A stretch of 64,000 bases of DNA from Fusibacter paucivorans (GTDB lineage Bacteria > Bacillota > Clostridia > Peptostreptococcales > Acidaminobacteraceae). The DNA is taken from assembly GCF_018390735.1 (NCBI RefSeq), contig NZ_JAHBCL010000018.1:1-64000 (forward strand). Reading direction: 5' to 3'. Below the pieces are notes generated by a model. The model was given only the letters and a program-made list of their open reading frames with translations. It had not been told where the DNA came from and did not search any database. Below are positions 1 through 64,000 of the stretch, one piece after another. Position numbers and translations under genes: made by a program. Numbering within the stretch: the first letter of the stretch is position 1; each line of letters starts with the position of its first letter.

Positions 1-222
1 CGTACCGGGCATTGGTGCCGATACGCCTTCTTCGCCTGCTGACGGCGCTGCTGCTGGTGCCGCTTTTGGTGCTGGCGCTGCTTTTGCTGCCGGTGCCGCT
101 TTTGGCGCTGGTGCTGCTTTTGCTGCCGGCGCCGCCGCTCTTGGCGCGCTTTGTACTGATCCCATTTCCTCTACTTCTACTTCATAGCTTACGCCATTGA
201 CCGTTATATTATACTTTTTCAT
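1..222 (-). CDS. Biotin carboxyl carrier subunit of methylmalonyl-CoA decarboxylase (partial, C-terminus off window)
   Basis: The first 74 codons of a biotin-carrier (gamma) subunit are visible; the lysine-containing biotinyl domain lies beyond base 1. The protein opens with MKKYNITVNGVSYEVEVEE, the usual beta-strand start of decarboxylase biotin carriers, followed by an Ala/Pro/Lys linker (about residues 27-60) made of repeated KAAPA units that acts as a flexible arm. Sequence after the linker (GVSAPMPGT) is the start of the lipoyl/biotinyl fold. GGAGG sits 9 nt before the ATG. It is the fourth gene after mce, mmdA and the delta subunit. The carrier moves CO2 from the carboxyltransferase to the membrane decarboxylase, which should be encoded just outside the window. 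Confidence 0.9.
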   Translation of the reverse strand, partial: MKKYNITVNGVSYEVEVEEMGSVQSAPRAAAPAAKAAPAPKAAPAAKAAPAPKAAPAAAPSAGEEGVSAPMPGT

Positions 223-246
223 GTGATTCTTTCCTCCATTATTCCC

Positions 247-663
247 TTATAAACGTGAATTCATAATGTCACTGCGTCCCTTTTGTCCCCAAACCGGTGT
301 ACCGTCACCCGTTCTGCGAATACTCGTTACCACAATGTTGTGCATTGACGTCTGCATGCTCGCCGCAATCGCCGCACTGATGACGGCGATGAGTTCACCC
401 GGATCTTCTTCGGCTGTTTCAACAACTGCCGGCGCAGGAGTTGAAGCGGCTGCTTTTGGTGCAGGCATGACGGCTGGCTGTGACTTTTTCTCAATGCTTT
501 GAACAACCTTTGAGAGTAGGGCTGTCATCGCCCAGATGAGCACAAGGGCTGTAAAGGTTATACCCATCCCAAGGAGAATGACGTACATGGTCGCAGCTAG
601 GCGCTCGCCGAGTGTCATCTGAACAAAGGTGTCCGCATGCTTAAAGTTTTCCAGTAATTGCAT
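247..663 (-). CDS. OadG-family delta subunit of Na+-pumping methylmalonyl-CoA decarboxylase
   Basis: Small membrane subunit of 138 aa that anchors the soluble carboxyltransferase to the Na+-pumping beta subunit. One hydrophobic helix at about residues 23-50 is followed by a Pro/Ala-rich linker and a C-terminal stretch containing PVWGQKGRSD and MNSRL, close to the conserved tail of OadG/MmdD proteins that binds the alpha subunit. GAGGTGAAGAA precedes the ATG. It lies 19 bp downstream of mmdA and 24 bp before the biotin carrier, so it is translated from the same operon. Family assignment rests on topology, tail motif and neighbours; the choice of methylmalonyl-CoA over oxaloacetate or glutaconyl-CoA comes from the neighbouring mutase and epimerase. 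Confidence 0.88.
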   Translation of the reverse strand: MQLLENFKHADTFVQMTLGERLAATMYVILLGMGITFTALVLIWAMTALLSKVVQSIEKKSQPAVMPAPKAAASTPAPAVVETAEEDPGELIAVISAAIAASMQTSMHNIVVTSIRRTGDGTPVWGQKGRSDIMNSRL

Positions 664-682
664 TTCTTCACCTCAATTTCTT

Positions 683-2230
683 TTACAGCGGTATGTTGCC
701 GTGTTTCTTCGCTGGTCTCGCTTCCCTTTTCGATGCTAACATGTCAAAGGCGTCCGCCAGTCTCGGTCTCGTTGCCGCAGGTTCGATGACATCGTCTACG
801 AAGCCGCGTTCTGCCGCTTTGTATGGTGTTGCAAATTCATCTGTGTATGCTTTAATGACGCGCTCACGCGTCGCTTTTGGATCATCGGATTCTTTGATTT
901 CATTTCTAAAGATAATATTTGCTGCGCCCTGCGGTCCCATAACGGCGATTTCTGCCGTCGGCCACGCGAGAACGAGATCTGCACCAAGGTCTTTTGAACA
1001 CATCGCAAGGTATGATCCACCATAAGCCTTACGAACGATCAATGACACTTTAGGAACAGTCGCCTCAGAATATGCATAGAGCATTTTCGCACCATGACGA
1101 ATAATCCCGCCGTACTCTTGCTGGGTACCAGGTAGGAAGCCAGGGACGTCGATAATATTTAATAATGGAATATTGAAAGCATCACAAGTTCTGATAAAAC
1201 GTGCTGACTTATCGGATGCGTTAACATCTAAACAGCCTGCCAATACTTTTGGCTGATTGGCGATAATACCAACTGTTTGACCATCAATACGCGCAAATGC
1301 CGTGATAATATTCTTTGCAAAATACGGCTGATATTCCATATAATCGCCATTGTCTACAATGGTTTTGATAATGTCAAACATATCATATGGTTTGTTTGCA
1401 TTGTCTGGCATAATGTCATTCAATGCTTCTGCCAGTTCATTAACATCATGATCACAGTCATAAACCGGTGCTGTTTCCATGTTGTTTGACGGCAGGAAAC
1501 TCAAAAGTCTTCTGATTTCAGCAATACATGCCTCATCATTGTTCCCAATAAACTGTGCTACGCCGCTTACCGTATTGTGGGTCATAGCGCCACCAAGTGC
1601 TTCTGCCGATACTTCTTCGCCGGTTACGGTTTTAATGACTTGTGGACCTGTAATAAACATTTGTGATGTTTGATCCACCATGAAGATAAAATCTGTCAGT
1701 GCTGGTGAATACACCGCACCACCGGCACATGGTCCCATAATTGCAGTAATTTGAGGGATTACACCCGATGCTAATGTATTTTTATAAAATATCTTTCCAT
1801 AGCCTGAAAGTGCATCCACGGCTTCTTGAATTCTAGCACCGCCTGAATCGTTTAATCCAACGACAGGTGCGCCAACCTTGAGGGCATTATCCAGTACCTT
1901 GCATATTTTCGCTGCATGCATTTCGCCAAGCGATCCACCGACGACTGTAAAGTCCTGCGAGTAGGCATAGACGATACGACCGTCCACTTTACCATAACCT
2001 GTTACAACACCCTCTGCCGGCGCATCAACTTTTTCCATGCCGAAATTTGTACATCTGTGCTTTACATAGGCATCCAGTTCGACAAAGGTTCCCTCATCAA
2101 ACAATAAATCCAATCTCTCGCGCGCTGTGAGTTTCCCGTTTGCGTGTTGTTTTGCAATTCGTTTTTCTCCGCCGCCTGAGATGATGGTAGCTCTGCGTTC
2201 TTTTAAGTCTTCCAACTTATTAACAGCCAT
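683..2230 (-). CDS. mmdA: Methylmalonyl-CoA decarboxylase alpha subunit (carboxyltransferase)
   Basis: 515-aa biotin-dependent carboxyltransferase: it moves the carboxyl group of (S)-methylmalonyl-CoA to biotin on the carrier subunit, releasing propionyl-CoA. The N-terminal half has the GGARIQEA and GPCAGGAVYSPAL loops of the crotonase-like fold, and the C-terminal half has the second such domain (VPGFLPGTQQE, KAYGGSYLAM). Length is normal for MmdA/PccB. The ATG at 2230 (MAVNKLEDL) is chosen over an upstream in-frame TTG because GGAGG lies 7 nt before it. The gene follows mce by 24 bp. Propionyl-CoA carboxylase beta subunit is the alternative reading, but the adjacent OadG-type subunit favours the decarboxylating, Na+-pumping complex. 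Confidence 0.93.
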   Translation of the reverse strand: MAVNKLEDLKERRATIISGGGEKRIAKQHANGKLTARERLDLLFDEGTFVELDAYVKHRCTNFGMEKVDAPAEGVVTGYGKVDGRIVYAYSQDFTVVGGSLGEMHAAKICKVLDNALKVGAPVVGLNDSGGARIQEAVDALSGYGKIFYKNTLASGVIPQITAIMGPCAGGAVYSPALTDFIFMVDQTSQMFITGPQVIKTVTGEEVSAEALGGAMTHNTVSGVAQFIGNNDEACIAEIRRLLSFLPSNNMETAPVYDCDHDVNELAEALNDIMPDNANKPYDMFDIIKTIVDNGDYMEYQPYFAKNIITAFARIDGQTVGIIANQPKVLAGCLDVNASDKSARFIRTCDAFNIPLLNIIDVPGFLPGTQQEYGGIIRHGAKMLYAYSEATVPKVSLIVRKAYGGSYLAMCSKDLGADLVLAWPTAEIAVMGPQGAANIIFRNEIKESDDPKATRERVIKAYTDEFATPYKAAERGFVDDVIEPAATRPRLADAFDMLASKREARPAKKHGNIPL

Positions 2231-2254
2231 TCTCAAACCTCCAAAATCTACCAG

Positions 2255-2659
2255 TTATTTTCTTTCACTTAATTCGACCAAAACTCTGTGGGAGCTCTTA
2301 GGATGTACAAATGCAATTGATGCACCGCCCGCACCATATCTTGGCTTTTCATCAATCATCGCCATGCCTTTTGATTTCATGTAGGCAATTGCTTCTTCAA
2401 TATTCTCTACTCTAAATGCGATGTGTTGGACGCCTTCACCATTTTTTTCGATGAATTTTGCGATTGGTCCATCTTCAGCCGTTGACTCAAGCAGTTCAAC
2501 TTCTGTGTCGCCTACAGGCAAAAAAGCTACTTTTACTTTTTGCTCTTCAACGACTTCAGAGCCTTGACATTCAAGGCCCAGTACATCCTGATAAAATTTG
2601 ATGGTCTCATCAAGGTTTTTCACAGCGATCCCAATATGATCTACTTTTAATGCTTTCAT
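2255..2659 (-). CDS. mce: Methylmalonyl-CoA epimerase
   Basis: 134-aa vicinal-oxygen-chelate (glyoxalase fold) enzyme that interconverts (R)- and (S)-methylmalonyl-CoA, linking the B12 mutase to the decarboxylase. The visible family pattern is [19 protein letters not shown] at the start, EVELLE with a metal-binding Glu, [12 protein letters not shown] with a metal-binding His, and [10 protein letters not shown] at the end, giving the His/His/Glu metal site. The start at 2659 (MKALKVDH) has GGAGG 5 nt upstream; a GTG 12 bp further up would place the Shine-Dalgarno inside the gene. It is the first gene of the mce-mmdA-delta-biotin carrier operon and has its own candidate promoter. Confidence 0.95.
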
Positions 2660-2680
2660 GTTTGCCTCCACATTACAATA

Positions 2681-2709
2681 ATTTTAACAATTGAAATCCG
2701 TATCGTAAA
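2681..2709 (-). promoter_or_regulatory. Candidate sigma-A promoter for mce-mmdA operon
   Basis: On the minus strand, TTTACG (2709-2704) and TAAAAT (2686-2681) are separated by 17 bp, 22 nt upstream of the mce start. The -10 matches the consensus at 5 of 6 positions and the -35 at 4 of 6. It would let the decarboxylase genes be transcribed apart from the mutase genes. Confidence 0.5.
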
Positions 2710-2768
2710 CACAAGAAACCAATTGTTTTTGTGGGTTTGCTTATTATAATAAGGAGAATTTGTGGGGT

Positions 2769-2794
2769 AGTTAAATTATTTAAGCAATTTAACT
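2769..2794. promoter_or_regulatory. Perfect 9-bp-arm dyad upstream of mce promoter
   Basis: AGTTAAATT and AATTTAACT form an inverted repeat with an 8-nt centre, about 60 bp upstream of the candidate mce -35. No plus-strand gene ends here, so although a T run follows on the plus strand, a terminator role is unlikely. The position suits an activator or repressor site. Nothing else recognisable is present in the 277 bp between meaB and mce. Confidence 0.35.
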
Positions 2795-2936
2795 TTTTCG
2801 GATTATAATATGTCATCTGCCGCAGTCACATGCATACCGTTCTCCACTATTATCATAAACAAAAATCCCATTGATTAAAATACTTACCTTTTGTATACTG
2901 AGTTACTTTGTATTCATACGCAACTTCTGTACATTT

Positions 2937-3872
2937 TTACAAGTTCATTTTTCCGACTACATCGTCGACAACTGAGAATGGGTCAATCTCTCTCTTTGCA
3001 ATACGCTCAGCAGCATGTTCGAGCCGTTCCTCACGCTTTGACTGATCGAGTATTGTCCGTTCAATCCTCTCTTTGATTAATTCGACAACTTCATTTTTAG
3101 CATTTTGTGCTCTTCGCTTAATAAAGTTATCACTCGACTTCATAAAATCACGGTGTTCATGCAACGCCTTAATCAGCTCATCTACACCTTGATTTTCAGA
3201 TGCAACAACCATTTTAACCGGTGGTCGCCATAAGGCATCTTTATTATAATCAAGCATCATATCGATTTCTCTCGCTGTCCGTTTGGCACCATCGCGATCT
3301 GATTTATTGACGGCAAAAACATCGCCGATTTCCATGACGCCAGCCTTAATCGCCTGAATATCATCGCCAAGCCCTGGCACCATAACCATTAATGTCGTAT
3401 CACAGTTCTTAACGATATCAACTTCTGATTGACCAACACCAACAGTCTCAACAAAGATGTAATCGAGGCCATAGATATCGAGTACCTTGATTGCTGATGC
3501 AGTTGCTTCCGAAATACCGCCAAGATGTCCCCTAGCACCCATACTTCGTATAAAAACACCGGGATCCGTACTGAGTTCGTTCATTCTTACGCGGTCACCT
3601 AAGATTGCCCCTCCAGTAAAAGGAGATGTCGGGTCAACGGCAATAATGCCTACCGTCTTGCCCTCTTTTCTAAGTGCTTTCGTCAGCTTATCCGTCAAAG
3701 TACTTTTCCCCGCGCCCGGAGGGCCGGTAATACCTATGACATAGGCATTACCACTTTTGGGGTACAGTCTTTTGAGAATAGCCAAAGCTTCCTGATCTTT
3801 ATTTTCAAGTAGGCTGATAAGTCTAGCCGCAGCGCGTTTATCGCCAGCCAACAGCCTTTTTTCGATATCCAT
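2937..3872 (-). CDS. meaB: MeaB/ArgK-type GTPase, methylmalonyl-CoA mutase chaperone
   Basis: 311-aa G3E-family GTPase that loads and protects adenosylcobalamin on methylmalonyl-CoA mutase. The P loop GPPGAGKST is at residues 50-58, followed by VGIIAVDPTSPFTGGAILGDRVRM, the highly conserved MeaB switch region, then VETVGVGQSE and the NKSD guanine-specificity motif. Length is typical. It lies 58 bp after the small mutase subunit, the standard position for this chaperone. The older name ArgK (ornithine/arginine transport kinase) is not supported by this context. Confidence 0.95.
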   Translation of the reverse strand: MDIEKRLLAGDKRAAARLISLLENKDQEALAILKRLYPKSGNAYVIGITGPPGAGKSTLTDKLTKALRKEGKTVGIIAVDPTSPFTGGAILGDRVRMNELSTDPGVFIRSMGARGHLGGISEATASAIKVLDIYGLDYIFVETVGVGQSEVDIVKNCDTTLMVMVPGLGDDIQAIKAGVMEIGDVFAVNKSDRDGAKRTAREIDMMLDYNKDALWRPPVKMVVASENQGVDELIKALHEHRDFMKSSDNFIKRRAQNAKNEVVELIKERIERTILDQSKREERLEHAAERIAKREIDPFSVVDDVVGKMNL

Positions 3873-3930
3873 AGCTTCTCCTATTTTTAACGCGTTGTAT
3901 GTTCAACATCTATTTCTATCTGTTAACAAG

Positions 3931-4326
3931 TTATTGTGCCACATTCGCCTTGATAAAATCAATTGTCGTTTGCGTTGGCGTTCCCGGTGTAAAGATTTCT
4001 TTAACACCTTTTTCTTTTAAGAACGGAATATCATCTGTCGGAATAACACCGCCGCCAATCACGAGAATATCACTTGCGTTTTCTGCTTCAAGCAGTTCAA
4101 CAACTTTAGGAAGCAGTGTATTATGTGCACCTGATAAAATACTGAGCGCAACACAGTCAACGTCTTCTTGAATTGCCGCGCTGACAATTTGTTCAGGTGT
4201 TTGTCTTAAACCAGTATAAATAACTTCCATGCCTGCATCTCTAAGTGCTCTTGCGATTACTTTCGCACCTCTATCATGGCCATCCAAGCCAGGTTTTGCT
4301 ACCAATACTCTAATGAGCTTATCCAT
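3931..4326 (-). CDS. Methylmalonyl-CoA mutase, B12-binding small subunit
   Basis: 131-aa stand-alone cobalamin-binding domain. It shows the base-off B12 signature DGHDRGA (the D-x-H-x-x-G motif, whose His ligates cobalt), then [12 protein letters not shown] and VIGGGVIP, which wrap the nucleotide tail. The start at 4326 (MDKLIRVL) is 6 nt from GGAGG; an ATG overlapping the Shine-Dalgarno is rejected. In many bacteria this domain is fused to the catalytic chain; here it is a separate gene 26 bp after the large subunit, the split arrangement known from archaea and many Clostridia. Confidence 0.95.
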
Positions 4327-4352
4327 TGTCATCCTCCTAAAACACGTTTATC

Positions 4353-6029
4353 TTATAAATTTACTGATTGTTGGTATTCACCAAATACTTCTCTCATCAC
4401 ACCACAAATTTCGCCTAATGTCGCATAGGTTCTAACGGCTTCCAAAATAAGCGGCATAACATTTTCAGTGCCTTCACATGCTGCTTTGAGTTTTGTAAGT
4501 GCCGCATCAACCGCAACATTGTCACGCTCTGCACGCAATTTTGCCAGTTTGGCTTTTTGCATTTCACCGACTGAAGGGTCAACTCTTAATAAGCCTTTTG
4601 GCGCTTCTTCTTCGATTTGGTATTTGTTCATACCGACGACAATGATTTCACTGCTTTCAACTTTCTTTTGATAGTTGTAAGAAGCATCCATTATTTCTTG
4701 TTGGATATAGCCCATATCAATGGCTTTAGGTGCGCCGCCGATTTCATCAATTTTCTTGATGTATGCCATTGCTTCTGCTTCAATTTCAGATGTCTTCGCC
4801 TCAATATAGAAAGATCCCGCCAGTGGATCAACCACTTCTGTGACACCACTTTCATTTGCGACGATTTGTTGCGTTCTCAACGCTATTCTAACAGAGTCTT
4901 CTGTTGGCAACGCCAATGCTTCATCTTTTGAATTTGTATGCAAGCTTTGTGTTCCGCCAAGAACTGCTGCTAACGTTTGAATAGCAACTCTGACGATATT
5001 GTTGTCCGGTTGCTGAGCCGTCAGCGTTGAACCGCCTGTTTGCGTATGGAACTTAAGTGCCATTGATTTAGGGTTTTTCGCGCCGAAACGCTCTTTCATG
5101 ATTTTAGCCCATAATCTTCTGGCAGCTCTATATTTTGCAACTTCTTCAAGCAAATCATTATGCGCATTGAAGAAGAAGGAAAGTCTCGGTGCAAAAGTAT
5201 CAACGTCGAGGCCTGCTTTAATGGCAGCTTCAACATAAGCAATACCGTCTGCAATGGTAAACCCAACTTCTTGTGCCGCTGTTGAACCAGCTTCACGAAT
5301 ATGATAACCGGAGATCGAAATAGTATTCCAAAGCGGTACATCTTTTGAACAGTATTCAAAAATATCTGTAATCAGTCTCATGGAAGGTTCCGTTGGGAAT
5401 ATATAAGTACCACGAGCAATGTACTCTTTCAAAATATCATTTTGAATGGTTCCGCGTAATTTTTCTGATGAAACGCCTTGTTTTTCTGCGACGGCAATAT
5501 ACATTGCCAATAAGACAGACGCTGGCGCATTAATGGTCATTGACGTGCTGACTTTATCCAGTGGAATACCGTCAAAGAGTAATTCCATATCAGCCAATGA
5601 GTCAATCGCAACACCAACTTTACCGACTTCACCTTCTGAAAGCGAGTGGTCAGAGTCATAACCGATTTGCGTCGGTAAGTCAAATGCAACTGATAAACCG
5701 CTTGATCCCTGTTCTACAAGATATTTGTAGCGTTTATTCGATTCTTCCGCAGTTGCAAATCCTGCATACATTCTCATCGTCCAGAACTTGCCTCTGTACA
5801 TGGTGTTTTGAACACCTCTGGTGTACGGATATTGACCAGGCAAACCTAAATCTTCCATGTAATCCATGTCTTCAATGTCGACAGGCGTATAGTAACGTTT
5901 TACAGGTGCCCCTGAACCTGTTGTGAATTCTGCCTTTCTCTCAGGTCTTTTTTGCAACATTTCTTGCGTTTTAGCATTTTCTTTATCTACTGCTTCTTTT
6001 AAAATCGAAATTTGCTCTTTGCTAAACAT
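4353..6029 (-). CDS. Methylmalonyl-CoA mutase, catalytic large subunit
   Basis: 558-aa TIM-barrel chain of adenosylcobalamin-dependent methylmalonyl-CoA mutase, which interconverts succinyl-CoA and (R)-methylmalonyl-CoA. [13 protein letters not shown] (residues 68-80) binds the CoA thioester. The substrate-selecting residues match the methylmalonyl type: Tyr88 in RMYAGF and Arg206 in [14 protein letters not shown], where isobutyryl-CoA mutases carry Phe and Gln. Length equals the catalytic part alone, without the B12 domain, which is encoded next. GGAGG is 10 nt before the ATG. The gene follows the CoA-transferase gene by 115 bp. Confidence 0.95.
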
Positions 6030-6073
6030 CTTTTAAAATCCTCCTTTTTCATGACCGTATATGGATTCGACCA

Positions 6074-6137
6074 ATCTTAGAATACCATAAATCATGTCAA
6101 ATGCCATAGTTTATACTAAAGTATAATTGTATACTTT
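6074..6137 (-). promoter_or_regulatory. Candidate promoter and palindromic operator for mutase genes
   Basis: Minus-strand TTGACA (6100-6095, perfect -35) lies 15 bp from TAAGAT (6079-6074, weak -10). Upstream of it, 6118-6137 is a palindrome with 8-bp arms AAAGTATA/TATACTTT around ATTG. The palindrome has no U run after it in either direction, so it looks like a protein-binding site placed about 27 bp before the -35, as for an activator. The short 15-bp spacer also suits an activated promoter. Confidence 0.4.
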
Positions 6138-6144
6138 TGTAACG

Positions 6145-7659
6145 TTATGCTTGTTTTTCTACCTTCGGCTTCATCGTTCCCGTTGCAAGAAATCTTGCAT
6201 GCCATGATAATGCTTCGTCGAGCAAATGAGGTTCATGCTTGAACGGTGTTTGCTCTGCACGCTCTAAATAATCTAAGAGCATCGGTCGATAATCAGGATG
6301 TGCACAGTTTTCGATAATCGCTCTAGCACGTTCCCTCGGCGACAGCCCTCTCAAATCTGCCAGTCCGATTTCAGAAACGACTACTTGAACGTCGTGTTCC
6401 GTGTGATCACAGTGTGAAACCTTTGGTACAATCGAAGAAATATCACCATTTTTTGCCGTTGAAACTGTTGTAAATATTGAAATATAGGCATTTCTAGTAA
6501 AATCCCCAGATCCGCCAAGGCCGTTCATCATCCTTGAACCCATGATGTTGGTTGAATTAACATGACCGTAGATATCAATTTCAATGGCTGTATTAAGCGC
6601 CAACACGCCGAGCCTTCTCGCCACTTCAGGATGATTGCTGATTTCCATCGGCCTCAAGACACAGTGCTTAACATACTTTTCCATATTTTCGTTAAGGCGA
6701 ACCAAGCCCTCTTCCGAAGGTGTAAACGATGTCCCAGAGGCAACGGTTACTTTTCCGGCATCAATTAAATCAAACATAGAATCTTGAATAACTTCAGTAT
6801 AGCATGTCAGATCCTCAAATTTTGAATCGACAAGGCCTGCGAGTACGGCATTGGCAACAGAGCCAACGCCGGATTGCAGCGGCAGCAGATTTTCTGGCAG
6901 CCTTCCCGCTTCAACTTCAGCCTCGAAAAACTTTATAATGTGCTCTGATATTTTTTTTGAATCTTCATCGACAGCACCTAACGGCCTTACTTTATCGGTA
7001 ATATCCGTTTCGACAATCGCAACAATTTTGTCTGAACCGCACACGATATATGGCGTTCCAATGCGATCACCTGAATGCACAATTGGGATAGGCTCCCTAA
7101 ACGGCGGTTTCTTTGTCATATAAATGTCGTGAACGCCTTCGAGGGCAAGAGACTGTGAAGTATTGATTTCAACGATCACTTTCTCGGCATTTGCAACGGC
7201 CTGAGGCGATACGCCCACAGAAGTTGATGGAATAATATGCCCCTCTTCTGTGATGGCAATCGCTTCAATAATTGCAACGTCTATTTTGCCAAAAAAACCA
7301 TAATCAATAAACTGTGGTACATGGCTTAAATGCATGTCGGCATATTGTATGTCACCTTTATTAATCGCCTTGCGCATACTGTTGTTTGTTTGGTACGGAA
7401 ATCTTCTTTTGACGATCCCGGTTTCGGCTAATATGCCGTCGAGTTCAGACCCAACAGAAGCACCTGTAATCAGTGTGATTTCAATCTTTTCACCATTTTT
7501 TACGCGCTCCGCTAAAGCTAACGGCACCGCTTTTGGATAGCCAGATGGTGTAAAGCCACTCGTTGCTACCGTATCACCATCTTTGATAAATAGTGCCGCC
7601 TCTTCAGCTGTTGCAATTTTCGCCTCAAGCGCCGGACAGCGCAAGCGTTCTTTTTCCAT
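6145..7659 (-). CDS. Acetyl-CoA hydrolase/transferase family: probable propionyl-CoA:succinate CoA-transferase
   Basis: 504-aa CoA-transferase of the Cat1/ScpC/acetyl-CoA hydrolase family. It should exchange CoA between propionyl-CoA or acetyl-CoA and succinate, closing the succinate-to-propionate cycle. Recognisable blocks are the N-terminal DGDTVATSGFTPSGYPKAVP, the central GVGSVANAVLAGL, EVIQDSMFDLIDAGKV with the likely catalytic Glu, and GLGGSGDFTRNAYIS near the end. Length is typical (about 500 aa). GGAGG lies 8 nt before the ATG. It is first in the line CoA-transferase, mutase large, mutase small, meaB. Acetyl-CoA:succinate transferase activity cannot be excluded from sequence. Confidence 0.9.
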   Translation of the reverse strand: MEKERLRCPALEAKIATAEEAALFIKDGDTVATSGFTPSGYPKAVPLALAERVKNGEKIEITLITGASVGSELDGILAETGIVKRRFPYQTNNSMRKAINKGDIQYADMHLSHVPQFIDYGFFGKIDVAIIEAIAITEEGHIIPSTSVGVSPQAVANAEKVIVEINTSQSLALEGVHDIYMTKKPPFREPIPIVHSGDRIGTPYIVCGSDKIVAIVETDITDKVRPLGAVDEDSKKISEHIIKFFEAEVEAGRLPENLLPLQSGVGSVANAVLAGLVDSKFEDLTCYTEVIQDSMFDLIDAGKVTVASGTSFTPSEEGLVRLNENMEKYVKHCVLRPMEISNHPEVARRLGVLALNTAIEIDIYGHVNSTNIMGSRMMNGLGGSGDFTRNAYISIFTTVSTAKNGDISSIVPKVSHCDHTEHDVQVVVSEIGLADLRGLSPRERARAIIENCAHPDYRPMLLDYLERAEQTPFKHEPHLLDEALSWHARFLATGTMKPKVEKQA

Positions 7660-7846
7660 GTTTATTGCCTCCTATTTATATCAGTAAACAAAAAAAGCCA
7701 AATAACAATCTTTTAATTAAAAGATTGGCTATTTGGCTGTGCGTTTTATCATGGAATGGCACAGAGGACTTCTGTACCGTTAATAAAACAAAGTTAAATA
7801 CCCTCTAACTTTTTGATTAGGTTGTTAATGCATTTATAAAATGCAA
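7660..7846. other. Intergenic: 3' hairpins of the DUF3870 gene and leader of the CoA-transferase
   Basis: Besides the terminator at 7688-7738, an imperfect hairpin GGCACAGA-GGACT-TCTGTACC occupies 7758-7778 in the 3' untranslated part of the DUF3870 transcript. AT boxes close to the CoA-transferase ribosome site lie too near the start codon to be a convincing promoter, so transcription may start inside or read through the terminator. Confidence 0.35.
7688..7738 (-). terminator. Rho-independent terminator after DUF3870 gene
   Basis: A long hairpin at 7696-7738 has arms AGCCAAATA and TATTTGGCT continuing inward to CAATCTTTT/AAAAGATTG. On the minus strand it is followed directly by seven T residues (7695-7689). 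No T run follows on the plus strand. Confidence 0.9.
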
Positions 7847-8182
7847 TCATTCTTCAGTGTACTCGTCACCATTTTCGCAGATCTGTTTATACTTTTCGGC
7901 ACACGTTTTTACGGCAGAAATAATTGCCTTTCTCGCACTCCCAAAGTAATACTTTCTAAATTTCTTTTCGATATAGTCGATATCACCCAATGAGCAGCCG
8001 ATAAGAATAGATCTCACAAAATCCTTAGCAATTTGGGTCGCTAATGAGCAATCGGAATCGATAATAACGCCGGAATTCTTTTCGACAATTACCCCAACGG
8101 CAATAACTGAGTATAATTCTTTCGCAGTGATACCTTGTGGTAATTTCGCATAGCCGGTGATGAGTATTTCATTTGATTCCAT
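7847..8182 (-). CDS. DUF3870 domain protein, function unknown
   Basis: 111-aa soluble protein that I recognise as the DUF3870 family: GYAKLPQGITAKELYSVIAVGVIV near the start, GVIIDSDCSLAT in the middle, and KYYFGSARKAIISAVKTCAEKY at the end. No catalytic motif can be named. The start at 8182 (MESNEILI) has GGAGG 6 nt upstream; a longer in-frame start lacks a ribosome site. It is 55 bp downstream of the AspT/YidE-like transporter and ends at its own terminator, so the pair forms a two-gene unit. The role is unknown; a link to transport or CoA metabolism is only inferred from position. Confidence 0.85.
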   Translation of the reverse strand: MESNEILITGYAKLPQGITAKELYSVIAVGVIVEKNSGVIIDSDCSLATQIAKDFVRSILIGCSLGDIDYIEKKFRKYYFGSARKAIISAVKTCAEKYKQICENGDEYTEE

Positions 8183-8237
8183 TGTAACCCTCCTGTAATT
8201 CGTACCTTCTGTCATATTATACCACAGTGGACACTAA

Positions 8238-9608
8238 TTACATAGGGAGTGAGTGCAGGATAATCGTAAATATTACCATGCCTAATAGTGCAAACGGATA
8301 AGTTGCACCATAGCCCGCCGCCGGATCGTCTGAACCGACCGCTTCAACGGCTGCACCTAGTCCAGGTGTCGAAGTCATGCCGCCACAAATCGCGCCTGAA
8401 AGCATAATCCAATTGATCTTGAAAACATACCTGCCAATCATATAACCAACCATCATCGCCACAACGCCGACAACCAACGCAACAAGTCCTAAGAATGCCC
8501 CTGGACCCGCCAACGCATCAACTACGGCAAAGCCATAACGAAGACCGACAATGGCAAGGAAAAACGCAAGCGAGACTTCGCGAATAACACCTAATATCTT
8601 GCTGTTCATTCTAAAGCTGATAAAGCCAATTTTGCCAATATAGCCCATAACGAGCGATCCAATGAGCGCACCACCTGTTGCACCCAAACTGAAGTTGCCA
8701 AGGCCAATAAAACTTAAGTCAATGGTTATGAGACCAATTGTATAACCGAAGAAGCATGCAAAGACAAATCCGATCATATCAAAACTGACTTCAGGAATTT
8801 CCTTCGCTGTTTTACCTGCTTTGGCATCAGCCATTTCTCGTTTGAAGTCTGCTTTTTCTTTTTCGATATCAATTCTGAATATTTTAGGAAAGAAATTCAT
8901 GGCGATAATGACGATGAGAACGCCGAAAGGATAGCCAATTGCGTGACCAACCCCTATACCAGCTTCTGCATTTTTTATAAACTGTGCTTTTTGATCATCT
9001 GTCAGCGAAGTTGTCGCAGCAGGATCTAAATCTTCTCCAAGAATGGCAAAAAACTTTGTCTTTTCTTCTACTGTCATTGTGTCAAACTTGGAAATTTCAT
9101 TGGTTGCATGTTTACGAGCCGTTTCAATTGCCGCCGCTAGCCCTGGCGAACTTGTAAGCGCTCCCGTATAAACACCTGAAATTTCATAAGGATTTGAATC
9201 TTTCGAGAAAAAAGTCATACCATAGGTTGCAGAAGCACCCATCAATGTTACGACAAATCCCATAATAATGAACTTAGCACCATATTTTTTTAATACGACA
9301 TCAATATCTTTTGCTGCGAGCAACCCTACTGCAACGACAAACAGTACCAAGAACAGTGTAAAAAAGCCTTTGTCTACAACGCCCGCTTTTACGAGACTCG
9401 AAGCATACTTATACGCTTTGTCGTCTTCTCCGATTCCCTTGGCGAGATTCATCATGAACCAACCAATTGGCAAACCTGTAAAAAGAGCGCCCGAAGTTCC
9501 AAAATTAAATTTACCAAATTTAATTTTTCCAAACATTAGACCCGATGCAACTGTGATGAACATTAGAATAAACGGATCCATCAACCACTTCATGTAGTCA
9601 AAACTCAT
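8238..9608 (-). CDS. AspT/YidE/YbjL-type (AAE family) membrane antiporter
   Basis: 456-aa polytopic membrane protein with two related halves, as in the aspartate:alanine exchanger family. The repeated signature is SSPGLAAAIETARK in the first half and CGGMTSTPGLGAAVEAVG, followed by YGATYPFALLGM, in the second half. About ten hydrophobic segments are visible, with a charged cytoplasmic stretch (EKEKADFKREMADAKAG) in the middle. No TrkA-C domain is seen, so it is shorter than classical AspT. Given the neighbouring fumarase and propionate genes, exchange of a C4 dicarboxylate or amino acid is plausible but not proven. The substrate cannot be read from the sequence. Confidence 0.8.
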   Translation of the reverse strand: MSFDYMKWLMDPFILMFITVASGLMFGKIKFGKFNFGTSGALFTGLPIGWFMMNLAKGIGEDDKAYKYASSLVKAGVVDKGFFTLFLVLFVVAVGLLAAKDIDVVLKKYGAKFIIMGFVVTLMGASATYGMTFFSKDSNPYEISGVYTGALTSSPGLAAAIETARKHATNEISKFDTMTVEEKTKFFAILGEDLDPAATTSLTDDQKAQFIKNAEAGIGVGHAIGYPFGVLIVIIAMNFFPKIFRIDIEKEKADFKREMADAKAGKTAKEIPEVSFDMIGFVFACFFGYTIGLITIDLSFIGLGNFSLGATGGALIGSLVMGYIGKIGFISFRMNSKILGVIREVSLAFFLAIVGLRYGFAVVDALAGPGAFLGLVALVVGVVAMMVGYMIGRYVFKINWIMLSGAICGGMTSTPGLGAAVEAVGSDDPAAGYGATYPFALLGMVIFTIILHSLPM

Positions 9609-9713
9609 AATTTTACCCCTCTCAACTTCTGATTTTTAAGCTAACTTCATCCTTTTCCCTACACAAAAAAACAAGGGGTATGCAGAGGGCAGACAAAATA
9701 ACATTTAGACAAT

Positions 9714-9744
9714 AAAAAAAGGCATAGCGAATAATGGCTATGCC
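9714..9744 (-). terminator. Terminator after the methyltransferase gene
   Basis: Stem GGCATAGC/GCTATGCC at 9721-9744 with an 8-nt loop is followed on the minus strand by seven T residues (9720-9714). It closes the thioesterase-fumarase-methyltransferase unit. Confidence 0.9.
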
Positions 9745-9849
9745 GTCCTTTCAATACGTGTCGATGATGGAAGTCACCGAATATTGTCATGGCTAGTTTG
9801 TTAACTTAATAACATTATATCACGATGCCAATAATTTTAAAGTCATTTT

Positions 9850-10443
9850 TTATTTTTTTAGGATGATATTAATCCATTTTTTTCCTTGGTGATCTTTACG
9901 TGCATCTTCCGTCAGCCACATTTTTTCGAGTTTTAATGCAGTCTGGCTATTCGCTTGCTCATTGAGCAGAGAAAGTATTTTAGCCTCAGTAAAGTCATTA
10001 AAGAAACGCCCTTTGCGCATAACACCAGTTTCACCATATTTAAACGATAGATACACATAGCCTTCACTCTTAAGTGCACGATGGCAGATCGCCAATGCTT
10101 TTAGAATATCATCATCTGTAAAATGCAAAAATACGGCACTCGCCCAGATTGCGTCAAATTCGTCTTTGTACTGAACTTCCTGAAAATCAACCAGCAAAAC
10201 TTCATTGTTTAAAAAACTTTCACCGCGCGCTACAATTTCCTCTGCATAGTCAATGGATACGACTTCATAGCCCCTTTTATAAAAATGTAGGCTATCTCTG
10301 CCGGAACCAAATCCAACATCGAGGAGTTTAATCCCCGGTTTAAGGTATGATTCAAACACCTCGTAAATGGGTTTGAGGTCTACCTGCAGCGTCTTTTCAA
10401 TAAATTCATGCGCGTGCTCGTTGTAATATTGTTTGTTCAACAT
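9850..10443 (-). CDS. Class I SAM-dependent methyltransferase
   Basis: 197-aa protein with a Rossmann methyltransferase fold: motif I LLDVGFGSGRDSLHFYKRG (residues about 41-59), the acidic ribose-binding residue in VVSIDYAEEIV, and DAIWASAVFLHF at motif IV. The substrate is unknown. The start at 10443 (MLNKQYYN) has GGAGG 8 nt upstream, better than the upstream in-frame ATG. It is 15 bp after the fumarase beta gene and precedes the terminator, so it is co-transcribed with fumarase. No metabolic link to fumarase is obvious. Confidence 0.85.
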   Translation of the reverse strand: MLNKQYYNEHAHEFIEKTLQVDLKPIYEVFESYLKPGIKLLDVGFGSGRDSLHFYKRGYEVVSIDYAEEIVARGESFLNNEVLLVDFQEVQYKDEFDAIWASAVFLHFTDDDILKALAICHRALKSEGYVYLSFKYGETGVMRKGRFFNDFTEAKILSLLNEQANSQTALKLEKMWLTEDARKDHQGKKWINIILKK

Positions 10444-10458
10444 TATAAGCACCTCCAT

Positions 10459-11013
10459 TTATTTAGTCGCGTACTGCTCTCTTTCTGTTTCATATAGGTT
10501 TTTGCCTTCGCTGTCAATGACAACGATAACGGGAAAATCAATTACTTCAAGTTTTCGAACCGCTTCCGGTCCGAGTTCTTCATAGGCGACGATTTCACTC
10601 GATTTTACTGAATTTGCAATCAATGCACCTGCACCGCCTATGGCCGCAAAGTAAATGGCGCCAAATTTTTTCATGCCGTCAATAACCGTCTGATTTCGCT
10701 CACCTTTGCCAATCATTCCCCTTAGCCCTTTTTTGAGGAGCGGTACTGTTAAATCATCCATGCGATAACTCGTTGTCGGTCCACAGGAGCCAATGACTTC
10801 ACCCGGCTTTGCCGGTGTTGGCCCCACATAATAAATCACCTGGCCTTCAACGTCAAATGGCAGCGCTTCATCATTTTCGAGTGCTTTGATCATCCGCAAA
10901 TGCGCAGCATCTCTTCCAGTGTAAACCGTTCCCGAAATCAGCACCTGATCACCGGCTTTCAATGCTTTAACCGTTTCCTGTGTCATTGGCGTATTAATCC
11001 TTTTTTTCTGCAT
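10459..11013 (-). CDS. Fumarate hydratase class I, beta subunit
   Basis: 184-aa C-terminal (beta) subunit of iron-sulfur class I fumarase/tartrate dehydratase, which with the alpha subunit interconverts malate and fumarate. Family blocks are GDQVLISGTVYTGRDAAH, YYVGPTPAKPGEVIGSCGPTTSYRMD and GERNQTV, then FAAIGGAGALIA. Length is normal for the split form. It starts 11 bp after the alpha gene. In this region it would feed fumarate/succinate into the methylmalonyl-CoA route. L-tartrate dehydratase is the main alternative. Confidence 0.92.
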   Translation of the reverse strand: MQKKRINTPMTQETVKALKAGDQVLISGTVYTGRDAAHLRMIKALENDEALPFDVEGQVIYYVGPTPAKPGEVIGSCGPTTSYRMDDLTVPLLKKGLRGMIGKGERNQTVIDGMKKFGAIYFAAIGGAGALIANSVKSSEIVAYEELGPEAVRKLEVIDFPVIVVIDSEGKNLYETEREQYATK

Positions 11014-11024
11014 GCGCCTACCTC

Positions 11025-11867
11025 CTAAAGAATGACTTCCATGTGCCTTGACGCATGACAGTTGATGTTAACCGCTACTGGCAGTCCAGCAATATGCGTC
11101 GGAAATACTTCAACATTTACGCCTAACGCCGTGGTTTTGCCACCTAATCCTTGAGGACCAATACCAAGCTGATTGATTTGTTCTAGAAGTGTTTTTTCCA
11201 ATGCTTTTATATGCGGCAGCGTGCTCTCGTCGTCAACTGATCTCAGCAGCGCCTGTTTTGCAAGCAATGCTGCTTTTTCAATTGTACCGCCGACACCAAC
11301 TCCTACAACGATAGGTGGACACGGATTCGGGCCTGCCAGTGATACGGTTTCAAGGACAAACGCTTCAACCCCTTTGATTCCATCAGAAGGCTTCAGCATT
11401 TTAGTCTTTGACATATTCTCACTGCCAAATCCTTTTAGAGCGACTTTCAGTTTCACTTGATCGCCGGGAACGATATCAAAATAGACAATCCCAGGTGTGT
11501 TGTCTTTTGTGTTCACACGGTTAAGCGGATCTGCGACAACCGATTTTCTTAAATAACCTTCCTCGTAACCTTCGCGTATCCCTTGGTCAATTGCCATTTT
11601 AACATCTCCACCGACGAGGTGGACATCTTGTCCAACTTCGGCGAAGACGACAACCATACCGGTATCTTGGCAAATCGGCACTTGCTTTTCACCTGCTATG
11701 CGAGCATTTTCAAGTAAATCGACTAAGATCGATTTACCAATTGGAGACGTTTCTGTTTCAAGGCTCTTATGAAAAGCCGCTTGAATATCTGCACCAATAT
11801 TGTAATTTGCATCTATACACATGTGTTTGATGCTTTCTTTTATCACCGACACGTCTATGGTTCGCAT
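11025..11867 (-). CDS. Fumarate hydratase class I, alpha subunit
   Basis: 280-aa alpha subunit carrying the oxygen-sensitive [4Fe-4S] cluster. Three cysteines in conserved settings are seen: Cys66 in PICQDTG, Cys183 in NPCPPIVVG and Cys270 in NINCHASRH. Length matches split class I fumarases of anaerobes. GGAGG lies 6 nt before the ATG. It is 8 bp after the FlK-like thioesterase gene and just upstream of the beta subunit, forming one operon with the promoter at 12299-12327. As for the partner, tartrate dehydratase cannot be excluded by sequence alone. Confidence 0.93.
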
Positions 11868-11875
11868 GTTGCCTC

Positions 11876-12274
11876 CTAAGCCTTTTGTTTTTGATTCACT
11901 TTTTCCAAGAATTTTTGAGACTCAATAATATACCGACCATGCGTACCCTCGCCGATAACACCTGTTTCATCATATGCCGATACGTTGAATAGCAGTTTTT
12001 TGCCATCTATTTCAATGAGTTCAGCTTTTGCCGTAACTTTCATGCCAATTGGCGTCGCTGCCATATGTTTTACATTGACAAAAGTACCCACGGTTCCAAA
12101 TGCTTCTTCCAGCCCATTCTGTGCACAATTTAACGCTGCATTTTCCATGAGTCCTATCATCATTGGCGTTGAAAAAACCTCAATGGCACCACTGCCGAAT
12201 GCCGCTGCCGAATGCTCATAGGCAACAATTAGTTCAGATTCATAAATGTCTCCGACTTTCAGTGTCATTATCAT
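11876..12274 (-). CDS. FlK-like hotdog-fold acyl-CoA thioesterase
   Basis: 132-aa single hotdog-domain protein of the fluoroacetyl-CoA thioesterase (FlK)-like group: VAYEHSAAAFGSGAIEVFSTPMMIGLMENAA, then GTFVNVKHMAATPIGMKVTAKAEL and the C-terminal ESQKFLEKV. Residues in the positions of the FlK Thr/Glu/His triad are present as the Thr in FSTP, the Glu of MENAA and the His in VKHMA. The natural substrate in such housekeeping settings is unknown, probably a short acyl-CoA. The start at 12274 has GGAGG 8 nt upstream. It is the first gene of the fumarase operon. Confidence 0.85.
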   Translation of the reverse strand: MIMTLKVGDIYESELIVAYEHSAAAFGSGAIEVFSTPMMIGLMENAALNCAQNGLEEAFGTVGTFVNVKHMAATPIGMKVTAKAELIEIDGKKLLFNVSAYDETGVIGEGTHGRYIIESQKFLEKVNQKQKA

Positions 12275-12298
12275 ACCTATCACCTCCTTATTATTACC

Positions 12299-12327
12299 AT
12301 GATACCATTAGAAACACATAAAGTGAA
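12299..12327 (-). promoter_or_regulatory. Candidate promoter for thioesterase-fumarase operon
   Basis: Minus-strand TTCACT (12327-12322) and TATCAT (12304-12299) are 17 bp apart, 25 nt before the start codon. The -10 matches consensus at 5 of 6, the -35 at 4 of 6. Confidence 0.5.
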
Positions 12328-12472
12328 TGTAAAACATTGATTTCAAAATCAGAAAGAGCTGATCCATAAACGACAGCGTCCCTGCCGTTGGTGCACACTT
12401 ATTTCAGCCCTTATCTTCATACCCTCTGAAAAAGTAGTGAAAGCTGTAATTTCTTCCCTTTTTAAAAATTTG

Positions 12473-12503
12473 TAAAAAAATAGCAGGCTTCTGCCTGCTA
12501 TTT
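12473..12503 (-). terminator. Terminator after ftsH
   Basis: Stem AATAGCAGGC/GCCTGCTATT with loop TTCT occupies 12479-12502 and is followed on the minus strand by a run of T residues. It lies 24 bp after the ftsH stop codon. Confidence 0.92.
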
Positions 12504-12526
12504 GATTGCGCCCATTTTATATTACG

Positions 12527-14617
12527 TTATTTTTTCAAATCTTCAGAATCAGATGTGCTTTTAGCTTCTGTTTCGTTTTGGTCTTCTGTTTTTGTTGCAG
12601 CTTCGGCCGAACGCTGAGCATTCATCGTTTCCTCTTCAGCAGGAATAGTTGCATCGAAACGATTTTCTTTTTCCGCTGGCGCTGTACCGTCTTCATGTTT
12701 TTCGTTATACTTTTCAAACGCCGCACGTTCAATTTCTTCAAGCTCTTTTGCACGTTTGCGCTCTTCTTCAATCTTTTGATTTTCAGAAGAAATTTTTGTT
12801 TCAAGTGCTTCCAAGCCATCACTAAACGCCAGTTTGAACTCTTCACCGCTAATGGTTTCATATTTGAGCAACGCCTGTGCAATGACATGAAGTTTTTCAA
12901 CATTTTCTTCCAGCAACGAGTAGGCATTGTCGTATGCTTTATCAACAATGTTTCTAACTTCTCTGTCGATTTCAGCCGCAACGTGCTCTGAGTAGTTTTT
13001 CATGGATGTAAAGTCACGACCCAAGAAAACTTCATCTTCTGTATCATAACTCATGGATCCTAAGTTTTCACTCATAGCATATTTGGTCACCATGGCACGC
13101 GCAACTTTTGTAACCCTGCTGAGGTCATTTTGAGCACCTGTACTAATATCACCCAAAATGAGGCTTTCAGCCACACGGCCACCGAGCAGAATAATGAGTT
13201 CTCGCTCCATGCCCTTTTTCGTTGCATAGCTTCTGTCTTCCTCGGGCAGCTGCATCGTGAAACCGCCTGTGCGCCCTCTTGGAATAATGGTCACTTGATG
13301 CACGGGATCGGCTTCCGGTAAAACCTGTGCCAAAATCGCATGACCGGCTTCATGATAAGCTGTAAGCTTGCGTTCTTTTTCACTAACCATTCGGCTTTTC
13401 TTTTCGACACCGGCAATAACTTTCGTAATCGCTTCTTTAATCGTGTTCATTCGAATAATCTTATCGCTAATTCTAGCGGATAGCAGTGCCGCTTCATTCA
13501 TCACATTTTCAAGATCCGCCGGTGTGAAACCAGGCGTGCTTTGCGCCAGAACCGGAAAATTAACGTCCTCGGCAAGCGGCTTGTTGCGCGCATGCACTTT
13601 TAGTATTTCTTCACGTTCGCGAACATCCGGTACCCCAACCATTACCTGCCTGTCAAAACGGCCAGGTCTCAATAATGCAGGGTCTAATATGTCCGGTCGA
13701 TTGGTTGCAGCAATAATGATAATCCCTTGATTATCGCCAAAACCATCCATTTCCACGAGCAATTGGTTCAGCGTTTGTTCACGTTCATCATGACCACCGC
13801 CTAATCCGGCTCCACGCTTACGACCAACTGCATCAATTTCGTCTATAAAGACGATACATGGCGAATTTTTCTTTGCTTCTTCAAACAAATCCCTGACACG
13901 AGATGCACCAACACCGACGAACATTTCAACGAAGTCAGAACCTGAAATCGTGTAGAACGGTACACCCGCTTCTCCGGCACACGCTCTCGAAAGATAGGTT
14001 TTACCAGTCCCTGGAGGGCCCACCATCAAGATTCCTTTAGGAATACGCGCACCCAGCGACAAATATTTTCTTGGGTGCTTTAGGAAATCAACGATTTCCT
14101 GCATTTCTTCCTTTTCCTCTTTTAAGCCTGCGACGTCAGCAAACGTAATTTTCTTTCCACTGTCTTTGACCATTTTCGCACGGCTCTTCCCAAAGGACAT
14201 AACCCTTGAACCGCCGCCCTGCGAATTTTGCATAAAGACAAACCAAAAGACGACAATGAGCAATACCATAATAATGGTCGGTAAGATTTCGATCAGGAAC
14301 GGCGTATTAGCAGGTGCAATCCCTACGACGCTGAGTTCCGGATGTGCTTCTTTATAATCGATCAGCATCTCACCGGTTTTGGATGCCAACATGCTCGGAA
14401 TATAGGTTTCAAAGACGGAACTGTCCGCCAGCGTCCCCGATATCTTATTGCCGTCTATACGAATTTGTTGAATTTCTTCATTATCGAGCTTAAGCGTGAA
14501 TTCGTCATAAGAGAGTTCAACAACTTTTTGCGTATTAATCCCCGACATCATTACAATGATCAATATTCCAACGAAAATTGCAATATATACCGAGGCGCCT
14601 TTTAACCCTTTCTTCAT
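12527..14617 (-). CDS. ftsH: ATP-dependent zinc metalloprotease FtsH
   Basis: 696-aa membrane AAA+ protease for quality control of membrane proteins. Transmembrane helices are at about 9-26 and 108-129, flanking an extracytoplasmic domain. Walker A GPPGTGKT is at 200-207, Walker B VFIDEID at 256-262, the second region of homology ([20 protein letters not shown]) at about 304-323, and the zinc site HEAGH at 422-426. A long acidic, charged C-terminal tail of about 80 residues (rich in Glu/Lys) exceeds the core. The start at 14617 (MKKGLKG) has GGAGG 5 nt upstream. It follows tilS with the usual gene order, but hpt is missing. Confidence 0.97.
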
Positions 14618-14675
14618 AGCATCCTCCTTATACATCATATTATTTTAGCATAATTAAGGGTATCTAACAATATAT

Positions 14676-16004
14676 TCAAATTCTAATAATCATGAGTTTC
14701 TCGGTGTTTTTCGTCACTTTAACACGATCACTCATTCGATATTCCGGAATCCAAATAATCTTTTCCGCGTCACAGACGAGCCACAATTTATCTCGCCTGT
14801 ATTGTGGGACTTTAAGATCAATCAGAAAATCCTTTAATTTTTTCGTTCCGCTCATGCCTAGCGGTGAAAAACGATCGCCGGGTTTTCGATGTCTTACTTC
14901 TAAGTTACCCACAATGCAGTCTGCATCAACGATAATTTCGCAATCTTTTCGATTATACTGCGCATCGGCAGTCATCGTTAAAAGCTCCGTTTCAATGCAC
15001 GGCACGATTTCATCTTTGTTGGCATCAAACATTGAACGCATTAAAATCTCAATAGTTTCAGCATTTCGAATCATCAGCCACTGATCGTCGATATCAATGC
15101 GTTTGCCTGCTTCTTTTAATTCAATCATTGCATCAATGCGCATTGCCGGCAAATTTCTGACATCCCCTCTGACATCTGCAATCATCTGTCTGAGCAAATG
15201 TCGCTTTTCAGCTGTTTCAAGCGCTTCAAAATGTGTGAGCGCAATCCCAATGCCACCATTGAATTTTTTGACATATCGCTCACTCAATTGCCGTGTGTGA
15301 TTTTGCCAAAATCTTTTTTCTTCTTTAAATAACTGCGTTGTTCGATAGATCTTTTGCTCGATGTTCGGATCAAATGTCGTTTTGATATAGGGAATCAACT
15401 TTTGCCGAACACCGTTGCGATAATAAATATCCTGCTGATTGGTTTCGTCATATCGAGGATCTATACCATTGGCGGCACAATACGCCTCAATATTTTGTCT
15501 GGAAACATCAAGGAGCGGCCTGATAATATACGGCTCACGCCGATAAGCAATCGCTGCAAGTCCATCAATACCTGCCCCTCTGAACAAATTAATAAAAAAA
15601 GTTTCAACAACGTCATTCATATGATGTGCCACGGCAATGCTATCAGCGCCGACCGCCGACCGCACGGCTTCAAGATGATGATAACGCACATTGCGTCCCG
15701 CCTCTTCAATGGATGTACCGCTCTGCTCAGCAATGCGCCTGATATCTTCTTTGAAAAAATGGCAAGGCACATCATACGCTTCACAAAAACGCTTTACATA
15801 GGCCAAATCACCATCGGCGGCATCTCCTCTTAGACCATGGTGGACATGAAGCGCTTCAATTGACAAATGCCATGTCGATCGCAGCCGAAGTAGGAGATGT
15901 AGGAGCGCCATTGAATCCGGCCCGCCGGATACGCCAATGACAATGTGATCGCCCGGCTTAATGAGCTGATGTTTTTCAATCGTGGTTTTTACCTGCTCAA
16001 TCAA
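14676..16004 (-). CDS. tilS: tRNA(Ile)-lysidine synthase
   Basis: 442-aa enzyme that converts C34 of the tRNA-Ile CAU anticodon to lysidine, changing its decoding to AUA. The ATP pyrophosphatase loop SGGPDS is at 26-31 (VSGGPDSMALLH). HHGLRG, the HHMNDVVETFFINLFRGAG block and the C-terminal KPGDRFSPLGMSGTKKLKDFLID domain are all typical. The start is a TTG at 16004 with GGAG 7 nt upstream; no better ATG is available. It lies 14 bp after pmbA and upstream of ftsH. Confidence 0.95.
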   Translation of the reverse strand: MIEQVKTTIEKHQLIKPGDHIVIGVSGGPDSMALLHLLLRLRSTWHLSIEALHVHHGLRGDAADGDLAYVKRFCEAYDVPCHFFKEDIRRIAEQSGTSIEEAGRNVRYHHLEAVRSAVGADSIAVAHHMNDVVETFFINLFRGAGIDGLAAIAYRREPYIIRPLLDVSRQNIEAYCAANGIDPRYDETNQQDIYYRNGVRQKLIPYIKTTFDPNIEQKIYRTTQLFKEEKRFWQNHTRQLSERYVKKFNGGIGIALTHFEALETAEKRHLLRQMIADVRGDVRNLPAMRIDAMIELKEAGKRIDIDDQWLMIRNAETIEILMRSMFDANKDEIVPCIETELLTMTADAQYNRKDCEIIVDADCIVGNLEVRHRKPGDRFSPLGMSGTKKLKDFLIDLKVPQYRRDKLWLVCDAEKIIWIPEYRMSDRVKVTKNTEKLMIIRI

Positions 16005-16018
16005 ACATATGCTCCAAT

Positions 16019-17374
16019 CTATATCCCTGAAATAGTGAGGCCGCTAATTCGAACTGATGGCGAACCCGTGTAACCGCTTCCAAGAATGGTGAATGCCAAG
16101 TCATCACCAACAGCATCCATGCCGTTAAGCAATTCAAAAAAATTGCCTGAGACCGTAATTTGGCTCGTTGGCTTGCCAATGCGTCCTGTTTCAATTACAT
16201 AGCCGTAACATTGAAGTGAAAAATCACCCGAAATCGTGTTAATCCCAGCATGAAGCCCCTGAAGACTCACGATATAAATGCCCTTCTCAATAGGCTGCAA
16301 AAGCTCATTAAAAGATTGGCTGCCAGGTTCGATATAAACGTTAAATGGTGCAATTCCAATGGTTCCCTTGTATGATCCCTTGGCTGCATTCCCCGTTGTC
16401 ACAACATCATCCTTATTGGCACTCTTTAAATTATGCAAAAATGTCCTCAAGGTTCCCTGCTCAATTAATGCCTTTTTATACGTCGCAACGCCTTCTGCAT
16501 CAAATGCGGTTGACCCAAGTCCCTTTGGCAAATGCGGGTCATCATATACCGTTACCGTTTCTGATGCAATCTTTGTTTCAAGTTTACCTTTGAGTTTTGA
16601 GAGGTTCTTTTGTACGCGATCTGCGCTGAACAAATCCGTAAATGCACTGAAAAACTGTGCAAAGACATCATTTTTAACAACCACGGGACACTGCATCGAT
16701 TTAATCGGTTTTGCGCCAAGCATGGTTAGCGCTTCTTCTACTGCCATTTTGATAATTTTTTCTGCCGACAGCTTTTCAAAGTCGTCTGCAATGTCGTATC
16801 CCATGCCGGTTCGCGTATCGCCATCTGCTTCAACGACAACCATGGCATAGGCTAGACAATAATTAGATTTTTCATTTATATCTAATCCCTTTGAGTTAAC
16901 AATGGCACGCGAAGCAATCACATCACTCAAATTATTGCTCGAGAGCCGTTTAACCCTTGGATCATAAGCAAGTATTGCTTTTTCAAGATCCAGCATAAAC
17001 TGAATTTTATCTCTTACATCACGCTTTTCAGCTTCCGGATTATACGTATCAATCGTTTCATAGTGTTCGCTTCCCTTGAAAATAAAAACCTCATCATCAG
17101 CTTCAATAATCTCAGCATTGCCAATGGCTTCTAAAACCATTGCATCGGCTTCGATATCACTTGCGTTTTCTGTATACGTATAGCCCATTTTACCGTCGAT
17201 AATCGCTCTGTAGGAGAGTCCGCCTTCTTCTGAAAGACTATATTTTTCAATCTCACCGTTAAAAACCGAAATACTGACGTTTCTTGCGGTTTGGTAGTAA
17301 ACTTCCTGGTCGGTAACACCATGCCGCTCACCGGCATTAAATATGTCGGTTATCTTTTCATGATTGAACATCAT
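16019..17374 (-). CDS. pmbA: TldE/PmbA-type subunit of the TldD-TldE metalloprotease
   Basis: 451-aa member of the TldD/PmbA family, partner of TldD in the peptidase that trims unfolded or modified peptides. It lacks the HExxxH zinc motif and is therefore the TldE-like half. Family blocks include QYDVAYAM-like dimer strands (YCLAYAMVVVEADGDTRTG), KNDVFAQFFSAF, DDPHLPKGLGSTAFDAEGV, and the closing SITVSGNFFELL-type stretch. The start overlaps the tldD stop (ATGATG after GGAGG); the first ATG is 17374, but the second, at 17371, has the better 7-nt spacing. The overlap with tldD indicates translational coupling. Confidence 0.9.
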   Translation of the reverse strand: MMFNHEKITDIFNAGERHGVTDQEVYYQTARNVSISVFNGEIEKYSLSEEGGLSYRAIIDGKMGYTYTENASDIEADAMVLEAIGNAEIIEADDEVFIFKGSEHYETIDTYNPEAEKRDVRDKIQFMLDLEKAILAYDPRVKRLSSNNLSDVIASRAIVNSKGLDINEKSNYCLAYAMVVVEADGDTRTGMGYDIADDFEKLSAEKIIKMAVEEALTMLGAKPIKSMQCPVVVKNDVFAQFFSAFTDLFSADRVQKNLSKLKGKLETKIASETVTVYDDPHLPKGLGSTAFDAEGVATYKKALIEQGTLRTFLHNLKSANKDDVVTTGNAAKGSYKGTIGIAPFNVYIEPGSQSFNELLQPIEKGIYIVSLQGLHAGINTISGDFSLQCYGYVIETGRIGKPTSQITVSGNFFELLNGMDAVGDDLAFTILGSGYTGSPSVRISGLTISGI

Positions 17375-18759
17375 GCATCCTCCCTTCCACCGATGGTGAT
17401 ATCCGCAACTTTAATGGCTGGCTGACCGAGGCCGGCGGGGATTGATCCACTGACAGAACCGCACATGCCTTCACTGGCACCGAAATTCGTTCCAACTTGT
17501 TCGATCTTTTGTAGAATTTCAAGCCCAGTGCCAATAAGCGTCGCGCCTTTTACAGGTTTCGTAATGCGACCATCTTCTATGAGATAGCCTTCTTGTACTG
17601 AAAAATTGAATTCTCCGGTTGCGGGATTAACAGAACCGCCACCTAAATTTTTCGCATATAAACCGTAAGGCACTGAAGCAATCATATCTTCAAACCGATC
17701 AGTTCCGTTTAAAATATACGTGTTGGTCATCCTAGAGGTTGGGGCATATTGGTAAGATTGTCGCCTGGAAGAACCCGTTATCGGCATGTTCATTCGACGT
17801 GCATTCAGTTTATCAATCATATAACCTTTAAGCACACCATTTTCGATCAAGAGATTGCGTTTTGTCGGTGTGCCTTCATCGTCAAAGCTCGCCGAACCCC
17901 ATTCACCTATAATGGTGCCGTCATCCACTGCACTCACACATGATGAAGCGATCGTTTCACCCAACTTGCCGGCAAAGACACTATTTCCCTTTGCAACCGC
18001 AGTCGCTTCAAGGCCGTGTCCGCAAGCTTCATGAAAAATAACACCGCCAAACCGATTGTCAATAACGACGGGAAAGCGCCCGCTTGGTGCACCAGATGCA
18101 TCCAGCATGACGAGTGCCATTCTAGAAGCTTCTTTCCCAAGACCTTCCACGTCCACTTCGTCATAAAGTTCAAACCCTTTGCCGGCGCCTTTGCCTGCCC
18201 TGCCTGATTCGAGCTTGTTCTCCGTTTCGGCAACCGCACTGACAACGTAACGCGTCTTTGTACGGTCGTCTTCCGCCCAAACACCTTCTGTATTGGCAAT
18301 CAAAACGCGTTGACGATAATCCATATAGTTGACAACCACCTGTTTAATCAACTCACTCTGACGCTGAGCTGCTAAAGAACCTCTACGCATAAGTGCTACT
18401 TTGTCACTTTTTGAAACATTCTCAGGTCTGATCAGAACAGGGTGTACCACTTCCGGCTTTCGCATAACGAGGTCAAAGCGCATGCCGGTCGGCACCTCAT
18501 TGAGCGCAGCCGCTGCATCTCTTGCCGCTTTAACAAGCACATCTCGTGATGCATTATTCGTATAAGTGTAAACACTGTTTAAACCTTTAAAAATTCGAAT
18601 ACCAATGCCGAAATCTCTGCCCGAAAGCGCCTTTTCAACTTTGTTTTGTATCATTTCAATGGATGTATTCATGCGATCTTCAACAAATAATTCCGCAAAG
18701 TCGCCGCCAGTTGACAGCGCAGCATAAAGTACATCACTTACAATTCTTTTATCTATCAT
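17371..18759 (-). CDS. tldD: Zinc metalloprotease TldD
   Basis: 462-aa catalytic subunit of the TldD/TldE peptidase. The metal site HEACGHGLEA (HExxxH) is in the middle of the chain, with the downstream GSASFDDEGTPTKRNLLIENG block and the C-terminal CGSVSGSIPAGLGQPAIKV, where a conserved Cys contributes a metal ligand. Length is normal. GGAGG is 5 nt before the ATG. The pair tldD-pmbA precedes tilS and has a candidate promoter at 18861-18889. Its physiological substrate here is unknown. Confidence 0.93.
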   Translation of the reverse strand: MIDKRIVSDVLYAALSTGGDFAELFVEDRMNTSIEMIQNKVEKALSGRDFGIGIRIFKGLNSVYTYTNNASRDVLVKAARDAAAALNEVPTGMRFDLVMRKPEVVHPVLIRPENVSKSDKVALMRRGSLAAQRQSELIKQVVVNYMDYRQRVLIANTEGVWAEDDRTKTRYVVSAVAETENKLESGRAGKGAGKGFELYDEVDVEGLGKEASRMALVMLDASGAPSGRFPVVIDNRFGGVIFHEACGHGLEATAVAKGNSVFAGKLGETIASSCVSAVDDGTIIGEWGSASFDDEGTPTKRNLLIENGVLKGYMIDKLNARRMNMPITGSSRRQSYQYAPTSRMTNTYILNGTDRFEDMIASVPYGLYAKNLGGGSVNPATGEFNFSVQEGYLIEDGRITKPVKGATLIGTGLEILQKIEQVGTNFGASEGMCGSVSGSIPAGLGQPAIKVADITIGGREDA

Positions 18760-18860
18760 TGCTACCTCCTGTGGGTAGTAACCCCAAGTCGAGTTTAACG
18801 AAAATATGTCGCTTAATTAAGACGATTATGTGAACATTTCATTAACGTCGCATTACTTCT

Positions 18861-18889
18861 ATTCTAACGAATCTACACCAAATGCTCAA
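18861..18889 (-). promoter_or_regulatory. Candidate promoter for tldD-pmbA-tilS
   Basis: Minus-strand TTGAGC (18889-18884) and TAGAAT (18866-18861) with a 17-bp spacer, about 100 nt before tldD. The -10 is 5 of 6 to consensus. Confidence 0.45.
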
Positions 18890-18939
18890 GCATTCAAAAA
18901 TAAAAATACATGGAATCGGGCGATTGTTAATCCCGCCAA

Positions 18940-18977
18940 ATAATAAAGAGCACAGTCCCTACCAATACTGTACTCTT
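18940..18977 (-). terminator. Probable terminator after the TetR gene
   Basis: An inverted repeat AAGAG(C/T)ACAGT at 18946-18977 has one mismatch and a 10-nt loop. On the minus strand it is followed by an A/T-rich TTTATTATTT tract rather than a clean T run. Confidence 0.5.
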
Positions 18978-19054
18978 TTCATTGCTAATTTCTGCATTTG
19001 CAGAAGCATTCTTCCCAGCTTTTCGGTTAGCTTTGGGATTATCTTCAATAGCGT

Positions 19055-19627
19055 TTACTGTGGCGTCTCGGATGAGCACTGCTGAAAACTGACAAATTTA
19101 TCCGCCAGATTAGCGATTTCATCCTTCGACAAGCCTAAATTTTGCTGGTAATTCATGCGATAGAGACTGTTGATCCCATTGGAAATACCATGACCCATCA
19201 CTTTTAAATCTGATGCTGCCATCTGCGTAATACGCATGAGTTCCGGCATAAAGGCGTCGAACACCCGCGCCTGTGCTTCTTCAATCAAATGTCGATGTTT
19301 AGCGGAGCCGAGCACCTTCATTTGAAGTTCATAGTTAACACCCAGCGCTTCATTCATCACTTTGCAAATCTCCCCAACTTCAAAAGATGTAATTTTTTCA
19401 GGTGCCTCGCGGAGTGCTGTTAAAATATTTTCTGCTATTTCATACTCCAATTCTGTGATCATATCATCCAAAGTATGATAGTGAAGGTAAAATGTTTTGC
19501 GATTGATTTTTGCCAGTTCACATAATGCTTTAACCGTAATTTTATCATAATCTTTTTTCGCCATTAACGTTCGAAATGCCGCTCGTATGGCACTATGTGT
19601 TTTTTGAAATCTCAAATCATTTTTCAT
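19055..19627 (-). CDS. TetR/AcrR-family transcriptional regulator
   Basis: 190-aa repressor-type regulator. The N-terminal helix-turn-helix runs from about residue 10 to 55: FQKTHSAIRAAFRTLMAKKDYDKITVKALCELAKINRKTFYLHYHTLDDM is a standard TetR DNA-binding domain (seen at 19470-19620 in the gene). The C-terminal ligand domain is helical with no recognisable family motif. It is divergent from the carboxylesterase gene with a 213-bp shared promoter region, so it probably controls the esterase and itself. The inducer is unknown. Confidence 0.88.
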   Translation of the reverse strand: MKNDLRFQKTHSAIRAAFRTLMAKKDYDKITVKALCELAKINRKTFYLHYHTLDDMITELEYEIAENILTALREAPEKITSFEVGEICKVMNEALGVNYELQMKVLGSAKHRHLIEEAQARVFDAFMPELMRITQMAASDLKVMGHGISNGINSLYRMNYQQNLGLSKDEIANLADKFVSFQQCSSETPQ

Positions 19628-19743
19628 GTCAACCTCAGTGACGTCCTCTCATTCATGATACAATTCTTATCGGCATCACGCCTTAGAGACACCACAGATT
19701 TGCAATTGTGTCCCGTTATGCCTCACTAAAGACCATCTGGTAA

Positions 19744-19772
19744 TTGAACCGTTACCCAAATTATACTATATT
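19744..19772 (+). promoter_or_regulatory. Candidate promoter for the carboxylesterase
   Basis: TTGAAC (19744-19749) and TATATT (19767-19772) are separated by 17 bp on the plus strand, about 70 nt before the esterase start and within the shared regulatory region with the divergent TetR gene. Confidence 0.5.
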
Positions 19773-19840
19773 CAGCTTATTAAACAATACACGTATTTGA
19801 TAATGATGATGTCTACACCGTTATGAAGGAGGCTGTAAAA

Positions 19841-21349
19841 ATGACAACAGTAAAAACACAGTACGGCACCGTTCAAGGATTTCAAGAAGATGGACTTGTC
19901 AAATGGTTTGGGATTCCTTTTGCAAAACCTCCCATTGATGAACTTCGTTTTCGTAGAGCACAGCCATGTGAAAAATGGCAAGATACCAAGTTATGCCATA
20001 AGTTTGGTAATAAACCCTTTCAGTTTTATCCTTTTGAAGTTGGTGAAATTCCCGAAGCTTATAGGATTATTCCCGAAAGTGAAGATTGTTTAACCCTTAA
20101 TATATGGCGCCCCGATCATGAACAAAAAAAGCTTCCCGTGATCGTATGGATCTATGGAGGCGCCTTCACTGTTGGCGAAAGCAGCGATGCGACTTATGAC
20201 GGCAGTTCTTTCGCTGCCAATGACGTCATGTATGTCTCATTCAACTACCGCCTAGGACCACTTGGCTTTTATGACTTTTCACAATACGATGCTGAAAATT
20301 TTGATTCCAACTGCGGCCTATCTGATCAGATCATGGCGCTCAAGTGGATAAAGGCAAATATTGAAGCGTTTGGCGGCGATCCTGATAACATCACCATTTT
20401 TGGATCCAGCGCTGGTGGTGCCAGTGTTTGCCATCTTGTCGCAGCACCTGAGACTAAAGGCCTTTTCCAAAAAGCAATTGCGCAAAGCGCTGTCCCTGAC
20501 TTCGGTCTCTCCAAAACTTCGCGTAAGCATAATGCGGACTTATTGCTGGAACAGTTAGAGCTCACGCCAGACACGATTGGCAATCTGCTTGATATGGACC
20601 TTACAGCAATTATCAAAGCCAATACCTTTGTTCACATCAATGGTTTTAGAAAATATCCCGGTATGTATCAACCTGGACCCGTTTTAGATGATTTGCTGCC
20701 AGAAGCGCCAGCAGATATTATCGCAAAAGGCAAGGCAAGCGATATAAAACTCATCATCGGCACCAATCGTGATGAAGGTAATTTATTTGTTTCACAAAAA
20801 AGTGTTTTCCCATACACTTGGGAAATGGTAGAAGCAATGTTCAAAGCCACTCACCGCGAAGCAGATCTTCCAAGACTTGTTGATCTCTATGCAAAAACAG
20901 AAAGTCCTGAAGAAAGACTTAACCAGTTTAACCGAGACCGTGCTTTTTCGATTCCATCGATCAAAATCGCCGACGCGCAAAGTCAATTCAACGACGTCTG
21001 GATGTATCGGTTTGATTATGCTCCGGCTGCATTAGCAAAATCAGGGCTAAATGCAACACATGGCTGTGAAGGTCCCATCGCACTCAATACCCTGAAATCT
21101 GTCGGCACATTGAGTATGATGTGGCATGGCACTCCAGAGGATGAAACACAGCAACTAATTCAGGAAATGCATACCGCATGGATCAACTTTGCGAAATACG
21201 GCGATCCAAACGGCAGTCTTCCAATAAAATGGGAAAAATACAATCAAGACAATCGCAAGACGCTTATTTTTGATTCAGAAACACATCTTGAAGCCGATCC
21301 AGAAAAAGAACATTTTGAGGTATGGTGCAATATCAAACTATACGACTAA
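19841..21349 (+). CDS. Type B carboxylesterase (p-nitrobenzyl esterase-like)
   Basis: 502-aa alpha/beta-hydrolase of the type B carboxylesterase family. Visible parts are SEDCLTLNIWRP, the oxyanion-hole loop YGGAFTVGESS (107-116), the nucleophile elbow GSSAG with Ser191, the acid in GTNRDEGNLF, and the catalytic His in THGCEGP. No signal peptide is seen, so it is cytoplasmic. The start at 19841 (MTTVKT) has GGAGG 8 nt upstream. It stands alone on the plus strand, opposite a TetR regulator, the usual arrangement for an inducible detoxification or ester-scavenging enzyme. The substrate is not predictable. Confidence 0.92.
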   Translation: MTTVKTQYGTVQGFQEDGLVKWFGIPFAKPPIDELRFRRAQPCEKWQDTKLCHKFGNKPFQFYPFEVGEIPEAYRIIPESEDCLTLNIWRPDHEQKKLPVIVWIYGGAFTVGESSDATYDGSSFAANDVMYVSFNYRLGPLGFYDFSQYDAENFDSNCGLSDQIMALKWIKANIEAFGGDPDNITIFGSSAGGASVCHLVAAPETKGLFQKAIAQSAVPDFGLSKTSRKHNADLLLEQLELTPDTIGNLLDMDLTAIIKANTFVHINGFRKYPGMYQPGPVLDDLLPEAPADIIAKGKASDIKLIIGTNRDEGNLFVSQKSVFPYTWEMVEAMFKATHREADLPRLVDLYAKTESPEERLNQFNRDRAFSIPSIKIADAQSQFNDVWMYRFDYAPAALAKSGLNATHGCEGPIALNTLKSVGTLSMMWHGTPEDETQQLIQEMHTAWINFAKYGDPNGSLPIKWEKYNQDNRKTLIFDSETHLEADPEKEHFEVWCNIKLYD

Positions 21350-21690
21350 TCATCATTTCGTCAGACGTTTTCATCCAGTCGATCAATAGCTTCGATTATA
21401 ACTGCATGCTTCACTTTATTTAAGACAACATTCTTAAAACCTTCATGTAATAGACGGGGATGTCTCGCACACTGCGAGGCATTCTTGTTTTTCAATGCCT
21501 TTGCTTGGACTTATTGTTACGCCCTGATCGTCATGACTGACGCCGAATGCACCTTACAAACCCTTAAATCAGTCATTAAACCTTAGATCTATACAAATCA
21601 CTTAATCCAATGGGCACCCTCAGTCTTTTATCCCTGTTTTATACGTTAATGTTGACAATATGAGCAGATGCAATGTCAATGATCTCTATA
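21350..21690. other. Intergenic region with a possible gene remnant
   Basis: No intact gene is seen. On the minus strand, two overlapping frames give short protein-like stretches: about 48 codons ending LNKVKHAVIIEAIDRLDENV before a TGA at about 21359, and another frame with GVSHDDQGVTISPSKG. Neither has a start or ribosome site, and I do not recognise either. It could be a decayed gene or chance. Confidence 0.25.
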
Positions 21691-21695
21691 TGTAT

Positions 21696-21731
21696 AAAAG
21701 ACATGCCCTCCACATGGGAAGCATGTCTTTT
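21696..21731 (-). terminator. Terminator after tRNA-Thr
   Basis: Stem AAAAGACATGC/GCATGTCTTTT encloses a 14-nt loop, starting 3 nt beyond the tRNA CCA end on the minus strand. T-rich ends are present on both strands, so it may also work for plus-strand transcripts coming from the esterase. Confidence 0.75.
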
Positions 21732-21733
21732 TC

Positions 21734-21809
21734 TGGAGCCGGTAATGGGACTCGAACCCGCGACCTACTGATTACGATTCAGTTGCTCTACCAATTGAGC
21801 TATACCGGC
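21734..21809 (-). tRNA. tRNA-Thr (anticodon CGT)
   Basis: A 76-nt cloverleaf on the minus strand: acceptor GCCGGTA/TACCGGC, D arm GCTC..GAGC, anticodon stem ACTGA/TCAGT with loop ATCGTAA giving anticodon CGT (codon ACG), and T arm GCGGG-TTCGAGT-CCCAT region. The 3' CCA is encoded. Position 32 is A where a pyrimidine is usual. It lies 35 bp after ppx/gppA. Confidence 0.95.
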
Positions 21810-21844
21810 ACATACCGTGCATTAATACTATAGCAAGCACACTA

Positions 21845-22759
21845 TCAAATGTCAAGAACCTTATGATAAAGGTATCCTTCTAAATTATCAAAATCACTTG
21901 AAGTCATGCCATCATAACTAAAATGGCTGAGAATTGACTGTAAAATAATCCCCCCGGCAATGATAATGTCTGCGCGATTCGGATCAAGTCCCGGGATCTT
22001 TCGACGTGTATCTAAATCAACTGTTTGCAGTTTCCGATTCATCATTTCTATCTGTGCTATACCGACCTTAAAGCCATGAATTCGCTCACGGTCATAAGTT
22101 TTAAGGGCAAGTGCCATTGCAGCAAACGTGGAGGCCGTCCCGCCAATGCCAACAGCAATCCGACTCTTCCGATGCTCGAAGGTCGACTTAAGCGGTATTA
22201 ATTGTTTCGTCATATACGCTTCAAGGCCTTCTTTATCGGGTGTATCGCCTGCAAAGAACATATCCGTCATCCGTACCGCGCCGATATTTAAACTGATTTT
22301 TTCGGCGATTCCCTGCGCATTGCCAAGAATGAATTCGGTCGAACCGCCGCCAATATCAATGACGAGCAGTTCATCAATTTCACGTGTCACACCTTTCAAA
22401 ACACCTAGATAACCAATTTCTGCCTCAACTTCACCTGAAAGCACTTCGATATCAATCGCAGTTGCTGCTTTTACCCGCTCGAGAAATAACGCTCGGTTAC
22501 TTGCATCTCTAACAGCACTGGTCGCCATCGCAATCATTTGATTGACGCCCTGTGATTCAGCAACGGCTTTAAATGAAGCAATTGCTTCAATTGATGCCGC
22601 CATACGATCTTCAGCCAAAGCACCAGACGCATTGACGCCTTTGCCTAGGCGCGTTGTCTTTAATTGCTTCTCAGCATGGACAATTTGCCCTGTTATCACT
22701 TCACAGATTAACATTCGTATAGAATTCGATCCAATATCCAAAACAGCGTATTTCATCAT
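21845..22759 (-). CDS. Ppx/GppA family phosphatase
   Basis: 304-aa member of the exopolyphosphatase/pppGpp phosphohydrolase family with the actin-like fold: VLDIGSNSIRMLICEV at the N-terminus (phosphate 1 loop), ATSAVRDASNR, ELLVIDIGGGSTEFI and GIGGTASTFAAM. It is the short form without a C-terminal HD domain. The start overlaps closely with the ftsB stop (3 bp gap), with GTGAGG before ATGATG, which implies coupled translation. In related Firmicutes a ppx gene follows divIC in just this way. Polyphosphate versus pppGpp as substrate is not resolved. Confidence 0.9.
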   Translation of the reverse strand: MMKYAVLDIGSNSIRMLICEVITGQIVHAEKQLKTTRLGKGVNASGALAEDRMAASIEAIASFKAVAESQGVNQMIAMATSAVRDASNRALFLERVKAATAIDIEVLSGEVEAEIGYLGVLKGVTREIDELLVIDIGGGSTEFILGNAQGIAEKISLNIGAVRMTDMFFAGDTPDKEGLEAYMTKQLIPLKSTFEHRKSRIAVGIGGTASTFAAMALALKTYDRERIHGFKVGIAQIEMMNRKLQTVDLDTRRKIPGLDPNRADIIIAGGIILQSILSHFSYDGMTSSDFDNLEGYLYHKVLDI

Positions 22760-22762
22760 GCC

Positions 22763-23062
22763 TCACTCATCCAAACCGTTAATAATATATATAATCTCAT
22801 TGGCCTTAACCATTTTAAGCTTTTCCCTTGCAAGCTTTTCAATCGCTTCAGGCGTTTGAGCATACTCAAGCTCTAAGTTGAGCTTTTTCATATCCTTTTC
22901 AAGCGATTCTATTTCAGCGCGAAGTTCTGCCTGTGTCGCTTCATATGTCTGAAGCTTAATTTCCGACGTATATAAATTGTACACAAAATACCCCGAAAAA
23001 ATGCACATCATCATTAAAATCAATATATTTCTTCGTATGAATGAACCTTTCTTGCGTTTCAT
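22763..23062 (-). CDS. Septum formation initiator FtsB/DivIC
   Basis: 99-aa bitopic division protein: short basic cytoplasmic tail (MKRKKGSFIRRN), one transmembrane helix (about 13-31), then a heptad-rich coiled coil (about 35-75) and the FtsB/DivIC closing block ARKLKMVKANEIIYI-like (residues 76-92, with EKLAREKLKMVK). GGAAGG precedes the ATG. It sits between rqcP and ppx, the standard DivIC position in Firmicutes. It would act with FtsL and DivIB at the septum. Confidence 0.9.
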   Translation of the reverse strand: MKRKKGSFIRRNILILMMMCIFSGYFVYNLYTSEIKLQTYEATQAELRAEIESLEKDMKKLNLELEYAQTPEAIEKLAREKLKMVKANEIIYIINGLDE

Positions 23063-23085
23063 ATGCCTTCCGCTCCGTACCTAAG

Positions 23086-23349
23086 TTATTCAGCTTCTAA
23101 ACGCTCTTCGGAAATGATCTTAAAGAGCATTTTGGCCATCTCCTTTGTGACATGTTCCTCTAATGCCAAAACTTCTATGGTCGTCTTGCGATTGCCAAAT
23201 GTCATTTCTATTATATCACCGATTTTAACTTCTGTTCCTGGTTTTGCGATTTTTTTATTGACGGCAATGCGCCCTTGATCACACGCCTCTTTAGCAATGG
23301 TTCGCCTTTTAATAAGGCGCGCATTTTTAAGATATTTATCGATACGCAT
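23086..23349 (-). CDS. rqcP: S4-domain ribosome quality-control protein RqcP (YabO)
   Basis: 87-aa S4 RNA-binding domain protein: MRIDKYLKNARLIKRRTIAKE begins the S4 fold, followed by GRIAVNKKIAKPGTEVKIGD. Size and position upstream of divIC match YabO/RqcP, which stabilises the peptidyl-tRNA during RqcH C-terminal tailing on stalled 50S subunits. The start at 23349 has GGAGG 8 nt upstream. The yabP and yabQ genes, which lie between yabO and divIC in spore formers, are absent: only 23 bp separate the two genes. Confidence 0.9.
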   Translation of the reverse strand: MRIDKYLKNARLIKRRTIAKEACDQGRIAVNKKIAKPGTEVKIGDIIEMTFGNRKTTIEVLALEEHVTKEMAKMLFKIISEERLEAE

Positions 23350-23486
23350 ACTGGAACCCTCCATCTAACACTTTCTACTGATAATAAAACGGCGATCCGA
23401 TTTACATCAGTCGCCCTAATCCTTTTTCAATGACTCTAAGCAGTTGCTCACTCATTCAGGTGCAACTTTTTATCCTTAAAATTAAG

Positions 23487-23509
23487 AAAAAGCAGCGTCG
23501 CTGCCTTTT
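23487..23509 (-). terminator. Terminator after hup
   Basis: Stem AAAAGGCAGC/GCTGCTTTTT-like hairpin with a GAC loop on the minus strand, followed by T-rich sequence, 9 bp after the hup stop. Confidence 0.85.
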
Positions 23510-23517
23510 CTTTATGA

Positions 23518-23796
23518 TTACTTATTGACCATTTCCTTTAATGCTTTACCAGCTTTGAAAACTGGCGCTTTTGAAGCCGGAATGTCGATTGTTTCTTTAG
23601 GATTTCTAGGGTTTCTACCAGTTCTCGCTTTTCTTTCTCTAACATCAAAAGTACCGAAACCGACTAATTGAACTTTGCCGCTCTTTGCAAGTTCGTCTTC
23701 AACACTTTTCATGAAAGCATTTAAAGCTAATTCCGCATCTTTTTTGGTTAATCCTGATTTCTCAGCCATGCTTGCCACTAATTCAGCTTTATTCAC
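23518..23796 (-). CDS. hup: HU-family DNA-binding protein
   Basis: 92-aa histone-like protein HU, which bends and compacts DNA. The whole chain fits the family: MNKAELVASMAEKSGLTKKDA, then VQLVGFGTFDVRERKARTGRNPRNP (the DNA-intercalating arm with the conserved Pro) and APVFKAGKALKEMVN. The start is a GTG at 23796 with GGAGG 7 nt upstream. It has its own promoter and terminator, as expected for a highly expressed gene, and lies between mazG and rqcP. Confidence 0.96.
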   Translation of the reverse strand: MNKAELVASMAEKSGLTKKDAELALNAFMKSVEDELAKSGKVQLVGFGTFDVRERKARTGRNPRNPKETIDIPASKAPVFKAGKALKEMVNK

Positions 23797-23841
23797 GATA
23801 AAACCTCCTCTGAATATTATATAGTTGTTTTAACTATTACT

Positions 23842-23870
23842 AGTATACGTTGAAATTTCAACTTTTACAA
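23842..23870 (-). promoter_or_regulatory. hup promoter with palindrome in the spacer
   Basis: Minus-strand TTGTAA (23870-23865) and TATACT (23847-23842) are 17 bp apart. The spacer contains the perfect 14-bp palindrome GTTGAAATTTCAAC (23849-23862), which fills nearly the whole interval and could be an operator. Confidence 0.6.
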
Positions 23871-23888
23871 GAGTTTTTCCCAAATAAT

Positions 23889-25349
23889 TCACGAATTTTC
23901 CCATTTTTTTGCTTCCTGCCAAAATTGCTCCATCAATTCTAAATTATCATAAGAAAGTGGCTGATTTTCAACCTTCATGGCATCTTCAACAAAATTGAAG
24001 CGACGGATAAACTTTTCGTTGGCTTCATTTAGTGCAAGTTCAGTATCGATCTTCAATAATCTTCCAACATTGGCAACAATCATCATAAGATCTCCAATTT
24101 CTTCCATTTGATGACGGTGGTCACCCTCCAATATTGCATTTTCGAGTTCAGCAACCTCTTCTTTCACTTTTTCAAATGCTTTCATGGCGTCCTGCCAATC
24201 AAATCCTACAGCCGATGCCAACTTTTGTATTTTTTGCGACCGCATTAGTGACGGCATACTGAATGATACATTCGACATGGCATGTGTTTGCGTTGTCGCT
24301 TGCTTTTCCTTATTCTTAATAGCCTGCCAGTTCACCAAAACAGCTTCAGAAGTTTCGGCCGTCTCATTGCCAAAGACGTGCGGATGACGCCTGATCATCT
24401 TATCGCAAACAGCCTTCACAACATCTTCAAAACGATAATAGCCTTCCTCTTCCGCAATCGTCGTATGGAAGACGATTTGAAGCAAGACATCGCCTAGTTC
24501 ATCCACAACCGCTTGATCATCCTCGTGTTCAACAGCGTGTTTCACTTCATAGGCTTCTTCAATGAGATACTTTGTCAGACTTTCGTGCGTCTGCTCGCGA
24601 TCCCACGGACAGCCGTCTTCACTGCGCAATTCACGCATAACGCGAATCAGCCTTGCAATGTGATTGACCTCTCCGATGACTCCCGGTATGTACAAGCTCG
24701 TCAAGTGCGTATAGAGCGAATCGTCCCGATCCATTGCGTAAAGCGGCATTCGCTCAATTCGTTCTTGTCCCGGGACGCCGGCTGCACAGACAACGACAAT
24801 TTCATGTTCATCCTCGTAGTAGTCTGCGAGTTTAATCTTTACTTCCGATGCTACTTTCTGGTCAAAGATTTGCAGTACAATCAAGTCTTGCCCAATGTAG
24901 AGCGTTTCCGGTGCAAATGTCAAAGCATCTTGAATTTGAAGTCCTTTCACCGGGTCGAGTTCAAGTGCCGTTATCATTGCATCAAGAAAGCTTGTACCGT
25001 GAATCACTTCGTAAACAATTGATTGTCGGCAGCAATAATCAATGAGCATTGAGACCGTTTTTTCTGCAACGTGAGCATTGCCCGGCACAGCGTATGTTAT
25101 GGACTCCGTCTTCAGTTTTTCCGCTATTATCTTTACAATTTTCTCATATGTTTCTTCAAAGGTTGCCGCCGTTTCATAACAGTCATCAAAGCTTTCGAAA
25201 ACCATTCCCTGTGATTGTAAATATGGTACCGTTGGATGTTCTGATGTTCTTAAATATACTTTCTCGCCCGTTGTCAAAGCCGCAATCGCAGCCATTGTTA
25301 AATGTGTTTCACCACCCGGCCCCATGCCTACAATTGTCAATTTGCCCAT
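23889..25349 (-). CDS. mazG: MazG nucleotide pyrophosphohydrolase fused to a tetrapyrrole-methylase-like domain (YabN type)
   Basis: 486-aa two-domain protein. The N-terminal about 220 residues look like the SAM-dependent tetrapyrrole methylase fold (LTIVGMGPGGETHLT; YAVPGNAHVAEKTV). The C-terminal part is MazG: LRSEDGCPWDREQTHESLTKYLIEEAYE, with EExxE and ExxD metal ligands (EVKHAVE, DELGDVLLQIVFH), and a second MazG unit near the end (EEIGDLMMIVANVGRLL). It hydrolyses non-canonical or excess NTPs. The start at 25349 (MGKLTIVG) has GGAAGG 8 nt upstream. The location after the mfd region matches yabN of Bacillus. Confidence 0.93.
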   Translation of the reverse strand: MGKLTIVGMGPGGETHLTMAAIAALTTGEKVYLRTSEHPTVPYLQSQGMVFESFDDCYETAATFEETYEKIVKIIAEKLKTESITYAVPGNAHVAEKTVSMLIDYCCRQSIVYEVIHGTSFLDAMITALELDPVKGLQIQDALTFAPETLYIGQDLIVLQIFDQKVASEVKIKLADYYEDEHEIVVVCAAGVPGQERIERMPLYAMDRDDSLYTHLTSLYIPGVIGEVNHIARLIRVMRELRSEDGCPWDREQTHESLTKYLIEEAYEVKHAVEHEDDQAVVDELGDVLLQIVFHTTIAEEEGYYRFEDVVKAVCDKMIRRHPHVFGNETAETSEAVLVNWQAIKNKEKQATTQTHAMSNVSFSMPSLMRSQKIQKLASAVGFDWQDAMKAFEKVKEEVAELENAILEGDHRHQMEEIGDLMMIVANVGRLLKIDTELALNEANEKFIRRFNFVEDAMKVENQPLSYDNLELMEQFWQEAKKWENS

Positions 25350-25426
25350 TTTCATCACCTTCCAATTATCTGTCGGCTGCACATCGCTGCAACCGTAAGT
25401 ATTTATATTAAATATGATCACACTCT

Positions 25427-25432
25427 ACTATA
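25427..25432 (-). promoter_or_regulatory. Possible extended -10 promoter for mazG
   Basis: Minus-strand TGG-TATAGT gives an extended -10 about 80 nt before the mazG start. No good -35 is present at the right distance. Confidence 0.3.
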
Positions 25433-25555
25433 CCATACTTGCCACCGCATAAAACACGCGTCTTTTAATAAAATAATCGCAACCTATCATAATCGCAAAA
25501 TTCATCTGCACAATCTTTCTTAATATGAGGCACTTGAATCATTACGTCATATATT

Positions 25556-25583
25556 AAAAAGAGGTCAACACAAGGTTGACCTC
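25556..25583 (-). terminator. Terminator after prsA-like gene
   Basis: Perfect stem GAGGTCAAC/GTTGACCTC with a 5-nt loop (25561-25583) is followed on the minus strand by five T residues, 17 bp after the stop codon. Confidence 0.92.
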
Positions 25584-25599
25584 CACTGTTATTGCAGCA

Positions 25600-26673
25600 T
25601 TATTTTGAACTACTGTCAGTTGAAGCATCATCTGAAGCATCTTCATCCGGTGTCGTTTCATCAGAAGCACCCTCCGCTGGGGTTTCCGTTTCTGATTTAA
25701 CTTTATCCATAAACGTTTCAATGGTTGCAGATGCTTTTAACTCATCCATTTTATTGGCATAATAATCATCAAATAGATCTGATTTGATCTGATCTTTATA
25801 GGTGTTGACAACATCTTCACCCTCACCATCAGCGATCATGCTGTTAACAGTCTTAATATCGTCAACTTTGATAATATGATAACCATAGTCAGATTGAACC
25901 GGATCGCTCACTTCACCAATCGGCAGGTTAAATGCAACATCTTCAAATTCCGGCACCATGACGCCGCGTGCAAAATAACCCAAGCTGCCGCCCTCGCTTG
26001 CAGAACCGGGATCTGTGGAATATTCCTTCGCCAAGTCGCCAAACTCTTCACCAGTTTTAAGTTTTTCTTCAACGAGCTGTGCCGTTAAATCGTCATCAAC
26101 GAGGATATGGCTTGCAGAAACCTGTACGGCATAATTTTCATACATCGCATCTAAATTATCGGAATCAGCATCAATGCTTTCGTTAATTAGCCTGGAGAAT
26201 TCTGCTCTGACAAGGCCGCCCTCCACTTGATCTTTTAAGAATGTATCATCGACGCCAATCGATTCATAAAGCGCCTTTGTATCAGCATCTTCTGACAGCG
26301 ACGCATTGAGGTCTTCAAGATTTTTTGTCACTTCCTCCTGATCAACGGTAAAACCGGTTGATAGGACATAAGCTTTCAACAGCGAATCTTGAACCAGCAT
26401 CTCAACAATATCTTCTTTTAAAATATCGCCAAATTTTACACCGTCAAATTCGCGGTCAAGGACATCATCACCATAATTTTGTTTATAGGCATTTTCATAC
26501 ATTTTATAGAAAATGTTATACGTGTCAAGCGTGATCACGGTGTCATTGACAACAGCCACCGCATTCTCAGTATCAATTGCCGGACTGTCGTTATCCGTGG
26601 AACCACTGGAACATCCTGCCAAAAGCATCGCTACAACCAGCATTACTACTAATAATCTCTTCATCATTGCCAT
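25600..26673 (-). CDS. PrsA-like foldase lipoprotein (parvulin peptidyl-prolyl isomerase)
   Basis: 357-aa exported lipoprotein. The signal peptide MKRLLVVMLVVAMLLAGC ends in a lipobox (LAGC), so the mature Cys is lipidated. A SurA/PrsA N-terminal chaperone domain (about 35-190) is followed by a parvulin domain (about 195-285: SASHILVDDD, FGDLAKEYSTDPGSASEGGSLGYFARGVMVPEFE, YGYHIIKVDD). The tail is rich in Asp/Ser/Thr/Glu, probably disordered at the surface. It helps fold secreted proteins outside the membrane. It takes the place after mfd where spoVT is usually found in Bacillus. GGAG lies 8 nt before the ATG. Confidence 0.92.
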   Translation of the reverse strand: MAMMKRLLVVMLVVAMLLAGCSSGSTDNDSPAIDTENAVAVVNDTVITLDTYNIFYKMYENAYKQNYGDDVLDREFDGVKFGDILKEDIVEMLVQDSLLKAYVLSTGFTVDQEEVTKNLEDLNASLSEDADTKALYESIGVDDTFLKDQVEGGLVRAEFSRLINESIDADSDNLDAMYENYAVQVSASHILVDDDLTAQLVEEKLKTGEEFGDLAKEYSTDPGSASEGGSLGYFARGVMVPEFEDVAFNLPIGEVSDPVQSDYGYHIIKVDDIKTVNSMIADGEGEDVVNTYKDQIKSDLFDDYYANKMDELKASATIETFMDKVKSETETPAEGASDETTPDEDASDDASTDSSSK

Positions 26674-26810
26674 GTTATTATCTCCTTAATTAAATTAATA
26701 CCCAGAATGCAAACGGCGTTAAACGCCTTCTCTTATCCGCATCGTTGACGCGTATGCCGCACCATCTCACAATTGCTCTGGTACAACACTCTTTCTCTAT
26801 GATACACATA

Positions 26811-29800
26811 CTAACTTAAATAGTCACTATAAAAACTATATATGCTTTCAATAAATTTTTCAAGCATTGTTAATTGTTCTTCTTTATTTCTTAATCTGTT
26901 TGTAATTTTGATTTTGATGCTAAGGGGTACGCCGGCAAAGACACTGGCGACGTCTCCCTTTTCAGCCATGACCTTCGCGAGAAACAATGGACTCACCACG
27001 GCATCTTTATGATATTTCAAGACAAAGTGTCGTTCTGCTTCTGAAACTTCATCAATTTGCATCTCTTCACACAAATACTTGATAAAGGCAATACGCATCA
27101 AATTCACAATTGATGTCGGCACCGTTCCAAATCGGTCTTCGATCTCTTCGTACAAGCCATCACATGCCTGGCGCGAATCCAGTGCGGCAATTTTCTTATA
27201 GATTTCAATTTTAACCTGATGATTACTGATATAGGCTTCAGGAATGTAGGCATTGGCTGCAATATCCACTTTTGCTTCACGGCGTTCCGAAACGATTTCG
27301 CCTTTTTTACGCAACATGCTCTCTTCCAGCAATTTCACATACAAATCGTAGCCGATTGCTTCCATATGACCGTGCTGCTGTGTACCAAGTACATTCCCAG
27401 ACCCCCTGATTTCCAAATCTCTCATGGCAATTTTAAACCCGGCACCCAATTCTGTAAATTCTTTAATGGCCCTTAATCGTTTTTCTGCAATTTCGCTAAG
27501 CACCTTATTGGCCTGATAAAAAATATAGCAGTATGCCAGACGATTGCTTCGTCCAACGCGCCCTCTAAGCTGGTAGAGCTGGGAGAGTCCATATTTATCA
27601 CCGTCATTAATGATAATCGTATTGACGTTTGCAATGTCAAGACCGGTTTCAATAATGGTCGTTGATACCAACACATTGAATTCATTGTTCATAAAATCCA
27701 GCATAATGCGTTCAAGCCGATGTTCATTCATCTGACCGTGTGCAAATTGAACTTTCGCATCTGGGACCAGTTCTGATATCTGTGCCGCCACCTGATCAAT
27801 ATCTGCAATGCGGTTATGGACAAAATACACTTGTCCACCGCGTTCGAGCTCCCGAATAATCGCTTCTCGCATCAAATAAGCATCATATTCGACGACATAG
27901 GTCTGAATCGGGTAACGATCCTCCGGCGGATCTTCGATGACACTCATGTCGCGAATGCCGATCATAGACATATGAAGCGTACGGGGAATTGGTGTCGCCG
28001 AGAGTGACAGCACATCTATCTGTTCTTTCAGCATCTTGATTTTCTCCTTGTGCTTCACGCCAAACCGCTGCTCTTCATCAATAATCAAGAGCCCCAAATC
28101 TTTAAAGATGACGTCACTAGACAGTAGTCGATGCGTCCCGATAATGACATCAACCACACCGGAGCGAATATCCTCAATAATCTTATCCTGCTCTTTTTTT
28201 GATCGGAAGCGCGAAAGCATCTCAATTTTAGCGGGGTATTTTGAAAAACGCTCCACTGTATTGTTGTAATGCTGCTGCGCCAAGATTGTCGTCGGTACGA
28301 GAATGGCAACCTGTTTTGAATTTAAAACGCCCTTAAAAGCAGCGCGAAGCGCAACCTCCGTCTTGCCGTAGCCGACATCGCCGCAGAGCAAGCGCTCCAT
28401 CGGATTTCCCTTCTCCATGTCGCTTTTAATCTCTTCAATACATTTAAGTTGATCTCGCGTCTCCTGATAAGGGAACATGCTTTCGAATTCGCGCTGCCAC
28501 TCGTTATCTGGATCAAAGGCATATCCTTTGCGGCTCTTTCTCGCCGCATAGAGCTCAATCAGTTCATCCGTCATGTCTTCAATGGCTTTTTTGGCGCGGT
28601 TCTTTGTTTTTTTCCACTCATTGCCGCCAAGTCGATTGAGTTTTAGTTTCTCGCGGTCCGTCCCCATATATTTTTGGACGAGACCAGCACTTTCAACCGG
28701 TATATAGAGAAAGTCATCCCCAGCATATTTGATTTTCAGAAAATCTTTTTTCGATTGATCAATCTTTAATTGTTCAACACCTAAATATTGACCAATCCCA
28801 TGACTTTCATGCACAATGTAATCGCCGACAGAGAGTTCGGAAAAAGCTTTGATCACCTTGGCATTCGATAGTTTCTTGCGTTTGATACGCTTGCCTTCAC
28901 CAAAAATTTCATGCTCTGTCATTAGTATGGCTTTAAAAGTATCGATCATAAAGCCCTGTCCTGCAACGCCTACCATTGCAATAGCCTGACCGCTCATAAT
29001 ATTGGCCTGTGATGTATCTGTATCGACGATCACGTCAAAATCACGCATTTGATCGACAAAACGCCTCAGGCGCTCATCGTCATTAAAGACAATGCCTATA
29101 TGGTAACCCTTTAATTTCCAATTTCTGAGGTCCATTGCGAGCTGATCAAATTTTCCAAAGTACTTGGTTAGTTCTCTGGACGACAGTTTAATAATTTGTT
29201 CCGGTGCAAAATATTCCAACGTCTTAATTAGGTGCTCGGAAATGAGCAGTTGCTCACGCTTTAAACGGATCATTATTTCTGCGTACTCATAAACGCGGCC
29301 ATACTGTTCCGCTACAACTTCGCCGCGTTCAAGATAATCGCTGAACTGACGGCTGTAAGCGTCAATGTATTGTTTAAGTCTCAGCAGGTTTTGATTATTC
29401 CCGACGAGAATCACAATCGGTGTATTCAGATAGTCCAGCAAGCTGTCCGATTTTTCATAAAATAAAGAATAATAGCGGTCAATCCCCTCGACATAGGTGC
29501 GCTCTTGGATTTGTTCCAGCATCGCCTCGAGCTTTTCACGCCGATTGCGCTTTTGATTTTTCATCAGTGCACGCAATGTAAGAATGGCACGCTCAATACG
29601 CATGTCGTCTAAAATCAGTTCCGTACACGGATATATTCGAATCGCTTTAAACTTCTCAACAGAAGTTTGCGTTTCAATGTCAAAAGTCCGAATCGAATCC
29701 ACTTCATCACCAAAGAGTTCAATGCGGTACGGCAACTCGGCCAATGTCGAATAAATATCGACAATCCCGCCTCTAATGCTGTACTGTCCCTTGCTTTCAA

Positions 29801-30284
29801 CAATCTCAACTCTCTCATACCCATAGGCAAAGAGCTTGGCGCGAAGCGCTTCCAACGGCAGCGGATTATCCATATCAATATCAATATGCTGACGTTTGAG
29901 CACTTCTTTTGGCGGATATTTGTACGCGAGGTTGTTGACAGAAGCACAAACAACTTTCGGCGCCTCGTCAATCATGCCAAGCAGCGTTTCAATGCGTTCA
30001 TGCGCAATATCATGAGAATGAGCCAATGTATCAAACCACACCATTTCACGCGTCATCAGCAAACGTGAATCGGCAATGTGTTCCTGAGCAGCACGCGCCT
30101 TTTGTTCATCTTCAAAAAGCAGCAGTACATCTCTTTCAAGATTCTTTGAAAGGCGCTGTGCAATCCACTGCATCACAAAAATATCCGTTCCATGCACGAG
30201 GATCGGATTTATTTTTTCGTCTATACTCTTTTCAATTTCAATATACTCTCTGGAATGTTCAAAGAGATTGATCAGCTGCTGCAT
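26811..30284 (-). CDS. mfd: Transcription-repair coupling factor Mfd
   Basis: 1157-aa DNA translocase that removes RNA polymerase stalled at lesions and recruits UvrA. The UvrB-like N-terminal module (YGYERVEIVESKGQYSIRGGIVDIYS), the RNA polymerase interaction domain (SVGDYIVHESHGIGQYLGVEQL) and the SF2 helicase motor (Walker A GDVGYGKTEVA, DEEQ box in IIDEEQRFGVKHKEK, SATPIPRTL, LRGRVGRSNR) are all present, followed by the TRCF C-terminal domain. Length is normal. GGAAGG precedes the ATG. It follows pth by 16 bp. Confidence 0.97.
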   Translation of the reverse strand: MQQLINLFEHSREYIEIEKSIDEKINPILVHGTDIFVMQWIAQRLSKNLERDVLLLFEDEQKARAAQEHIADSRLLMTREMVWFDTLAHSHDIAHERIETLLGMIDEAPKVVCASVNNLAYKYPPKEVLKRQHIDIDMDNPLPLEALRAKLFAYGYERVEIVESKGQYSIRGGIVDIYSTLAELPYRIELFGDEVDSIRTFDIETQTSVEKFKAIRIYPCTELILDDMRIERAILTLRALMKNQKRNRREKLEAMLEQIQERTYVEGIDRYYSLFYEKSDSLLDYLNTPIVILVGNNQNLLRLKQYIDAYSRQFSDYLERGEVVAEQYGRVYEYAEIMIRLKREQLLISEHLIKTLEYFAPEQIIKLSSRELTKYFGKFDQLAMDLRNWKLKGYHIGIVFNDDERLRRFVDQMRDFDVIVDTDTSQANIMSGQAIAMVGVAGQGFMIDTFKAILMTEHEIFGEGKRIKRKKLSNAKVIKAFSELSVGDYIVHESHGIGQYLGVEQLKIDQSKKDFLKIKYAGDDFLYIPVESAGLVQKYMGTDREKLKLNRLGGNEWKKTKNRAKKAIEDMTDELIELYAARKSRKGYAFDPDNEWQREFESMFPYQETRDQLKCIEEIKSDMEKGNPMERLLCGDVGYGKTEVALRAAFKGVLNSKQVAILVPTTILAQQHYNNTVERFSKYPAKIEMLSRFRSKKEQDKIIEDIRSGVVDVIIGTHRLLSSDVIFKDLGLLIIDEEQRFGVKHKEKIKMLKEQIDVLSLSATPIPRTLHMSMIGIRDMSVIEDPPEDRYPIQTYVVEYDAYLMREAIIRELERGGQVYFVHNRIADIDQVAAQISELVPDAKVQFAHGQMNEHRLERIMLDFMNNEFNVLVSTTIIETGLDIANVNTIIINDGDKYGLSQLYQLRGRVGRSNRLAYCYIFYQANKVLSEIAEKRLRAIKEFTELGAGFKIAMRDLEIRGSGNVLGTQQHGHMEAIGYDLYVKLLEESMLRKKGEIVSERREAKVDIAANAYIPEAYISNHQVKIEIYKKIAALDSRQACDGLYEEIEDRFGTVPTSIVNLMRIAFIKYLCEEMQIDEVSEAERHFVLKYHKDAVVSPLFLAKVMAEKGDVASVFAGVPLSIKIKITNRLRNKEEQLTMLEKFIESIYSFYSDYLS

Positions 30285-30300
30285 AATTGCCTTCCTTATA

Positions 30301-30858
30301 TTATCCGTTAAACTGATTCATGGCTCCGTCGACATTGCCGTCAACGATCAGTGCGATGGCTTTGCCTGCACGCTCGAGTGTCAATGCCATTTCAGCCCGC
30401 TCGTCCTTACTAAAACGATTGAGTACGAAATCTCTTAAATCGCCTCTTTCGGGACTGCCAATACCAATACGTATTCTCGGGAATCCATCGGTTTGCAATA
30501 GATATATAATATTGCGCATACCATTATGCGTGCCGGCACTGCCTTTTTTACGAATTCTTAGTTTGCCGAATGCCGTATCGATATCATCATAAAGAACAAT
30601 GAGCTTTGTTTCATCCACTTTATAAAAATGCATCACCTCACGCACCGATTCACCGCTGAGATTCATAAAGGTCTGCGGTTTAACCAAAACAACCTTCTCG
30701 CTGCCAATAAAACCTTCGCCGATAAGCGCTTTGAATTTTATTTTATCTACTTTTATACCGTGTGCTTCCGCTAGCTGATCTAATAGTTCAAACCCGACGT
30801 TATGTCTGGTGCCTGCGTACTTTTTCCCCGGATTTCCTAAACCAACAATAATGTACAT
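30301..30858 (-). CDS. pth: Peptidyl-tRNA hydrolase
   Basis: 185-aa enzyme that frees tRNA from dropped-off peptidyl-tRNA. MYIIVGLGNPGKKYAGTRHNVGFE carries the conserved Asn9 and catalytic His19 residues, LVKPQTFMNLSGESV and VLYDDIDTAFGKLRIRKKGSAGTHNGM follow with the catalytic Asp and Asn. The start at 30858 has GGAG 6 nt upstream, and the longer frame has no family match. It lies between prs and mfd as in most Firmicutes. Confidence 0.96.
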   Translation of the reverse strand: MYIIVGLGNPGKKYAGTRHNVGFELLDQLAEAHGIKVDKIKFKALIGEGFIGSEKVVLVKPQTFMNLSGESVREVMHFYKVDETKLIVLYDDIDTAFGKLRIRKKGSAGTHNGMRNIIYLLQTDGFPRIRIGIGSPERGDLRDFVLNRFSKDERAEMALTLERAGKAIALIVDGNVDGAMNQFNG

Positions 30859-30914
30859 GCATTTCTCCTTTTTAAGCAACATTCATTATATCATAAAAAA
30901 AGTGTTTTCTCATT

Positions 30915-30960
30915 AAAAAGCAAAACAGCACGTTTTAAGCCTCACCTCAAAACGTACTGT
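30915..30960 (-). terminator. Terminator after prs
   Basis: Arms ACAG(C/T)ACGTTTT and AAAACGT(A/G)CTGT with a 12-nt loop at 30925-30960, then TTTTGCTTTTT on the minus strand. It separates prs from pth-mfd. Confidence 0.85.
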
Positions 30961-30981
30961 TCATCATTTTTACATGACGGT

Positions 30982-31935
30982 CTAATCAAAGAGTTTGCTG
31001 ACAGAATCATTATTGAAGATTCTTCGAATCGATTCTGCAAATATTGGCGCTACAGACAAGGTTGTAATATTATCCAGCGATCGCATCTCATCAGAGAGAT
31101 CAATGGTGTCAAGTACCACGAGTTCTTTGATGATCGATTCCTTAATGCGCGTCAATGCCGGTCCCGAAAAGACACCATGCGTACAACATGCGTACACATC
31201 TTTTGCACCAAGTTCTCTCAGCGCTTTCGCCGCATTGACAATCGTACCTGCCGTATCAATCATATCGTCAATAAGAATAACATTCTTACCGTTAATATCA
31301 CCAATAATATTCATGATTTCAGAGACATTGGCCATGGGTCTGCGCTTATCTACGATCGCAATAGGCGCACCCAGTTTGTAGGAAAAATCTCTTGTACGCG
31401 TCACACTGCCAAGATCTGGCGACACGACGACGAGATCTTCAATATTAAGGCTCTTAAAATATTCTGCCAGAATCGGAACCCCAATCAGGTGATCAAGGGG
31501 AATATCAAAGTAACCTTGGATTTGTGAGGCGTGTAGATCCATTGTCAATACACGGTCGGCGCCAGCAGCTGTAATAAGATTGGCAACCAGTTTCGCCGAT
31601 ATTGGATCTCTTGCCTTTGCCTTTCTGTCTTGACGCGCATAGCCATAGTACGGCACGACTGCCGTAATGCGTCCAGCGGATGCACGTTTCAACGCATCGA
31701 TGGTGATCAAGAGCTCCATTAGGTAGTCATTGACATGTGGTATTGAAAAAGACTGAACGACAAAGACGTCGACACCTCTCACGGTTTCATTGATGTTGAC
31801 GGAAATTTCGCCGTCGCTAAAAGTCTTAACCACGCTGTCTCCCAAAGGAATGCCCAGCTCACCGCATATCGCTTTCGCGAGATCATGGTTCGCATTGCCC
31901 GAAAAGACCTTTATCCTTTTCCCCTTTGTATGCAT
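30982..31935 (-). CDS. prs: Ribose-phosphate pyrophosphokinase
   Basis: 317-aa PRPP synthase, making phosphoribosyl pyrophosphate from ribose 5-phosphate and ATP for purine, pyrimidine, His and Trp synthesis. Diagnostic parts are FSGNANHDLAKAICGELG, the flexible loop RQDRKAKARDPISAKLVANL, the MDLHASQIQGYFDIPLDHL block and the PRPP motif ILIDDMIDTAGT. GGAGG is 5 nt before the ATG. It follows glmU by 14 bp, the conserved glmU-prs pair. Confidence 0.97.
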   Translation of the reverse strand: MHTKGKRIKVFSGNANHDLAKAICGELGIPLGDSVVKTFSDGEISVNINETVRGVDVFVVQSFSIPHVNDYLMELLITIDALKRASAGRITAVVPYYGYARQDRKAKARDPISAKLVANLITAAGADRVLTMDLHASQIQGYFDIPLDHLIGVPILAEYFKSLNIEDLVVVSPDLGSVTRTRDFSYKLGAPIAIVDKRRPMANVSEIMNIIGDINGKNVILIDDMIDTAGTIVNAAKALRELGAKDVYACCTHGVFSGPALTRIKESIIKELVVLDTIDLSDEMRSLDNITTLSVAPIFAESIRRIFNNDSVSKLFD

Positions 31936-31949
31936 TACTGCCTCCTACA

Positions 31950-33314
31950 TTATTTTTGATATTTCGAAGACCAATTGGCCTTGTTTTCCTGTCTCGCACG
32001 CGCAATTGCCAAATTCTTCGGCGGCACGTCTTTTGTAATCGTCGATCCTGCTGCAATATAGGCGCCATCGCCAATGGTTACAGGCGAAATCAAATTACTA
32101 TTACACCCAATAAACGAATCATCACCTACAGTAGAGATATGTTTTTTGCTACCATCATAATTGACAAAGACAACGCCGCATCCGATATTGACGCGTTTGC
32201 CCACAACGCTGTCTCCCACATAAGTCAGATGAGATATTTTCGTATCATCACCGATGGTACTGTTTTTGACTTCAACAAAATCACCAATTTTAACAGCTTT
32301 GCCAACGACAGACTTCGGTCTCAAGTAAGCGTATGGCCCAATATTAGAAGCATCACCAACTGATGATTCAATCAGCGTCGAATGTTTGACGGAGACCCCA
32401 TCGCCAATCTTCGTATCAGCAATATCCGCATCAGGCCCAATAATACAGTCTTCGCCGATTGTCGTTTTACCTTTTAGTATCGTTCCCGGATAGATGGTTG
32501 TATCCATGCCGATGGTAACGGACTTACCAATCGTTGTCGCCTCAGGGTTAATAATCGTAACACCATTCATTTGATGCTTTTTGATAATCACACGCTGCAA
32601 ATAGCCTTCGGCCTGTGCCAGCTGCATGCGATCATTTACACCCATCAGCGAATCCGGCTGATCAGAAACATAGGCACCAATCGCCATGCCTTTTCCAGAA
32701 AGGTATTCAAAAACATCGGTCAAATAGTATTCACCTTGTGCATTTTCATTTCTGAGCGCCTCAAGGCCTTCACTTAGCGCCGATGCTTTAAACAGGCAAA
32801 TGCCTGAATTTATTTCAGTTATCAGCAATTCCGATGCATTTGCCTCTTTTTGTTCAACAATGCGATAGAAATCACCTGCGTTATTGCGAACGATACGGCC
32901 ATATCCAGTAGGATTAGGCAGTACAGTAGAAATCAAGGAAGCGGCAAAATGATTGGCGCTGTGATAAGCGACAAAAGCATTGAGCGTTTCAATATCAATC
33001 AGCGGTGTATCACCATAGAGTACGAGAACATCACCACTGCCAAAATAGGATGCGGCCATTTTAACAGCATGACCTGTACCCAATTGTTCTGCCTGAACAA
33101 CTTGCTTCACGTGCTTCTGATCAAGCAGCGGCATTAGCTGTTCACGTTCATGTCCAATGATGCAAACTGTCTCTTTGCTATTGAGTTGTTGTGCCAAATC
33201 AATGACGTGCTCAAGCATTGGCGTTCCACATACGGTGTGCAGCACTTTATGCTTTTTTGACTTCATGCGCTTGCCATGGCCTGCCGCCAAGATGAGCGTT
33301 ACCAATTCATTCAT
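31950..33314 (-). CDS. glmU: Bifunctional GlmU (GlcNAc-1-P uridyltransferase / GlcN-1-P acetyltransferase)
   Basis: 454-aa enzyme making UDP-GlcNAc for peptidoglycan. The N-terminal nucleotidyltransferase has LILAAGHGKRMKSKKHKVLH and LVLYGDTPLI. The C-terminal half is a left-handed beta-helix of hexapeptide repeats (for example TIGKSVTIGMDTTIYPGTILKGKT-like coils) ending in the acetyltransferase site. The start at 33314 (MNELVTLILAAGHG) has GGAG 6 nt upstream; the longer open frame upstream has no homology. It has its own promoter because spoVG ends in a terminator. Confidence 0.97.
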   Translation of the reverse strand: MNELVTLILAAGHGKRMKSKKHKVLHTVCGTPMLEHVIDLAQQLNSKETVCIIGHEREQLMPLLDQKHVKQVVQAEQLGTGHAVKMAASYFGSGDVLVLYGDTPLIDIETLNAFVAYHSANHFAASLISTVLPNPTGYGRIVRNNAGDFYRIVEQKEANASELLITEINSGICLFKASALSEGLEALRNENAQGEYYLTDVFEYLSGKGMAIGAYVSDQPDSLMGVNDRMQLAQAEGYLQRVIIKKHQMNGVTIINPEATTIGKSVTIGMDTTIYPGTILKGKTTIGEDCIIGPDADIADTKIGDGVSVKHSTLIESSVGDASNIGPYAYLRPKSVVGKAVKIGDFVEVKNSTIGDDTKISHLTYVGDSVVGKRVNIGCGVVFVNYDGSKKHISTVGDDSFIGCNSNLISPVTIGDGAYIAAGSTITKDVPPKNLAIARARQENKANWSSKYQK

Positions 33315-33348
33315 CCGCTTCTCCTTATCATTTGTTTTACCACCGACG

Positions 33349-33357
33349 ATTATATCA
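33349..33357 (-). promoter_or_regulatory. Extended -10 promoter for glmU-prs
   Basis: Minus-strand TGA-TATAAT (33357-33349) is a perfect extended -10, 35 nt before the glmU start. The -35 region is T-rich (TTGTTT-like) and weak. Confidence 0.5.
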
Positions 33358-33491
33358 CTTTTCACAAAAAAAACAAACCAAATTTGATGTTTTTGACTGG
33401 TATATTGTATAAAATATTCATTGCAAAACAATTATTCGTGATCTCATTATCATTTGCTGATCATCTCATTTGCGTTGCATTTCATTCATTG

Positions 33492-33521
33492 AAAAAGGCT
33501 GTTCTCAAAAAGAGATCAGCC
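33492..33521 (-). terminator. Terminator after spoVG
   Basis: Stem GGCTG(A)TCTC/GAGA(A)CAGCC at 33497-33521 with a loop of five T, followed by TTTTT on the minus strand. Confidence 0.88.
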
Positions 33522-33587
33522 CCAGGATTAATTACCCTTGATACCATTGTTTCACGCCTTATCGTCAACGGCAGAAACTGCGTTCAC

Positions 33588-33881
33588 TTAACCTTCGAAG
33601 TATTCGTCTTCATCAACACCGGACGCCTTTGCCTTTTCGTACTCAGCAAAGATAATATCCTGAATCATCGTTCTCGTCTCTTGATTAATTGGATGTGCGA
33701 TGTCCCGATAGTCTGATTCCCCAACCTTCCGACTCGGCATGGCGACAAATAATCCGTTTTGACCTTCGATTACCTTTATATCGTGTACCACAAAGGCATC
33801 ATCAAACGTCAAAGAAACAACGGCTTTCATTTTCCCCTCTTCCCTCAGCTTGCGAATTCTTACATCCGTAATATTCATCAT
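33588..33881 (-). CDS. spoVG: Septation/RNA-binding regulator SpoVG
   Basis: 97-aa Spo[22 protein letters not shown] at the start, [42 protein letters not shown] and an acidic tail. It is a nucleic-acid-binding regulator found in spore formers and non-spore formers alike, so it does not show that this organism sporulates. Tandem ATG codons follow a GGGGGG ribosome site. It is flanked by purR and glmU, the usual order, and is a single-gene transcript by its terminator. Confidence 0.97.
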
Positions 33882-33978
33882 GATTTCCCCCCTACTTATG
33901 CTGTGTATTATTTAATATTCGCTGTTTCTATTAAAAATCCTTCTTTTTTCCCAAATTATTTTAAGAATTTTCAGCTTA

Positions 33979-34800
33979 TTACAGATTTTCGTAATTAGGA
34001 TGGACAATGATCTCCCCTTGATCGTCAATGTCCTCATATTTTATCAACGACAGATACGCGTCCACAAGCTTTTTCGACGGCGTTACCGTCTCCAGCAGTA
34101 CGCAGACGCCGGCAACGCGGCAATCAAGTTCCTTGACGAGCTGCATCATCCCCTTGGCTGTACCCCCAGCCTTCATGAAGTCGTCAACAATCAGTACGTT
34201 GGAATCCTTTTTAATCGCGTTTTTAGAAATATACATTGTCGATAAATTGCCTGTGGAACCTGAAATATAGTTAATGCTTATTTTGGATCCCTCTGTGACT
34301 TTGTTCTCGTGTCTAACGATAACAAGCGGCACATTCAGTCCTCTCGCCGTCATCATGGCAATGGGAATCCCCTTCGTCTCTACCGTCAAGACATAATCGA
34401 TGTAATTATGGTCATCGGAAAACTTTTCTGCAAAAATATCGCCGATGCCTTTTGTATAAGCAGGATTATACAATATATCCGCCATGTACAGATAATTTCC
34501 CGGCATAATGCGTTCAGGCTTTTTTATGTCATTGCATATCTGCTCAATTAAATTGATTTTGTCCTCTTTTCCCATCATTGGGACAAACTTGGCGCCCCCT
34601 GCAGCGCCTGCAATCGTAACAACCTTCCCTAGAGAAAGTTCCTCCATAATTTTCTTCACAATAACAAGGTCTTCACTAATAGTCGATTTTGCTGAATTGA
34701 ACATATTCGTGAAGTAGTTTAATGTAAAGACCTTGTTTGGTGAATCACATAGAATTTTGACGATTGCCCCAATTCGTTCGTTCCGTTTTAATTTGCTCAC
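33979..34800 (-). CDS. purR: Pur operon repressor PurR
   Basis: 273-aa PRPP-responsive repressor of purine genes. The N-terminal winged helix (KRNERIGAIVKILCDSPNKVFTLNYFTNMFNSAKSTISEDL, residues about 3-45) is joined to a phosphoribosyltransferase-like domain with the PRPP motif VLIVDDFMKAGGTAKGM. The start is a GTG at 34800, because GGAGAG lies 7 nt before it and the frame upstream of it is not conserved-looking. It is divergent from murC with its promoter at 34838-34866. Confidence 0.93.
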   Translation of the reverse strand: MSKLKRNERIGAIVKILCDSPNKVFTLNYFTNMFNSAKSTISEDLVIVKKIMEELSLGKVVTIAGAAGGAKFVPMMGKEDKINLIEQICNDIKKPERIMPGNYLYMADILYNPAYTKGIGDIFAEKFSDDHNYIDYVLTVETKGIPIAMMTARGLNVPLVIVRHENKVTEGSKISINYISGSTGNLSTMYISKNAIKKDSNVLIVDDFMKAGGTAKGMMQLVKELDCRVAGVCVLLETVTPSKKLVDAYLSLIKYEDIDDQGEIIVHPNYENL

Positions 34801-34837
34801 GTTATCACTCTCCGAATATTTATTGTGTATAATTATA

Positions 34838-34866
34838 ATTTTATTCGTTTTTAGCCAATTCTTCAA
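34838..34866 (-). promoter_or_regulatory. Candidate purR promoter
   Basis: Minus-strand TTGAAG (34866-34861) and TAAAAT (34843-34838) with a 17-bp spacer, 38 nt before the GTG start. Confidence 0.55.
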
Positions 34867-34903
34867 TACCTTTTCATTTTTTTATTTCATGTTTTTTAAA
34901 ATA

Positions 34904-34912
34904 TGGTATAAT
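34904..34912 (+). promoter_or_regulatory. Extended -10 promoter for murC
   Basis: TGG-TATAAT at 34904-34912 on the plus strand, a perfect extended -10 about 32 nt before the murC start. The -35 is weak. Confidence 0.55.
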
Positions 34913-34944
34913 CATTATGACTTTTAGAGAACCGAGGTAATCCT

Positions 34945-36330
34945 ATGATTGATATAAACGCCATCACAAATGTGCACTTTATTGGCATTGGTGGTGTCAG
35001 CAACAGTGCCATTGCTGAGATTTTAAATCACAATGGCTACCATGTCAGCGGGTCTGATCTCAATACTTCAACATTAACGAAAAGACTTGCTGACAAAGGC
35101 ATCGTCATTTATCGCGGACATGCCGAAGAAAATGTGCAGGGCGCAGAGCTCGTCGTCTATACAGCCGCTGTAAGCGATGACAATCCGGAACTTCAATATG
35201 CAATGACCAATAATATTCCATGTCTTAGCCGCGCCGAAATGCTCGGTCAGCTCATGCTTGGCTATGAAAAAACCATTGCCATCTCAGGAACCCATGGCAA
35301 GACGACGACGACTTCCATGCTTACACGCATTTTTAACGATCCCACTTATGATCCGACATCTTTGATTGGCGGTGACTTCGCCGACATTGGCAGTAATGTT
35401 CGAATCGGAAAAGGTGAGATTTTTATCACAGAAGCTTGTGAATATAAGGAAAGCTTTTTATCATTTTACCCCTCTATTGGTATTGTTCTAAATGTCGATG
35501 AAGATCATTTAGATTATTACCGAGATCTCGACCATATCGCAAGTGCCTTTGTGAAATTCGCAGGTAATATCCGCGAAGACGGGCTTTTAGTCATTAACGG
35601 TGACGACTTCAATGCACGAAAGGTACGGGCGGCTTATACAGGCAAATGTCTTACCTACGGCATCACTTTGGCATGTGATTTCACGGCAAAGAATATCATT
35701 TACAATAACTATGGCTATCCAACTTTTGACATTTACAATGGGGATACTTTTATCACCAAGATAAGTCTATCCATTCCGGGACAACACAATATCTATAATG
35801 CACTGGCGGCTTTTACTGCCGCCACACAGCTAACATCAGATATTGAAGCCATCGTCACAAGACTCGCTTCTTTCCGAAACGCCAATCGCCGGTTTGAACA
35901 CATTGGTGAAGCGGAAGGCGTTTTGCTGGTAGATGATTATGCGCACCATCCAATGGAGATTAAAGCAACCCTTGATGCCGCCGCCAGAATGGCTAGTGTC
36001 AAACGCATTCGCGTTGCCTTTCAGCCACATACGTATTCACGAACCAAAGAATTGCTGCACGCCTTTTCTGGCGCCTTCACAAATGCCGACGAAGTCATCG
36101 TGACAGATATCTACGCTGCACGTGAGAAAGATCCCGGTGATATTCATGCAAGAGATCTTGTGAAAGCACTTCAGGCAGAGGGTGTTAACGCACTTTACCT
36201 CGAAACTTTCGAAGCCATTGAAGCTCATTTTTTAAAAACTGCTGTAGCCGGCGATCTTATTATGTCCGTTGGCGCCGGTGATATTTATAAGGTCACACAC
36301 ACTTTAGCGCATCAATGGGGCGCTTCATAA
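34945..36330 (+). CDS. murC: UDP-N-acetylmuramate--L-alanine ligase MurC
   Basis: 461-aa Mur ligase that adds the first residue, L-Ala, of the peptidoglycan stem peptide. HFIGIGGVSNSAIAEIL is the UDP-binding glycine loop, AISGTHGKTTTTSM the ATP P loop (about 111-124), and DDYAHHPMEIKATL the C-terminal ligase block; FQPHTYSRTKEL follows. GAGG is 7 nt before the ATG. It is one of few plus-strand genes here and is transcribed divergently from purR. Confidence 0.97.
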   Translation: MIDINAITNVHFIGIGGVSNSAIAEILNHNGYHVSGSDLNTSTLTKRLADKGIVIYRGHAEENVQGAELVVYTAAVSDDNPELQYAMTNNIPCLSRAEMLGQLMLGYEKTIAISGTHGKTTTTSMLTRIFNDPTYDPTSLIGGDFADIGSNVRIGKGEIFITEACEYKESFLSFYPSIGIVLNVDEDHLDYYRDLDHIASAFVKFAGNIREDGLLVINGDDFNARKVRAAYTGKCLTYGITLACDFTAKNIIYNNYGYPTFDIYNGDTFITKISLSIPGQHNIYNALAAFTAATQLTSDIEAIVTRLASFRNANRRFEHIGEAEGVLLVDDYAHHPMEIKATLDAAARMASVKRIRVAFQPHTYSRTKELLHAFSGAFTNADEVIVTDIYAAREKDPGDIHARDLVKALQAEGVNALYLETFEAIEAHFLKTAVAGDLIMSVGAGDIYKVTHTLAHQWGAS

Positions 36331-36375
36331 GCAGGCAAGTCTTTAACAACAGCACACACAAGCACACCTAACAAC

Positions 36376-36424
36376 AAAAGCTTATGTTTCATGGGTTAAC
36401 ACCCATCAAACATAAGCTTTTTAT
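36376..36424 (+). terminator. Bidirectional terminator between murC and LCP gene
   Basis: Long hairpin: outer arms AAAAGCTTATGTTT/AAACATAAGCTTTT and inner arms ATGGGT/ACCCAT. T runs follow on both strands, so it serves convergent murC and the LCP-family gene. Confidence 0.9.
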
Positions 36425-36473
36425 ATGACTGTGATCAATTGTTTTCGCTTTTTTCTGCTATTGCAGGCGCGGA

Positions 36474-37499
36474 TTACTGCGGTGTCTGTTCTGAACTGTT
36501 CCCCGCCGTATCAGTTCCTTCGCCATTATTCGCATCTACGCCGTACAGACCGTACATCAGCGTTTCAAGTTCAGCCGGATCATGAATCCAATAACTCAGA
36601 CCATTCATCATCTTATCCGTCCCCGCGACAGTGTGGAATATAATATCGTCACCTTCCATGCTCGCAGCCTGAATCGCATACCCAAGCGCCGTTTCCAGCG
36701 TCATATCGGTTTTAATGTATTTCATCGCCGTATTGATGACCGTTGGCAGTTTTGAAGACAGCGCCTTCTTCAGCATCGACTTAACAAATGTTTGCTGTCT
36801 TGAAACGCGCTGAATGTCCCCTTCTGAATGTGAGCCATCGTTATTTTTCCGCCAGCGCAAATATTTGACTGTTTCTGCACCGCTCAAGTGATGACTGCCC
36901 TTTGCAAAATGAATATGCAACGGCGGATTATCCCATTCGTCATCATAGTCCATATCAAAAGGAACATTGACATCATAGCCGCCGAGCACATCGACAATTG
37001 CCGCAACCGCTTTAAAGTCTATGCGTACATAATAATCAACCGGGACGCCGAAAAACGCTGCCAGGTAGTTCTTCATCCCTGTACTGCCGCCAACTTCTTT
37101 CATCCCATATACGGCATTAATCTTTTTCTGTGTTGGATCATTAAAGCCTTCAATTGGATAATAGGTATCTCTCGGAACTGAAATAACATCCATTGCTGCT
37201 GTATCAGGATCAAAACTGATGAGCATCATGGTATCCGCTAACCCGTCGTTGAGACCAAATGCGATGATGTTAATTCTATTTGAAGCATCTGCTAATTTTT
37301 CGAGTTCCGTGCGATTATCCACTTCGACAGGTTCCTCCGGCTCTGTTGACACAGGCACTTCCGTTGATACCGGCTTGTCAATAGATGCCGTTTGAATAAG
37401 CTCATTTTCATAATATTTGTCCAGTGCAAAATATGCACCTGTAAACATTGCCGTGAACGCGACAAATGCCAAAATAAAAATTCTCAGGTATACTCTCAA
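36474..37499 (-). CDS. LytR-CpsA-Psr (LCP) family wall polymer ligase
   Basis: 341-aa membrane protein that attaches teichoic acid-like or capsular polymers to peptidoglycan. One N-terminal membrane helix (about 5-28) is followed by a Thr/Glu/Pro linker and the LCP domain: DTMMLISFDPDTAAMDVISVPRDTY, KKINAVYGMKEVGG, then DYYVRIDFKAVAAIVDVLGGYDV and the arginine-rich pocket LRWRKNNDGSHSEGDIQRVSRQQ. The start is a TTG at 37499 with GGAG 7 nt upstream; an upstream in-frame GTG would give an unlikely polar extension before the membrane helix. Confidence 0.92.
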   Translation of the reverse strand: MRVYLRIFILAFVAFTAMFTGAYFALDKYYENELIQTASIDKPVSTEVPVSTEPEEPVEVDNRTELEKLADASNRINIIAFGLNDGLADTMMLISFDPDTAAMDVISVPRDTYYPIEGFNDPTQKKINAVYGMKEVGGSTGMKNYLAAFFGVPVDYYVRIDFKAVAAIVDVLGGYDVNVPFDMDYDDEWDNPPLHIHFAKGSHHLSGAETVKYLRWRKNNDGSHSEGDIQRVSRQQTFVKSMLKKALSSKLPTVINTAMKYIKTDMTLETALGYAIQAASMEGDDIIFHTVAGTDKMMNGLSYWIHDPAELETLMYGLYGVDANNGEGTDTAGNSSEQTPQ

Positions 37500-37612
37500 A
37501 GGTATTTCTCCTCTTCGTTTCAATAATTGCCTACATTCTATCACAAATTCTTTACAAGAAATTATTCGTTTTGGTTACAATTCTATTACAGGATACCATC
37601 TGTAGCCACTGT

Positions 37613-37936
37613 TCAATGTAATAGACTTTCTAAAAAAAAGCCGAATGCCATCAACCAGACAGCAATGCCAATCGGACCAATTGCATCGCTGAGAGAATCT
37701 TTGGCATCGTCCTCACGATAACGTCTCTGTGTAAAAAAATCAAACCGCTTTCCAGGTGAGCCAACCATATAGTAAATGGCAACCAACATCATCATGACTG
37801 CTGCAATCAGCGTTAACACATACGCTCCTGATAAAAATCCCCATCCAAAGATGAGGCCAATCACACCGCCAAGCGCTAAAGCACCTGCTGTTAATGCAGC
37901 CGTTATCTTCAACCATCTCAACATCGATTCTTTCAT
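37613..37936 (-). CDS. Small membrane protein of unknown function (3 TM)
   Basis: 107-aa protein not recognised. Three hydrophobic segments are predicted by eye: about 8-30, 34-56 and 85-105, with a basic/acidic cytoplasmic loop containing KRFDFFTQRRYREDDAKDS between the second and third. GGAGG lies 4 nt before the ATG at 37936. It begins 8 bp after lspA ends, so it is probably co-translated with lspA. No catalytic residues stand out. Confidence 0.75.
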   Translation of the reverse strand: MKESMLRWLKITAALTAGALALGGVIGLIFGWGFLSGAYVLTLIAAVMMMLVAIYYMVGSPGKRFDFFTQRRYREDDAKDSLSDAIGPIGIAVWLMAFGFFLESLLH

Positions 37937-37944
37937 CACGCCTC

Positions 37945-38397
37945 CTAAAGATTATAATCTAAAAACAGCGTTGCAATGGCGAGCAGGATAACGCCACTGA
38001 CAATGGCAACATCTGCTACATTAAAAATCGGAAAGTTTATAAATTTAAATTCGAAAAAATCAACCACATAATTAAAGCGTACGCGATCAATGAAATTACC
38101 AATGGCGCCTGCCATAATCAAGCTATAAGAAAGCTGTACAATAAAGTGCTCGTGATTCTTAACCGCTCTGATAAACAGCCCAAAAATGGCCCCTAAAATA
38201 ATAAAGGTAATTAGAATGAGCACCAACTGTTTGCCGCTTAATATGCTGAAAGCAGCCCCTGTATTCTCAATGTATCTCAGTCCCAGTATACCGGGTATCA
38301 ATGTTCTAATCGGCTGTCCCATTAGATTGTCAATCGCCCACGCTTTCATCCATTGATCTAGGACAATCAATACGCAGGTTAATGCAAAATATAACAA
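37945..38397 (-). CDS. lspA: Signal peptidase II (lipoprotein signal peptidase)
   Basis: 150-aa, four-helix aspartyl protease that cuts prolipoproteins such as the PrsA-like one here. Conserved VLDQWMKAW, NTGAAFSIL, and the catalytic Asp pair in GAIGNFIDRVRF and VVDFFEF are present. The start is a TTG at 38397 behind GGAGG, overlapping the end region of the cardiolipin synthase gene (8 bp gap). No pseudouridine synthase gene follows, unlike in many Firmicutes. Confidence 0.95.
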   Translation of the reverse strand: MLYFALTCVLIVLDQWMKAWAIDNLMGQPIRTLIPGILGLRYIENTGAAFSILSGKQLVLILITFIILGAIFGLFIRAVKNHEHFIVQLSYSLIMAGAIGNFIDRVRFNYVVDFFEFKFINFPIFNVADVAIVSGVILLAIATLFLDYNL

Positions 38398-38405
38398 GCT
38401 ACCTC

Positions 38406-39959
38406 CTATTGCAGCGGCGAAACAAGTCTCCCCAATGCCTCTAAAAATCGTTCTCTAAACGGACGCTTTTCAAAAGATTCGAGGATGAATTCACGACAAT
38501 CCTCTAAATCTCGGATAAAATCTTCTTCCAAGCGTATAATGACCTCTTCATCGTAGATAAAAGCGTTGATTTCAAAATTAATCTCCATTGAACGTATGTC
38601 AAGATTAGCCGTCCCAACCGTTGCGGACAATCGATCGACAATCATAATTTTCGAATGAATAAAACCATTATTGTATCGGTAAATTTTCACGCCGGCCTTG
38701 AGCAGCGGTTCAATATTCGCACGAGAAGCCCAATAGACAAAAAAATGATCCGGCTGAGACGGAATGATTATTCGGACGTCTACACCACTGAGCGCCGCCG
38801 TCTTAAGTCCCATCATCAAACTGTCTTCAGGTACGAGATAAGGCGTCGTAATCCAAATCTTGTCGTTGGCACTGGCAATCATTTTGTAATAGGCCTGCAA
38901 AATCGACTGCCATTCTGAGTCAGGACCAGAAGCCGCAATTTGGAGCATCGAAATGCGCTGTACATGATGCTGCGGATAATAAGTCGCCCCCGTCAGCATT
39001 TGATTGGAAACAAAGTTCCAGTCATTTAAAAAAATCGTTTGTATCGCATAAACACCTTCCCCCTTGATTTCAAGATGCGTGTCACGCCAGAATTTAAATT
39101 TATCAGACATCCCTAAATATTCATCGCCAATGTTTAACCCGCCAACAAACCCGACTTTCCCGTCAATAACGGCAATCTTACGGTGATTGCGATAATTAAG
39201 ATCTCTTGAAAGCAGTGGGAATGCCACCGGAAAAAACGCGAACACTTCAACGCCGGCGCGTTTAAGGCTGTCCAAATAATACGGCGTCAGCTTCCATGAT
39301 CCGACGGCATCATAAATCAGCCTGACCTTAACACCCTCGTTGGATTTGGCTATGAGCAAACGTCTAATCTCATTGCCAATTTGATCGTTTTTAATGATAA
39401 AGTACTCTATATGAATATGATGCTCGGCCCGTTCGATCGCTTCAATCAGTTGGTTGAACTTCGCAATACCGTTGGTCAGCACCTTTACTTCATTACGTAT
39501 CGCAAACGGCGCATGGGCATTTTGCAACAGCAAATGCACCAGTCGTTTATTATATGGATTGGTTGCATGCGGCAATTCAATAATATCCAGCAAGCTTCTC
39601 TGAATTTCAGCTGCTTTCAACATTTGTTCCGAATCTCTTAAGTGCTTTGCTTCTGAACGATATTTTTTACGGTAGCTCCTACCGAACAAAACGTAAAGGA
39701 CAAATCCCAGCAGCGGCAAAAGCGTAAGCACCAGCAACCATGCCACTGTTCTGGACGGATTGCTGTTTTCTAGGAAGATCACCAGTCCAATCCAGACAAT
39801 ATTGATGCGAAAAAGCGTATCCAATACCTTAGGAACCCATTCGAGCCATGGATAAAATTGGACATAATAAAGCAACGCCTCGTAGCTCACAAACACGAGC
39901 CCCGCAGCAATTAAAACCAACAGTATCAGTGCTATGGCGCGCTTAATCTGTCTTTCCAC
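38406..39959 (-). CDS. cls: Cardiolipin synthase (two-HKD phospholipase D family)
   Basis: 517-aa membrane enzyme that makes cardiolipin from two phosphatidylglycerol molecules. Two N-terminal hydrophobic helices (about 8-28 and 42-88) precede two HKD motifs: NYRNHRKIAVIDGKVGFVGG and GFIHSKIMIVDRLSATVGTANLD. Length is typical. The start is a GTG at 39959 with GAGGTG 4 nt upstream. It runs into lspA and is 15 bp after trmB. Confidence 0.95.
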   Translation of the reverse strand: MERQIKRAIALILLVLIAAGLVFVSYEALLYYVQFYPWLEWVPKVLDTLFRINIVWIGLVIFLENSNPSRTVAWLLVLTLLPLLGFVLYVLFGRSYRKKYRSEAKHLRDSEQMLKAAEIQRSLLDIIELPHATNPYNKRLVHLLLQNAHAPFAIRNEVKVLTNGIAKFNQLIEAIERAEHHIHIEYFIIKNDQIGNEIRRLLIAKSNEGVKVRLIYDAVGSWKLTPYYLDSLKRAGVEVFAFFPVAFPLLSRDLNYRNHRKIAVIDGKVGFVGGLNIGDEYLGMSDKFKFWRDTHLEIKGEGVYAIQTIFLNDWNFVSNQMLTGATYYPQHHVQRISMLQIAASGPDSEWQSILQAYYKMIASANDKIWITTPYLVPEDSLMMGLKTAALSGVDVRIIIPSQPDHFFVYWASRANIEPLLKAGVKIYRYNNGFIHSKIMIVDRLSATVGTANLDIRSMEINFEINAFIYDEEVIIRLEEDFIRDLEDCREFILESFEKRPFRERFLEALGRLVSPLQ

Positions 39960-39974
39960 GGAACACCTCTATTA

Positions 39975-40616
39975 TTAAAGTCTAAATTGTGCTTCGACGC
40001 GATAAATCGGCATCCCCATTTCAGAAAACTTTTGTTCATATTCCGTCATAACATTCCACGGAATGGGGTTGCTGTGCAAATCTAGCGAAATCGCACGCAT
40101 CTTCATATCACAATCTGCAAATTCATTAAGTGAAAATTCAAAGAGCAGCTGATTATCTGTCTTAAGATAAATCCAGCCATCGGGTTTTAGTACCTCATGG
40201 TATTTCATCAAGAAGTCCCGATAAGTCAGCCGCCTTTTATAGTGCCTCTTTTTAGGCCACGGATCACTGAAATTCAAATAAATGCGCGTCAGCTCATCAG
40301 GTGCAAACACTTGGTCTAAAAACGCCAAATCCAGCTTAATTAACCTCAAGTTCGGTACATTTGCTTTTGCTGCTTTCTCTGCCGCCTTCAACATGACTTC
40401 TGTAATGACATCCACCATGATGAAATTAACGTCTGGATGGCGCTTAGCCATCTCAATGATAAAACTTCCCTTGCCGCCACCAAATTCCGCATAGATCGGC
40501 GCATCATTGCCAAATACTTGCTGCCATGCACCACGATGCATCATTGGCGCATCAATATAAACTGTATCAAACGCCAGTAAGGCCTCCATAGCCCCCGGCT
40601 TCTTACGAACACGCAA
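39975..40616 (-). CDS. trmB: tRNA (guanine-N7-)-methyltransferase
   Basis: 213-aa methyltransferase that makes m7G46 in tRNA. The SAM-binding loop AEFGGGKGSFI, the acidic VDVITEVMLKA strand and the signature NFSDPWPKKRHYKRRLTY, ending in TEYEQKF, identify TrmB. The start is a TTG at 40616 (LRVRKK), supported by GAGGTG 5 nt upstream and by the conserved RVRKKP N-terminus of the family. Confidence 0.96.
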   Translation of the reverse strand: MRVRKKPGAMEALLAFDTVYIDAPMMHRGAWQQVFGNDAPIYAEFGGGKGSFIIEMAKRHPDVNFIMVDVITEVMLKAAEKAAKANVPNLRLIKLDLAFLDQVFAPDELTRIYLNFSDPWPKKRHYKRRLTYRDFLMKYHEVLKPDGWIYLKTDNQLLFEFSLNEFADCDMKMRAISLDLHSNPIPWNVMTEYEQKFSEMGMPIYRVEAQFRL

Positions 40617-40696
40617 TTTTTCACCTCTTGCTTAAAACTTCATTACTCATTATAACAAATCTTGCCCTTTTGAGCACACTTTCTATTCTCGTCGTA

Positions 40697-41326
40697 TCAA
40701 TCCGTAAAAATTCTAGGATTTTCACTCCATTTCATCAAAACATCAAGTTGTGCTTTTGGCACAATTTCCCTTTCGACGGCAATCGGCAACAGCGTCTTAT
40801 AATCTGAAAGTGTTTCAAATGGGATTGCTTTTGCCGCAAAAGCATCTGTCACTGCTGCAAAATTGTAGCTGAAAATCGCCAATACACCGAGTACGACGGC
40901 ACCTTCATCCGTTAGCGCATTGCAGGCGGCAATTGAACTGCCTCCTGTAGATAGCAAATCCTCAATAAGAACCACTTTTTGACCTTTTTTAAAATCACCT
41001 TCAATTTGCTTGCCCTTGCCGTGGCCTTTTGCACCGCTTCTGACATAAACCATTGGCAGATCCAGAATATCAGCAACCCATGCGGCATGGGGAATACCAG
41101 CTGTCGCCGTTCCCGCAATCACTTCTGCATCAGGGTAATTCGCTTTGATGCGATCAGCAAAACCCATTGCGATCATGTTCCGTACGGCAGGATGACTAAT
41201 CGTCATTCGATTATCACAGTACACAGGCGACTTAATCCCAGATACCCATGTGAATAAATTTGTTTCATCTACAATCGATACTGCTTTAATATCCAGCAGT
41301 GCCCCTGCAATTTTTTCTGCTAGCAT
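40697..41326 (-). CDS. pyrE: Orotate phosphoribosyltransferase
   Basis: 209-aa pyrimidine enzyme joining orotate and PRPP to make OMP. FTWVSGIKSPVYCDNR matches the N-terminal orotate loop; YVRSGAKGHGKGKQIEG is the flexible catalytic loop and VVLIEDLLSTGGSS the PRPP-binding motif. GGAGG lies 5 nt before the ATG. It stands apart from other pyr genes, which are not in this window. Confidence 0.95.
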   Translation of the reverse strand: MLAEKIAGALLDIKAVSIVDETNLFTWVSGIKSPVYCDNRMTISHPAVRNMIAMGFADRIKANYPDAEVIAGTATAGIPHAAWVADILDLPMVYVRSGAKGHGKGKQIEGDFKKGQKVVLIEDLLSTGGSSIAACNALTDEGAVVLGVLAIFSYNFAAVTDAFAAKAIPFETLSDYKTLLPIAVEREIVPKAQLDVLMKWSENPRIFTD

Positions 41327-41452
41327 ACATGCCTCCTACAATTGTTTTATTATACCATCAATATGCCCTCAAACATATGGAAAAGTCTTCAAGATCATAC
41401 TCAGAATTATCTTCACAGTCTTGCCGACACGATCTTTTTCACACAATCATTC

Positions 41453-43057
41453 TCACTCATCTTTCACTGCTGTTTCCGAGTAACGATTGCCAGCATTCCA
41501 AAGCATAAATTCGTCTATGCCGTTATCTGATAGTGCCTGAATCTGCGCTTCGACTTCTGCTGCACCATAACGAATATGTCCTTTTACCCATGTTGCGGTA
41601 AAATCCTGTATCCACGGTCTAATCTGTGCCGGTGTTTCTAGATTCTCATTCCGTTTTAGAGCATCTTTAATAGAGGCATCCACCGTTGCATACGGCTGCG
41701 CATCAGGCACAGACAGTCCAAAATTATTGGTACCGTAATGACTTGGATACATCATTGGACAAATATAGTCGACAACATTGGCAATTGCTTCCCAATGCTG
41801 ACCAATGCCAACATCGTTAATTGCTGTTGCAGCCCATCCGAAGACATCGGCAGACACATAGACATGCATCGGACTTAATTCGCCGTAAGCATATTTTAAA
41901 TAATTTTGAATCGCCGCAACTTGTGTTGCGCCTGTTTCATTTCGAAAATCAATCCTATCCTTATTGGAGATTGCGGGAAACCGAACATAGTCAAACTGGA
42001 TTTCATCAAAGCCCTTTGCCGCCGCTTCTTTTGCAACCCCTACATTATAAGCCCATAAATCTTCATTGTATGCCGATGCCCAAATAAGGCCGTCTGCATC
42101 ACTGTATAATCCGCCGCCTTTATAGACAATAGCTTTATCTGTATTCGCTTTAGCATAAACTGGCGATTTGAAGGTTACAATTCGAGCGATTAGGTAAATT
42201 TCATGTGCTTTCAGTTTTTGAACAAAGGAATCAATGTCTTTTATATAAACGCTGTCATTGGCGCTAGGATTGTATTGGCCAGCCGCATCTGTATAAAATA
42301 AAAGCTTCCCGCTGTCATCTTTAACATCAATGACCATTGTATTTAAGGATGTCTGATCAATCAAATCAATCAGCTCATCAATTCTTGCTGTGGAAGCCGA
42401 CGGCCCGGTTACGTATATGCCTTTTACCACTTGAGGCGGATTGTCTTCATATGAACCGCCTTTTTCAAATGCAGTGTAATCCGCATCTTCATATGGCTTT
42501 GTAATAAAGTCTGCACGCGATCTTACGAGATCTGAATATGCAACAAACCCTATTGGCTTTAACGCATCATATGAACTCTTAATTTCAACCCACTTCGGAT
42601 TGCCTTCATTATCTTCAATGTAATCTGATGCATAAATCTCCGTGCGCTTTGACAGCGTCGCAATTGGCACTTCTGCGGCTGCTGTCGTTTCGCCCTCGAC
42701 GGTTGGGTCGTCTCCACTTGCATCTTCCGATACAGAAGCATAGACTGCTGCATCATTTTTCGCAATGTACCACGTATTTTCTGCGATGTCTTTCTCAATT
42801 TTTTCCAGTCGTTCTGCCTCGAGCCTTTCTTTTTCAATGCGTTCCGCTTCAAGGCGCTCTGCCTCGAGGCGCTCTGCTTCAAGTCTCGCTTGTTTTTCGC
42901 TTTCGGTCTCATCATTTGATGGCATGGCAGTCACTTCATCTGCCGCCGTTTCATTTCCAGAACGCGCAAAAAGATTGTACTGGCGCCCGATAATCACAAA
43001 GGCCACCAATACAATCGCAATACCCATTATGGCGAGAAGCTTTTTAGATTGCTTCAT
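41453..43057 (-). CDS. Putative glycoside hydrolase (DUF4015-type) with N-terminal coiled coil
   Basis: 534-aa membrane-anchored protein. An N-terminal hydrophobic anchor (about 7-25) is followed by a charged coiled coil (about 50-95) built from repeated RLEAE units, then a bacterial-SH3-like strand region (about 95-185), and the DUF4015 putative glycosidase barrel (about 205-525): GIYVTGPSASTARIDELIDLI, VIDVKDDSGKLLFY, GFDEIQFDYVRFP, YVSADVFGWAA and YPSHYG. It probably acts on cell-wall glycan outside the membrane. It is 9 bp after the L,D-transpeptidase gene, supporting a joint role in wall remodelling. The exact bond cut is unknown. Confidence 0.88.
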   Translation of the reverse strand: MKQSKKLLAIMGIAIVLVAFVIIGRQYNLFARSGNETAADEVTAMPSNDETESEKQARLEAERLEAERLEAERIEKERLEAERLEKIEKDIAENTWYIAKNDAAVYASVSEDASGDDPTVEGETTAAAEVPIATLSKRTEIYASDYIEDNEGNPKWVEIKSSYDALKPIGFVAYSDLVRSRADFITKPYEDADYTAFEKGGSYEDNPPQVVKGIYVTGPSASTARIDELIDLIDQTSLNTMVIDVKDDSGKLLFYTDAAGQYNPSANDSVYIKDIDSFVQKLKAHEIYLIARIVTFKSPVYAKANTDKAIVYKGGGLYSDADGLIWASAYNEDLWAYNVGVAKEAAAKGFDEIQFDYVRFPAISNKDRIDFRNETGATQVAAIQNYLKYAYGELSPMHVYVSADVFGWAATAINDVGIGQHWEAIANVVDYICPMMYPSHYGTNNFGLSVPDAQPYATVDASIKDALKRNENLETPAQIRPWIQDFTATWVKGHIRYGAAEVEAQIQALSDNGIDEFMLWNAGNRYSETAVKDE

Positions 43058-43066
43058 TCAATTCTC

Positions 43067-44440
43067 CTATTCAGATATAATAATAATACTTTGATCCAAT
43101 ACAATCCAGTTGTACATGAATTCAGCATGAGAAGTTGGGTTTCGAACACATTTATGCGAAAGCGGAATCGTTCCAAGTGTATATGAATACTCAATGTGTC
43201 CCGGATCTATTGGACCACCAATGCGAATGTCTTCGTACTCAGCTTCTTTAATCAAAAGATTATTTTCATCATATTCCGCTTCACTAACCAGTTTTTGCTC
43301 TGTAACCCATTGATATGTCACAGGAAATCCGTGCAGATACGCACCACCGTTAAAGCGAATAGCAAACGGTGCATAGCCATCTAATTCTTTTGTCACATCG
43401 TCGAGATAGATAAACTGATCTTTTTTCTGAATAGCGGCATAATATCCCGGAACTGTCTTTTCTTTAAACTCCGCTTCTTTGCCGGATGTCGCATAAGACA
43501 GTGAGCGAACCACCCATTGGTCTTCAACAAGATCTAGCGTAGAGATATTTTGATTGTGCAGGTCCATAAAAACAACTTGATTGATCGCTTTGACAGAATT
43601 TGAAGTAGAAACAAACTTTTTCGGTACATAGCCTTCTGCATCAATGTCCGGAACATATACATAATACAGATCGCCGCTGTCATCCAAGATATCAAAAATT
43701 TGCCCATCCAGCAAATATCTAAAAGCACTGTCGGTACTGTTCGTCTCATACAACGGTGCTGACTGATCGCGCTTATTGCCAAAGGCATCTGTGTCACTGC
43801 CGTTATTGAGTGGTGCTCTGCCGCTGTAATTCTTATAATTATTTATTTTGCCCATTTTTCTCGCACCATCGAAAAAAGTTTCAAGGTGTTCGATTTTATC
43901 GAGCGCCACATCAAATCGAAATTGTCTAAACGATACGATTTTCGAGTAAATATAGCCTGTCTTGATTTCTTCGTTTTCATACCAGTACACGCGGTACCAC
44001 TCATCGCCATCTGACTTTACGAAATACTGCCCTTTAACTTTTTCGAAGACATTCATCTTGCCGTAAAGTCCCAAGCTCTTAATAACGGGACTAGCCGTCG
44101 TCGGCTGCTGACGGATGTTGACGGCATTATTGACCGCAACAATATAATAGTAGCCAACATGGTATTTATTATACGCAATTTCATCTAAATTAATGCGTTC
44201 AGGCGGATTCAGCGAATAGGATTCCACCAATGTAAAACCTTCATTGTTCTGTTTGACGACCTCTATCGCATCGCCAGTCGTCGTACCACCTGTTTCAGAT
44301 ACTGCCGGTTTTTCGACACCAATTGCAGCACCTGTATCTTGAGGCATTTCAGGCACTTCTTTTGATTCTGCAAAATTCATATTGGCAATCCCAAAAATTA
44401 AGGCCATCAGTACAATTGTTTTCTTTGTGAGTTTCAGCAT
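43067..44440 (-). CDS. L,D-transpeptidase (YkuD domain) with SH3-like domain
   Basis: 457-aa exported protein with a signal peptide (about 1-24, ending NFA). An SH3b region (NAVNIRQQPTTASPVIKSLG) suggests wall binding, and the C-terminal YkuD domain has FNGGAYLHGFPV with the conserved His and the catalytic SHKCVRNPTSH with Cys431. Family enzymes usually read SHGCVR; Lys replaces Gly here. It would form 3-3 cross-links or attach proteins to peptidoglycan. It precedes the DUF4015 glycosidase in the same orientation. Confidence 0.9.
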   Translation of the reverse strand: MLKLTKKTIVLMALIFGIANMNFAESKEVPEMPQDTGAAIGVEKPAVSETGGTTTGDAIEVVKQNNEGFTLVESYSLNPPERINLDEIAYNKYHVGYYYIVAVNNAVNIRQQPTTASPVIKSLGLYGKMNVFEKVKGQYFVKSDGDEWYRVYWYENEEIKTGYIYSKIVSFRQFRFDVALDKIEHLETFFDGARKMGKINNYKNYSGRAPLNNGSDTDAFGNKRDQSAPLYETNSTDSAFRYLLDGQIFDILDDSGDLYYVYVPDIDAEGYVPKKFVSTSNSVKAINQVVFMDLHNQNISTLDLVEDQWVVRSLSYATSGKEAEFKEKTVPGYYAAIQKKDQFIYLDDVTKELDGYAPFAIRFNGGAYLHGFPVTYQWVTEQKLVSEAEYDENNLLIKEAEYEDIRIGGPIDPGHIEYSYTLGTIPLSHKCVRNPTSHAEFMYNWIVLDQSIIIISE

Positions 44441-44533
44441 ATACGCCCCTTTTAGTCTCTCTCTTCTGCTTATTTTAAATATGAGTTCTTTTCTATTGTA
44501 CCAAAAACCTATGGCCCCTGCTTTACAGGATTG

Positions 44534-45415
44534 TTAATTTTTAGTTACAACCTTATTCGTTAAATCCCCGATTCCTTCAATACGGCATGTAACGATATCA
44601 CCGTCTTTTAAATATTTTGGCGGATCGAAGCCCATGCCGACCCCCGACGGTGTTCCCGTTAAAATAATATCCCCCGGAATCAATGTCATCCCCTGTGAAA
44701 GTGTCGCAATCAATTTGCTGATGCTAAAAATTAAATTATCGGTATAACTGGACTGTCGCACTTCACCATTCACCAAACATTCAACCTTCAATTTGGGCGG
44801 GTAATCAAACTGATCTTTCGTCACCACGACTGGACCAAGCGGTGTAAAGGTATCCAGCGATTTTCCCTTATGCCATTGAATGTGCTGCACTTGAAGATTA
44901 CGAGCACTCACGTCATTGCTGACAGTATAGCCAAATATGGCCGCTTCGGCATCAGCCTCAGTAATATTTTTAATGCGCTTGCCAATGATCACTGCCAACT
45001 CAGCCTCATAATCCACTTCATTGGTAACGGATGTCTCATAGATAATATGGTCTTCAGGCCCAATGGTTTCAAATGCCATTTTTGAGAAAAAAATGGGCTC
45101 TGTTGGAATGCCTGCCAGCGTTGCAGTTTTGCCCTGAAGTTCTCTTGCATGTTCAAGATAATTCTTACCGACGCAGATAATATTACGCTTTGGCGTCTTG
45201 ACCGGTGTTTCAAACTTCACTTCCGAAAGCGGTATCGGCATCAGTTCACTGCCTTTGCGCTCAAGTTCCGGCCACATATCCTCCCAGTTTTCAACCAGTT
45301 CATATAAGCCATCCACTTGAATGCCCAAAATTTGAGATAGTGGTTTTACCCCTTCTTCGGTGACTAGGCAAAGCCCCAATGCCCTACCGGATTTCGTGCA
45401 AACTGCAAATTTCAT
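44534..45415 (-). CDS. Fumarylacetoacetate hydrolase (FAH) family protein
   Basis: 293-aa FAH-family enzyme. The N-terminal domain is short; the catalytic domain has ICVGKNYLEHARE, the metal-ligand Glu pair in NEVDYEAELAVIIGK, then GYTVSNDVSARNLQ, KSLDTFTPLGPVVV and GDIILTGTPSGVG. Family members hydrolyse or decarboxylate beta-diketo acids, for example fumarylpyruvate, oxaloacetate or acylpyruvates. Oxaloacetate decarboxylation would suit the C4 metabolism here but is inference. The start at 45415 has GGAGG 6 nt upstream. It is a single gene, divergent from the MBL nuclease. Confidence 0.9.
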   Translation of the reverse strand: MKFAVCTKSGRALGLCLVTEEGVKPLSQILGIQVDGLYELVENWEDMWPELERKGSELMPIPLSEVKFETPVKTPKRNIICVGKNYLEHARELQGKTATLAGIPTEPIFFSKMAFETIGPEDHIIYETSVTNEVDYEAELAVIIGKRIKNITEADAEAAIFGYTVSNDVSARNLQVQHIQWHKGKSLDTFTPLGPVVVTKDQFDYPPKLKVECLVNGEVRQSSYTDNLIFSISKLIATLSQGMTLIPGDIILTGTPSGVGMGFDPPKYLKDGDIVTCRIEGIGDLTNKVVTKN

Positions 45416-45566
45416 CGTCATCCTCCTCATGTCGTCCTATATTGATACCATTATCTTATTTCGGCGGCTTTATGACAACAGTTTTTTCGCAAGAAACAGA
45501 AAAAATAGGGTACAATAGAACAAAGAGAGAACAAAGAATGAATTTCATGATTAGGATGTGAGCTCA

Positions 45567-46973
45567 ATGACAATCACTTTTATCGGTGCAACAGGGCGCG
45601 TTACCGGCTCTATGTACTATCTGGAACATAATAATCTCAAAGGTTTAGTCGACTGCGGACAGTTTCAGGGAAATTTTGAGGAAGAAAATCTCAATTACAA
45701 CACGTTGCCTTTTAATCCGGCACACCTCGATTTTATTATTTTAACACATGCACATGTGGATCACAGTGGCAGGTTACCGCTTCTCGTCAAACACGGCTTC
45801 AACGGCAAAGTCTTTTGTACTTATCCGACGATGGCGCTCACCAATGTTCTTTTACGGGATTCAGGCAAAATTCACGAAGCCGAAAACGCTTTTGACAACA
45901 AGAAACGCGAACGTGCCGGACTGCCAAAGGTACCTCCGCTGTATACAGAGGATGACGCCGTTATCGCGCTGCAATATCTCTATCCGCTTACTTATGAACA
46001 TGAAATGACCATCGAAGGCGACCTTTCATTTAAATTCGTCGATGCAGGTCATTTGCTCGGCAGCGCCAGCGTTATTTTAACCTTTAAAGGTGAAGAAGGT
46101 CTAAAGAAGCTCGTTTTTTCCGGCGATCTCGGCAACGGCAGCAACCCCGTTCAAAACAAGCCTGTCACTATATCGGATGCTGATTATCTCATTGTCGAAT
46201 CAACCTATGGTGATCGCAATCACGTTGGCGTCGAACAGCGCATGCAGGCGTTTGCAGATATTATTCGTACTGCCGTGCGTGAAAACGGAACCGTTATCGT
46301 ACCTTCTTTTGCCGTCGGGCGCACTCAGGAACTCATTTATCAGCTCAATACCTTTATTGATAACACAGACGAAGCAACACGTCAGCTGCTGGAACACATT
46401 CCGTTTTATGTCGATTCGCCATTGGCACTTGAAGCCTTTAAAGTCTATGGCGACAATAAAGACTATATGAATGAAGGCGTTCAAAGTTATGATCGCAATC
46501 CATTCAATATGCCGAACTTACACCTCGTTGAAAGCATCGAGATGTCCATTGCACTCAATCGTGACAAGTCGCCAAAAGTAATCATCGCCGCCAGCGGCAT
46601 GTGTGATGCCGGTCGAATCAAGCATCATCTCAAACACTATTTATGGCGTCAAAACACGCATGTCGTCTTTATTGGCTTTCAAGCTGAAGAAACATTGGGC
46701 AGAGCCATCCAAGAAGGTGAGAGTCCTGTCTCTATACTTGATGAAACCATTGCCGTCAAGGCAAAGCTTCATACGATTACTGGCTTTTCAGGTCATGCCG
46801 ACCAGCGGCATCTCCTCGCTTGGACCAAAGCGATGCAATCGCTGGAAAGACTCTTTATTATTCATGGTGAACCCGCCGCGATGGACGTCTTTGCAGAAAA
46901 ATTATCAGAGCAAATGCCGCCTGAAACCGAAATTGTCATTCCGGGTGCCGGTGAAGTGTTTCATTTACTCTAG
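45567..46973 (+). CDS. MBL-fold beta-CASP ribonuclease-like protein
   Basis: 468-aa metallo-beta-lactamase/beta-CASP/RMMBL protein of the CPSF73-like bacterial group. THAHVDHSGRLPLL is the zinc motif; DAGHLLGSASVIL, SGDLGNGSNPV and the beta-CASP block VPSFAVGRTQEL, PFYVDSPLA and ASGMCDAGRIKHHL follow, with GFSGHADQRHLL as the RMMBL motif. A role as RNA-processing nuclease is the family inference. The ATG at 45567 is preferred over an in-frame GTG 9 bp upstream because AGGATGTGAG fits it better, though the ribosome site is weak. Confidence 0.9.
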   Translation: MTITFIGATGRVTGSMYYLEHNNLKGLVDCGQFQGNFEEENLNYNTLPFNPAHLDFIILTHAHVDHSGRLPLLVKHGFNGKVFCTYPTMALTNVLLRDSGKIHEAENAFDNKKRERAGLPKVPPLYTEDDAVIALQYLYPLTYEHEMTIEGDLSFKFVDAGHLLGSASVILTFKGEEGLKKLVFSGDLGNGSNPVQNKPVTISDADYLIVESTYGDRNHVGVEQRMQAFADIIRTAVRENGTVIVPSFAVGRTQELIYQLNTFIDNTDEATRQLLEHIPFYVDSPLALEAFKVYGDNKDYMNEGVQSYDRNPFNMPNLHLVESIEMSIALNRDKSPKVIIAASGMCDAGRIKHHLKHYLWRQNTHVVFIGFQAEETLGRAIQEGESPVSILDETIAVKAKLHTITGFSGHADQRHLLAWTKAMQSLERLFIIHGEPAAMDVFAEKLSEQMPPETEIVIPGAGEVFHLL

Positions 46974-47056
46974 TAACCTGATCCCAAATCACTTAGAATT
47001 ATTGATGTGATTTAAATAGGGTTAAAGGCATTATTTGATGACGCAATTACCTCATT

Positions 47057-47097
47057 AAAAAGCCGGTGTTTCAAACGAACTGAAACATCGGCTTTTT
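47057..47097 (+). terminator. Bidirectional terminator after MBL gene
   Basis: Stem AAAAAGCCG(G/A)TGTTTCA with its complement and a 7-nt loop, T runs on both strands; it also serves the convergent SRPBCC-like gene. Confidence 0.88.
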
Positions 47098-47184
47098 ATA
47101 AGTTTTATTCATAATGCCGTCGGCCTTGATGCCAATGCATTACATGATTTCGATTTGGCTTGTTTTGCTATTTTAAAAAACGAT

Positions 47185-47610
47185 TTACAGACTTCCCCTT
47201 AACTGGCTTAAACTCAAATCTGTATCCAAGATAACCCAGTCTTTATTGTAATGTGCTCTCAACTGTTCCATCAATTGATTAGCATTTCTTTGCCACACTT
47301 TCCCAACTTCATCAGACAGCGCTTCACCATCAAGTGATGCAACGACAAGATGCACTTCCGTACAGTATTCAGTCTTGGATGTACACTTCATCATGTTAAA
47401 TGTTAATCGCAGCCCCTCATCCGGCAATACCCACTCAACACGTTCGTTTGGCACCTCTAAATCAATCGACATCTTAAACTCGATTTCGCCGATGCGTACG
47501 ATCGCTTCTGATTTGCCCGCCCATGCTGTCATTCTAGAATCTTTTGTAAGGCCTCTAAATGCTTCATAGACATCACAAAACAGTCTCGTACTCACGCGTA
47601 AAAAATTCAT
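47185..47610 (-). CDS. SRPBCC-superfamily-like small protein, function unknown
   Basis: 141-aa soluble protein. The pattern RLFCDVYEAFRGLTKDSRMTAWAGKSE, then alternating strands (RIGEIEFKMSIDLEVPNERVEWVLPDE) and a C-terminal amphipathic helix (EVGKVWQRNANQLMEQLRAHY) resembles START/AHSA1-type SRPBCC domains, which bind hydrophobic ligands. The match is by pattern only. GGAGG is close before the ATG. It is a single gene between two terminators. Confidence 0.7.
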   Translation of the reverse strand: MNFLRVSTRLFCDVYEAFRGLTKDSRMTAWAGKSEAIVRIGEIEFKMSIDLEVPNERVEWVLPDEGLRLTFNMMKCTSKTEYCTEVHLVVASLDGEALSDEVGKVWQRNANQLMEQLRAHYNKDWVILDTDLSLSQLRGSL

Positions 47611-47751
47611 TTAATCCTCCTGTAGACTTTGCCTTGTTATTTCCATACCCATCCGATGGATAATATCAACACGTTGCTACAAAATAATACCGTATTCTCC
47701 TTTGAAAATCCATAGCTATTCTATTACAATTCCATTTCATTCACAATAAGT

Positions 47752-47787
47752 GAACCCCTCTGACAATGCCATCCGACAGAAGGGTTC
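47752..47787 (-). terminator. Strong hairpin after the AtoE-like gene
   Basis: Arms GAACCCTTCTG/CAGAGGGGTTC (one G-U pair) enclose a 14-nt loop, 45 bp after the transporter stop. The T tract is poor on both strands, so it may be a weak terminator or an mRNA 3'-end stabiliser. Confidence 0.45.
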
Positions 47788-47832
47788 TCATATAAATTTT
47801 ATTCAATTGATATTTTCAGTCCTGCCCGTCCG

Positions 47833-49191
47833 TTAAACCGGGAACAGCCCTGGAAGAAAATATAATCCCAATGTTACGACAATAAACCAGAATATTAATA
47901 GAAAGAACATTAATCCCCAGACATCTTTCAGCTTCATCTCTACGATTGCCAAAGCCGGCATTGCCCAAAGCGGATTAAAGAGATTTGTCATTTCATCACC
48001 ATTCAGGAATGCATTCAGAACATATGGTATATGTGCACCTAGCGTTTGAGCAGCCTCTGTCAAAATCGGCCCCTGAATAATCCATTGACCACCCTGCGAA
48101 GGAATAAAAATATTTACCAGTGCCGCTGACCAGAATGAAAAAACATAAAATGTATCTGCCGAAGAAATGTTGACTAGCCACATTGCTATTGCACTCGCTA
48201 AACCCGAGGACTGCATCATGCCCATGATCCCGCCATAAAATGGGAATTGAAGCAAAATTTCTGCAGAAGCACTTGCACTTTGTTTCATTGCCAGATAATA
48301 GCGGCGCGGTGTATTATAGAGAAACATATTCAAAACCATGAAGATGAATATAATACCGTTAAAGTTCAAAGACCCCAGAACGCCCTTAGTCATCACAGAA
48401 TGAATAATTGCTGCAACACCGAATATACCAAACAACAACATAATCAATTTGCTTTTATTCATGCTGTTTGCCAATGAGCGTTCCTCATCGTCTGCCTCGT
48501 CTTCGACATCCTCGCCCTGAACCTTTTCCAAATATTTTGCATCAAGCTCAACGATTTCATCCTTCGGCGGCCGCGTGAAAATGACGACGCTGCATAAGAC
48601 GATTGTCGTAATGGCAAAGAGAAGCAAATTCATTGGATTAAACGCCGTTAAATTCTGAGGGATGACACCAATGGCATCCTCGAGGAAATGCCCCGGTGTT
48701 GCCACCAGCGCATAAGCACTGATACTTGGTGTGATTACCTGAGATTGAACCATGACCATATATCCGCCGACGATCATCATTGGAAAATGCAGTCCCTTAA
48801 CCTTGCTAGCCAGATAGGTTGCCAGAATGGCGGTAAGGATTGTGCCAAATGCCCAATTGATAAAGCTGGCGATATAAATCGTAACTAGAAAAATGACCAT
48901 TGCCGATAACGGTGATTTTGGAATTTCAGATATTCTGATGAGCAGTTTCTTAACCTGCGTTGATTTCGCCGAGGCGCTGCATACGACAACCATGAGGATA
49001 ACTTGAAATGCGAAGCTGTTCATGGACCATATACCATCACGCCAGCCAGAGATAACCAGTGAAAAATTAAAATTTGATACAATAAGACTCCCCAACATAC
49101 ATACAAATGTCAAGAGAATGCAAAATACAAATGTGTCCGGAATGATTTTTTCTGCCGCAAAATTAAATTTCTTTGAAATACGCCATAACAT
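47833..49191 (-). CDS. AtoE-type short-chain fatty acid transporter (TIGR00366-like)
   Basis: 452-aa integral membrane protein with about 11-12 hydrophobic segments. KIIPDTFVFCILLTF at the start, INWAFGTILTAILATYLASKV, VQSQVITPSISAYALVATPGHF, and NIFIPSQGGQWIIQGPILTEAA are the conserved stretches of the short-chain fatty acid transporter family, whose known members carry acetoacetate, butyrate or related acids. A charged loop (about 215-245) interrupts the helices. The start at 49191 has a GGGAGGGG ribosome site 5 nt upstream. It is downstream of the BKACE gene in the same unit, so it likely imports that pathway's substrate or exports acetoacetate. Confidence 0.88.
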   Translation of the reverse strand: MLWRISKKFNFAAEKIIPDTFVFCILLTFVCMLGSLIVSNFNFSLVISGWRDGIWSMNSFAFQVILMVVVCSASAKSTQVKKLLIRISEIPKSPLSAMVIFLVTIYIASFINWAFGTILTAILATYLASKVKGLHFPMMIVGGYMVMVQSQVITPSISAYALVATPGHFLEDAIGVIPQNLTAFNPMNLLLFAITTIVLCSVVIFTRPPKDEIVELDAKYLEKVQGEDVEDEADDEERSLANSMNKSKLIMLLFGIFGVAAIIHSVMTKGVLGSLNFNGIIFIFMVLNMFLYNTPRRYYLAMKQSASASAEILLQFPFYGGIMGMMQSSGLASAIAMWLVNISSADTFYVFSFWSAALVNIFIPSQGGQWIIQGPILTEAAQTLGAHIPYVLNAFLNGDEMTNLFNPLWAMPALAIVEMKLKDVWGLMFFLLIFWFIVVTLGLYFLPGLFPV

Positions 49192-49265
49192 TATAACCCC
49201 TCCCAATCATATCTCATTTTTACAGTGCGCTTTATTTGGCACTTTTTTATCATTAATGCGATTGA

Positions 49266-49309
49266 ACAGTGAGAAGCTTTGTACCCTTTTCCATGGCGCT
49301 TCTCACTGT
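49266..49309 (-). other. Intercistronic hairpin between BKACE and transporter genes
   Basis: Perfect 12-bp arms ACAGTGAGAAGC/GCTTCTCACTGT with a 20-nt loop. No T run follows on either strand, so it is more likely an RNA-processing or stability element setting the ratio of the two proteins than a terminator. Confidence 0.5.
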
Positions 49310-49347
49310 CTTAACTGCATTAAGGTTCTTTAATAACGCTTTCTATG

Positions 49348-50385
49348 CTATTTGAGCGGTAATCCAATCAATTTTCTGTAATCATTCGGACTTGCGACTT
49401 CTCTCCCCAGCAGTGCACATAACTGTTTATAATCCAAGAATGTCTTAGCATTGTTCTCGATCTTATCATCCTTGTGCGGCCACTTCCACACCGTATCTTC
49501 CATCCCCACTCTAATATGACATCCCATCAACACGGCAAGCGTTGCCAAATAACTTGATGCACGTCCGGATGCACACACCATAATGACTGCATCCTTGTCA
49601 ATTTCCTTGATGCGGTTGTGTAAGTGCATAAAAGTTTCCACCATGCCGCTTTTTGTTGGCATTGGGCTACCACCCGGCAAGTCTGCTAAGATGAGCCAAT
49701 GCGATGGCTGTCCCGTTGCACCGGTTTCAACCAGCCCTGTTTTAAACAGCCAGCGATCCGCATTGTCAATGTCACCATCCGAATAAACTGCGATTTGTGG
49801 AATAATGCCATGCTCCTGAACAAGGCGCGCTTTTTGAATGATAATATGCGGTGCTTTCGTCAGCAGCATATCTCCGCAGTAAGTTGCCGTCGTATTAATT
49901 GGTGTTACGTCGATGAGCTTCGAATCGAGCATTTCCAGCATACGCTCCCAGTCGCCTTCATATCTTGGCACAAGGCAGCAGTCAAACATGACATCTGGAA
50001 ATTCTTTTTTTAATGAACCGATGACCTGATTAAATAGTTTTGGATCTAAACGGTTATAGCCATCTTCATTTCTTACGTGAATGTGAATAATTGGCGCCCC
50101 AGCCAAAATCGCTTCTCTCGCCGAATTATAAATTTCATCTGGTGTTATTGGCTGGTTCGGATTGCCGTTCTTGCTGTAAAATGAACCAACAACTGCAGTT
50201 GAAATAACAACCTTGTCCGAGATGTCCCATTTTGGCTGTACAATCACGTCATCCGTCGCTACAGCTGTGTGCACCGGATCTGTCACTTCAGGCAATCCAT
50301 AGAAAAAAGTCTTTGAGAGCATGCCGTGCTCTTTTGAGAGCTGCTCAATAACATCCCACCTAATTTTATTCGTTTGCAATTTCAT
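49348..50385 (-). CDS. Beta-keto acid cleavage enzyme (BKACE, DUF849 / Kce family)
   Basis: 345-aa TIM-barrel zinc enzyme. The family reaction is beta-keto acid + acetyl-CoA giving acetoacetate and a new acyl-CoA; the founder cleaves 3-keto-5-aminohexanoate in lysine fermentation. Zinc ligands His101 and His103 lie in HIHVRNEDGYNRLDP, the conserved Glu in GCHIRVGMEDTVWKWPHKD, and VISTAVVGSFYSKNGNP starts the barrel at residue 59. An unusual N-terminal extension of about 55 residues precedes it. The start has AAGGAG 5 nt upstream. The keto-acid substrate is not known; no lysine-fermentation genes are present, so a lysine role is not supported. Confidence 0.9.
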   Translation of the reverse strand: MKLQTNKIRWDVIEQLSKEHGMLSKTFFYGLPEVTDPVHTAVATDDVIVQPKWDISDKVVISTAVVGSFYSKNGNPNQPITPDEIYNSAREAILAGAPIIHIHVRNEDGYNRLDPKLFNQVIGSLKKEFPDVMFDCCLVPRYEGDWERMLEMLDSKLIDVTPINTTATYCGDMLLTKAPHIIIQKARLVQEHGIIPQIAVYSDGDIDNADRWLFKTGLVETGATGQPSHWLILADLPGGSPMPTKSGMVETFMHLHNRIKEIDKDAVIMVCASGRASSYLATLAVLMGCHIRVGMEDTVWKWPHKDDKIENNAKTFLDYKQLCALLGREVASPNDYRKLIGLPLK

Positions 50386-50476
50386 ACACTCCTTTCATAT
50401 TGAGAAAAATAAACTGCATGTGTTTTTTGCACTTCTTATTCTCTTTTGATTAAACATCGCATCCATAAAACTTTTA

Positions 50477-50513
50477 AATTATACTTAATATTTAAGTGAT
50501 AATTAAATGTTAA
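50477..50513 (-). promoter_or_regulatory. Promoter and composite operator A for BKACE-transporter unit
   Basis: The perfect palindrome ACTTAATATTTAAGT (50483-50497) is followed 5 bp later by TTAAATGTTAA (50503-50513). On the minus strand a perfect TATAAT -10 (about 50485-50480) overlaps the palindrome edge, so a bound protein would cover the promoter. The same arrangement recurs at 52587-52617. Best fit is a repressor site shared by the island. Confidence 0.6.
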
Positions 50514-50584
50514 ATCATCTTTCCGCAAATGTCAATGCAAATTTAGTTCAAAAATCACCTTTCGCAGCATTTTTCTTTATCCGC

Positions 50585-50639
50585 AAAAAACACAAAAGCC
50601 GACACTGCACTCAGGGTTGTTAGCGCAGCATCGACTTTT
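50585..50639 (-). terminator. Terminator after SDR1
   Basis: Hairpin with arms AAAAGTCGA..GCTGC and GCAG..TCGGCTTTT (one G-U pair, small internal loop) followed on the minus strand by GTGTTTTTT. It ends the SDR2-SDR1 transcript before the BKACE unit. Confidence 0.75.
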
Positions 50640-50693
50640 GCTCATTGCTAGGGGTAATCTATGTTCTACATGTGGTTGTGGACAAAAATATAA

Positions 50694-51488
50694 TTAATAT
50701 AAAGGTTTGCAGGACAAATACCCGCCATCGACATAGAGCGTGATGCCCGTGACAAAATTTGAAGCATCTGTTGCCAAAAACACCGCGGCGCCTATCAGTT
50801 CATGCGGCGCCATCATCCTGCCGAAGGGAACCCCTTTCCGAATGCCTTCATATATTGCTGTTTCTCTATTTTCCATCATCGGCGTGTGGACCCATGATGG
50901 TGCAATTGCATTGACATTAATGCCATATTCGGATAGTTCCCCGGCAAAGCTTCGCGTCAATTGATGCACAGCCGCTTTGCTGATCGAATAGGGCATTGTG
51001 CAAGTGGTATGATTAAGGACGCCGCCAATAGACCCGATATTGATTATTTTTCCATATCGCTGAGCAATCATCACTTTGCCTATGCTTTGGTTCAAAAATA
51101 CAGATCCCTTTAAATTGATATCCAAAATTCTATCAATTGCCTTTTCATTAAAATCAACTGCGCTGTCCGTTGCACTCACGCCCACGGCATTTACCAGCAC
51201 GTCGATTTTCCCAAATTGCTGCAAAACTGTTTCGACGACCTTTACAACATTTTCCTTCAGTGTCACATCAATCGTATAGGTATGGGCGTTACCACCCTCC
51301 GCTTGGATATTTGCGCATATCTGCATCGCTTCATGCGCATTGATATCGGCGATGATGACCTCGGCGCCTTTTTGAGCAAACGCCTTTGCTATCGTCGCAC
51401 CAATACCACCTGCGCCAACGATAAAGCAGGTTCTTCCATGTAAGTCGAAAAGCTTGTCTGCGTTGCCATAGGGAATGATCTGTTTCAA
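50694..51488 (-). CDS. Short-chain dehydrogenase/reductase 1
   Basis: 264-aa classical SDR. The coenzyme loop is VGAGGIGATIAKAF (GxGGIG variant of TGxxxGIG) followed by an acidic Asp in IIADIN, which favours NAD(H). NAVG, SIGG with the catalytic Ser and YSISK with the Tyr/Lys pair complete the site, and VDGGYLSCK is the usual end. The start is a TTG at 51488 with AAGGGGTGG upstream. With SDR2 and BKACE it could oxidise a beta-hydroxy acid to the keto acid that BKACE cleaves; this is inference. Confidence 0.9.
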   Translation of the reverse strand: MKQIIPYGNADKLFDLHGRTCFIVGAGGIGATIAKAFAQKGAEVIIADINAHEAMQICANIQAEGGNAHTYTIDVTLKENVVKVVETVLQQFGKIDVLVNAVGVSATDSAVDFNEKAIDRILDINLKGSVFLNQSIGKVMIAQRYGKIINIGSIGGVLNHTTCTMPYSISKAAVHQLTRSFAGELSEYGINVNAIAPSWVHTPMMENRETAIYEGIRKGVPFGRMMAPHELIGAAVFLATDASNFVTGITLYVDGGYLSCKPLY

Positions 51489-51541
51489 TTTAATCCACCC
51501 CTTTCACGTTATTGATTGGCTAGCTTCTGAAAATGTTCGAT

Positions 51542-51619
51542 TTATGCCAATGCCTTGAGGTACTTACATGGCGAATATCTGTAGCAATTGCATACATCAG
51601 TAATGATGAACCATAACAA
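51542..51619 (-). CDS. Possible 25-codon small ORF between the two SDR genes
   Basis: In the 247-bp gap between SDR2 and SDR1, a strong GGAGGGG ribosome site stands 5 nt before a TTG that opens a 25-codon frame ending in TAA. The peptide starts LLWFIITDVCNCYRYSPCKY and has three Cys residues. An overlapping ATG gives only MVHHY. It could be a true small protein, a leader peptide for SDR1, or a chance frame; I do not recognise it. Confidence 0.35.
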   Translation of the reverse strand: MLWFIITDVCNCYRYSPCKYLKALA

Positions 51620-51735
51620 TCTAACCCCTCCTATTCAATTATCTGTTCATAACACGCCAGCCCTTTTATTCTATTTGTTCCGCCTGTGTCAATGATGAGC
51701 AACACCTTATACTGCCCTCACAATATAGTGTTTTT

Positions 51736-52506
51736 TTAACTTCCTGCAATGGTTCTGCCACCATCGACATCCAGATGAACGCCCGTAATATAATTGGCCA
51801 AATCCGAACATAAAAACAGTACGCCCCCAACGATGTCTTCTGGATTTGCAATTCTTTTTAGCGGACTTTTTTGAGCAATGCTTTCAACCGTCTTTTCGTC
51901 AAAAAAGGCGATGAGATCTGTTGCTACAAAAAATGGATTTACCGCATTCACGTGAATATTATATTTCGCCCACTCTGCCGCAAGCGCCTTTGTCATTTGC
52001 AGTGTAGATGCTTTGCTGACACCGTATGCAACCGCTTCAGGTACGCCAAAATGTGCTGCGGTTGATGACATAAATATAATTCTGCCCCTGCCTGCCGGAA
52101 TCATAAAATGTTTGGCAATTTTAGTCGACATAAAAAAATGTGATCTGACATTAATTGCCGATGTCCTATCCCAGTTTTCATAACTGTATTCAACAGAGGG
52201 ACCTGTGCGGTAGATGCCTGCATTATTAATGAGAATATCCACACGTCCATACTGATGTTTAATATCACTCAACATTTTATCAACGCTGGCATCATTGGTA
52301 ATATCGCAGCAAAATAGTTCAGCGCACCCTCCCACATCATCAGCCGTGTTGACAATCTCCACCATTCGACGCTCATTTTGCTCCAAATCAACCAACAGCA
52401 CTGTGGCACCTAGTGAAGCGAAACCGATCGAAATGCTCTTGCCAATGCCTTGCGCAGCACCTGTGACCAATACAATCTTGTTGTGAAAATCAAGTCCATA
52501 CTTCAT
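51736..52506 (-). CDS. Short-chain dehydrogenase/reductase 2
   Basis: 256-aa classical SDR with the standard coenzyme loop VTGAAQGIGKSI, Asp in LLVDLE (NAD preference), NNAGIYRTG, the catalytic Ser in FMSSTAAHFG, YGVSKAS and the end VDGGRTIAGS. The start at 52506 (MKYGLDF) has GGAGG 7 nt upstream; the longer frame lacks support. It is the first gene of the SDR2-SDR1 unit and lies behind operator B. Two SDRs next to a BKACE suggest two oxidation steps or two stereoisomers of one substrate. Confidence 0.9.
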   Translation of the reverse strand: MKYGLDFHNKIVLVTGAAQGIGKSISIGFASLGATVLLVDLEQNERRMVEIVNTADDVGGCAELFCCDITNDASVDKMLSDIKHQYGRVDILINNAGIYRTGPSVEYSYENWDRTSAINVRSHFFMSTKIAKHFMIPAGRGRIIFMSSTAAHFGVPEAVAYGVSKASTLQMTKALAAEWAKYNIHVNAVNPFFVATDLIAFFDEKTVESIAQKSPLKRIANPEDIVGGVLFLCSDLANYITGVHLDVDGGRTIAGS

Positions 52507-52586
52507 TGCATTGCCTCCTTTTCTATTGAGAACATTTAAAAATTTTGATACAATCAAAATCCGCGTATACTTAAATATATTGTATT

Positions 52587-52617
52587 ACTTAATATTTAAG
52601 TATTGGTTAAATATTAA
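52587..52617 (-). promoter_or_regulatory. Composite operator B upstream of SDR2
   Basis: The same 15-bp palindrome as site A, ACTTAATATTTAAGT (52587-52601), then 5 bp, then TTAAATATTAA (52607-52617). Spacing and orientation equal those of site A, and it lies about 80 bp before the SDR2 start. A TACAAT box adjoins it on the minus strand. Confidence 0.6.
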
Positions 52618-52733
52618 CTCTATTTATTTTCTTTGTCAACCCCTTTTGATTCGTCAAATAGGCATATCATTAAAAAATTCAATGAAATCAGGCAAGTAAT
52701 TTTCCATTTTTTTGCGTTTGCCAATAACGATTA

Positions 52734-52742
52734 TGGTATAAT
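52734..52742 (+). promoter_or_regulatory. Extended -10 promoter of the XRE-cupin gene
   Basis: TGG-TATAAT on the plus strand; TTGCGT is 19 bp upstream as a possible -35. The predicted leader of about 175 nt is long. Confidence 0.45.
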
Positions 52743-52833
52743 TGATTTAAAATTTAAATATATTTGAATGGTTTAGAATTTTTCGAAACATTTTAGGATT
52801 TTTCACATGATTATACAATTAATGCTTGCCTTG

Positions 52834-52851
52834 CGTGTGATTATTCACACG
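52834..52851. promoter_or_regulatory. Palindrome in the regulator leader
   Basis: CGTGTGA-TTAT-TCACACG, perfect 7-bp arms, 73 bp before the regulator start. It may be an autoregulatory operator or an RNA hairpin; it has no T run. Confidence 0.4.
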
Positions 52852-52924
52852 ACTTATATACGATATACATTGGACGTTAGACATTAGATGATCATGACAT
52901 AAGAAAGGAAATAGGAAATAGAAA

Positions 52925-53533
52925 ATGGATAATTGGTTATTGGGATTCAAATTAAAACAAATGAGAGAAAAGAGCGGTTTAAAGCTTAAGGATGTTTCCG
53001 AAAAGGTTGGGATCTCATCTGCCTTTTTGAGTTTGGTAGAGAATGGCCGATCAGGTATTAGCATTGGTAAGCTACAGAGTATTCTAGATGTGTACGGCAA
53101 AAAACTTTCAGATTTATATGAGGATGCTTCCGAGAGCAATAAGGTATTGCCATTAGAACAGTGTCAAAAGTTGGGCTATGACATCGAAGGCATTTCATCC
53201 TACATTCTTCTAACCGACCCGGGCAAAGCACCTATTTTCCCAGTACACTTCCGATTGGAGCCCGGCGCATCAATTGGTCCTATCACGCATAAGGGCGATG
53301 AAATTTGCTTTATCATCGAAGGCGAATTTGAATTTATTTTTGAAAATCTCGAAACCGGCGTCATTGAAACATATGTTGCGAAAAAATGGGATACCGTGCG
53401 ATATGCGGGTGATCTGCTGCACACAGTGACCAACGTCTCATCAAATCCTTCTGTATTATATTCAGTAATCTATTACACGGATGTGGCAGACAACCCGCAT
53501 CTCGTGCCACAAGAAAATCATTTTCACGTTTAA
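52925..53533 (+). CDS. XRE-family regulator with C-terminal cupin domain
   Basis: 202-aa regulator: an N-terminal XRE helix-turn-helix (about 8-62: LKQMREKSGLKLKDVSEKVGISSAFLSLVENGRSGISI) and a C-terminal cupin sensor (about 105-190: HFRLEPGASIGPITHKGDEICFIIEGEFEF, then DLLHTVTNVS). This architecture is common for regulators of small-molecule catabolism. It is divergent from the SDR2 unit and is the best candidate to bind operators A and B. The cupin ligand, probably the pathway substrate or an intermediate, is unknown. The ribosome site (AGGAAATAG) is weak. Confidence 0.9.
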   Translation: MDNWLLGFKLKQMREKSGLKLKDVSEKVGISSAFLSLVENGRSGISIGKLQSILDVYGKKLSDLYEDASESNKVLPLEQCQKLGYDIEGISSYILLTDPGKAPIFPVHFRLEPGASIGPITHKGDEICFIIEGEFEFIFENLETGVIETYVAKKWDTVRYAGDLLHTVTNVSSNPSVLYSVIYYTDVADNPHLVPQENHFHV

Positions 53534-53580
53534 CCATCTTAATTAAATGCAAAATTTTAAATCTTTTTAATTTTAAACAT

Positions 53581-53618
53581 ATAAAAAGGGATTAGGCAAT
53601 TGCCTAATCCCTTTTTAT
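53581..53618 (-). terminator. Bidirectional terminator, perfect 38-bp palindrome
   Basis: Each half reads ATAAAAAGGGATTAGGCAA; the two halves meet without a mismatch and give T runs on both strands. It ends both the XRE-cupin gene and nifJ, which converge here. Confidence 0.92.
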
Positions 53619-53637
53619 GCTTAATGTTCTGTAATGC

Positions 53638-56600
53638 TTAATATTCCATCTTTGACATTCTTACATAGCCTTCATAGCGATCTTTCGCCTGTGCTTCAGC
53701 AAGGGTAAATAATTCTTCTGCCACTTCAGGGAATTGTGTTTTAAGGCTTGTATATCTTGTTTCACCAAGCAGGAATTCTCTAAAGCTATCAGAAGGTTCT
53801 TTTGAATCTAACACAAATGGGTTTTTACCTTCTGCTTTTAAGCGTGGGTCAAAACGCCATAAATGCCAGTATCCAGATGCAACGGCTTCTTTCATTCTTC
53901 TTTGTGCTGTTCCCATACCACCTTTGATACCGTGGTTGATACATGGTGAGTAGCAAATGATGAGTGATGGTCCATCATAACTTTCAGCCTCTTGTAAAAC
54001 TTTGAGGAAGTGCGCTTGATTAGAACCCATTGAAACTTGTGCTGTGTAGATATAGCCATAAGTGGTTGCGATCATACCAAGGTCTTTTTTCTTCACGCGC
54101 ATCCCCGATGCTGCGAATTTTGCAACCGCAGAAACCGGTGTTGACTTAGAAGCTTGACCACCTGTATTTGAGTAAACTTCTGTATCAAATACGAGGATGT
54201 TGACATTTTCACCACTTGCGAGTACATGGTCAAGACCACCGTAACCAATATCATATGCCCAACCGTCACCACCGACGATCCATAAAGAACGTTTTCCGAG
54301 GTAGTCGGCATTGTCAATTGTATATTTGAGAACGGCTTCAAGTTCTGCATTATCCGATCCCGCTTCTGCAATGGCGAGCACTTTCGCACCAGCTGCTTTA
54401 GAAGCATCCGGATCTTCCATGCCTTCAATCCAAGCTGCAAATGCTGCTTTTACATCGTCTGCAACAGCCATTTCAGCTACTGTTGCAAATTTTTCTTTCA
54501 TTGCGGCGCGAATTGCTTTAACGGCAACCGCCATACCATAGCCATACTCAGCGTTGTCTTCAAACAGTGAGTTCGCCCACGCTGGACCTTTACCTGCTGC
54601 ATTTTTTGTATAAGGTGTTGCTGGTGCAGAACCACCCCAGATCGAAGAACAGCCCGTTGCATTGGCAATCATCATTCTGTCGCCAAAGAGCTGTGTTACT
54701 GCTTTCATGTAAGGTGTTTCACCACAGCCTGCACATGCACCTGAGAATTCGAAGAGCGGCTGTGCAAATTGTGAACCTTTTACAGTTGAAAGCGGCATTT
54801 TATCATCTTTAACCGGTAAATCAATGACATAGTTCCAATTTGGCGATTCTTGTTCGACTTGCGTTTCAATCGGTTTCATGATAAGTGCTTTTTGTTTTGC
54901 TGGACAGACGTCGGCACAGTTGCCGCAGCCAGTACAGTCATAAGGTGAAACTTGGATTTTATATGCCAAGCCTTCAAGCCCTTTGCCAATTGCTTTTTTC
55001 GTTGCAAGACCTGCCGGTGCCGCAGCCACTTCTTCTTCAGTCAGTAAGAAAGGTCTGATGGCAGCATGTGGACACACATACGAACATTGATTACATTGGA
55101 TACAGTTGTCAATTTGCCATTCAGGTACATTTACCGCGATACCGCGTTTTTCATAAGCCGCCGAACCTGCTTCAAATGTACCATCTGCTGTTTCTTTGAA
55201 AATGCTAACAGGCAGATCATCACCTTTTTGAGCCGTAATCGGTCTTAAAATATCTTTGATAAATGAAGGTTCACCTGTCGCTTCTGGTGCAACATCGCTG
55301 TCTTTTGCATCTGCCCAAGCAGCAGGCACATCTACTTTTACGAGACGTTCAATACCGTATTCAACAGCTTTATTGTTTTTCTCAACAATAGATTGGCCTT
55401 TTTTGCCGTATGATTTTTCAATGGCTTCTTTTAAATATGCAATCGCTTTATCAATCTCAATAACGTTTGCGAGTTTAAAGAATGCCGCTTGCATAATCAT
55501 GTTAATGCGATTGCCAAGACCAATTTCTTCCGCTACGCTCGTCGCGTCAATCGTATAGAATTTGATATCATTTTTCGCAATATAACGCTTCATTGATGCC
55601 GGAAGCAATGCTTCGAGTTCTTCTGCATTCCATTTGCAGTTGAGAACAAAGCTGCCGCCTTTTTTAAGACCTTTGAGCAGATCATACTGATAAACATATG
55701 ACTGATTATGGCATGCGACATAGTCCGCTTCAACAATTAAGTAAGTGGAACGAATCGGCTTGTCGCCAAATCTTAAGTGGGATACTGTAATACCGCCTGA
55801 TTTTTTAGAGTCATATGCAAAATAACCTTGTGCATATTTATCTGTTTTATCACCGATAATTTTGATGGCGCTTTTGTTGGCACCAACTGTACCGTCGGAG
55901 CCAAGACCCCAGAATTTGCATCGAATAGTTCCCGGCGTTTCGATGACGACACTGTCATTTTCAGTTAACGAAAGATTCGTAACATCATCATTGATACCAA
56001 TGGTAAAACCATTTGCCGGTACATCTGCTTTTAAGTTGTCATAAACAGCTTTAATTTGCGTAGGCGTTGTATCTTTAGAACCTAAACCATAACGGCCGCC
56101 CACGACAATCGGTGCATCAGCTTTGCCAAAGAACATTGCGCGAACATCTTTGTAAAGTGGTTCACCGTCTGAACCAGGCTCTTTTGTACGATCGAGTACC
56201 GCGATTTTCTTAACCGTTGAAGGCAGGACATCAAAGAAGTATTTGTCTGTCCATGGTCGATACAGTCTGACTTTAATCATGCCGTATTTTTCGCCTTTGG
56301 CATTCAGGTAATCGATGGTTTCTTCAATGGCTTCAACAACAGACCCCATTGCAACGATGATGTTCTCTGCATCAGGTGCACCATAGTAGTTAAAAGGTTT
56401 GTAATCTCTGCCAGTAATTTTATTGATTTCATTCATGTAATCGACAACGACTTCTGGGATCGCATCGTAATAGCTGTTAGATGCTTCTCTCGCTTGGAAG
56501 AAAATATCAGGATTCTGAGCCGTACCTCTGGTAACAGGGTGCTCTGGGCTGAGTGCTTTCTTTCTAAAAGCGACGATGGCATCATGATCAACCAGACGAT

Positions 56601-57177
56601 CAAAATCATCGTAGTCAATGGTTTCAATTTTTTGGATTTCATGAGACGTTCTAAAACCGTCGAAGAAGTGTAAGAATGGTACGCTTGTTTTAATTGCCGC
56701 TAAGTGCGCGACACCGCCAAGGTCCATAACTTCTTGTACAGAACCCGATGCAAGCATTGCAAAACCTGTTTGGCGTGTCGCCATAACGTCAGAATGATCC
56801 CCAAAGATAGAAAGTGCATGTGAAGCAACCGCTCTAGCGCTGACGTGGAACACACCCGGCAATAGCTCACCGGCAATCTTGTACATGTTTGGTATCATGA
56901 GTAATAACCCTTGAGACGCTGTAAAAGTTGTCGTCAATGCACCTGCTTGAAGCGACCCATGAACAGCCCCTGCTGCACCAGCTTCAGATTGCATTTCAGA
57001 TACGATTACGGGACGACCAAAGATGTTCTTTTTGCCATGTGCTGCCCAATCATCTACAGACTCTGCCATGTTTGAAGATGGGGTAATTGGGTAGATTGCA
57101 GCAACATCCGTGAATGCATAGGCAACGTATGCAGCAGCGGTGTTACCATCCATGGTTTTCATTACTTTTTTACCCAT
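53638..57177 (-). CDS. nifJ: Pyruvate:ferredoxin (flavodoxin) oxidoreductase
   Basis: 1179-aa single-chain PFOR, converting pyruvate and CoA to acetyl-CoA, CO2 and reduced ferredoxin. Domain order is standard: domain I start MDGNTAAAYVAYAFTDVAAIYPITPSS, the CoA/gamma region, a ferredoxin domain with two [4Fe-4S] motifs (CIQCNQCSYVCPH and CTGCGNCADVCPAK), and the thiamine diphosphate domain with the proximal-cluster Cys residues (SGACAGCGETPY) and GDGWAYDIGYGGLDH. The start at 57177 (MGKKVMKT) has GGAGG 10 nt upstream. It is the central catabolic enzyme of anaerobes and is preceded by a leader of about 300 nt. Confidence 0.97.
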   Translation of the reverse strand: MGKKVMKTMDGNTAAAYVAYAFTDVAAIYPITPSSNMAESVDDWAAHGKKNIFGRPVIVSEMQSEAGAAGAVHGSLQAGALTTTFTASQGLLLMIPNMYKIAGELLPGVFHVSARAVASHALSIFGDHSDVMATRQTGFAMLASGSVQEVMDLGGVAHLAAIKTSVPFLHFFDGFRTSHEIQKIETIDYDDFDRLVDHDAIVAFRKKALSPEHPVTRGTAQNPDIFFQAREASNSYYDAIPEVVVDYMNEINKITGRDYKPFNYYGAPDAENIIVAMGSVVEAIEETIDYLNAKGEKYGMIKVRLYRPWTDKYFFDVLPSTVKKIAVLDRTKEPGSDGEPLYKDVRAMFFGKADAPIVVGGRYGLGSKDTTPTQIKAVYDNLKADVPANGFTIGINDDVTNLSLTENDSVVIETPGTIRCKFWGLGSDGTVGANKSAIKIIGDKTDKYAQGYFAYDSKKSGGITVSHLRFGDKPIRSTYLIVEADYVACHNQSYVYQYDLLKGLKKGGSFVLNCKWNAEELEALLPASMKRYIAKNDIKFYTIDATSVAEEIGLGNRINMIMQAAFFKLANVIEIDKAIAYLKEAIEKSYGKKGQSIVEKNNKAVEYGIERLVKVDVPAAWADAKDSDVAPEATGEPSFIKDILRPITAQKGDDLPVSIFKETADGTFEAGSAAYEKRGIAVNVPEWQIDNCIQCNQCSYVCPHAAIRPFLLTEEEVAAAPAGLATKKAIGKGLEGLAYKIQVSPYDCTGCGNCADVCPAKQKALIMKPIETQVEQESPNWNYVIDLPVKDDKMPLSTVKGSQFAQPLFEFSGACAGCGETPYMKAVTQLFGDRMMIANATGCSSIWGGSAPATPYTKNAAGKGPAWANSLFEDNAEYGYGMAVAVKAIRAAMKEKFATVAEMAVADDVKAAFAAWIEGMEDPDASKAAGAKVLAIAEAGSDNAELEAVLKYTIDNADYLGKRSLWIVGGDGWAYDIGYGGLDHVLASGENVNILVFDTEVYSNTGGQASKSTPVSAVAKFAASGMRVKKKDLGMIATTYGYIYTAQVSMGSNQAHFLKVLQEAESYDGPSLIICYSPCINHGIKGGMGTAQRRMKEAVASGYWHLWRFDPRLKAEGKNPFVLDSKEPSDSFREFLLGETRYTSLKTQFPEVAEELFTLAEAQAKDRYEGYVRMSKMEY

Positions 57178-57482
57178 TTTTAAATAGCCTCCTTTAATCA
57201 ATATAGATCTCAAACAGTACTGTATTATCATACAATCCTGTCACTTGACGAACGAAGTCGACGCGTTGGTCTAATTCACTCGCTACATGATAAGCACTTG
57301 CATCAAATACTAGGTTAATAGCGCTTAAATGCGTAAATATAATTAATTGCTTAACTATTAGTTTATCAAAATATTACAAAAATTAAAACAAATAATACAC
57401 GCCCTGCCACAAATTTATTCATGTTTCACGCTTGCTATACGACCTTGAGTATATTCAACCTAACATTCTCCGCGTTATTTTT

Positions 57483-57511
57483 ATTATAACACCGTTGTAT
57501 TTTGTATACAA
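57483..57511 (-). promoter_or_regulatory. Candidate nifJ promoter
   Basis: Minus-strand TTGTAT (57511-57506) and perfect TATAAT (57488-57483) with a 17-bp spacer and a TG extension. It implies a 5' leader of about 300 nt. Confidence 0.6.
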
Positions 57512-57703
57512 TTATTTTTTTCAAGTCTTTTTGACTGTTTTAATCTTTAATTAAAGTGATCTTAACAACGACTTTAGAAATCCCTTACTTCTATGGCTCC
57601 GATATCTATCGCTTCCTGTCTCGTTAATCCGATTTTACCTTTCAGACGATAGAAACTTTGTATACAATTTGTTTGCAGCTTGTTAAAAAATAAATAATTT
57701 ATG

Positions 57704-57712
57704 TGTTATAAT
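57704..57712 (+). promoter_or_regulatory. Extended -10 promoter of flavodiiron gene
   Basis: TGT-TATAAT on the plus strand, 69 bp before the start codon; no -35 of note. Confidence 0.5.
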
Positions 57713-57781
57713 GATGCTTGAAGGGTAATTTTAATCTATAATAATGAACGAAAACAACAACCAATTGAATGAGGTGAAAAG

Positions 57782-58990
57782 ATGAATTGCAGATTATCGA
57801 TTAAAGACAAGATTCACTGGATCGGTGTCAACGATCGCGAAACGACGTTATTTGAAAATTACTGGCCGCTTGAGAAAGGCGTAGCATATAATTCTTATCT
57901 CATCAACGACGAAAAAGTTGCCATCATCGACACAGTTAAATTCAATAAGACGACAGAGTATCTTGAGAAAATTAAGGAAATCATCGGTGACAAACCCGTT
58001 GATTATCTAGTTGTCAATCATATGGAACCCGATCATTCCGGTTCGATGCTCGCGCTTCTCGGCACTTATCCAGACATGAAAATTGTCGGCAATAAAAAAA
58101 CGTTTCCTTTTATAGAAGGTTTTTACGGCATCACAAGAAATTATATGGAAGTCGTCGAAGGCGACATCATTGACCTCGGTTTTCACAAGTTGACATTTTA
58201 CATGACACCGATGGTTCACTGGCCGGAAACGATGATGACTTACGAAACAACTTCTAAAGTGCTCTTCTCTATGGATGCCTTTGGCGGCTTTGGCGCGCTG
58301 GACGGCGGCATTTTTGATGATGAAATCAATTATGAGTTTTATGAAGATGAAACGCGCAGATATTATTCAAATATCGTGGCAAAATACAGCGCCATGGTTC
58401 AGCGAAGCCTCAAAAAACTGGCAGGTCTTGATATTCAAATTGTCGCACCAACACATGGTCCGATTTGGCGATCAAATCCTGGCGAAATTATAGGCCTTTA
58501 CGATAAATGGAGCCGTTATGAAGCAGAAAAAGGCGTCGTTATCGTCTATGGTTCTATGTATGGTAATACCGCAAAAATGGCTGATTTTCTTGCGAGAATT
58601 ATCGCTGAAAACGGCATTAAGGATGTAAAGGTCTTTGACGCTTCTAAAACCCATCCGTCTTATATTCTAAGTGAAATTTGGAAGTATAAAGCCGCTGTCA
58701 TCGGGTCATGTGCTTATAATACGAAAGTATTCAGCTCTGTTGAAACGGTTCTCGCTAAACTTTCAAATTCAAGTCTGAAAGACCGCTATGTCTCGGTGTT
58801 TGGCAATAAATCTTGGTCGGGCGGCGGCGTTTCGGGCATCAATGCATTTGTTGATGAAATCGGTTGGGAGCGCATTGGCGAATCCATCGAAGCAACCTAT
58901 TCGCCAAAAGATGCAGAATTCAAAGCCCTTACAGAACTCGGAGAGGCTATTGCCGCAAAACTGCACGAAACCTACCCTGAGGAAAACTAG
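57782..58990 (+). CDS. Flavodiiron protein (FprA-type O2/NO reductase)
   Basis: 402-aa flavodiiron protein, which reduces O2 to water (or NO to N2O) and protects anaerobes. The N-terminal metallo-beta-lactamase-like diiron domain has HMEPDHSGS with ligands His80, Glu82, Asp84 and His85, and later VHWPETMMTY and APTHGPIWRS with further ligands. The C-terminal flavodoxin domain starts near 255 with VVIVYGSMYGNTAKMAD. No fused rubredoxin is present. GAGGTG lies 5 nt before the ATG. Divergent pairing with oxygen-sensitive PFOR is functionally sensible. Confidence 0.95.
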   Translation: MNCRLSIKDKIHWIGVNDRETTLFENYWPLEKGVAYNSYLINDEKVAIIDTVKFNKTTEYLEKIKEIIGDKPVDYLVVNHMEPDHSGSMLALLGTYPDMKIVGNKKTFPFIEGFYGITRNYMEVVEGDIIDLGFHKLTFYMTPMVHWPETMMTYETTSKVLFSMDAFGGFGALDGGIFDDEINYEFYEDETRRYYSNIVAKYSAMVQRSLKKLAGLDIQIVAPTHGPIWRSNPGEIIGLYDKWSRYEAEKGVVIVYGSMYGNTAKMADFLARIIAENGIKDVKVFDASKTHPSYILSEIWKYKAAVIGSCAYNTKVFSSVETVLAKLSNSSLKDRYVSVFGNKSWSGGGVSGINAFVDEIGWERIGESIEATYSPKDAEFKALTELGEAIAAKLHETYPEEN

Positions 58991-59064
58991 TTTATCAAAT
59001 AACATGCCTAGGCGACTTTCAGGCTTAAACGATGCGTTAATCAGTTTACTGACAATTGCAAAAG

Positions 59065-59099
59065 AACCCGGTACCGCAAAATTGCAGTATCGGGTTTTT
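59065..59099 (+). terminator. Terminator after flavodiiron gene
   Basis: Stem AACCCG(G)TAC/GTA(T)CGGGTT followed by TTTTT on the plus strand. Confidence 0.8.
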
Positions 59100-59105
59100 A
59101 ATGTG

Positions 59106-59146
59106 AAAAACTCATGCATCTAATGGGCGCAGCATGCATGAGTTTT
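59106..59146 (-). terminator. Terminator after the CoA-transferase gene
   Basis: Stem AAAACTCATGCA/TGCATGAGTTTT with a 16-nt loop, followed by T residues on the minus strand. Confidence 0.82.
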
Positions 59147-59212
59147 CCAAAAAAAGGTTAAGGGAATCTATTTTATTCATATTAGGAGATAGCGTTAATC
59201 ATTTATTTCAAC

Positions 59213-60517
59213 TTACCAGAGCATGAGTGCCTCTGCTTCTTTTGCAAGCTCTTCACGAAAATTCGGGTGCGCAATGGCAATTAATCGTTTAACACGCTCG
59301 CGTACAGAGGTTCCTCGCAGCGCTGCAACACCGTATTCCGTCACGACAAAGTCAACATCGTTACGGGAGAGCGACACAATTGCACCCGGTGCCAGCGTCG
59401 GCACGATCTTTGATTTTTCAATGAATTCACCTGTCTTAGGATCTTTCACTTTTGCGGTTGCATAAAGAGCAATAAAAGACATGCCGCCTTCTGCATTTTG
59501 AGCGCCAATAGCAGTATCAGCCTGACCACCCGTTCCGCTGATTTGTTTTGATCCAATGCTTTCTGAACAGCATTGACCTGTTAAATCCACTTCGACAGAT
59601 GTATTAATCGAAATCATCTTATCATTCTGACCAATAACGTATGGATCGTTGACATAAGCACCTCGCATAATGGCTACCGCGGGGTTGTCATCAATAAAAT
59701 CGTAAAGCTTCTTGCTGCCAAGTGCAAAAGCAGCCACCATTTTCCCAGGCAAAAGCGACTTTTGAGCATTGGTGACAGCACCTGCATTATAGAGATCGAC
59801 CATACCATCCGTGAACATTTCGGTATGAATGCCAAGATCTTTTTTAGACATTAGTGCCTGTGCAACAGCATTTGGAATACCGCCAATTCCCAATTGAAGC
59901 GTTGAACCGTCTTCAATATATGCCGCAATGTGCTCGCCGATTTTTTTATCCTTTTCATTTGGCGCCGCAGCCGGAAGCTCCGGCATTGCATAATCCGTTT
60001 CGATGAAATAATCGACTTCTGATGCGTGCAGCAGTGTATCACCGAAAGTTCTCGGTACATTTGGATTGATTTCTAAAATGACGATATCTGCCATTTCGAT
60101 CATCTCACGTTCGTAAACAGCACTGAGCCCAAGTGAGATGTATCCGTGCTTATCAATTGGCGAGCAGTTGCCCACATAGACATTGGGCTTGTGGTAGTCA
60201 ATGCGTTTTTTAGCTGCAAAGTGCAAATGATTCGGAATAAACGTAACGGTTTTGTCGCGATGACGCTTGCGCATTGGCCCACTGTAGAACCAGCCTTCCA
60301 TTAGAAAACTTTCACGGTACTGTGGATCATCGTAATAAGGGTAAACACCCATTGGCAAGCAAGTCATAACGCGAACATCCTTAACATTTGTATGAATGCT
60401 GTGGAGCGATTCCATCAAAAGCTTAGGCTCTGCGCCTGCAAGCCCCGAAACGACGTGGTCACCGGATTTAATCATGCCAAGTGCTTCTTCAACCGTTATA
60501 AACTTGCTTTTAGCCAT
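59213..60517 (-). CDS. Acetyl-CoA hydrolase/transferase family CoA-transferase (4-hydroxybutyrate/butyrate type)
   Basis: 434-aa CoA-transferase of the Cat2/AbfT/butyryl-CoA:acetate transferase group. Blocks are KSGDHVVSGLAGAEPKLLM, VGNCSPIDKHGYISLG, ILEINPNVPRTFGD, LQLGIGGIPNAVAQAL, HTEMFTDGMVDL (with the likely catalytic Glu), CCSESIGSKQISGTGGQADTAIGA, and TEYGVAALRGTSVRERVKRLIAIAHP at the end. Length is typical. Its start overlaps the end of the FabH-like gene by 8 bp, so the two are coupled and probably share an acyl-CoA intermediate. The acyl specificity cannot be read. Confidence 0.9.
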   Translation of the reverse strand: MAKSKFITVEEALGMIKSGDHVVSGLAGAEPKLLMESLHSIHTNVKDVRVMTCLPMGVYPYYDDPQYRESFLMEGWFYSGPMRKRHRDKTVTFIPNHLHFAAKKRIDYHKPNVYVGNCSPIDKHGYISLGLSAVYEREMIEMADIVILEINPNVPRTFGDTLLHASEVDYFIETDYAMPELPAAAPNEKDKKIGEHIAAYIEDGSTLQLGIGGIPNAVAQALMSKKDLGIHTEMFTDGMVDLYNAGAVTNAQKSLLPGKMVAAFALGSKKLYDFIDDNPAVAIMRGAYVNDPYVIGQNDKMISINTSVEVDLTGQCCSESIGSKQISGTGGQADTAIGAQNAEGGMSFIALYATAKVKDPKTGEFIEKSKIVPTLAPGAIVSLSRNDVDFVVTEYGVAALRGTSVRERVKRLIAIAHPNFREELAKEAEALMLW

Positions 60518-61550
60518 TTACACTGCCTCCTTCGCCCCAAACGACTACATTTGCCGCCCATGCATACCCAATGCCGGCTGCAATCATTGCAATAACGGAG
60601 CCATCTTTGATCTTGCCTGCCTCAAGTGCTAAATGCAAGGACAAAATTTGATCAACTTGTCCAATATGACCGTAATGACTGAGATAGATCGACTGATCTT
60701 CTTCCAGCCCTAAGAGCTCAAGCATCTTTTTATGCATTGAATATTTAAAATGCAAAACAGCCAAATAGTCCAGCTCTGATTTTGCGATATTTGATTTTTC
60801 GAATGCTTTGTCAATACATTTCATCCAGTTGGGCATCGATACTTCATTCAGTCTTGCTTTCATGTGATCAGCTGCCATTAGCCTCAGTGACTTTTGTGCC
60901 TCTAAATAGTTCTCTGCTGTAATCGGATTGGCAATCCCGCCTATTTCGACACCTGCATCTCTTGCCATTGAACCGTCTGACATAATATGTGATCCCAGTA
61001 ATAGGTTTTTATCATAATTCGCTTTAAGTATAATTGCTGCAGCGCCTGCACCGAGATTGTACATCATACTCATGTCCTTATCTCGATAATCCACGAAATC
61101 ACCGTTTCGATAACCGCCACAAACCATAATCGTGTCAATACTTTCATCTGCCATCAGCATGTCTTTTGCCATTTTCATCGCTGTAACGGTTGTACAGCAT
61201 CTGTTTTGTACATCAATCCCCCACGCATTTTTTGCGCCGATTGCTTCCTGAATATAAATCGCTGACGTTGTCAGTGGATACTCTTTCCACTCTTCACCCA
61301 TGCATAGGATGACGTCGATATTAAGTGGATCAACGCCCGTACGCGTTAAACAATCCATCGCTGCCTTAACGCCCATATCCTGCGTACCGTCTTCCGGACC
61401 GGGAACTGGCTTTTTCGTAAACCCGAGCTTATTGATAATTGCGTCTTCCGACCAAGTGCCTTCTGTCGCTTCTGATATTTCTTTCGCCGTCATATAGGTC
61501 TCAGGAATATAGATGCCTGTGCCAACGATGCCAACATTTCGCCTCGCCAT
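60510..61550 (-). CDS. FabH-like 3-oxoacyl-synthase III family protein with atypical catalytic site
   Basis: 346-aa thiolase-fold protein related to ketoacyl-ACP synthase III. It starts VGIVGTGIYIPETYMTAKEI and ends with AGIGYAWAANVVVWG. Cys118 in DVQNRCCTTVTAM aligns with the FabH nucleophile and His267 in LAVLHFKYS with the catalytic His, but the usual Asn of GN is replaced: YGHIGQVD has His295. A Cys-His-His set resembles elongating synthases, inside a FabH frame. GGAGG is 5 nt before the ATG. It lies behind a sigma-54 promoter and is coupled to a CoA-transferase, so CoA-linked catabolism or synthesis is more likely than fatty acid initiation. Confidence 0.85.
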   Translation of the reverse strand: MARRNVGIVGTGIYIPETYMTAKEISEATEGTWSEDAIINKLGFTKKPVPGPEDGTQDMGVKAAMDCLTRTGVDPLNIDVILCMGEEWKEYPLTTSAIYIQEAIGAKNAWGIDVQNRCCTTVTAMKMAKDMLMADESIDTIMVCGGYRNGDFVDYRDKDMSMMYNLGAGAAAIILKANYDKNLLLGSHIMSDGSMARDAGVEIGGIANPITAENYLEAQKSLRLMAADHMKARLNEVSMPNWMKCIDKAFEKSNIAKSELDYLAVLHFKYSMHKKMLELLGLEEDQSIYLSHYGHIGQVDQILSLHLALEAGKIKDGSVIAMIAAGIGYAWAANVVVWGEGGSVNG

Positions 61551-61588
61551 ATTAACCTCCTCAAACTTTTGTTGTTGTCATTAATATT

Positions 61589-61605
61589 TGCAAGAGCCAT
61601 GCCAA
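61589..61605 (-). promoter_or_regulatory. Sigma-54 (-24/-12) promoter of FabH-like/CoA-transferase operon
   Basis: Minus-strand TTGGCATGGCTCTTGCA matches the TTGGCA-N6-TTGCA consensus with the invariant GG and GC exactly 10 bp apart. It lies 39 nt before the start codon, and the gene just upstream encodes a sigma-54 activator. Confidence 0.85.
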
Positions 61606-61665
61606 CTTTTTTTCGACACCAGTTTCAATAGAACAGACAAAAAACAGCCATTTTTGTCTCCAAAT

Positions 61666-61730
61666 ATGTACAAAAATAAAACACTGTCCATATAATGTAC
61701 AACACTTTGTACATGTATCTGAACAGTGTT
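61666..61730. promoter_or_regulatory. Probable activator-binding dyads (enhancer) upstream of sigma-54 promoter
   Basis: ATGTACAA occurs at 61666-61673 and 61695-61702, and inverted as TTGTACAT at 61707-61714; outer arms AACACTGT (61680-61687) and ACAGTGTT (61723-61730) are centred on the same point. This nested dyad is about 100-130 bp upstream of the transcription start, the usual distance for an enhancer. On the minus strand it is followed by TTATTTTTG, so a terminator role for the activator gene is an alternative or extra role. Confidence 0.6.
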
Positions 61731-61881
61731 TCCACTTTTCATCCTTATTTCCTCTTAAAAAATAAAGATCAGTCTTATTGCTGATCTTCATTTGATATTG
61801 ACCCATTCGTTAGCTTTTAACACAATCCCTTCGTTTGGCCTTTCGAGCGGCTGTACGGCATTAAGGTTTGCATTGCGCCTC

Positions 61882-63294
61882 CTAATTCGGTGTATCAATA
61901 TGGTATTTTTCTATTTTTTCATAGAGACTTGTTCTGCTGATCCCTAGTATTTTCGCAGCTTTTAGTTTATTGTAGCTCACAGCCTTCAAACAGTTGTGTA
62001 TGGTTGTCTTTTCTACTTCTTCAACAGCTGTCCGCAAACTGACAAGCGGTGTGTCCTTTAGCTCGTCACTTGGTTCTGAAATCATAAAAGCCGGCAGATG
62101 CTGCATTTCAATACTCTCCGTATCCGTCATATTAATCGCACGTTCGATGACGTTTTCGAGCTCTCTGATATTGCCGGGCCAATTGTACTGCTTAAGGCTC
62201 TCAAGGGCTTCAACGGTAATATTACTCACATATCGTCCCAAGTTATTTGACAGTTTTTCCATCAGTTTCAGTGTAATCAGTTCGACATCTTCTTTCCGCT
62301 TTCGCAGCGGCGGTACTTCAATATTAATGACGTTGAGTCTATAGTAAAGATCTTCCCTAAACTCGCCTTCCTTAATCCGTTCCTTTAAATCTCGATTTGT
62401 CGCTGCAATAATTCGCGTATCAATGGGAATCGTTCGATTGCCACCAATGCGCTCTATTTCCTTCTCTTGAAGCACCCTTAGTATTTTGACCTGCATATCG
62501 AGCGGCATATCCCCAATTTCATCTAAGAAAATCGTCCCACCGTTTGCAAGTTCAAACTTTCCGACTTTTCCGTGCTTTTTAGCACCTGTAAACGCCCCTT
62601 CTTCGTAGCCGAAAAGCTCCGACTCAAGCAAATCTTTAGGAATAGCCGCGCAGTTAATTTTGACAAACGGGCCGTCAAAGCGTTTGCTGTCATTATGTAT
62701 GGCATGTGCAAACAATTCCTTTCCTGTACCGCTTTCACCAATAATTAAAACATTGGAATCCGTCTTTGCCGCTTTAGACGACATCATTTTAACATGCTGC
62801 ATCACTAGTGAATTACCAATAATCGTATCCCATGAATACTTGGCACCTCGGATGTTTTTAAGTTCTTCCTGATAGATCATCAGTTTACCTTCCAGCAGCT
62901 TGTTGCGTTCAAGCACTTCTTGCAGACTTCTTAAATCGTCAAAGACGACCATGCCGAAACCATAGGCTACTTCTCCGTTGTCATCGAGCACTGGAATCCT
63001 GTGAACGAGCGCCGTGTGGCCATTTGAGAACTTATGCTTACAATATATTTCAGGTTTTTTAGATTTGAAAACATATGGAAATCTCGTATTGGGATCAACC
63101 ACATCAACGCGCTTCCCCATAATTTCTTCACGCGAGTACCCCAAATAGTCTGCAAAGGGCTGATTAATCATCAAGATTTCAGTATGCTTGTTTAAGAGAA
63201 TGATCGGCACCGGCACCGGGTCAAAAATTCGGTTTAAATTCTTAACAAGTGCATCATCTGCCACTTGGGACTGTAAATGAATCGTATTTTCCAT
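61882..63294 (-). CDS. Sigma-54-dependent transcriptional activator with PAS sensor domain
   Basis: 470-aa enhancer-binding protein. A PAS domain (about 20-125: [43 protein letters not shown]) is followed by the AAA+ domain with Walker A GESGTGKE (186-193) and the sigma-54 contact loop GAFTGA (233-238), and a Fis-type helix-turn-helix (about 430-465: [20 protein letters not shown]). There is no receiver domain, so it senses a small ligand directly. It is upstream of the FabH-like operon, which has a matching promoter. The ribosome site at the called start is poor (GATAGG abutting the ATG), so the true start is uncertain. Confidence 0.93.
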
Positions 63295-63403
63295 CCTATC
63301 ACACTTTCATCACGTATTTGAGAATACAGTATCATGTGGGGTACTATTCATATTATAACTTAATCATGAAGTGTTGCCCACCTTCTCATCTGCTTTTTTA
63401 TTA

Positions 63404-63421
63404 ATGCAAGTATCGTACCAA
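63404..63421 (-). promoter_or_regulatory. Probable second sigma-54 promoter, for the activator gene
   Basis: Minus-strand TTGGTACGATACTTGCAT differs from the -24/-12 consensus at one main position (T for C in GGCAC) and keeps GG and GC 10 bp apart. It lies about 110 nt before the activator start. Confidence 0.65.
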
Positions 63422-63429
63422 ATTGCACA

Positions 63430-63508
63430 AAAAATGAACAATAGAGAGATGACTGTTCTCAAACGAGCGCTTTTACTTCGCCACTGGGATCAGTCAAATC
63501 TCTCTATT
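63430..63508 (-). terminator. Large dyad after carbamate kinase, possible terminator or structured RNA
   Basis: Outer arms AATAGAGAGAT/ATCTCTCTATT (63440-63450, 63498-63508) and inner arms GACTG/CAGTC (63451-63455, 63491-63495) enclose a 35-nt loop. A run of six T follows on the minus strand after a 4-nt gap. The long loop is unusual for a simple terminator. Confidence 0.5.
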
Positions 63509-63560
63509 TATATTGTTTGTCGAATTTTTTCTGCCTGAAATCAAAAAATGCTCATACGTA

Positions 63561-64000
63561 TTATGCTTGTGTAATGATAGTCCCCGTAAGTCCTGCAATA
63601 CCGTCTTTTGCCTTATCAAGTGATGTAATCAGTGACTTTCGCCCTGTTTTAGATGCTGCAAACAGCACAGCTGCTTGAACTTTTGGCAGCATACTGCCAG
63701 GTGTAAACATCCCGTCTTCTATATAAGCTGTCGCTTCATCAACGGTCATTCTATCCAGCCATGTCTCATTAGGCGTATTAAAATTAATCGCCACTTTTTC
63801 CACAGTGGTTAGAATGATAAGATAATCTGCATCCATTAGTTCTGCGATTTTCTCTGCAGAATAATCTTTGTCAATAACGGCCGGAATGCCAATAAGCGCA
63901 TTGCCGTCTCTATAAACAGGGATACCGCCTCCGCCAACAGTAATCACCATGTGACCACTATCCATCAGGATTTTAACCGTATCTTTTTCAGCCACGTCTA
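63561..64000 (-). CDS. arcC: Carbamate kinase (partial, N-terminal part off window)
   Basis: The C-terminal about 146 residues of carbamate kinase, which makes ATP from carbamoyl phosphate in arginine, citrulline or purine/allantoin fermentation. Visible parts are VAEKDTVKILMDSGHMVITVGGGGIPVYRD, DKDYSAEKIAELMDADYLIILTTVEKVAINF and the end block GSMLPKVQAAVLFAASKTGRKSLITSLDKAKDGIAGLTGT, all typical of the family. The reading frame stays open to base 64000, so the first half is outside. Its partner genes, which would tell arginine deiminase from other routes, are not visible. Confidence 0.93.
   Translation of the reverse strand, partial: DVAEKDTVKILMDSGHMVITVGGGGIPVYRDGNALIGIPAVIDKDYSAEKIAELMDADYLIILTTVEKVAINFNTPNETWLDRMTVDEATAYIEDGMFTPGSMLPKVQAAVLFAASKTGRKSLITSLDKAKDGIAGLTGTIITQA

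Follow-up and report, generated by a model that had tools for sequence, protein, structure and literature searches.

The question raised by this locus of Fusibacter paucivorans is whether a transporter, two SDRs, a regulator and a zinc protein of the DUF849/BKACE type constitute one pathway, and whether the zinc protein carries out the reaction of a BKACE, i.e., the conversion of acetyl-CoA and a beta-keto acid into acetoacetate and a new acyl-CoA. The genes are situated in a window of 64,000 nucleotides (contig NZ_JAHBCL010000018.1, positions 1 to 64,000), which is the whole stretch of DNA that was analysed. All five reading frames named in the preliminary description are intact, and each has Pfam matches (Table 1).

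Table 1. Features of the island and of its predicted regulatory sites (positions in the window)
Feature	Position	Strand	Basis or remark
Island	47742-53580		BLASTN gap versus same-genus genome G013
AtoE/SCFA_trans-type transporter	47833-49206	-	PF02667, 327 bits, residues 6-451
N-extended DUF849/BKACE-like Zn protein, 345 aa	49348-50385	-	PF05853, 163 bits, residues 58-342
Operator 1 (predicted), TACTTAATATTTAAGT	50482-50497		just downstream of BKACE promoter -10
BKACE-transporter promoter	50507-50535	-	TTGACA-17-TAACAT; geometry as SDR2 promoter
SDR1, NAD-type dehydrogenase	50694-51488	-	PF13561, 199 bits
SDR2, NAD-type dehydrogenase	51736-52557	-	PF13561, 209 bits
Operator 2 (predicted), identical 16-mer TACTTAATATTTAAGT	52586-52601		SDR2/regulator divergent region
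SDR2-SDR1 promoter	52611-52639	-	TTGACA-17-TAATAT
XRE-cupin regulator, divergent	52925-53533	+	PF01381 (HTH_3) and PF07883 (Cupin_2)

Borders, genes and regulation of the island

Genome G013 is collinear with the window at 40694-47741 and 53581-64000 (85-90% DNA identity, BLASTN) and shares the flanking genes, i.e., those of an MBL-fold protein (45558), a 141-aa protein (47185) and pyruvate:ferredoxin oxidoreductase (53638). The island itself is missing there, with around 159 bp of unrelated sequence at that spot. Its PF05853 variant is found in one of the 41 genomes of the family, the own genome counted, and no further member was found among 391 genomes of the class. Because of the empty site in G013 and this patchy distribution, the island was probably gained by horizontal transfer, loss in all other genomes being less likely; a sign of foreign DNA was not found in its base composition or GC content. 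An 18-pair hairpin terminator (53580-53619), situated between the island end and the oxidoreductase gene and kept in G013, marks the right border.

Concerning the transporter, PF02667 extends across its full length, as in SCFA (AtoE) transporters, and its TIGR00366 score of 320 bits is under the equivalog cut-off. Ribosome-binding sites point to ATG 49191 as its likely start and to ATG 52506 as that of SDR2. Both SDRs, described earlier as intact and NAD-type, indeed possess Y-x3-K and, after beta-2, an acidic residue, which favours NAD; SDR1 exhibits a Gly-rich loop shorter by one residue (GAGGIG) and NAVG in place of NNAG. Ahead of SDR1 (51611-51637) stands an 85% repeat of the transporter gene's ribosome-binding site and start (49183-49209); the short reading frame that follows has around 25 codons and is perhaps the leftover of a second transporter gene. 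Deduction of the substrate from the SDRs was dropped: a comparison with PDB sequences gave no match within E 1e-55, and the SDRs of relatives' cassettes are not orthologous. The latter share only around 30% identity with the window SDRs, so that the substrate may not be the same in every cassette.

The putative operator TACTTAATATTTAAGT is a near-perfect palindrome of 16 bp with two copies in the window (0.06 expected), which are also its only exact matches in the 4.43 Mb genome; the 15-bp core likewise occurs nowhere else. Both copies follow immediately downstream of minus-strand promoters of the form TTGACA-17-TAAYAT, at an identical offset of 38 bp from the -35 element TTGACA, and thereby cover the start regions of the two transcription units. 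One further site with a single mismatch exists (C59:7106, close to one end of a contig of 7.4 kb); in a genome-wide search for extra regulon members, sites with two mismatches were not commoner than those of a reversed-pattern control. The divergent gene combines HTH_3 and Cupin_2, as XRE-cupin regulators do, and a search of the genome at E<=1e-15 showed no second one. Related regulators with the recognition-helix stretch in common are found in the relatives' cassettes, and the motif recurs with zero to two mismatches upstream of cassette genes in five loci of other families (L011, L012 with an exact match, L013, L014 and L016; 0.04-0.18 matches expected per locus by an approximate shuffle), in L011 63 bp ahead of the SDR gene. 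Since the palindrome occupies the same place in both promoters, is unique to the island within the genome and recurs beside orthologous cassettes, a role of the XRE-cupin protein as local regulator co-switching SDR2-SDR1 and BKACE-transporter is strongly supported, and its predicted binding to TACTTAATATTTAAGT is well supported. As far as sequence goes, matching promoters and a shared operator also speak for the co-induction of SDRs and BKACE-like gene on which the earlier proposal depended. Taken alone, the island and its regulation can be regarded as highly probable.

Residues of the zinc protein

The score of the window enzyme against PF05853 far exceeds the cut-off of 24.8, and the best PDB match of its AlphaFold model (pLDDT 86.9) is the TIM barrel of Kce (2y7d; TM 0.91 of target), with 26% sequence identity. 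The genome further contains eight canonical BKACE paralogues (L001-L008, on contigs C55, C12, C1, C33, C18, C11 (two) and C3), of which L002 passes the dioxohexanoate-type model NF053538 (433 versus a cut-off of 430). The window enzyme belongs to a deep clade apart from these paralogues and Kce (branch of 1.17 substitutions per site, bootstrap 79, trimmed alignment). The N-terminal extension of around 55 residues, noted before in this protein, proved to be a character of the clade: most relatives align from their first residues, P51 and W53 are invariant, and a helix is predicted at 10-20.

Residues were compared between 22 clade members and nine canonical enzymes, among them the eight same-genome paralogues. 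The zinc His pair is intact as claimed (H101, H103) and joined by E296 (H46, H48 and E230 of Kce); this triad is conserved throughout the clade, together with Arg226, Asp231 and Tyr145 (Kce numbering; Tyr145 is Y201). The position of Kce E143, Glu in 9/9 canonical enzymes, is occupied by Ala in 22/22 clade members (Ala199), and those of Ser82 and Thr106, S/T in 9/9, by invariant Cys137 and Pro162, whereas Glu14 corresponds to Phe69 in the window enzyme and to Phe or Met across the clade. Of the residues of a functional BKACE, Tyr145 is hence present, whereas the catalytic base Glu and the Ser/Thr at Kce 82 and 106 are lacking. The latter two reportedly hold the substrate carboxylate in Kce. 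E143 is aligned, via Y145 = Y173, to E171 of BKACE15, which is the catalytic base there and whose exchange (E171L) leaves the enzyme inactive. In BsfD, a Lys in the loop after the ED motif contacts CoA. The loop of the equivalent of this Lys254 is rebuilt in the window enzyme with a 2-residue insertion, EDTVWKWPH replacing the canonical EDN-x-[YF]-x-x-K; the CoA-contact Arg is kept (R275; Kce R209, equivalent of BsfD Arg226). Three aspartates, D135, D203 and D205, are invariant in the clade. Tyr at Kce position 145 is stated for all BKACEs (PMC12871164); this position is Phe in five of the eight canonical paralogues, the lysine Kce included.

Fold and zinc site are also similar to those of BKACE15 of Paracoccus (8RIO/8RIP/9HNF). 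A similar gene organization is that of CsTAL, the triacetate acetoacetate-lyase of phloroglucinol degradation, where a DUF849 enzyme is likewise found in an anaerobe's cluster with SDR, dehydrogenase, transporter and regulator; CsTAL, however, keeps most of the Kce pocket residues, with Trp at 14, whereas the window clade does not, and the island is without a DPGC-type cyclase. In BsfD (flavophos biosynthesis), another case of divergent DUF849 chemistry, the Tyr is altered, whereas the window clade keeps the Tyr and alters the Glu. The cis-epoxysuccinate hydrolase CESH[D] (5ZMU/5ZMY) is a DUF849-related zinc TIM barrel and CoA-free hydrolase; of the metal ligands of Kce it retains only two, whereas the window clade retains all three. 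In the DUF849 survey by Bastard et al. (PMC4922564), some groups lacked BKACE activity, and one of these was decarboxylating. Because the family includes these groups, BsfD and the hydrolase, intact zinc histidines are not a sufficient sign of BKACE activity, and the window clade may be among the non-BKACE groups of Bastard et al.

The cassette in other genomes

Relatives of the window enzyme number 21 in GTDB genomes, with more on plasmids. Nine loci of anaerobes (50-62% identity) belong to Papillibacter cinnamivorans (three copies), Syntrophomonadaceae, Synergistaceae and Family XIII bins, and twelve of aerobes (42-47%) to rhizobia, Sphingobium, Arthrobacter, Agrobacterium, Gordonia and others. 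Among the anaerobes, regulator orthologues adjoin clade members in L011-L014, L016 and L018, and one or two SDRs lie beside L011, L013, L016, L017 and L018. The set of regulator, BKACE-like enzyme, SDR and membrane protein recurs in Papillibacter (three copies), in Synergistaceae and partly in other anaerobes; neither the SDRs nor the varied membrane proteins there are orthologues of the window proteins. Since these partners differ, the cassette is, judged by its gene content, a module of regulator, enzyme, dehydrogenase and carrier with exchangeable parts. The Papillibacter cassettes (L011 9140-10180, L013 6651-7754, L018 9123-10172) each encode a hydrophobic protein of around 350 aa that no Pfam family matched at E 1e-8 and that may represent a transporter family not yet recognised.

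An AMP-binding CoA ligase is situated near most aerobic copies (L019, L021-L026, L028-L030, L034-L038); the Microbacterium locus L020 departs from this pattern, and L027 is truncated. Eight canonical BKACE plasmid loci, picked by even spread down a ranking, had no annotated AMP-binding ligase within 4 kb, this control being small and its gene tables incomplete; one of them (a carnitine locus) has a gene of the acetate-CoA ligase family. A CoA transferase pair adjoins L010 and the rhizobial loci L028/L035/L038. On the Sphingobium and rhizobial plasmids (L034, L035, L038), genes of aldehyde dehydrogenase, SDRs and CoA ligase are shared near the BKACE-like gene, L034 and L035 possess a SurE gene, and the rhizobia also have phosphotransferase and saccharopine-dehydrogenase-like genes; no literature tying these aerobic SurE/ligase clusters to a substrate was found.

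Possible reactions

The preliminary description had the island import a hydroxy acid, oxidise it and cleave it to acetoacetate. A coherent, co-regulated island for import, oxidation and cleavage of a substrate other than lysine is borne out, whereas the standard BKACE step from acetyl-CoA to acetoacetate is not: with the Claisen base Glu replaced by Ala and the Ser/Thr carboxylate pair by Cys/Pro, the cleavage is most likely a different one. The reading preferred here, held tentatively and at somewhat less than an even chance, is that of a gained, substrate-inducible island in which import and SDR oxidation are followed by zinc-dependent cleavage, most likely without acetyl-CoA/acetoacetate exchange. 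From the gene content we infer three steps: the AtoE-type carrier would import a small carboxylic acid or hydroxy-ketone, whose hydroxyl would be oxidised to a keto group by one of the NAD-dependent SDRs or by both, and the zinc TIM-barrel enzyme would cut the C-C bond adjoining the new carbonyl. This cut would more likely be a CoA-independent zinc-water retro-Claisen (hydrolytic) or a retro-aldol reaction, freeing an acid that would then be activated by a CoA ligase (in aerobes) or a CoA transferase; a CoA-independent cut to a free acid is favoured because the base is lost, the loop rebuilt and ligases are nearby. With equal reserve, the clade might be a new zinc C-C lyase/hydrolase in the BKACE fold that works with residues of its own (candidates D135, C137, D203 and D205) and without acetyl-CoA, encoded in a mobile, self-regulated cassette of anaerobes and of aerobic soil bacteria, in the latter together with a CoA ligase. 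Phe or Met at position 14 would speak against an amino substrate, by comparison with CsTAL (PMC10470551). The retained CoA-contact Arg stands against a CoA-free reaction, and the ligase of the aerobes may act before cleavage instead of after it.

It is unlikely, albeit a serious alternative, that the enzyme is a true BKACE, in which a different residue would serve as base for the conversion of acetyl-CoA and a neutral beta-keto acid made by the SDRs into acetoacetate and acyl-CoA. The Kce fold of the model and the retained zinc triad, Arg226, Asp231 and Tyr145 agree with this, an altered Claisen mechanism with D135, D203 or D205 as substitute base is possible, and the CoA transferases of L010 and L028/L035/L038 could equally well reactivate acetoacetate; the clade-wide replacements of Glu and Ser/Thr, the dead E171L variant of BKACE15 and the vanished EDN-x-[YF]-x-x-K loop, however, speak against it. 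A beta-keto acid decarboxylase similar to DUF849 group G6, a non-BKACE group with decarboxylation activity (PMC4922564), is rather improbable: zinc is able to stabilise an enolate, and the SDRs would make the keto acid, but the product would be a ketone and no free acid would arise for the ligases of the aerobic loci. Even less probable is a regulatory or vestigial non-catalytic protein, or a set of genes that do not make up a single pathway; the 139 proteins of group G7 were inactive on every substrate tried (PMC4922564), yet here the metal ligands are strictly kept over a deep clade, the operator is shared and the cassette is recurrent.

That the window enzyme is the lysine-fermentation Kce, as its Pfam family and the automatic naming of its relatives might suggest, was rejected as next to impossible, since Glu14 is replaced by Phe69, the NF052387 score is 132 versus a cut-off of 382, and the true Kce of this genome (437 bits) lies elsewhere, on contig C55 beside the 3-aminobutyryl-CoA ammonia lyase (Kal). 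Two lysine 2,3-aminomutases above cut-off are also encoded in the genome; because the window enzyme falls outside the Kce clade, a lysine pathway elsewhere leaves the proposed non-lysine route standing. Public labels of clade members as '3-keto-5-aminohexanoate cleavage protein' are very probably wrong.

The window enzyme may thus perform an undescribed C-C cutting reaction. A clade with the zinc site but without the Claisen base offers a direct test of a change of chemistry in the BKACE fold, and the island's own operator and regulator provide a ready reporter for the discovery of its substrate.
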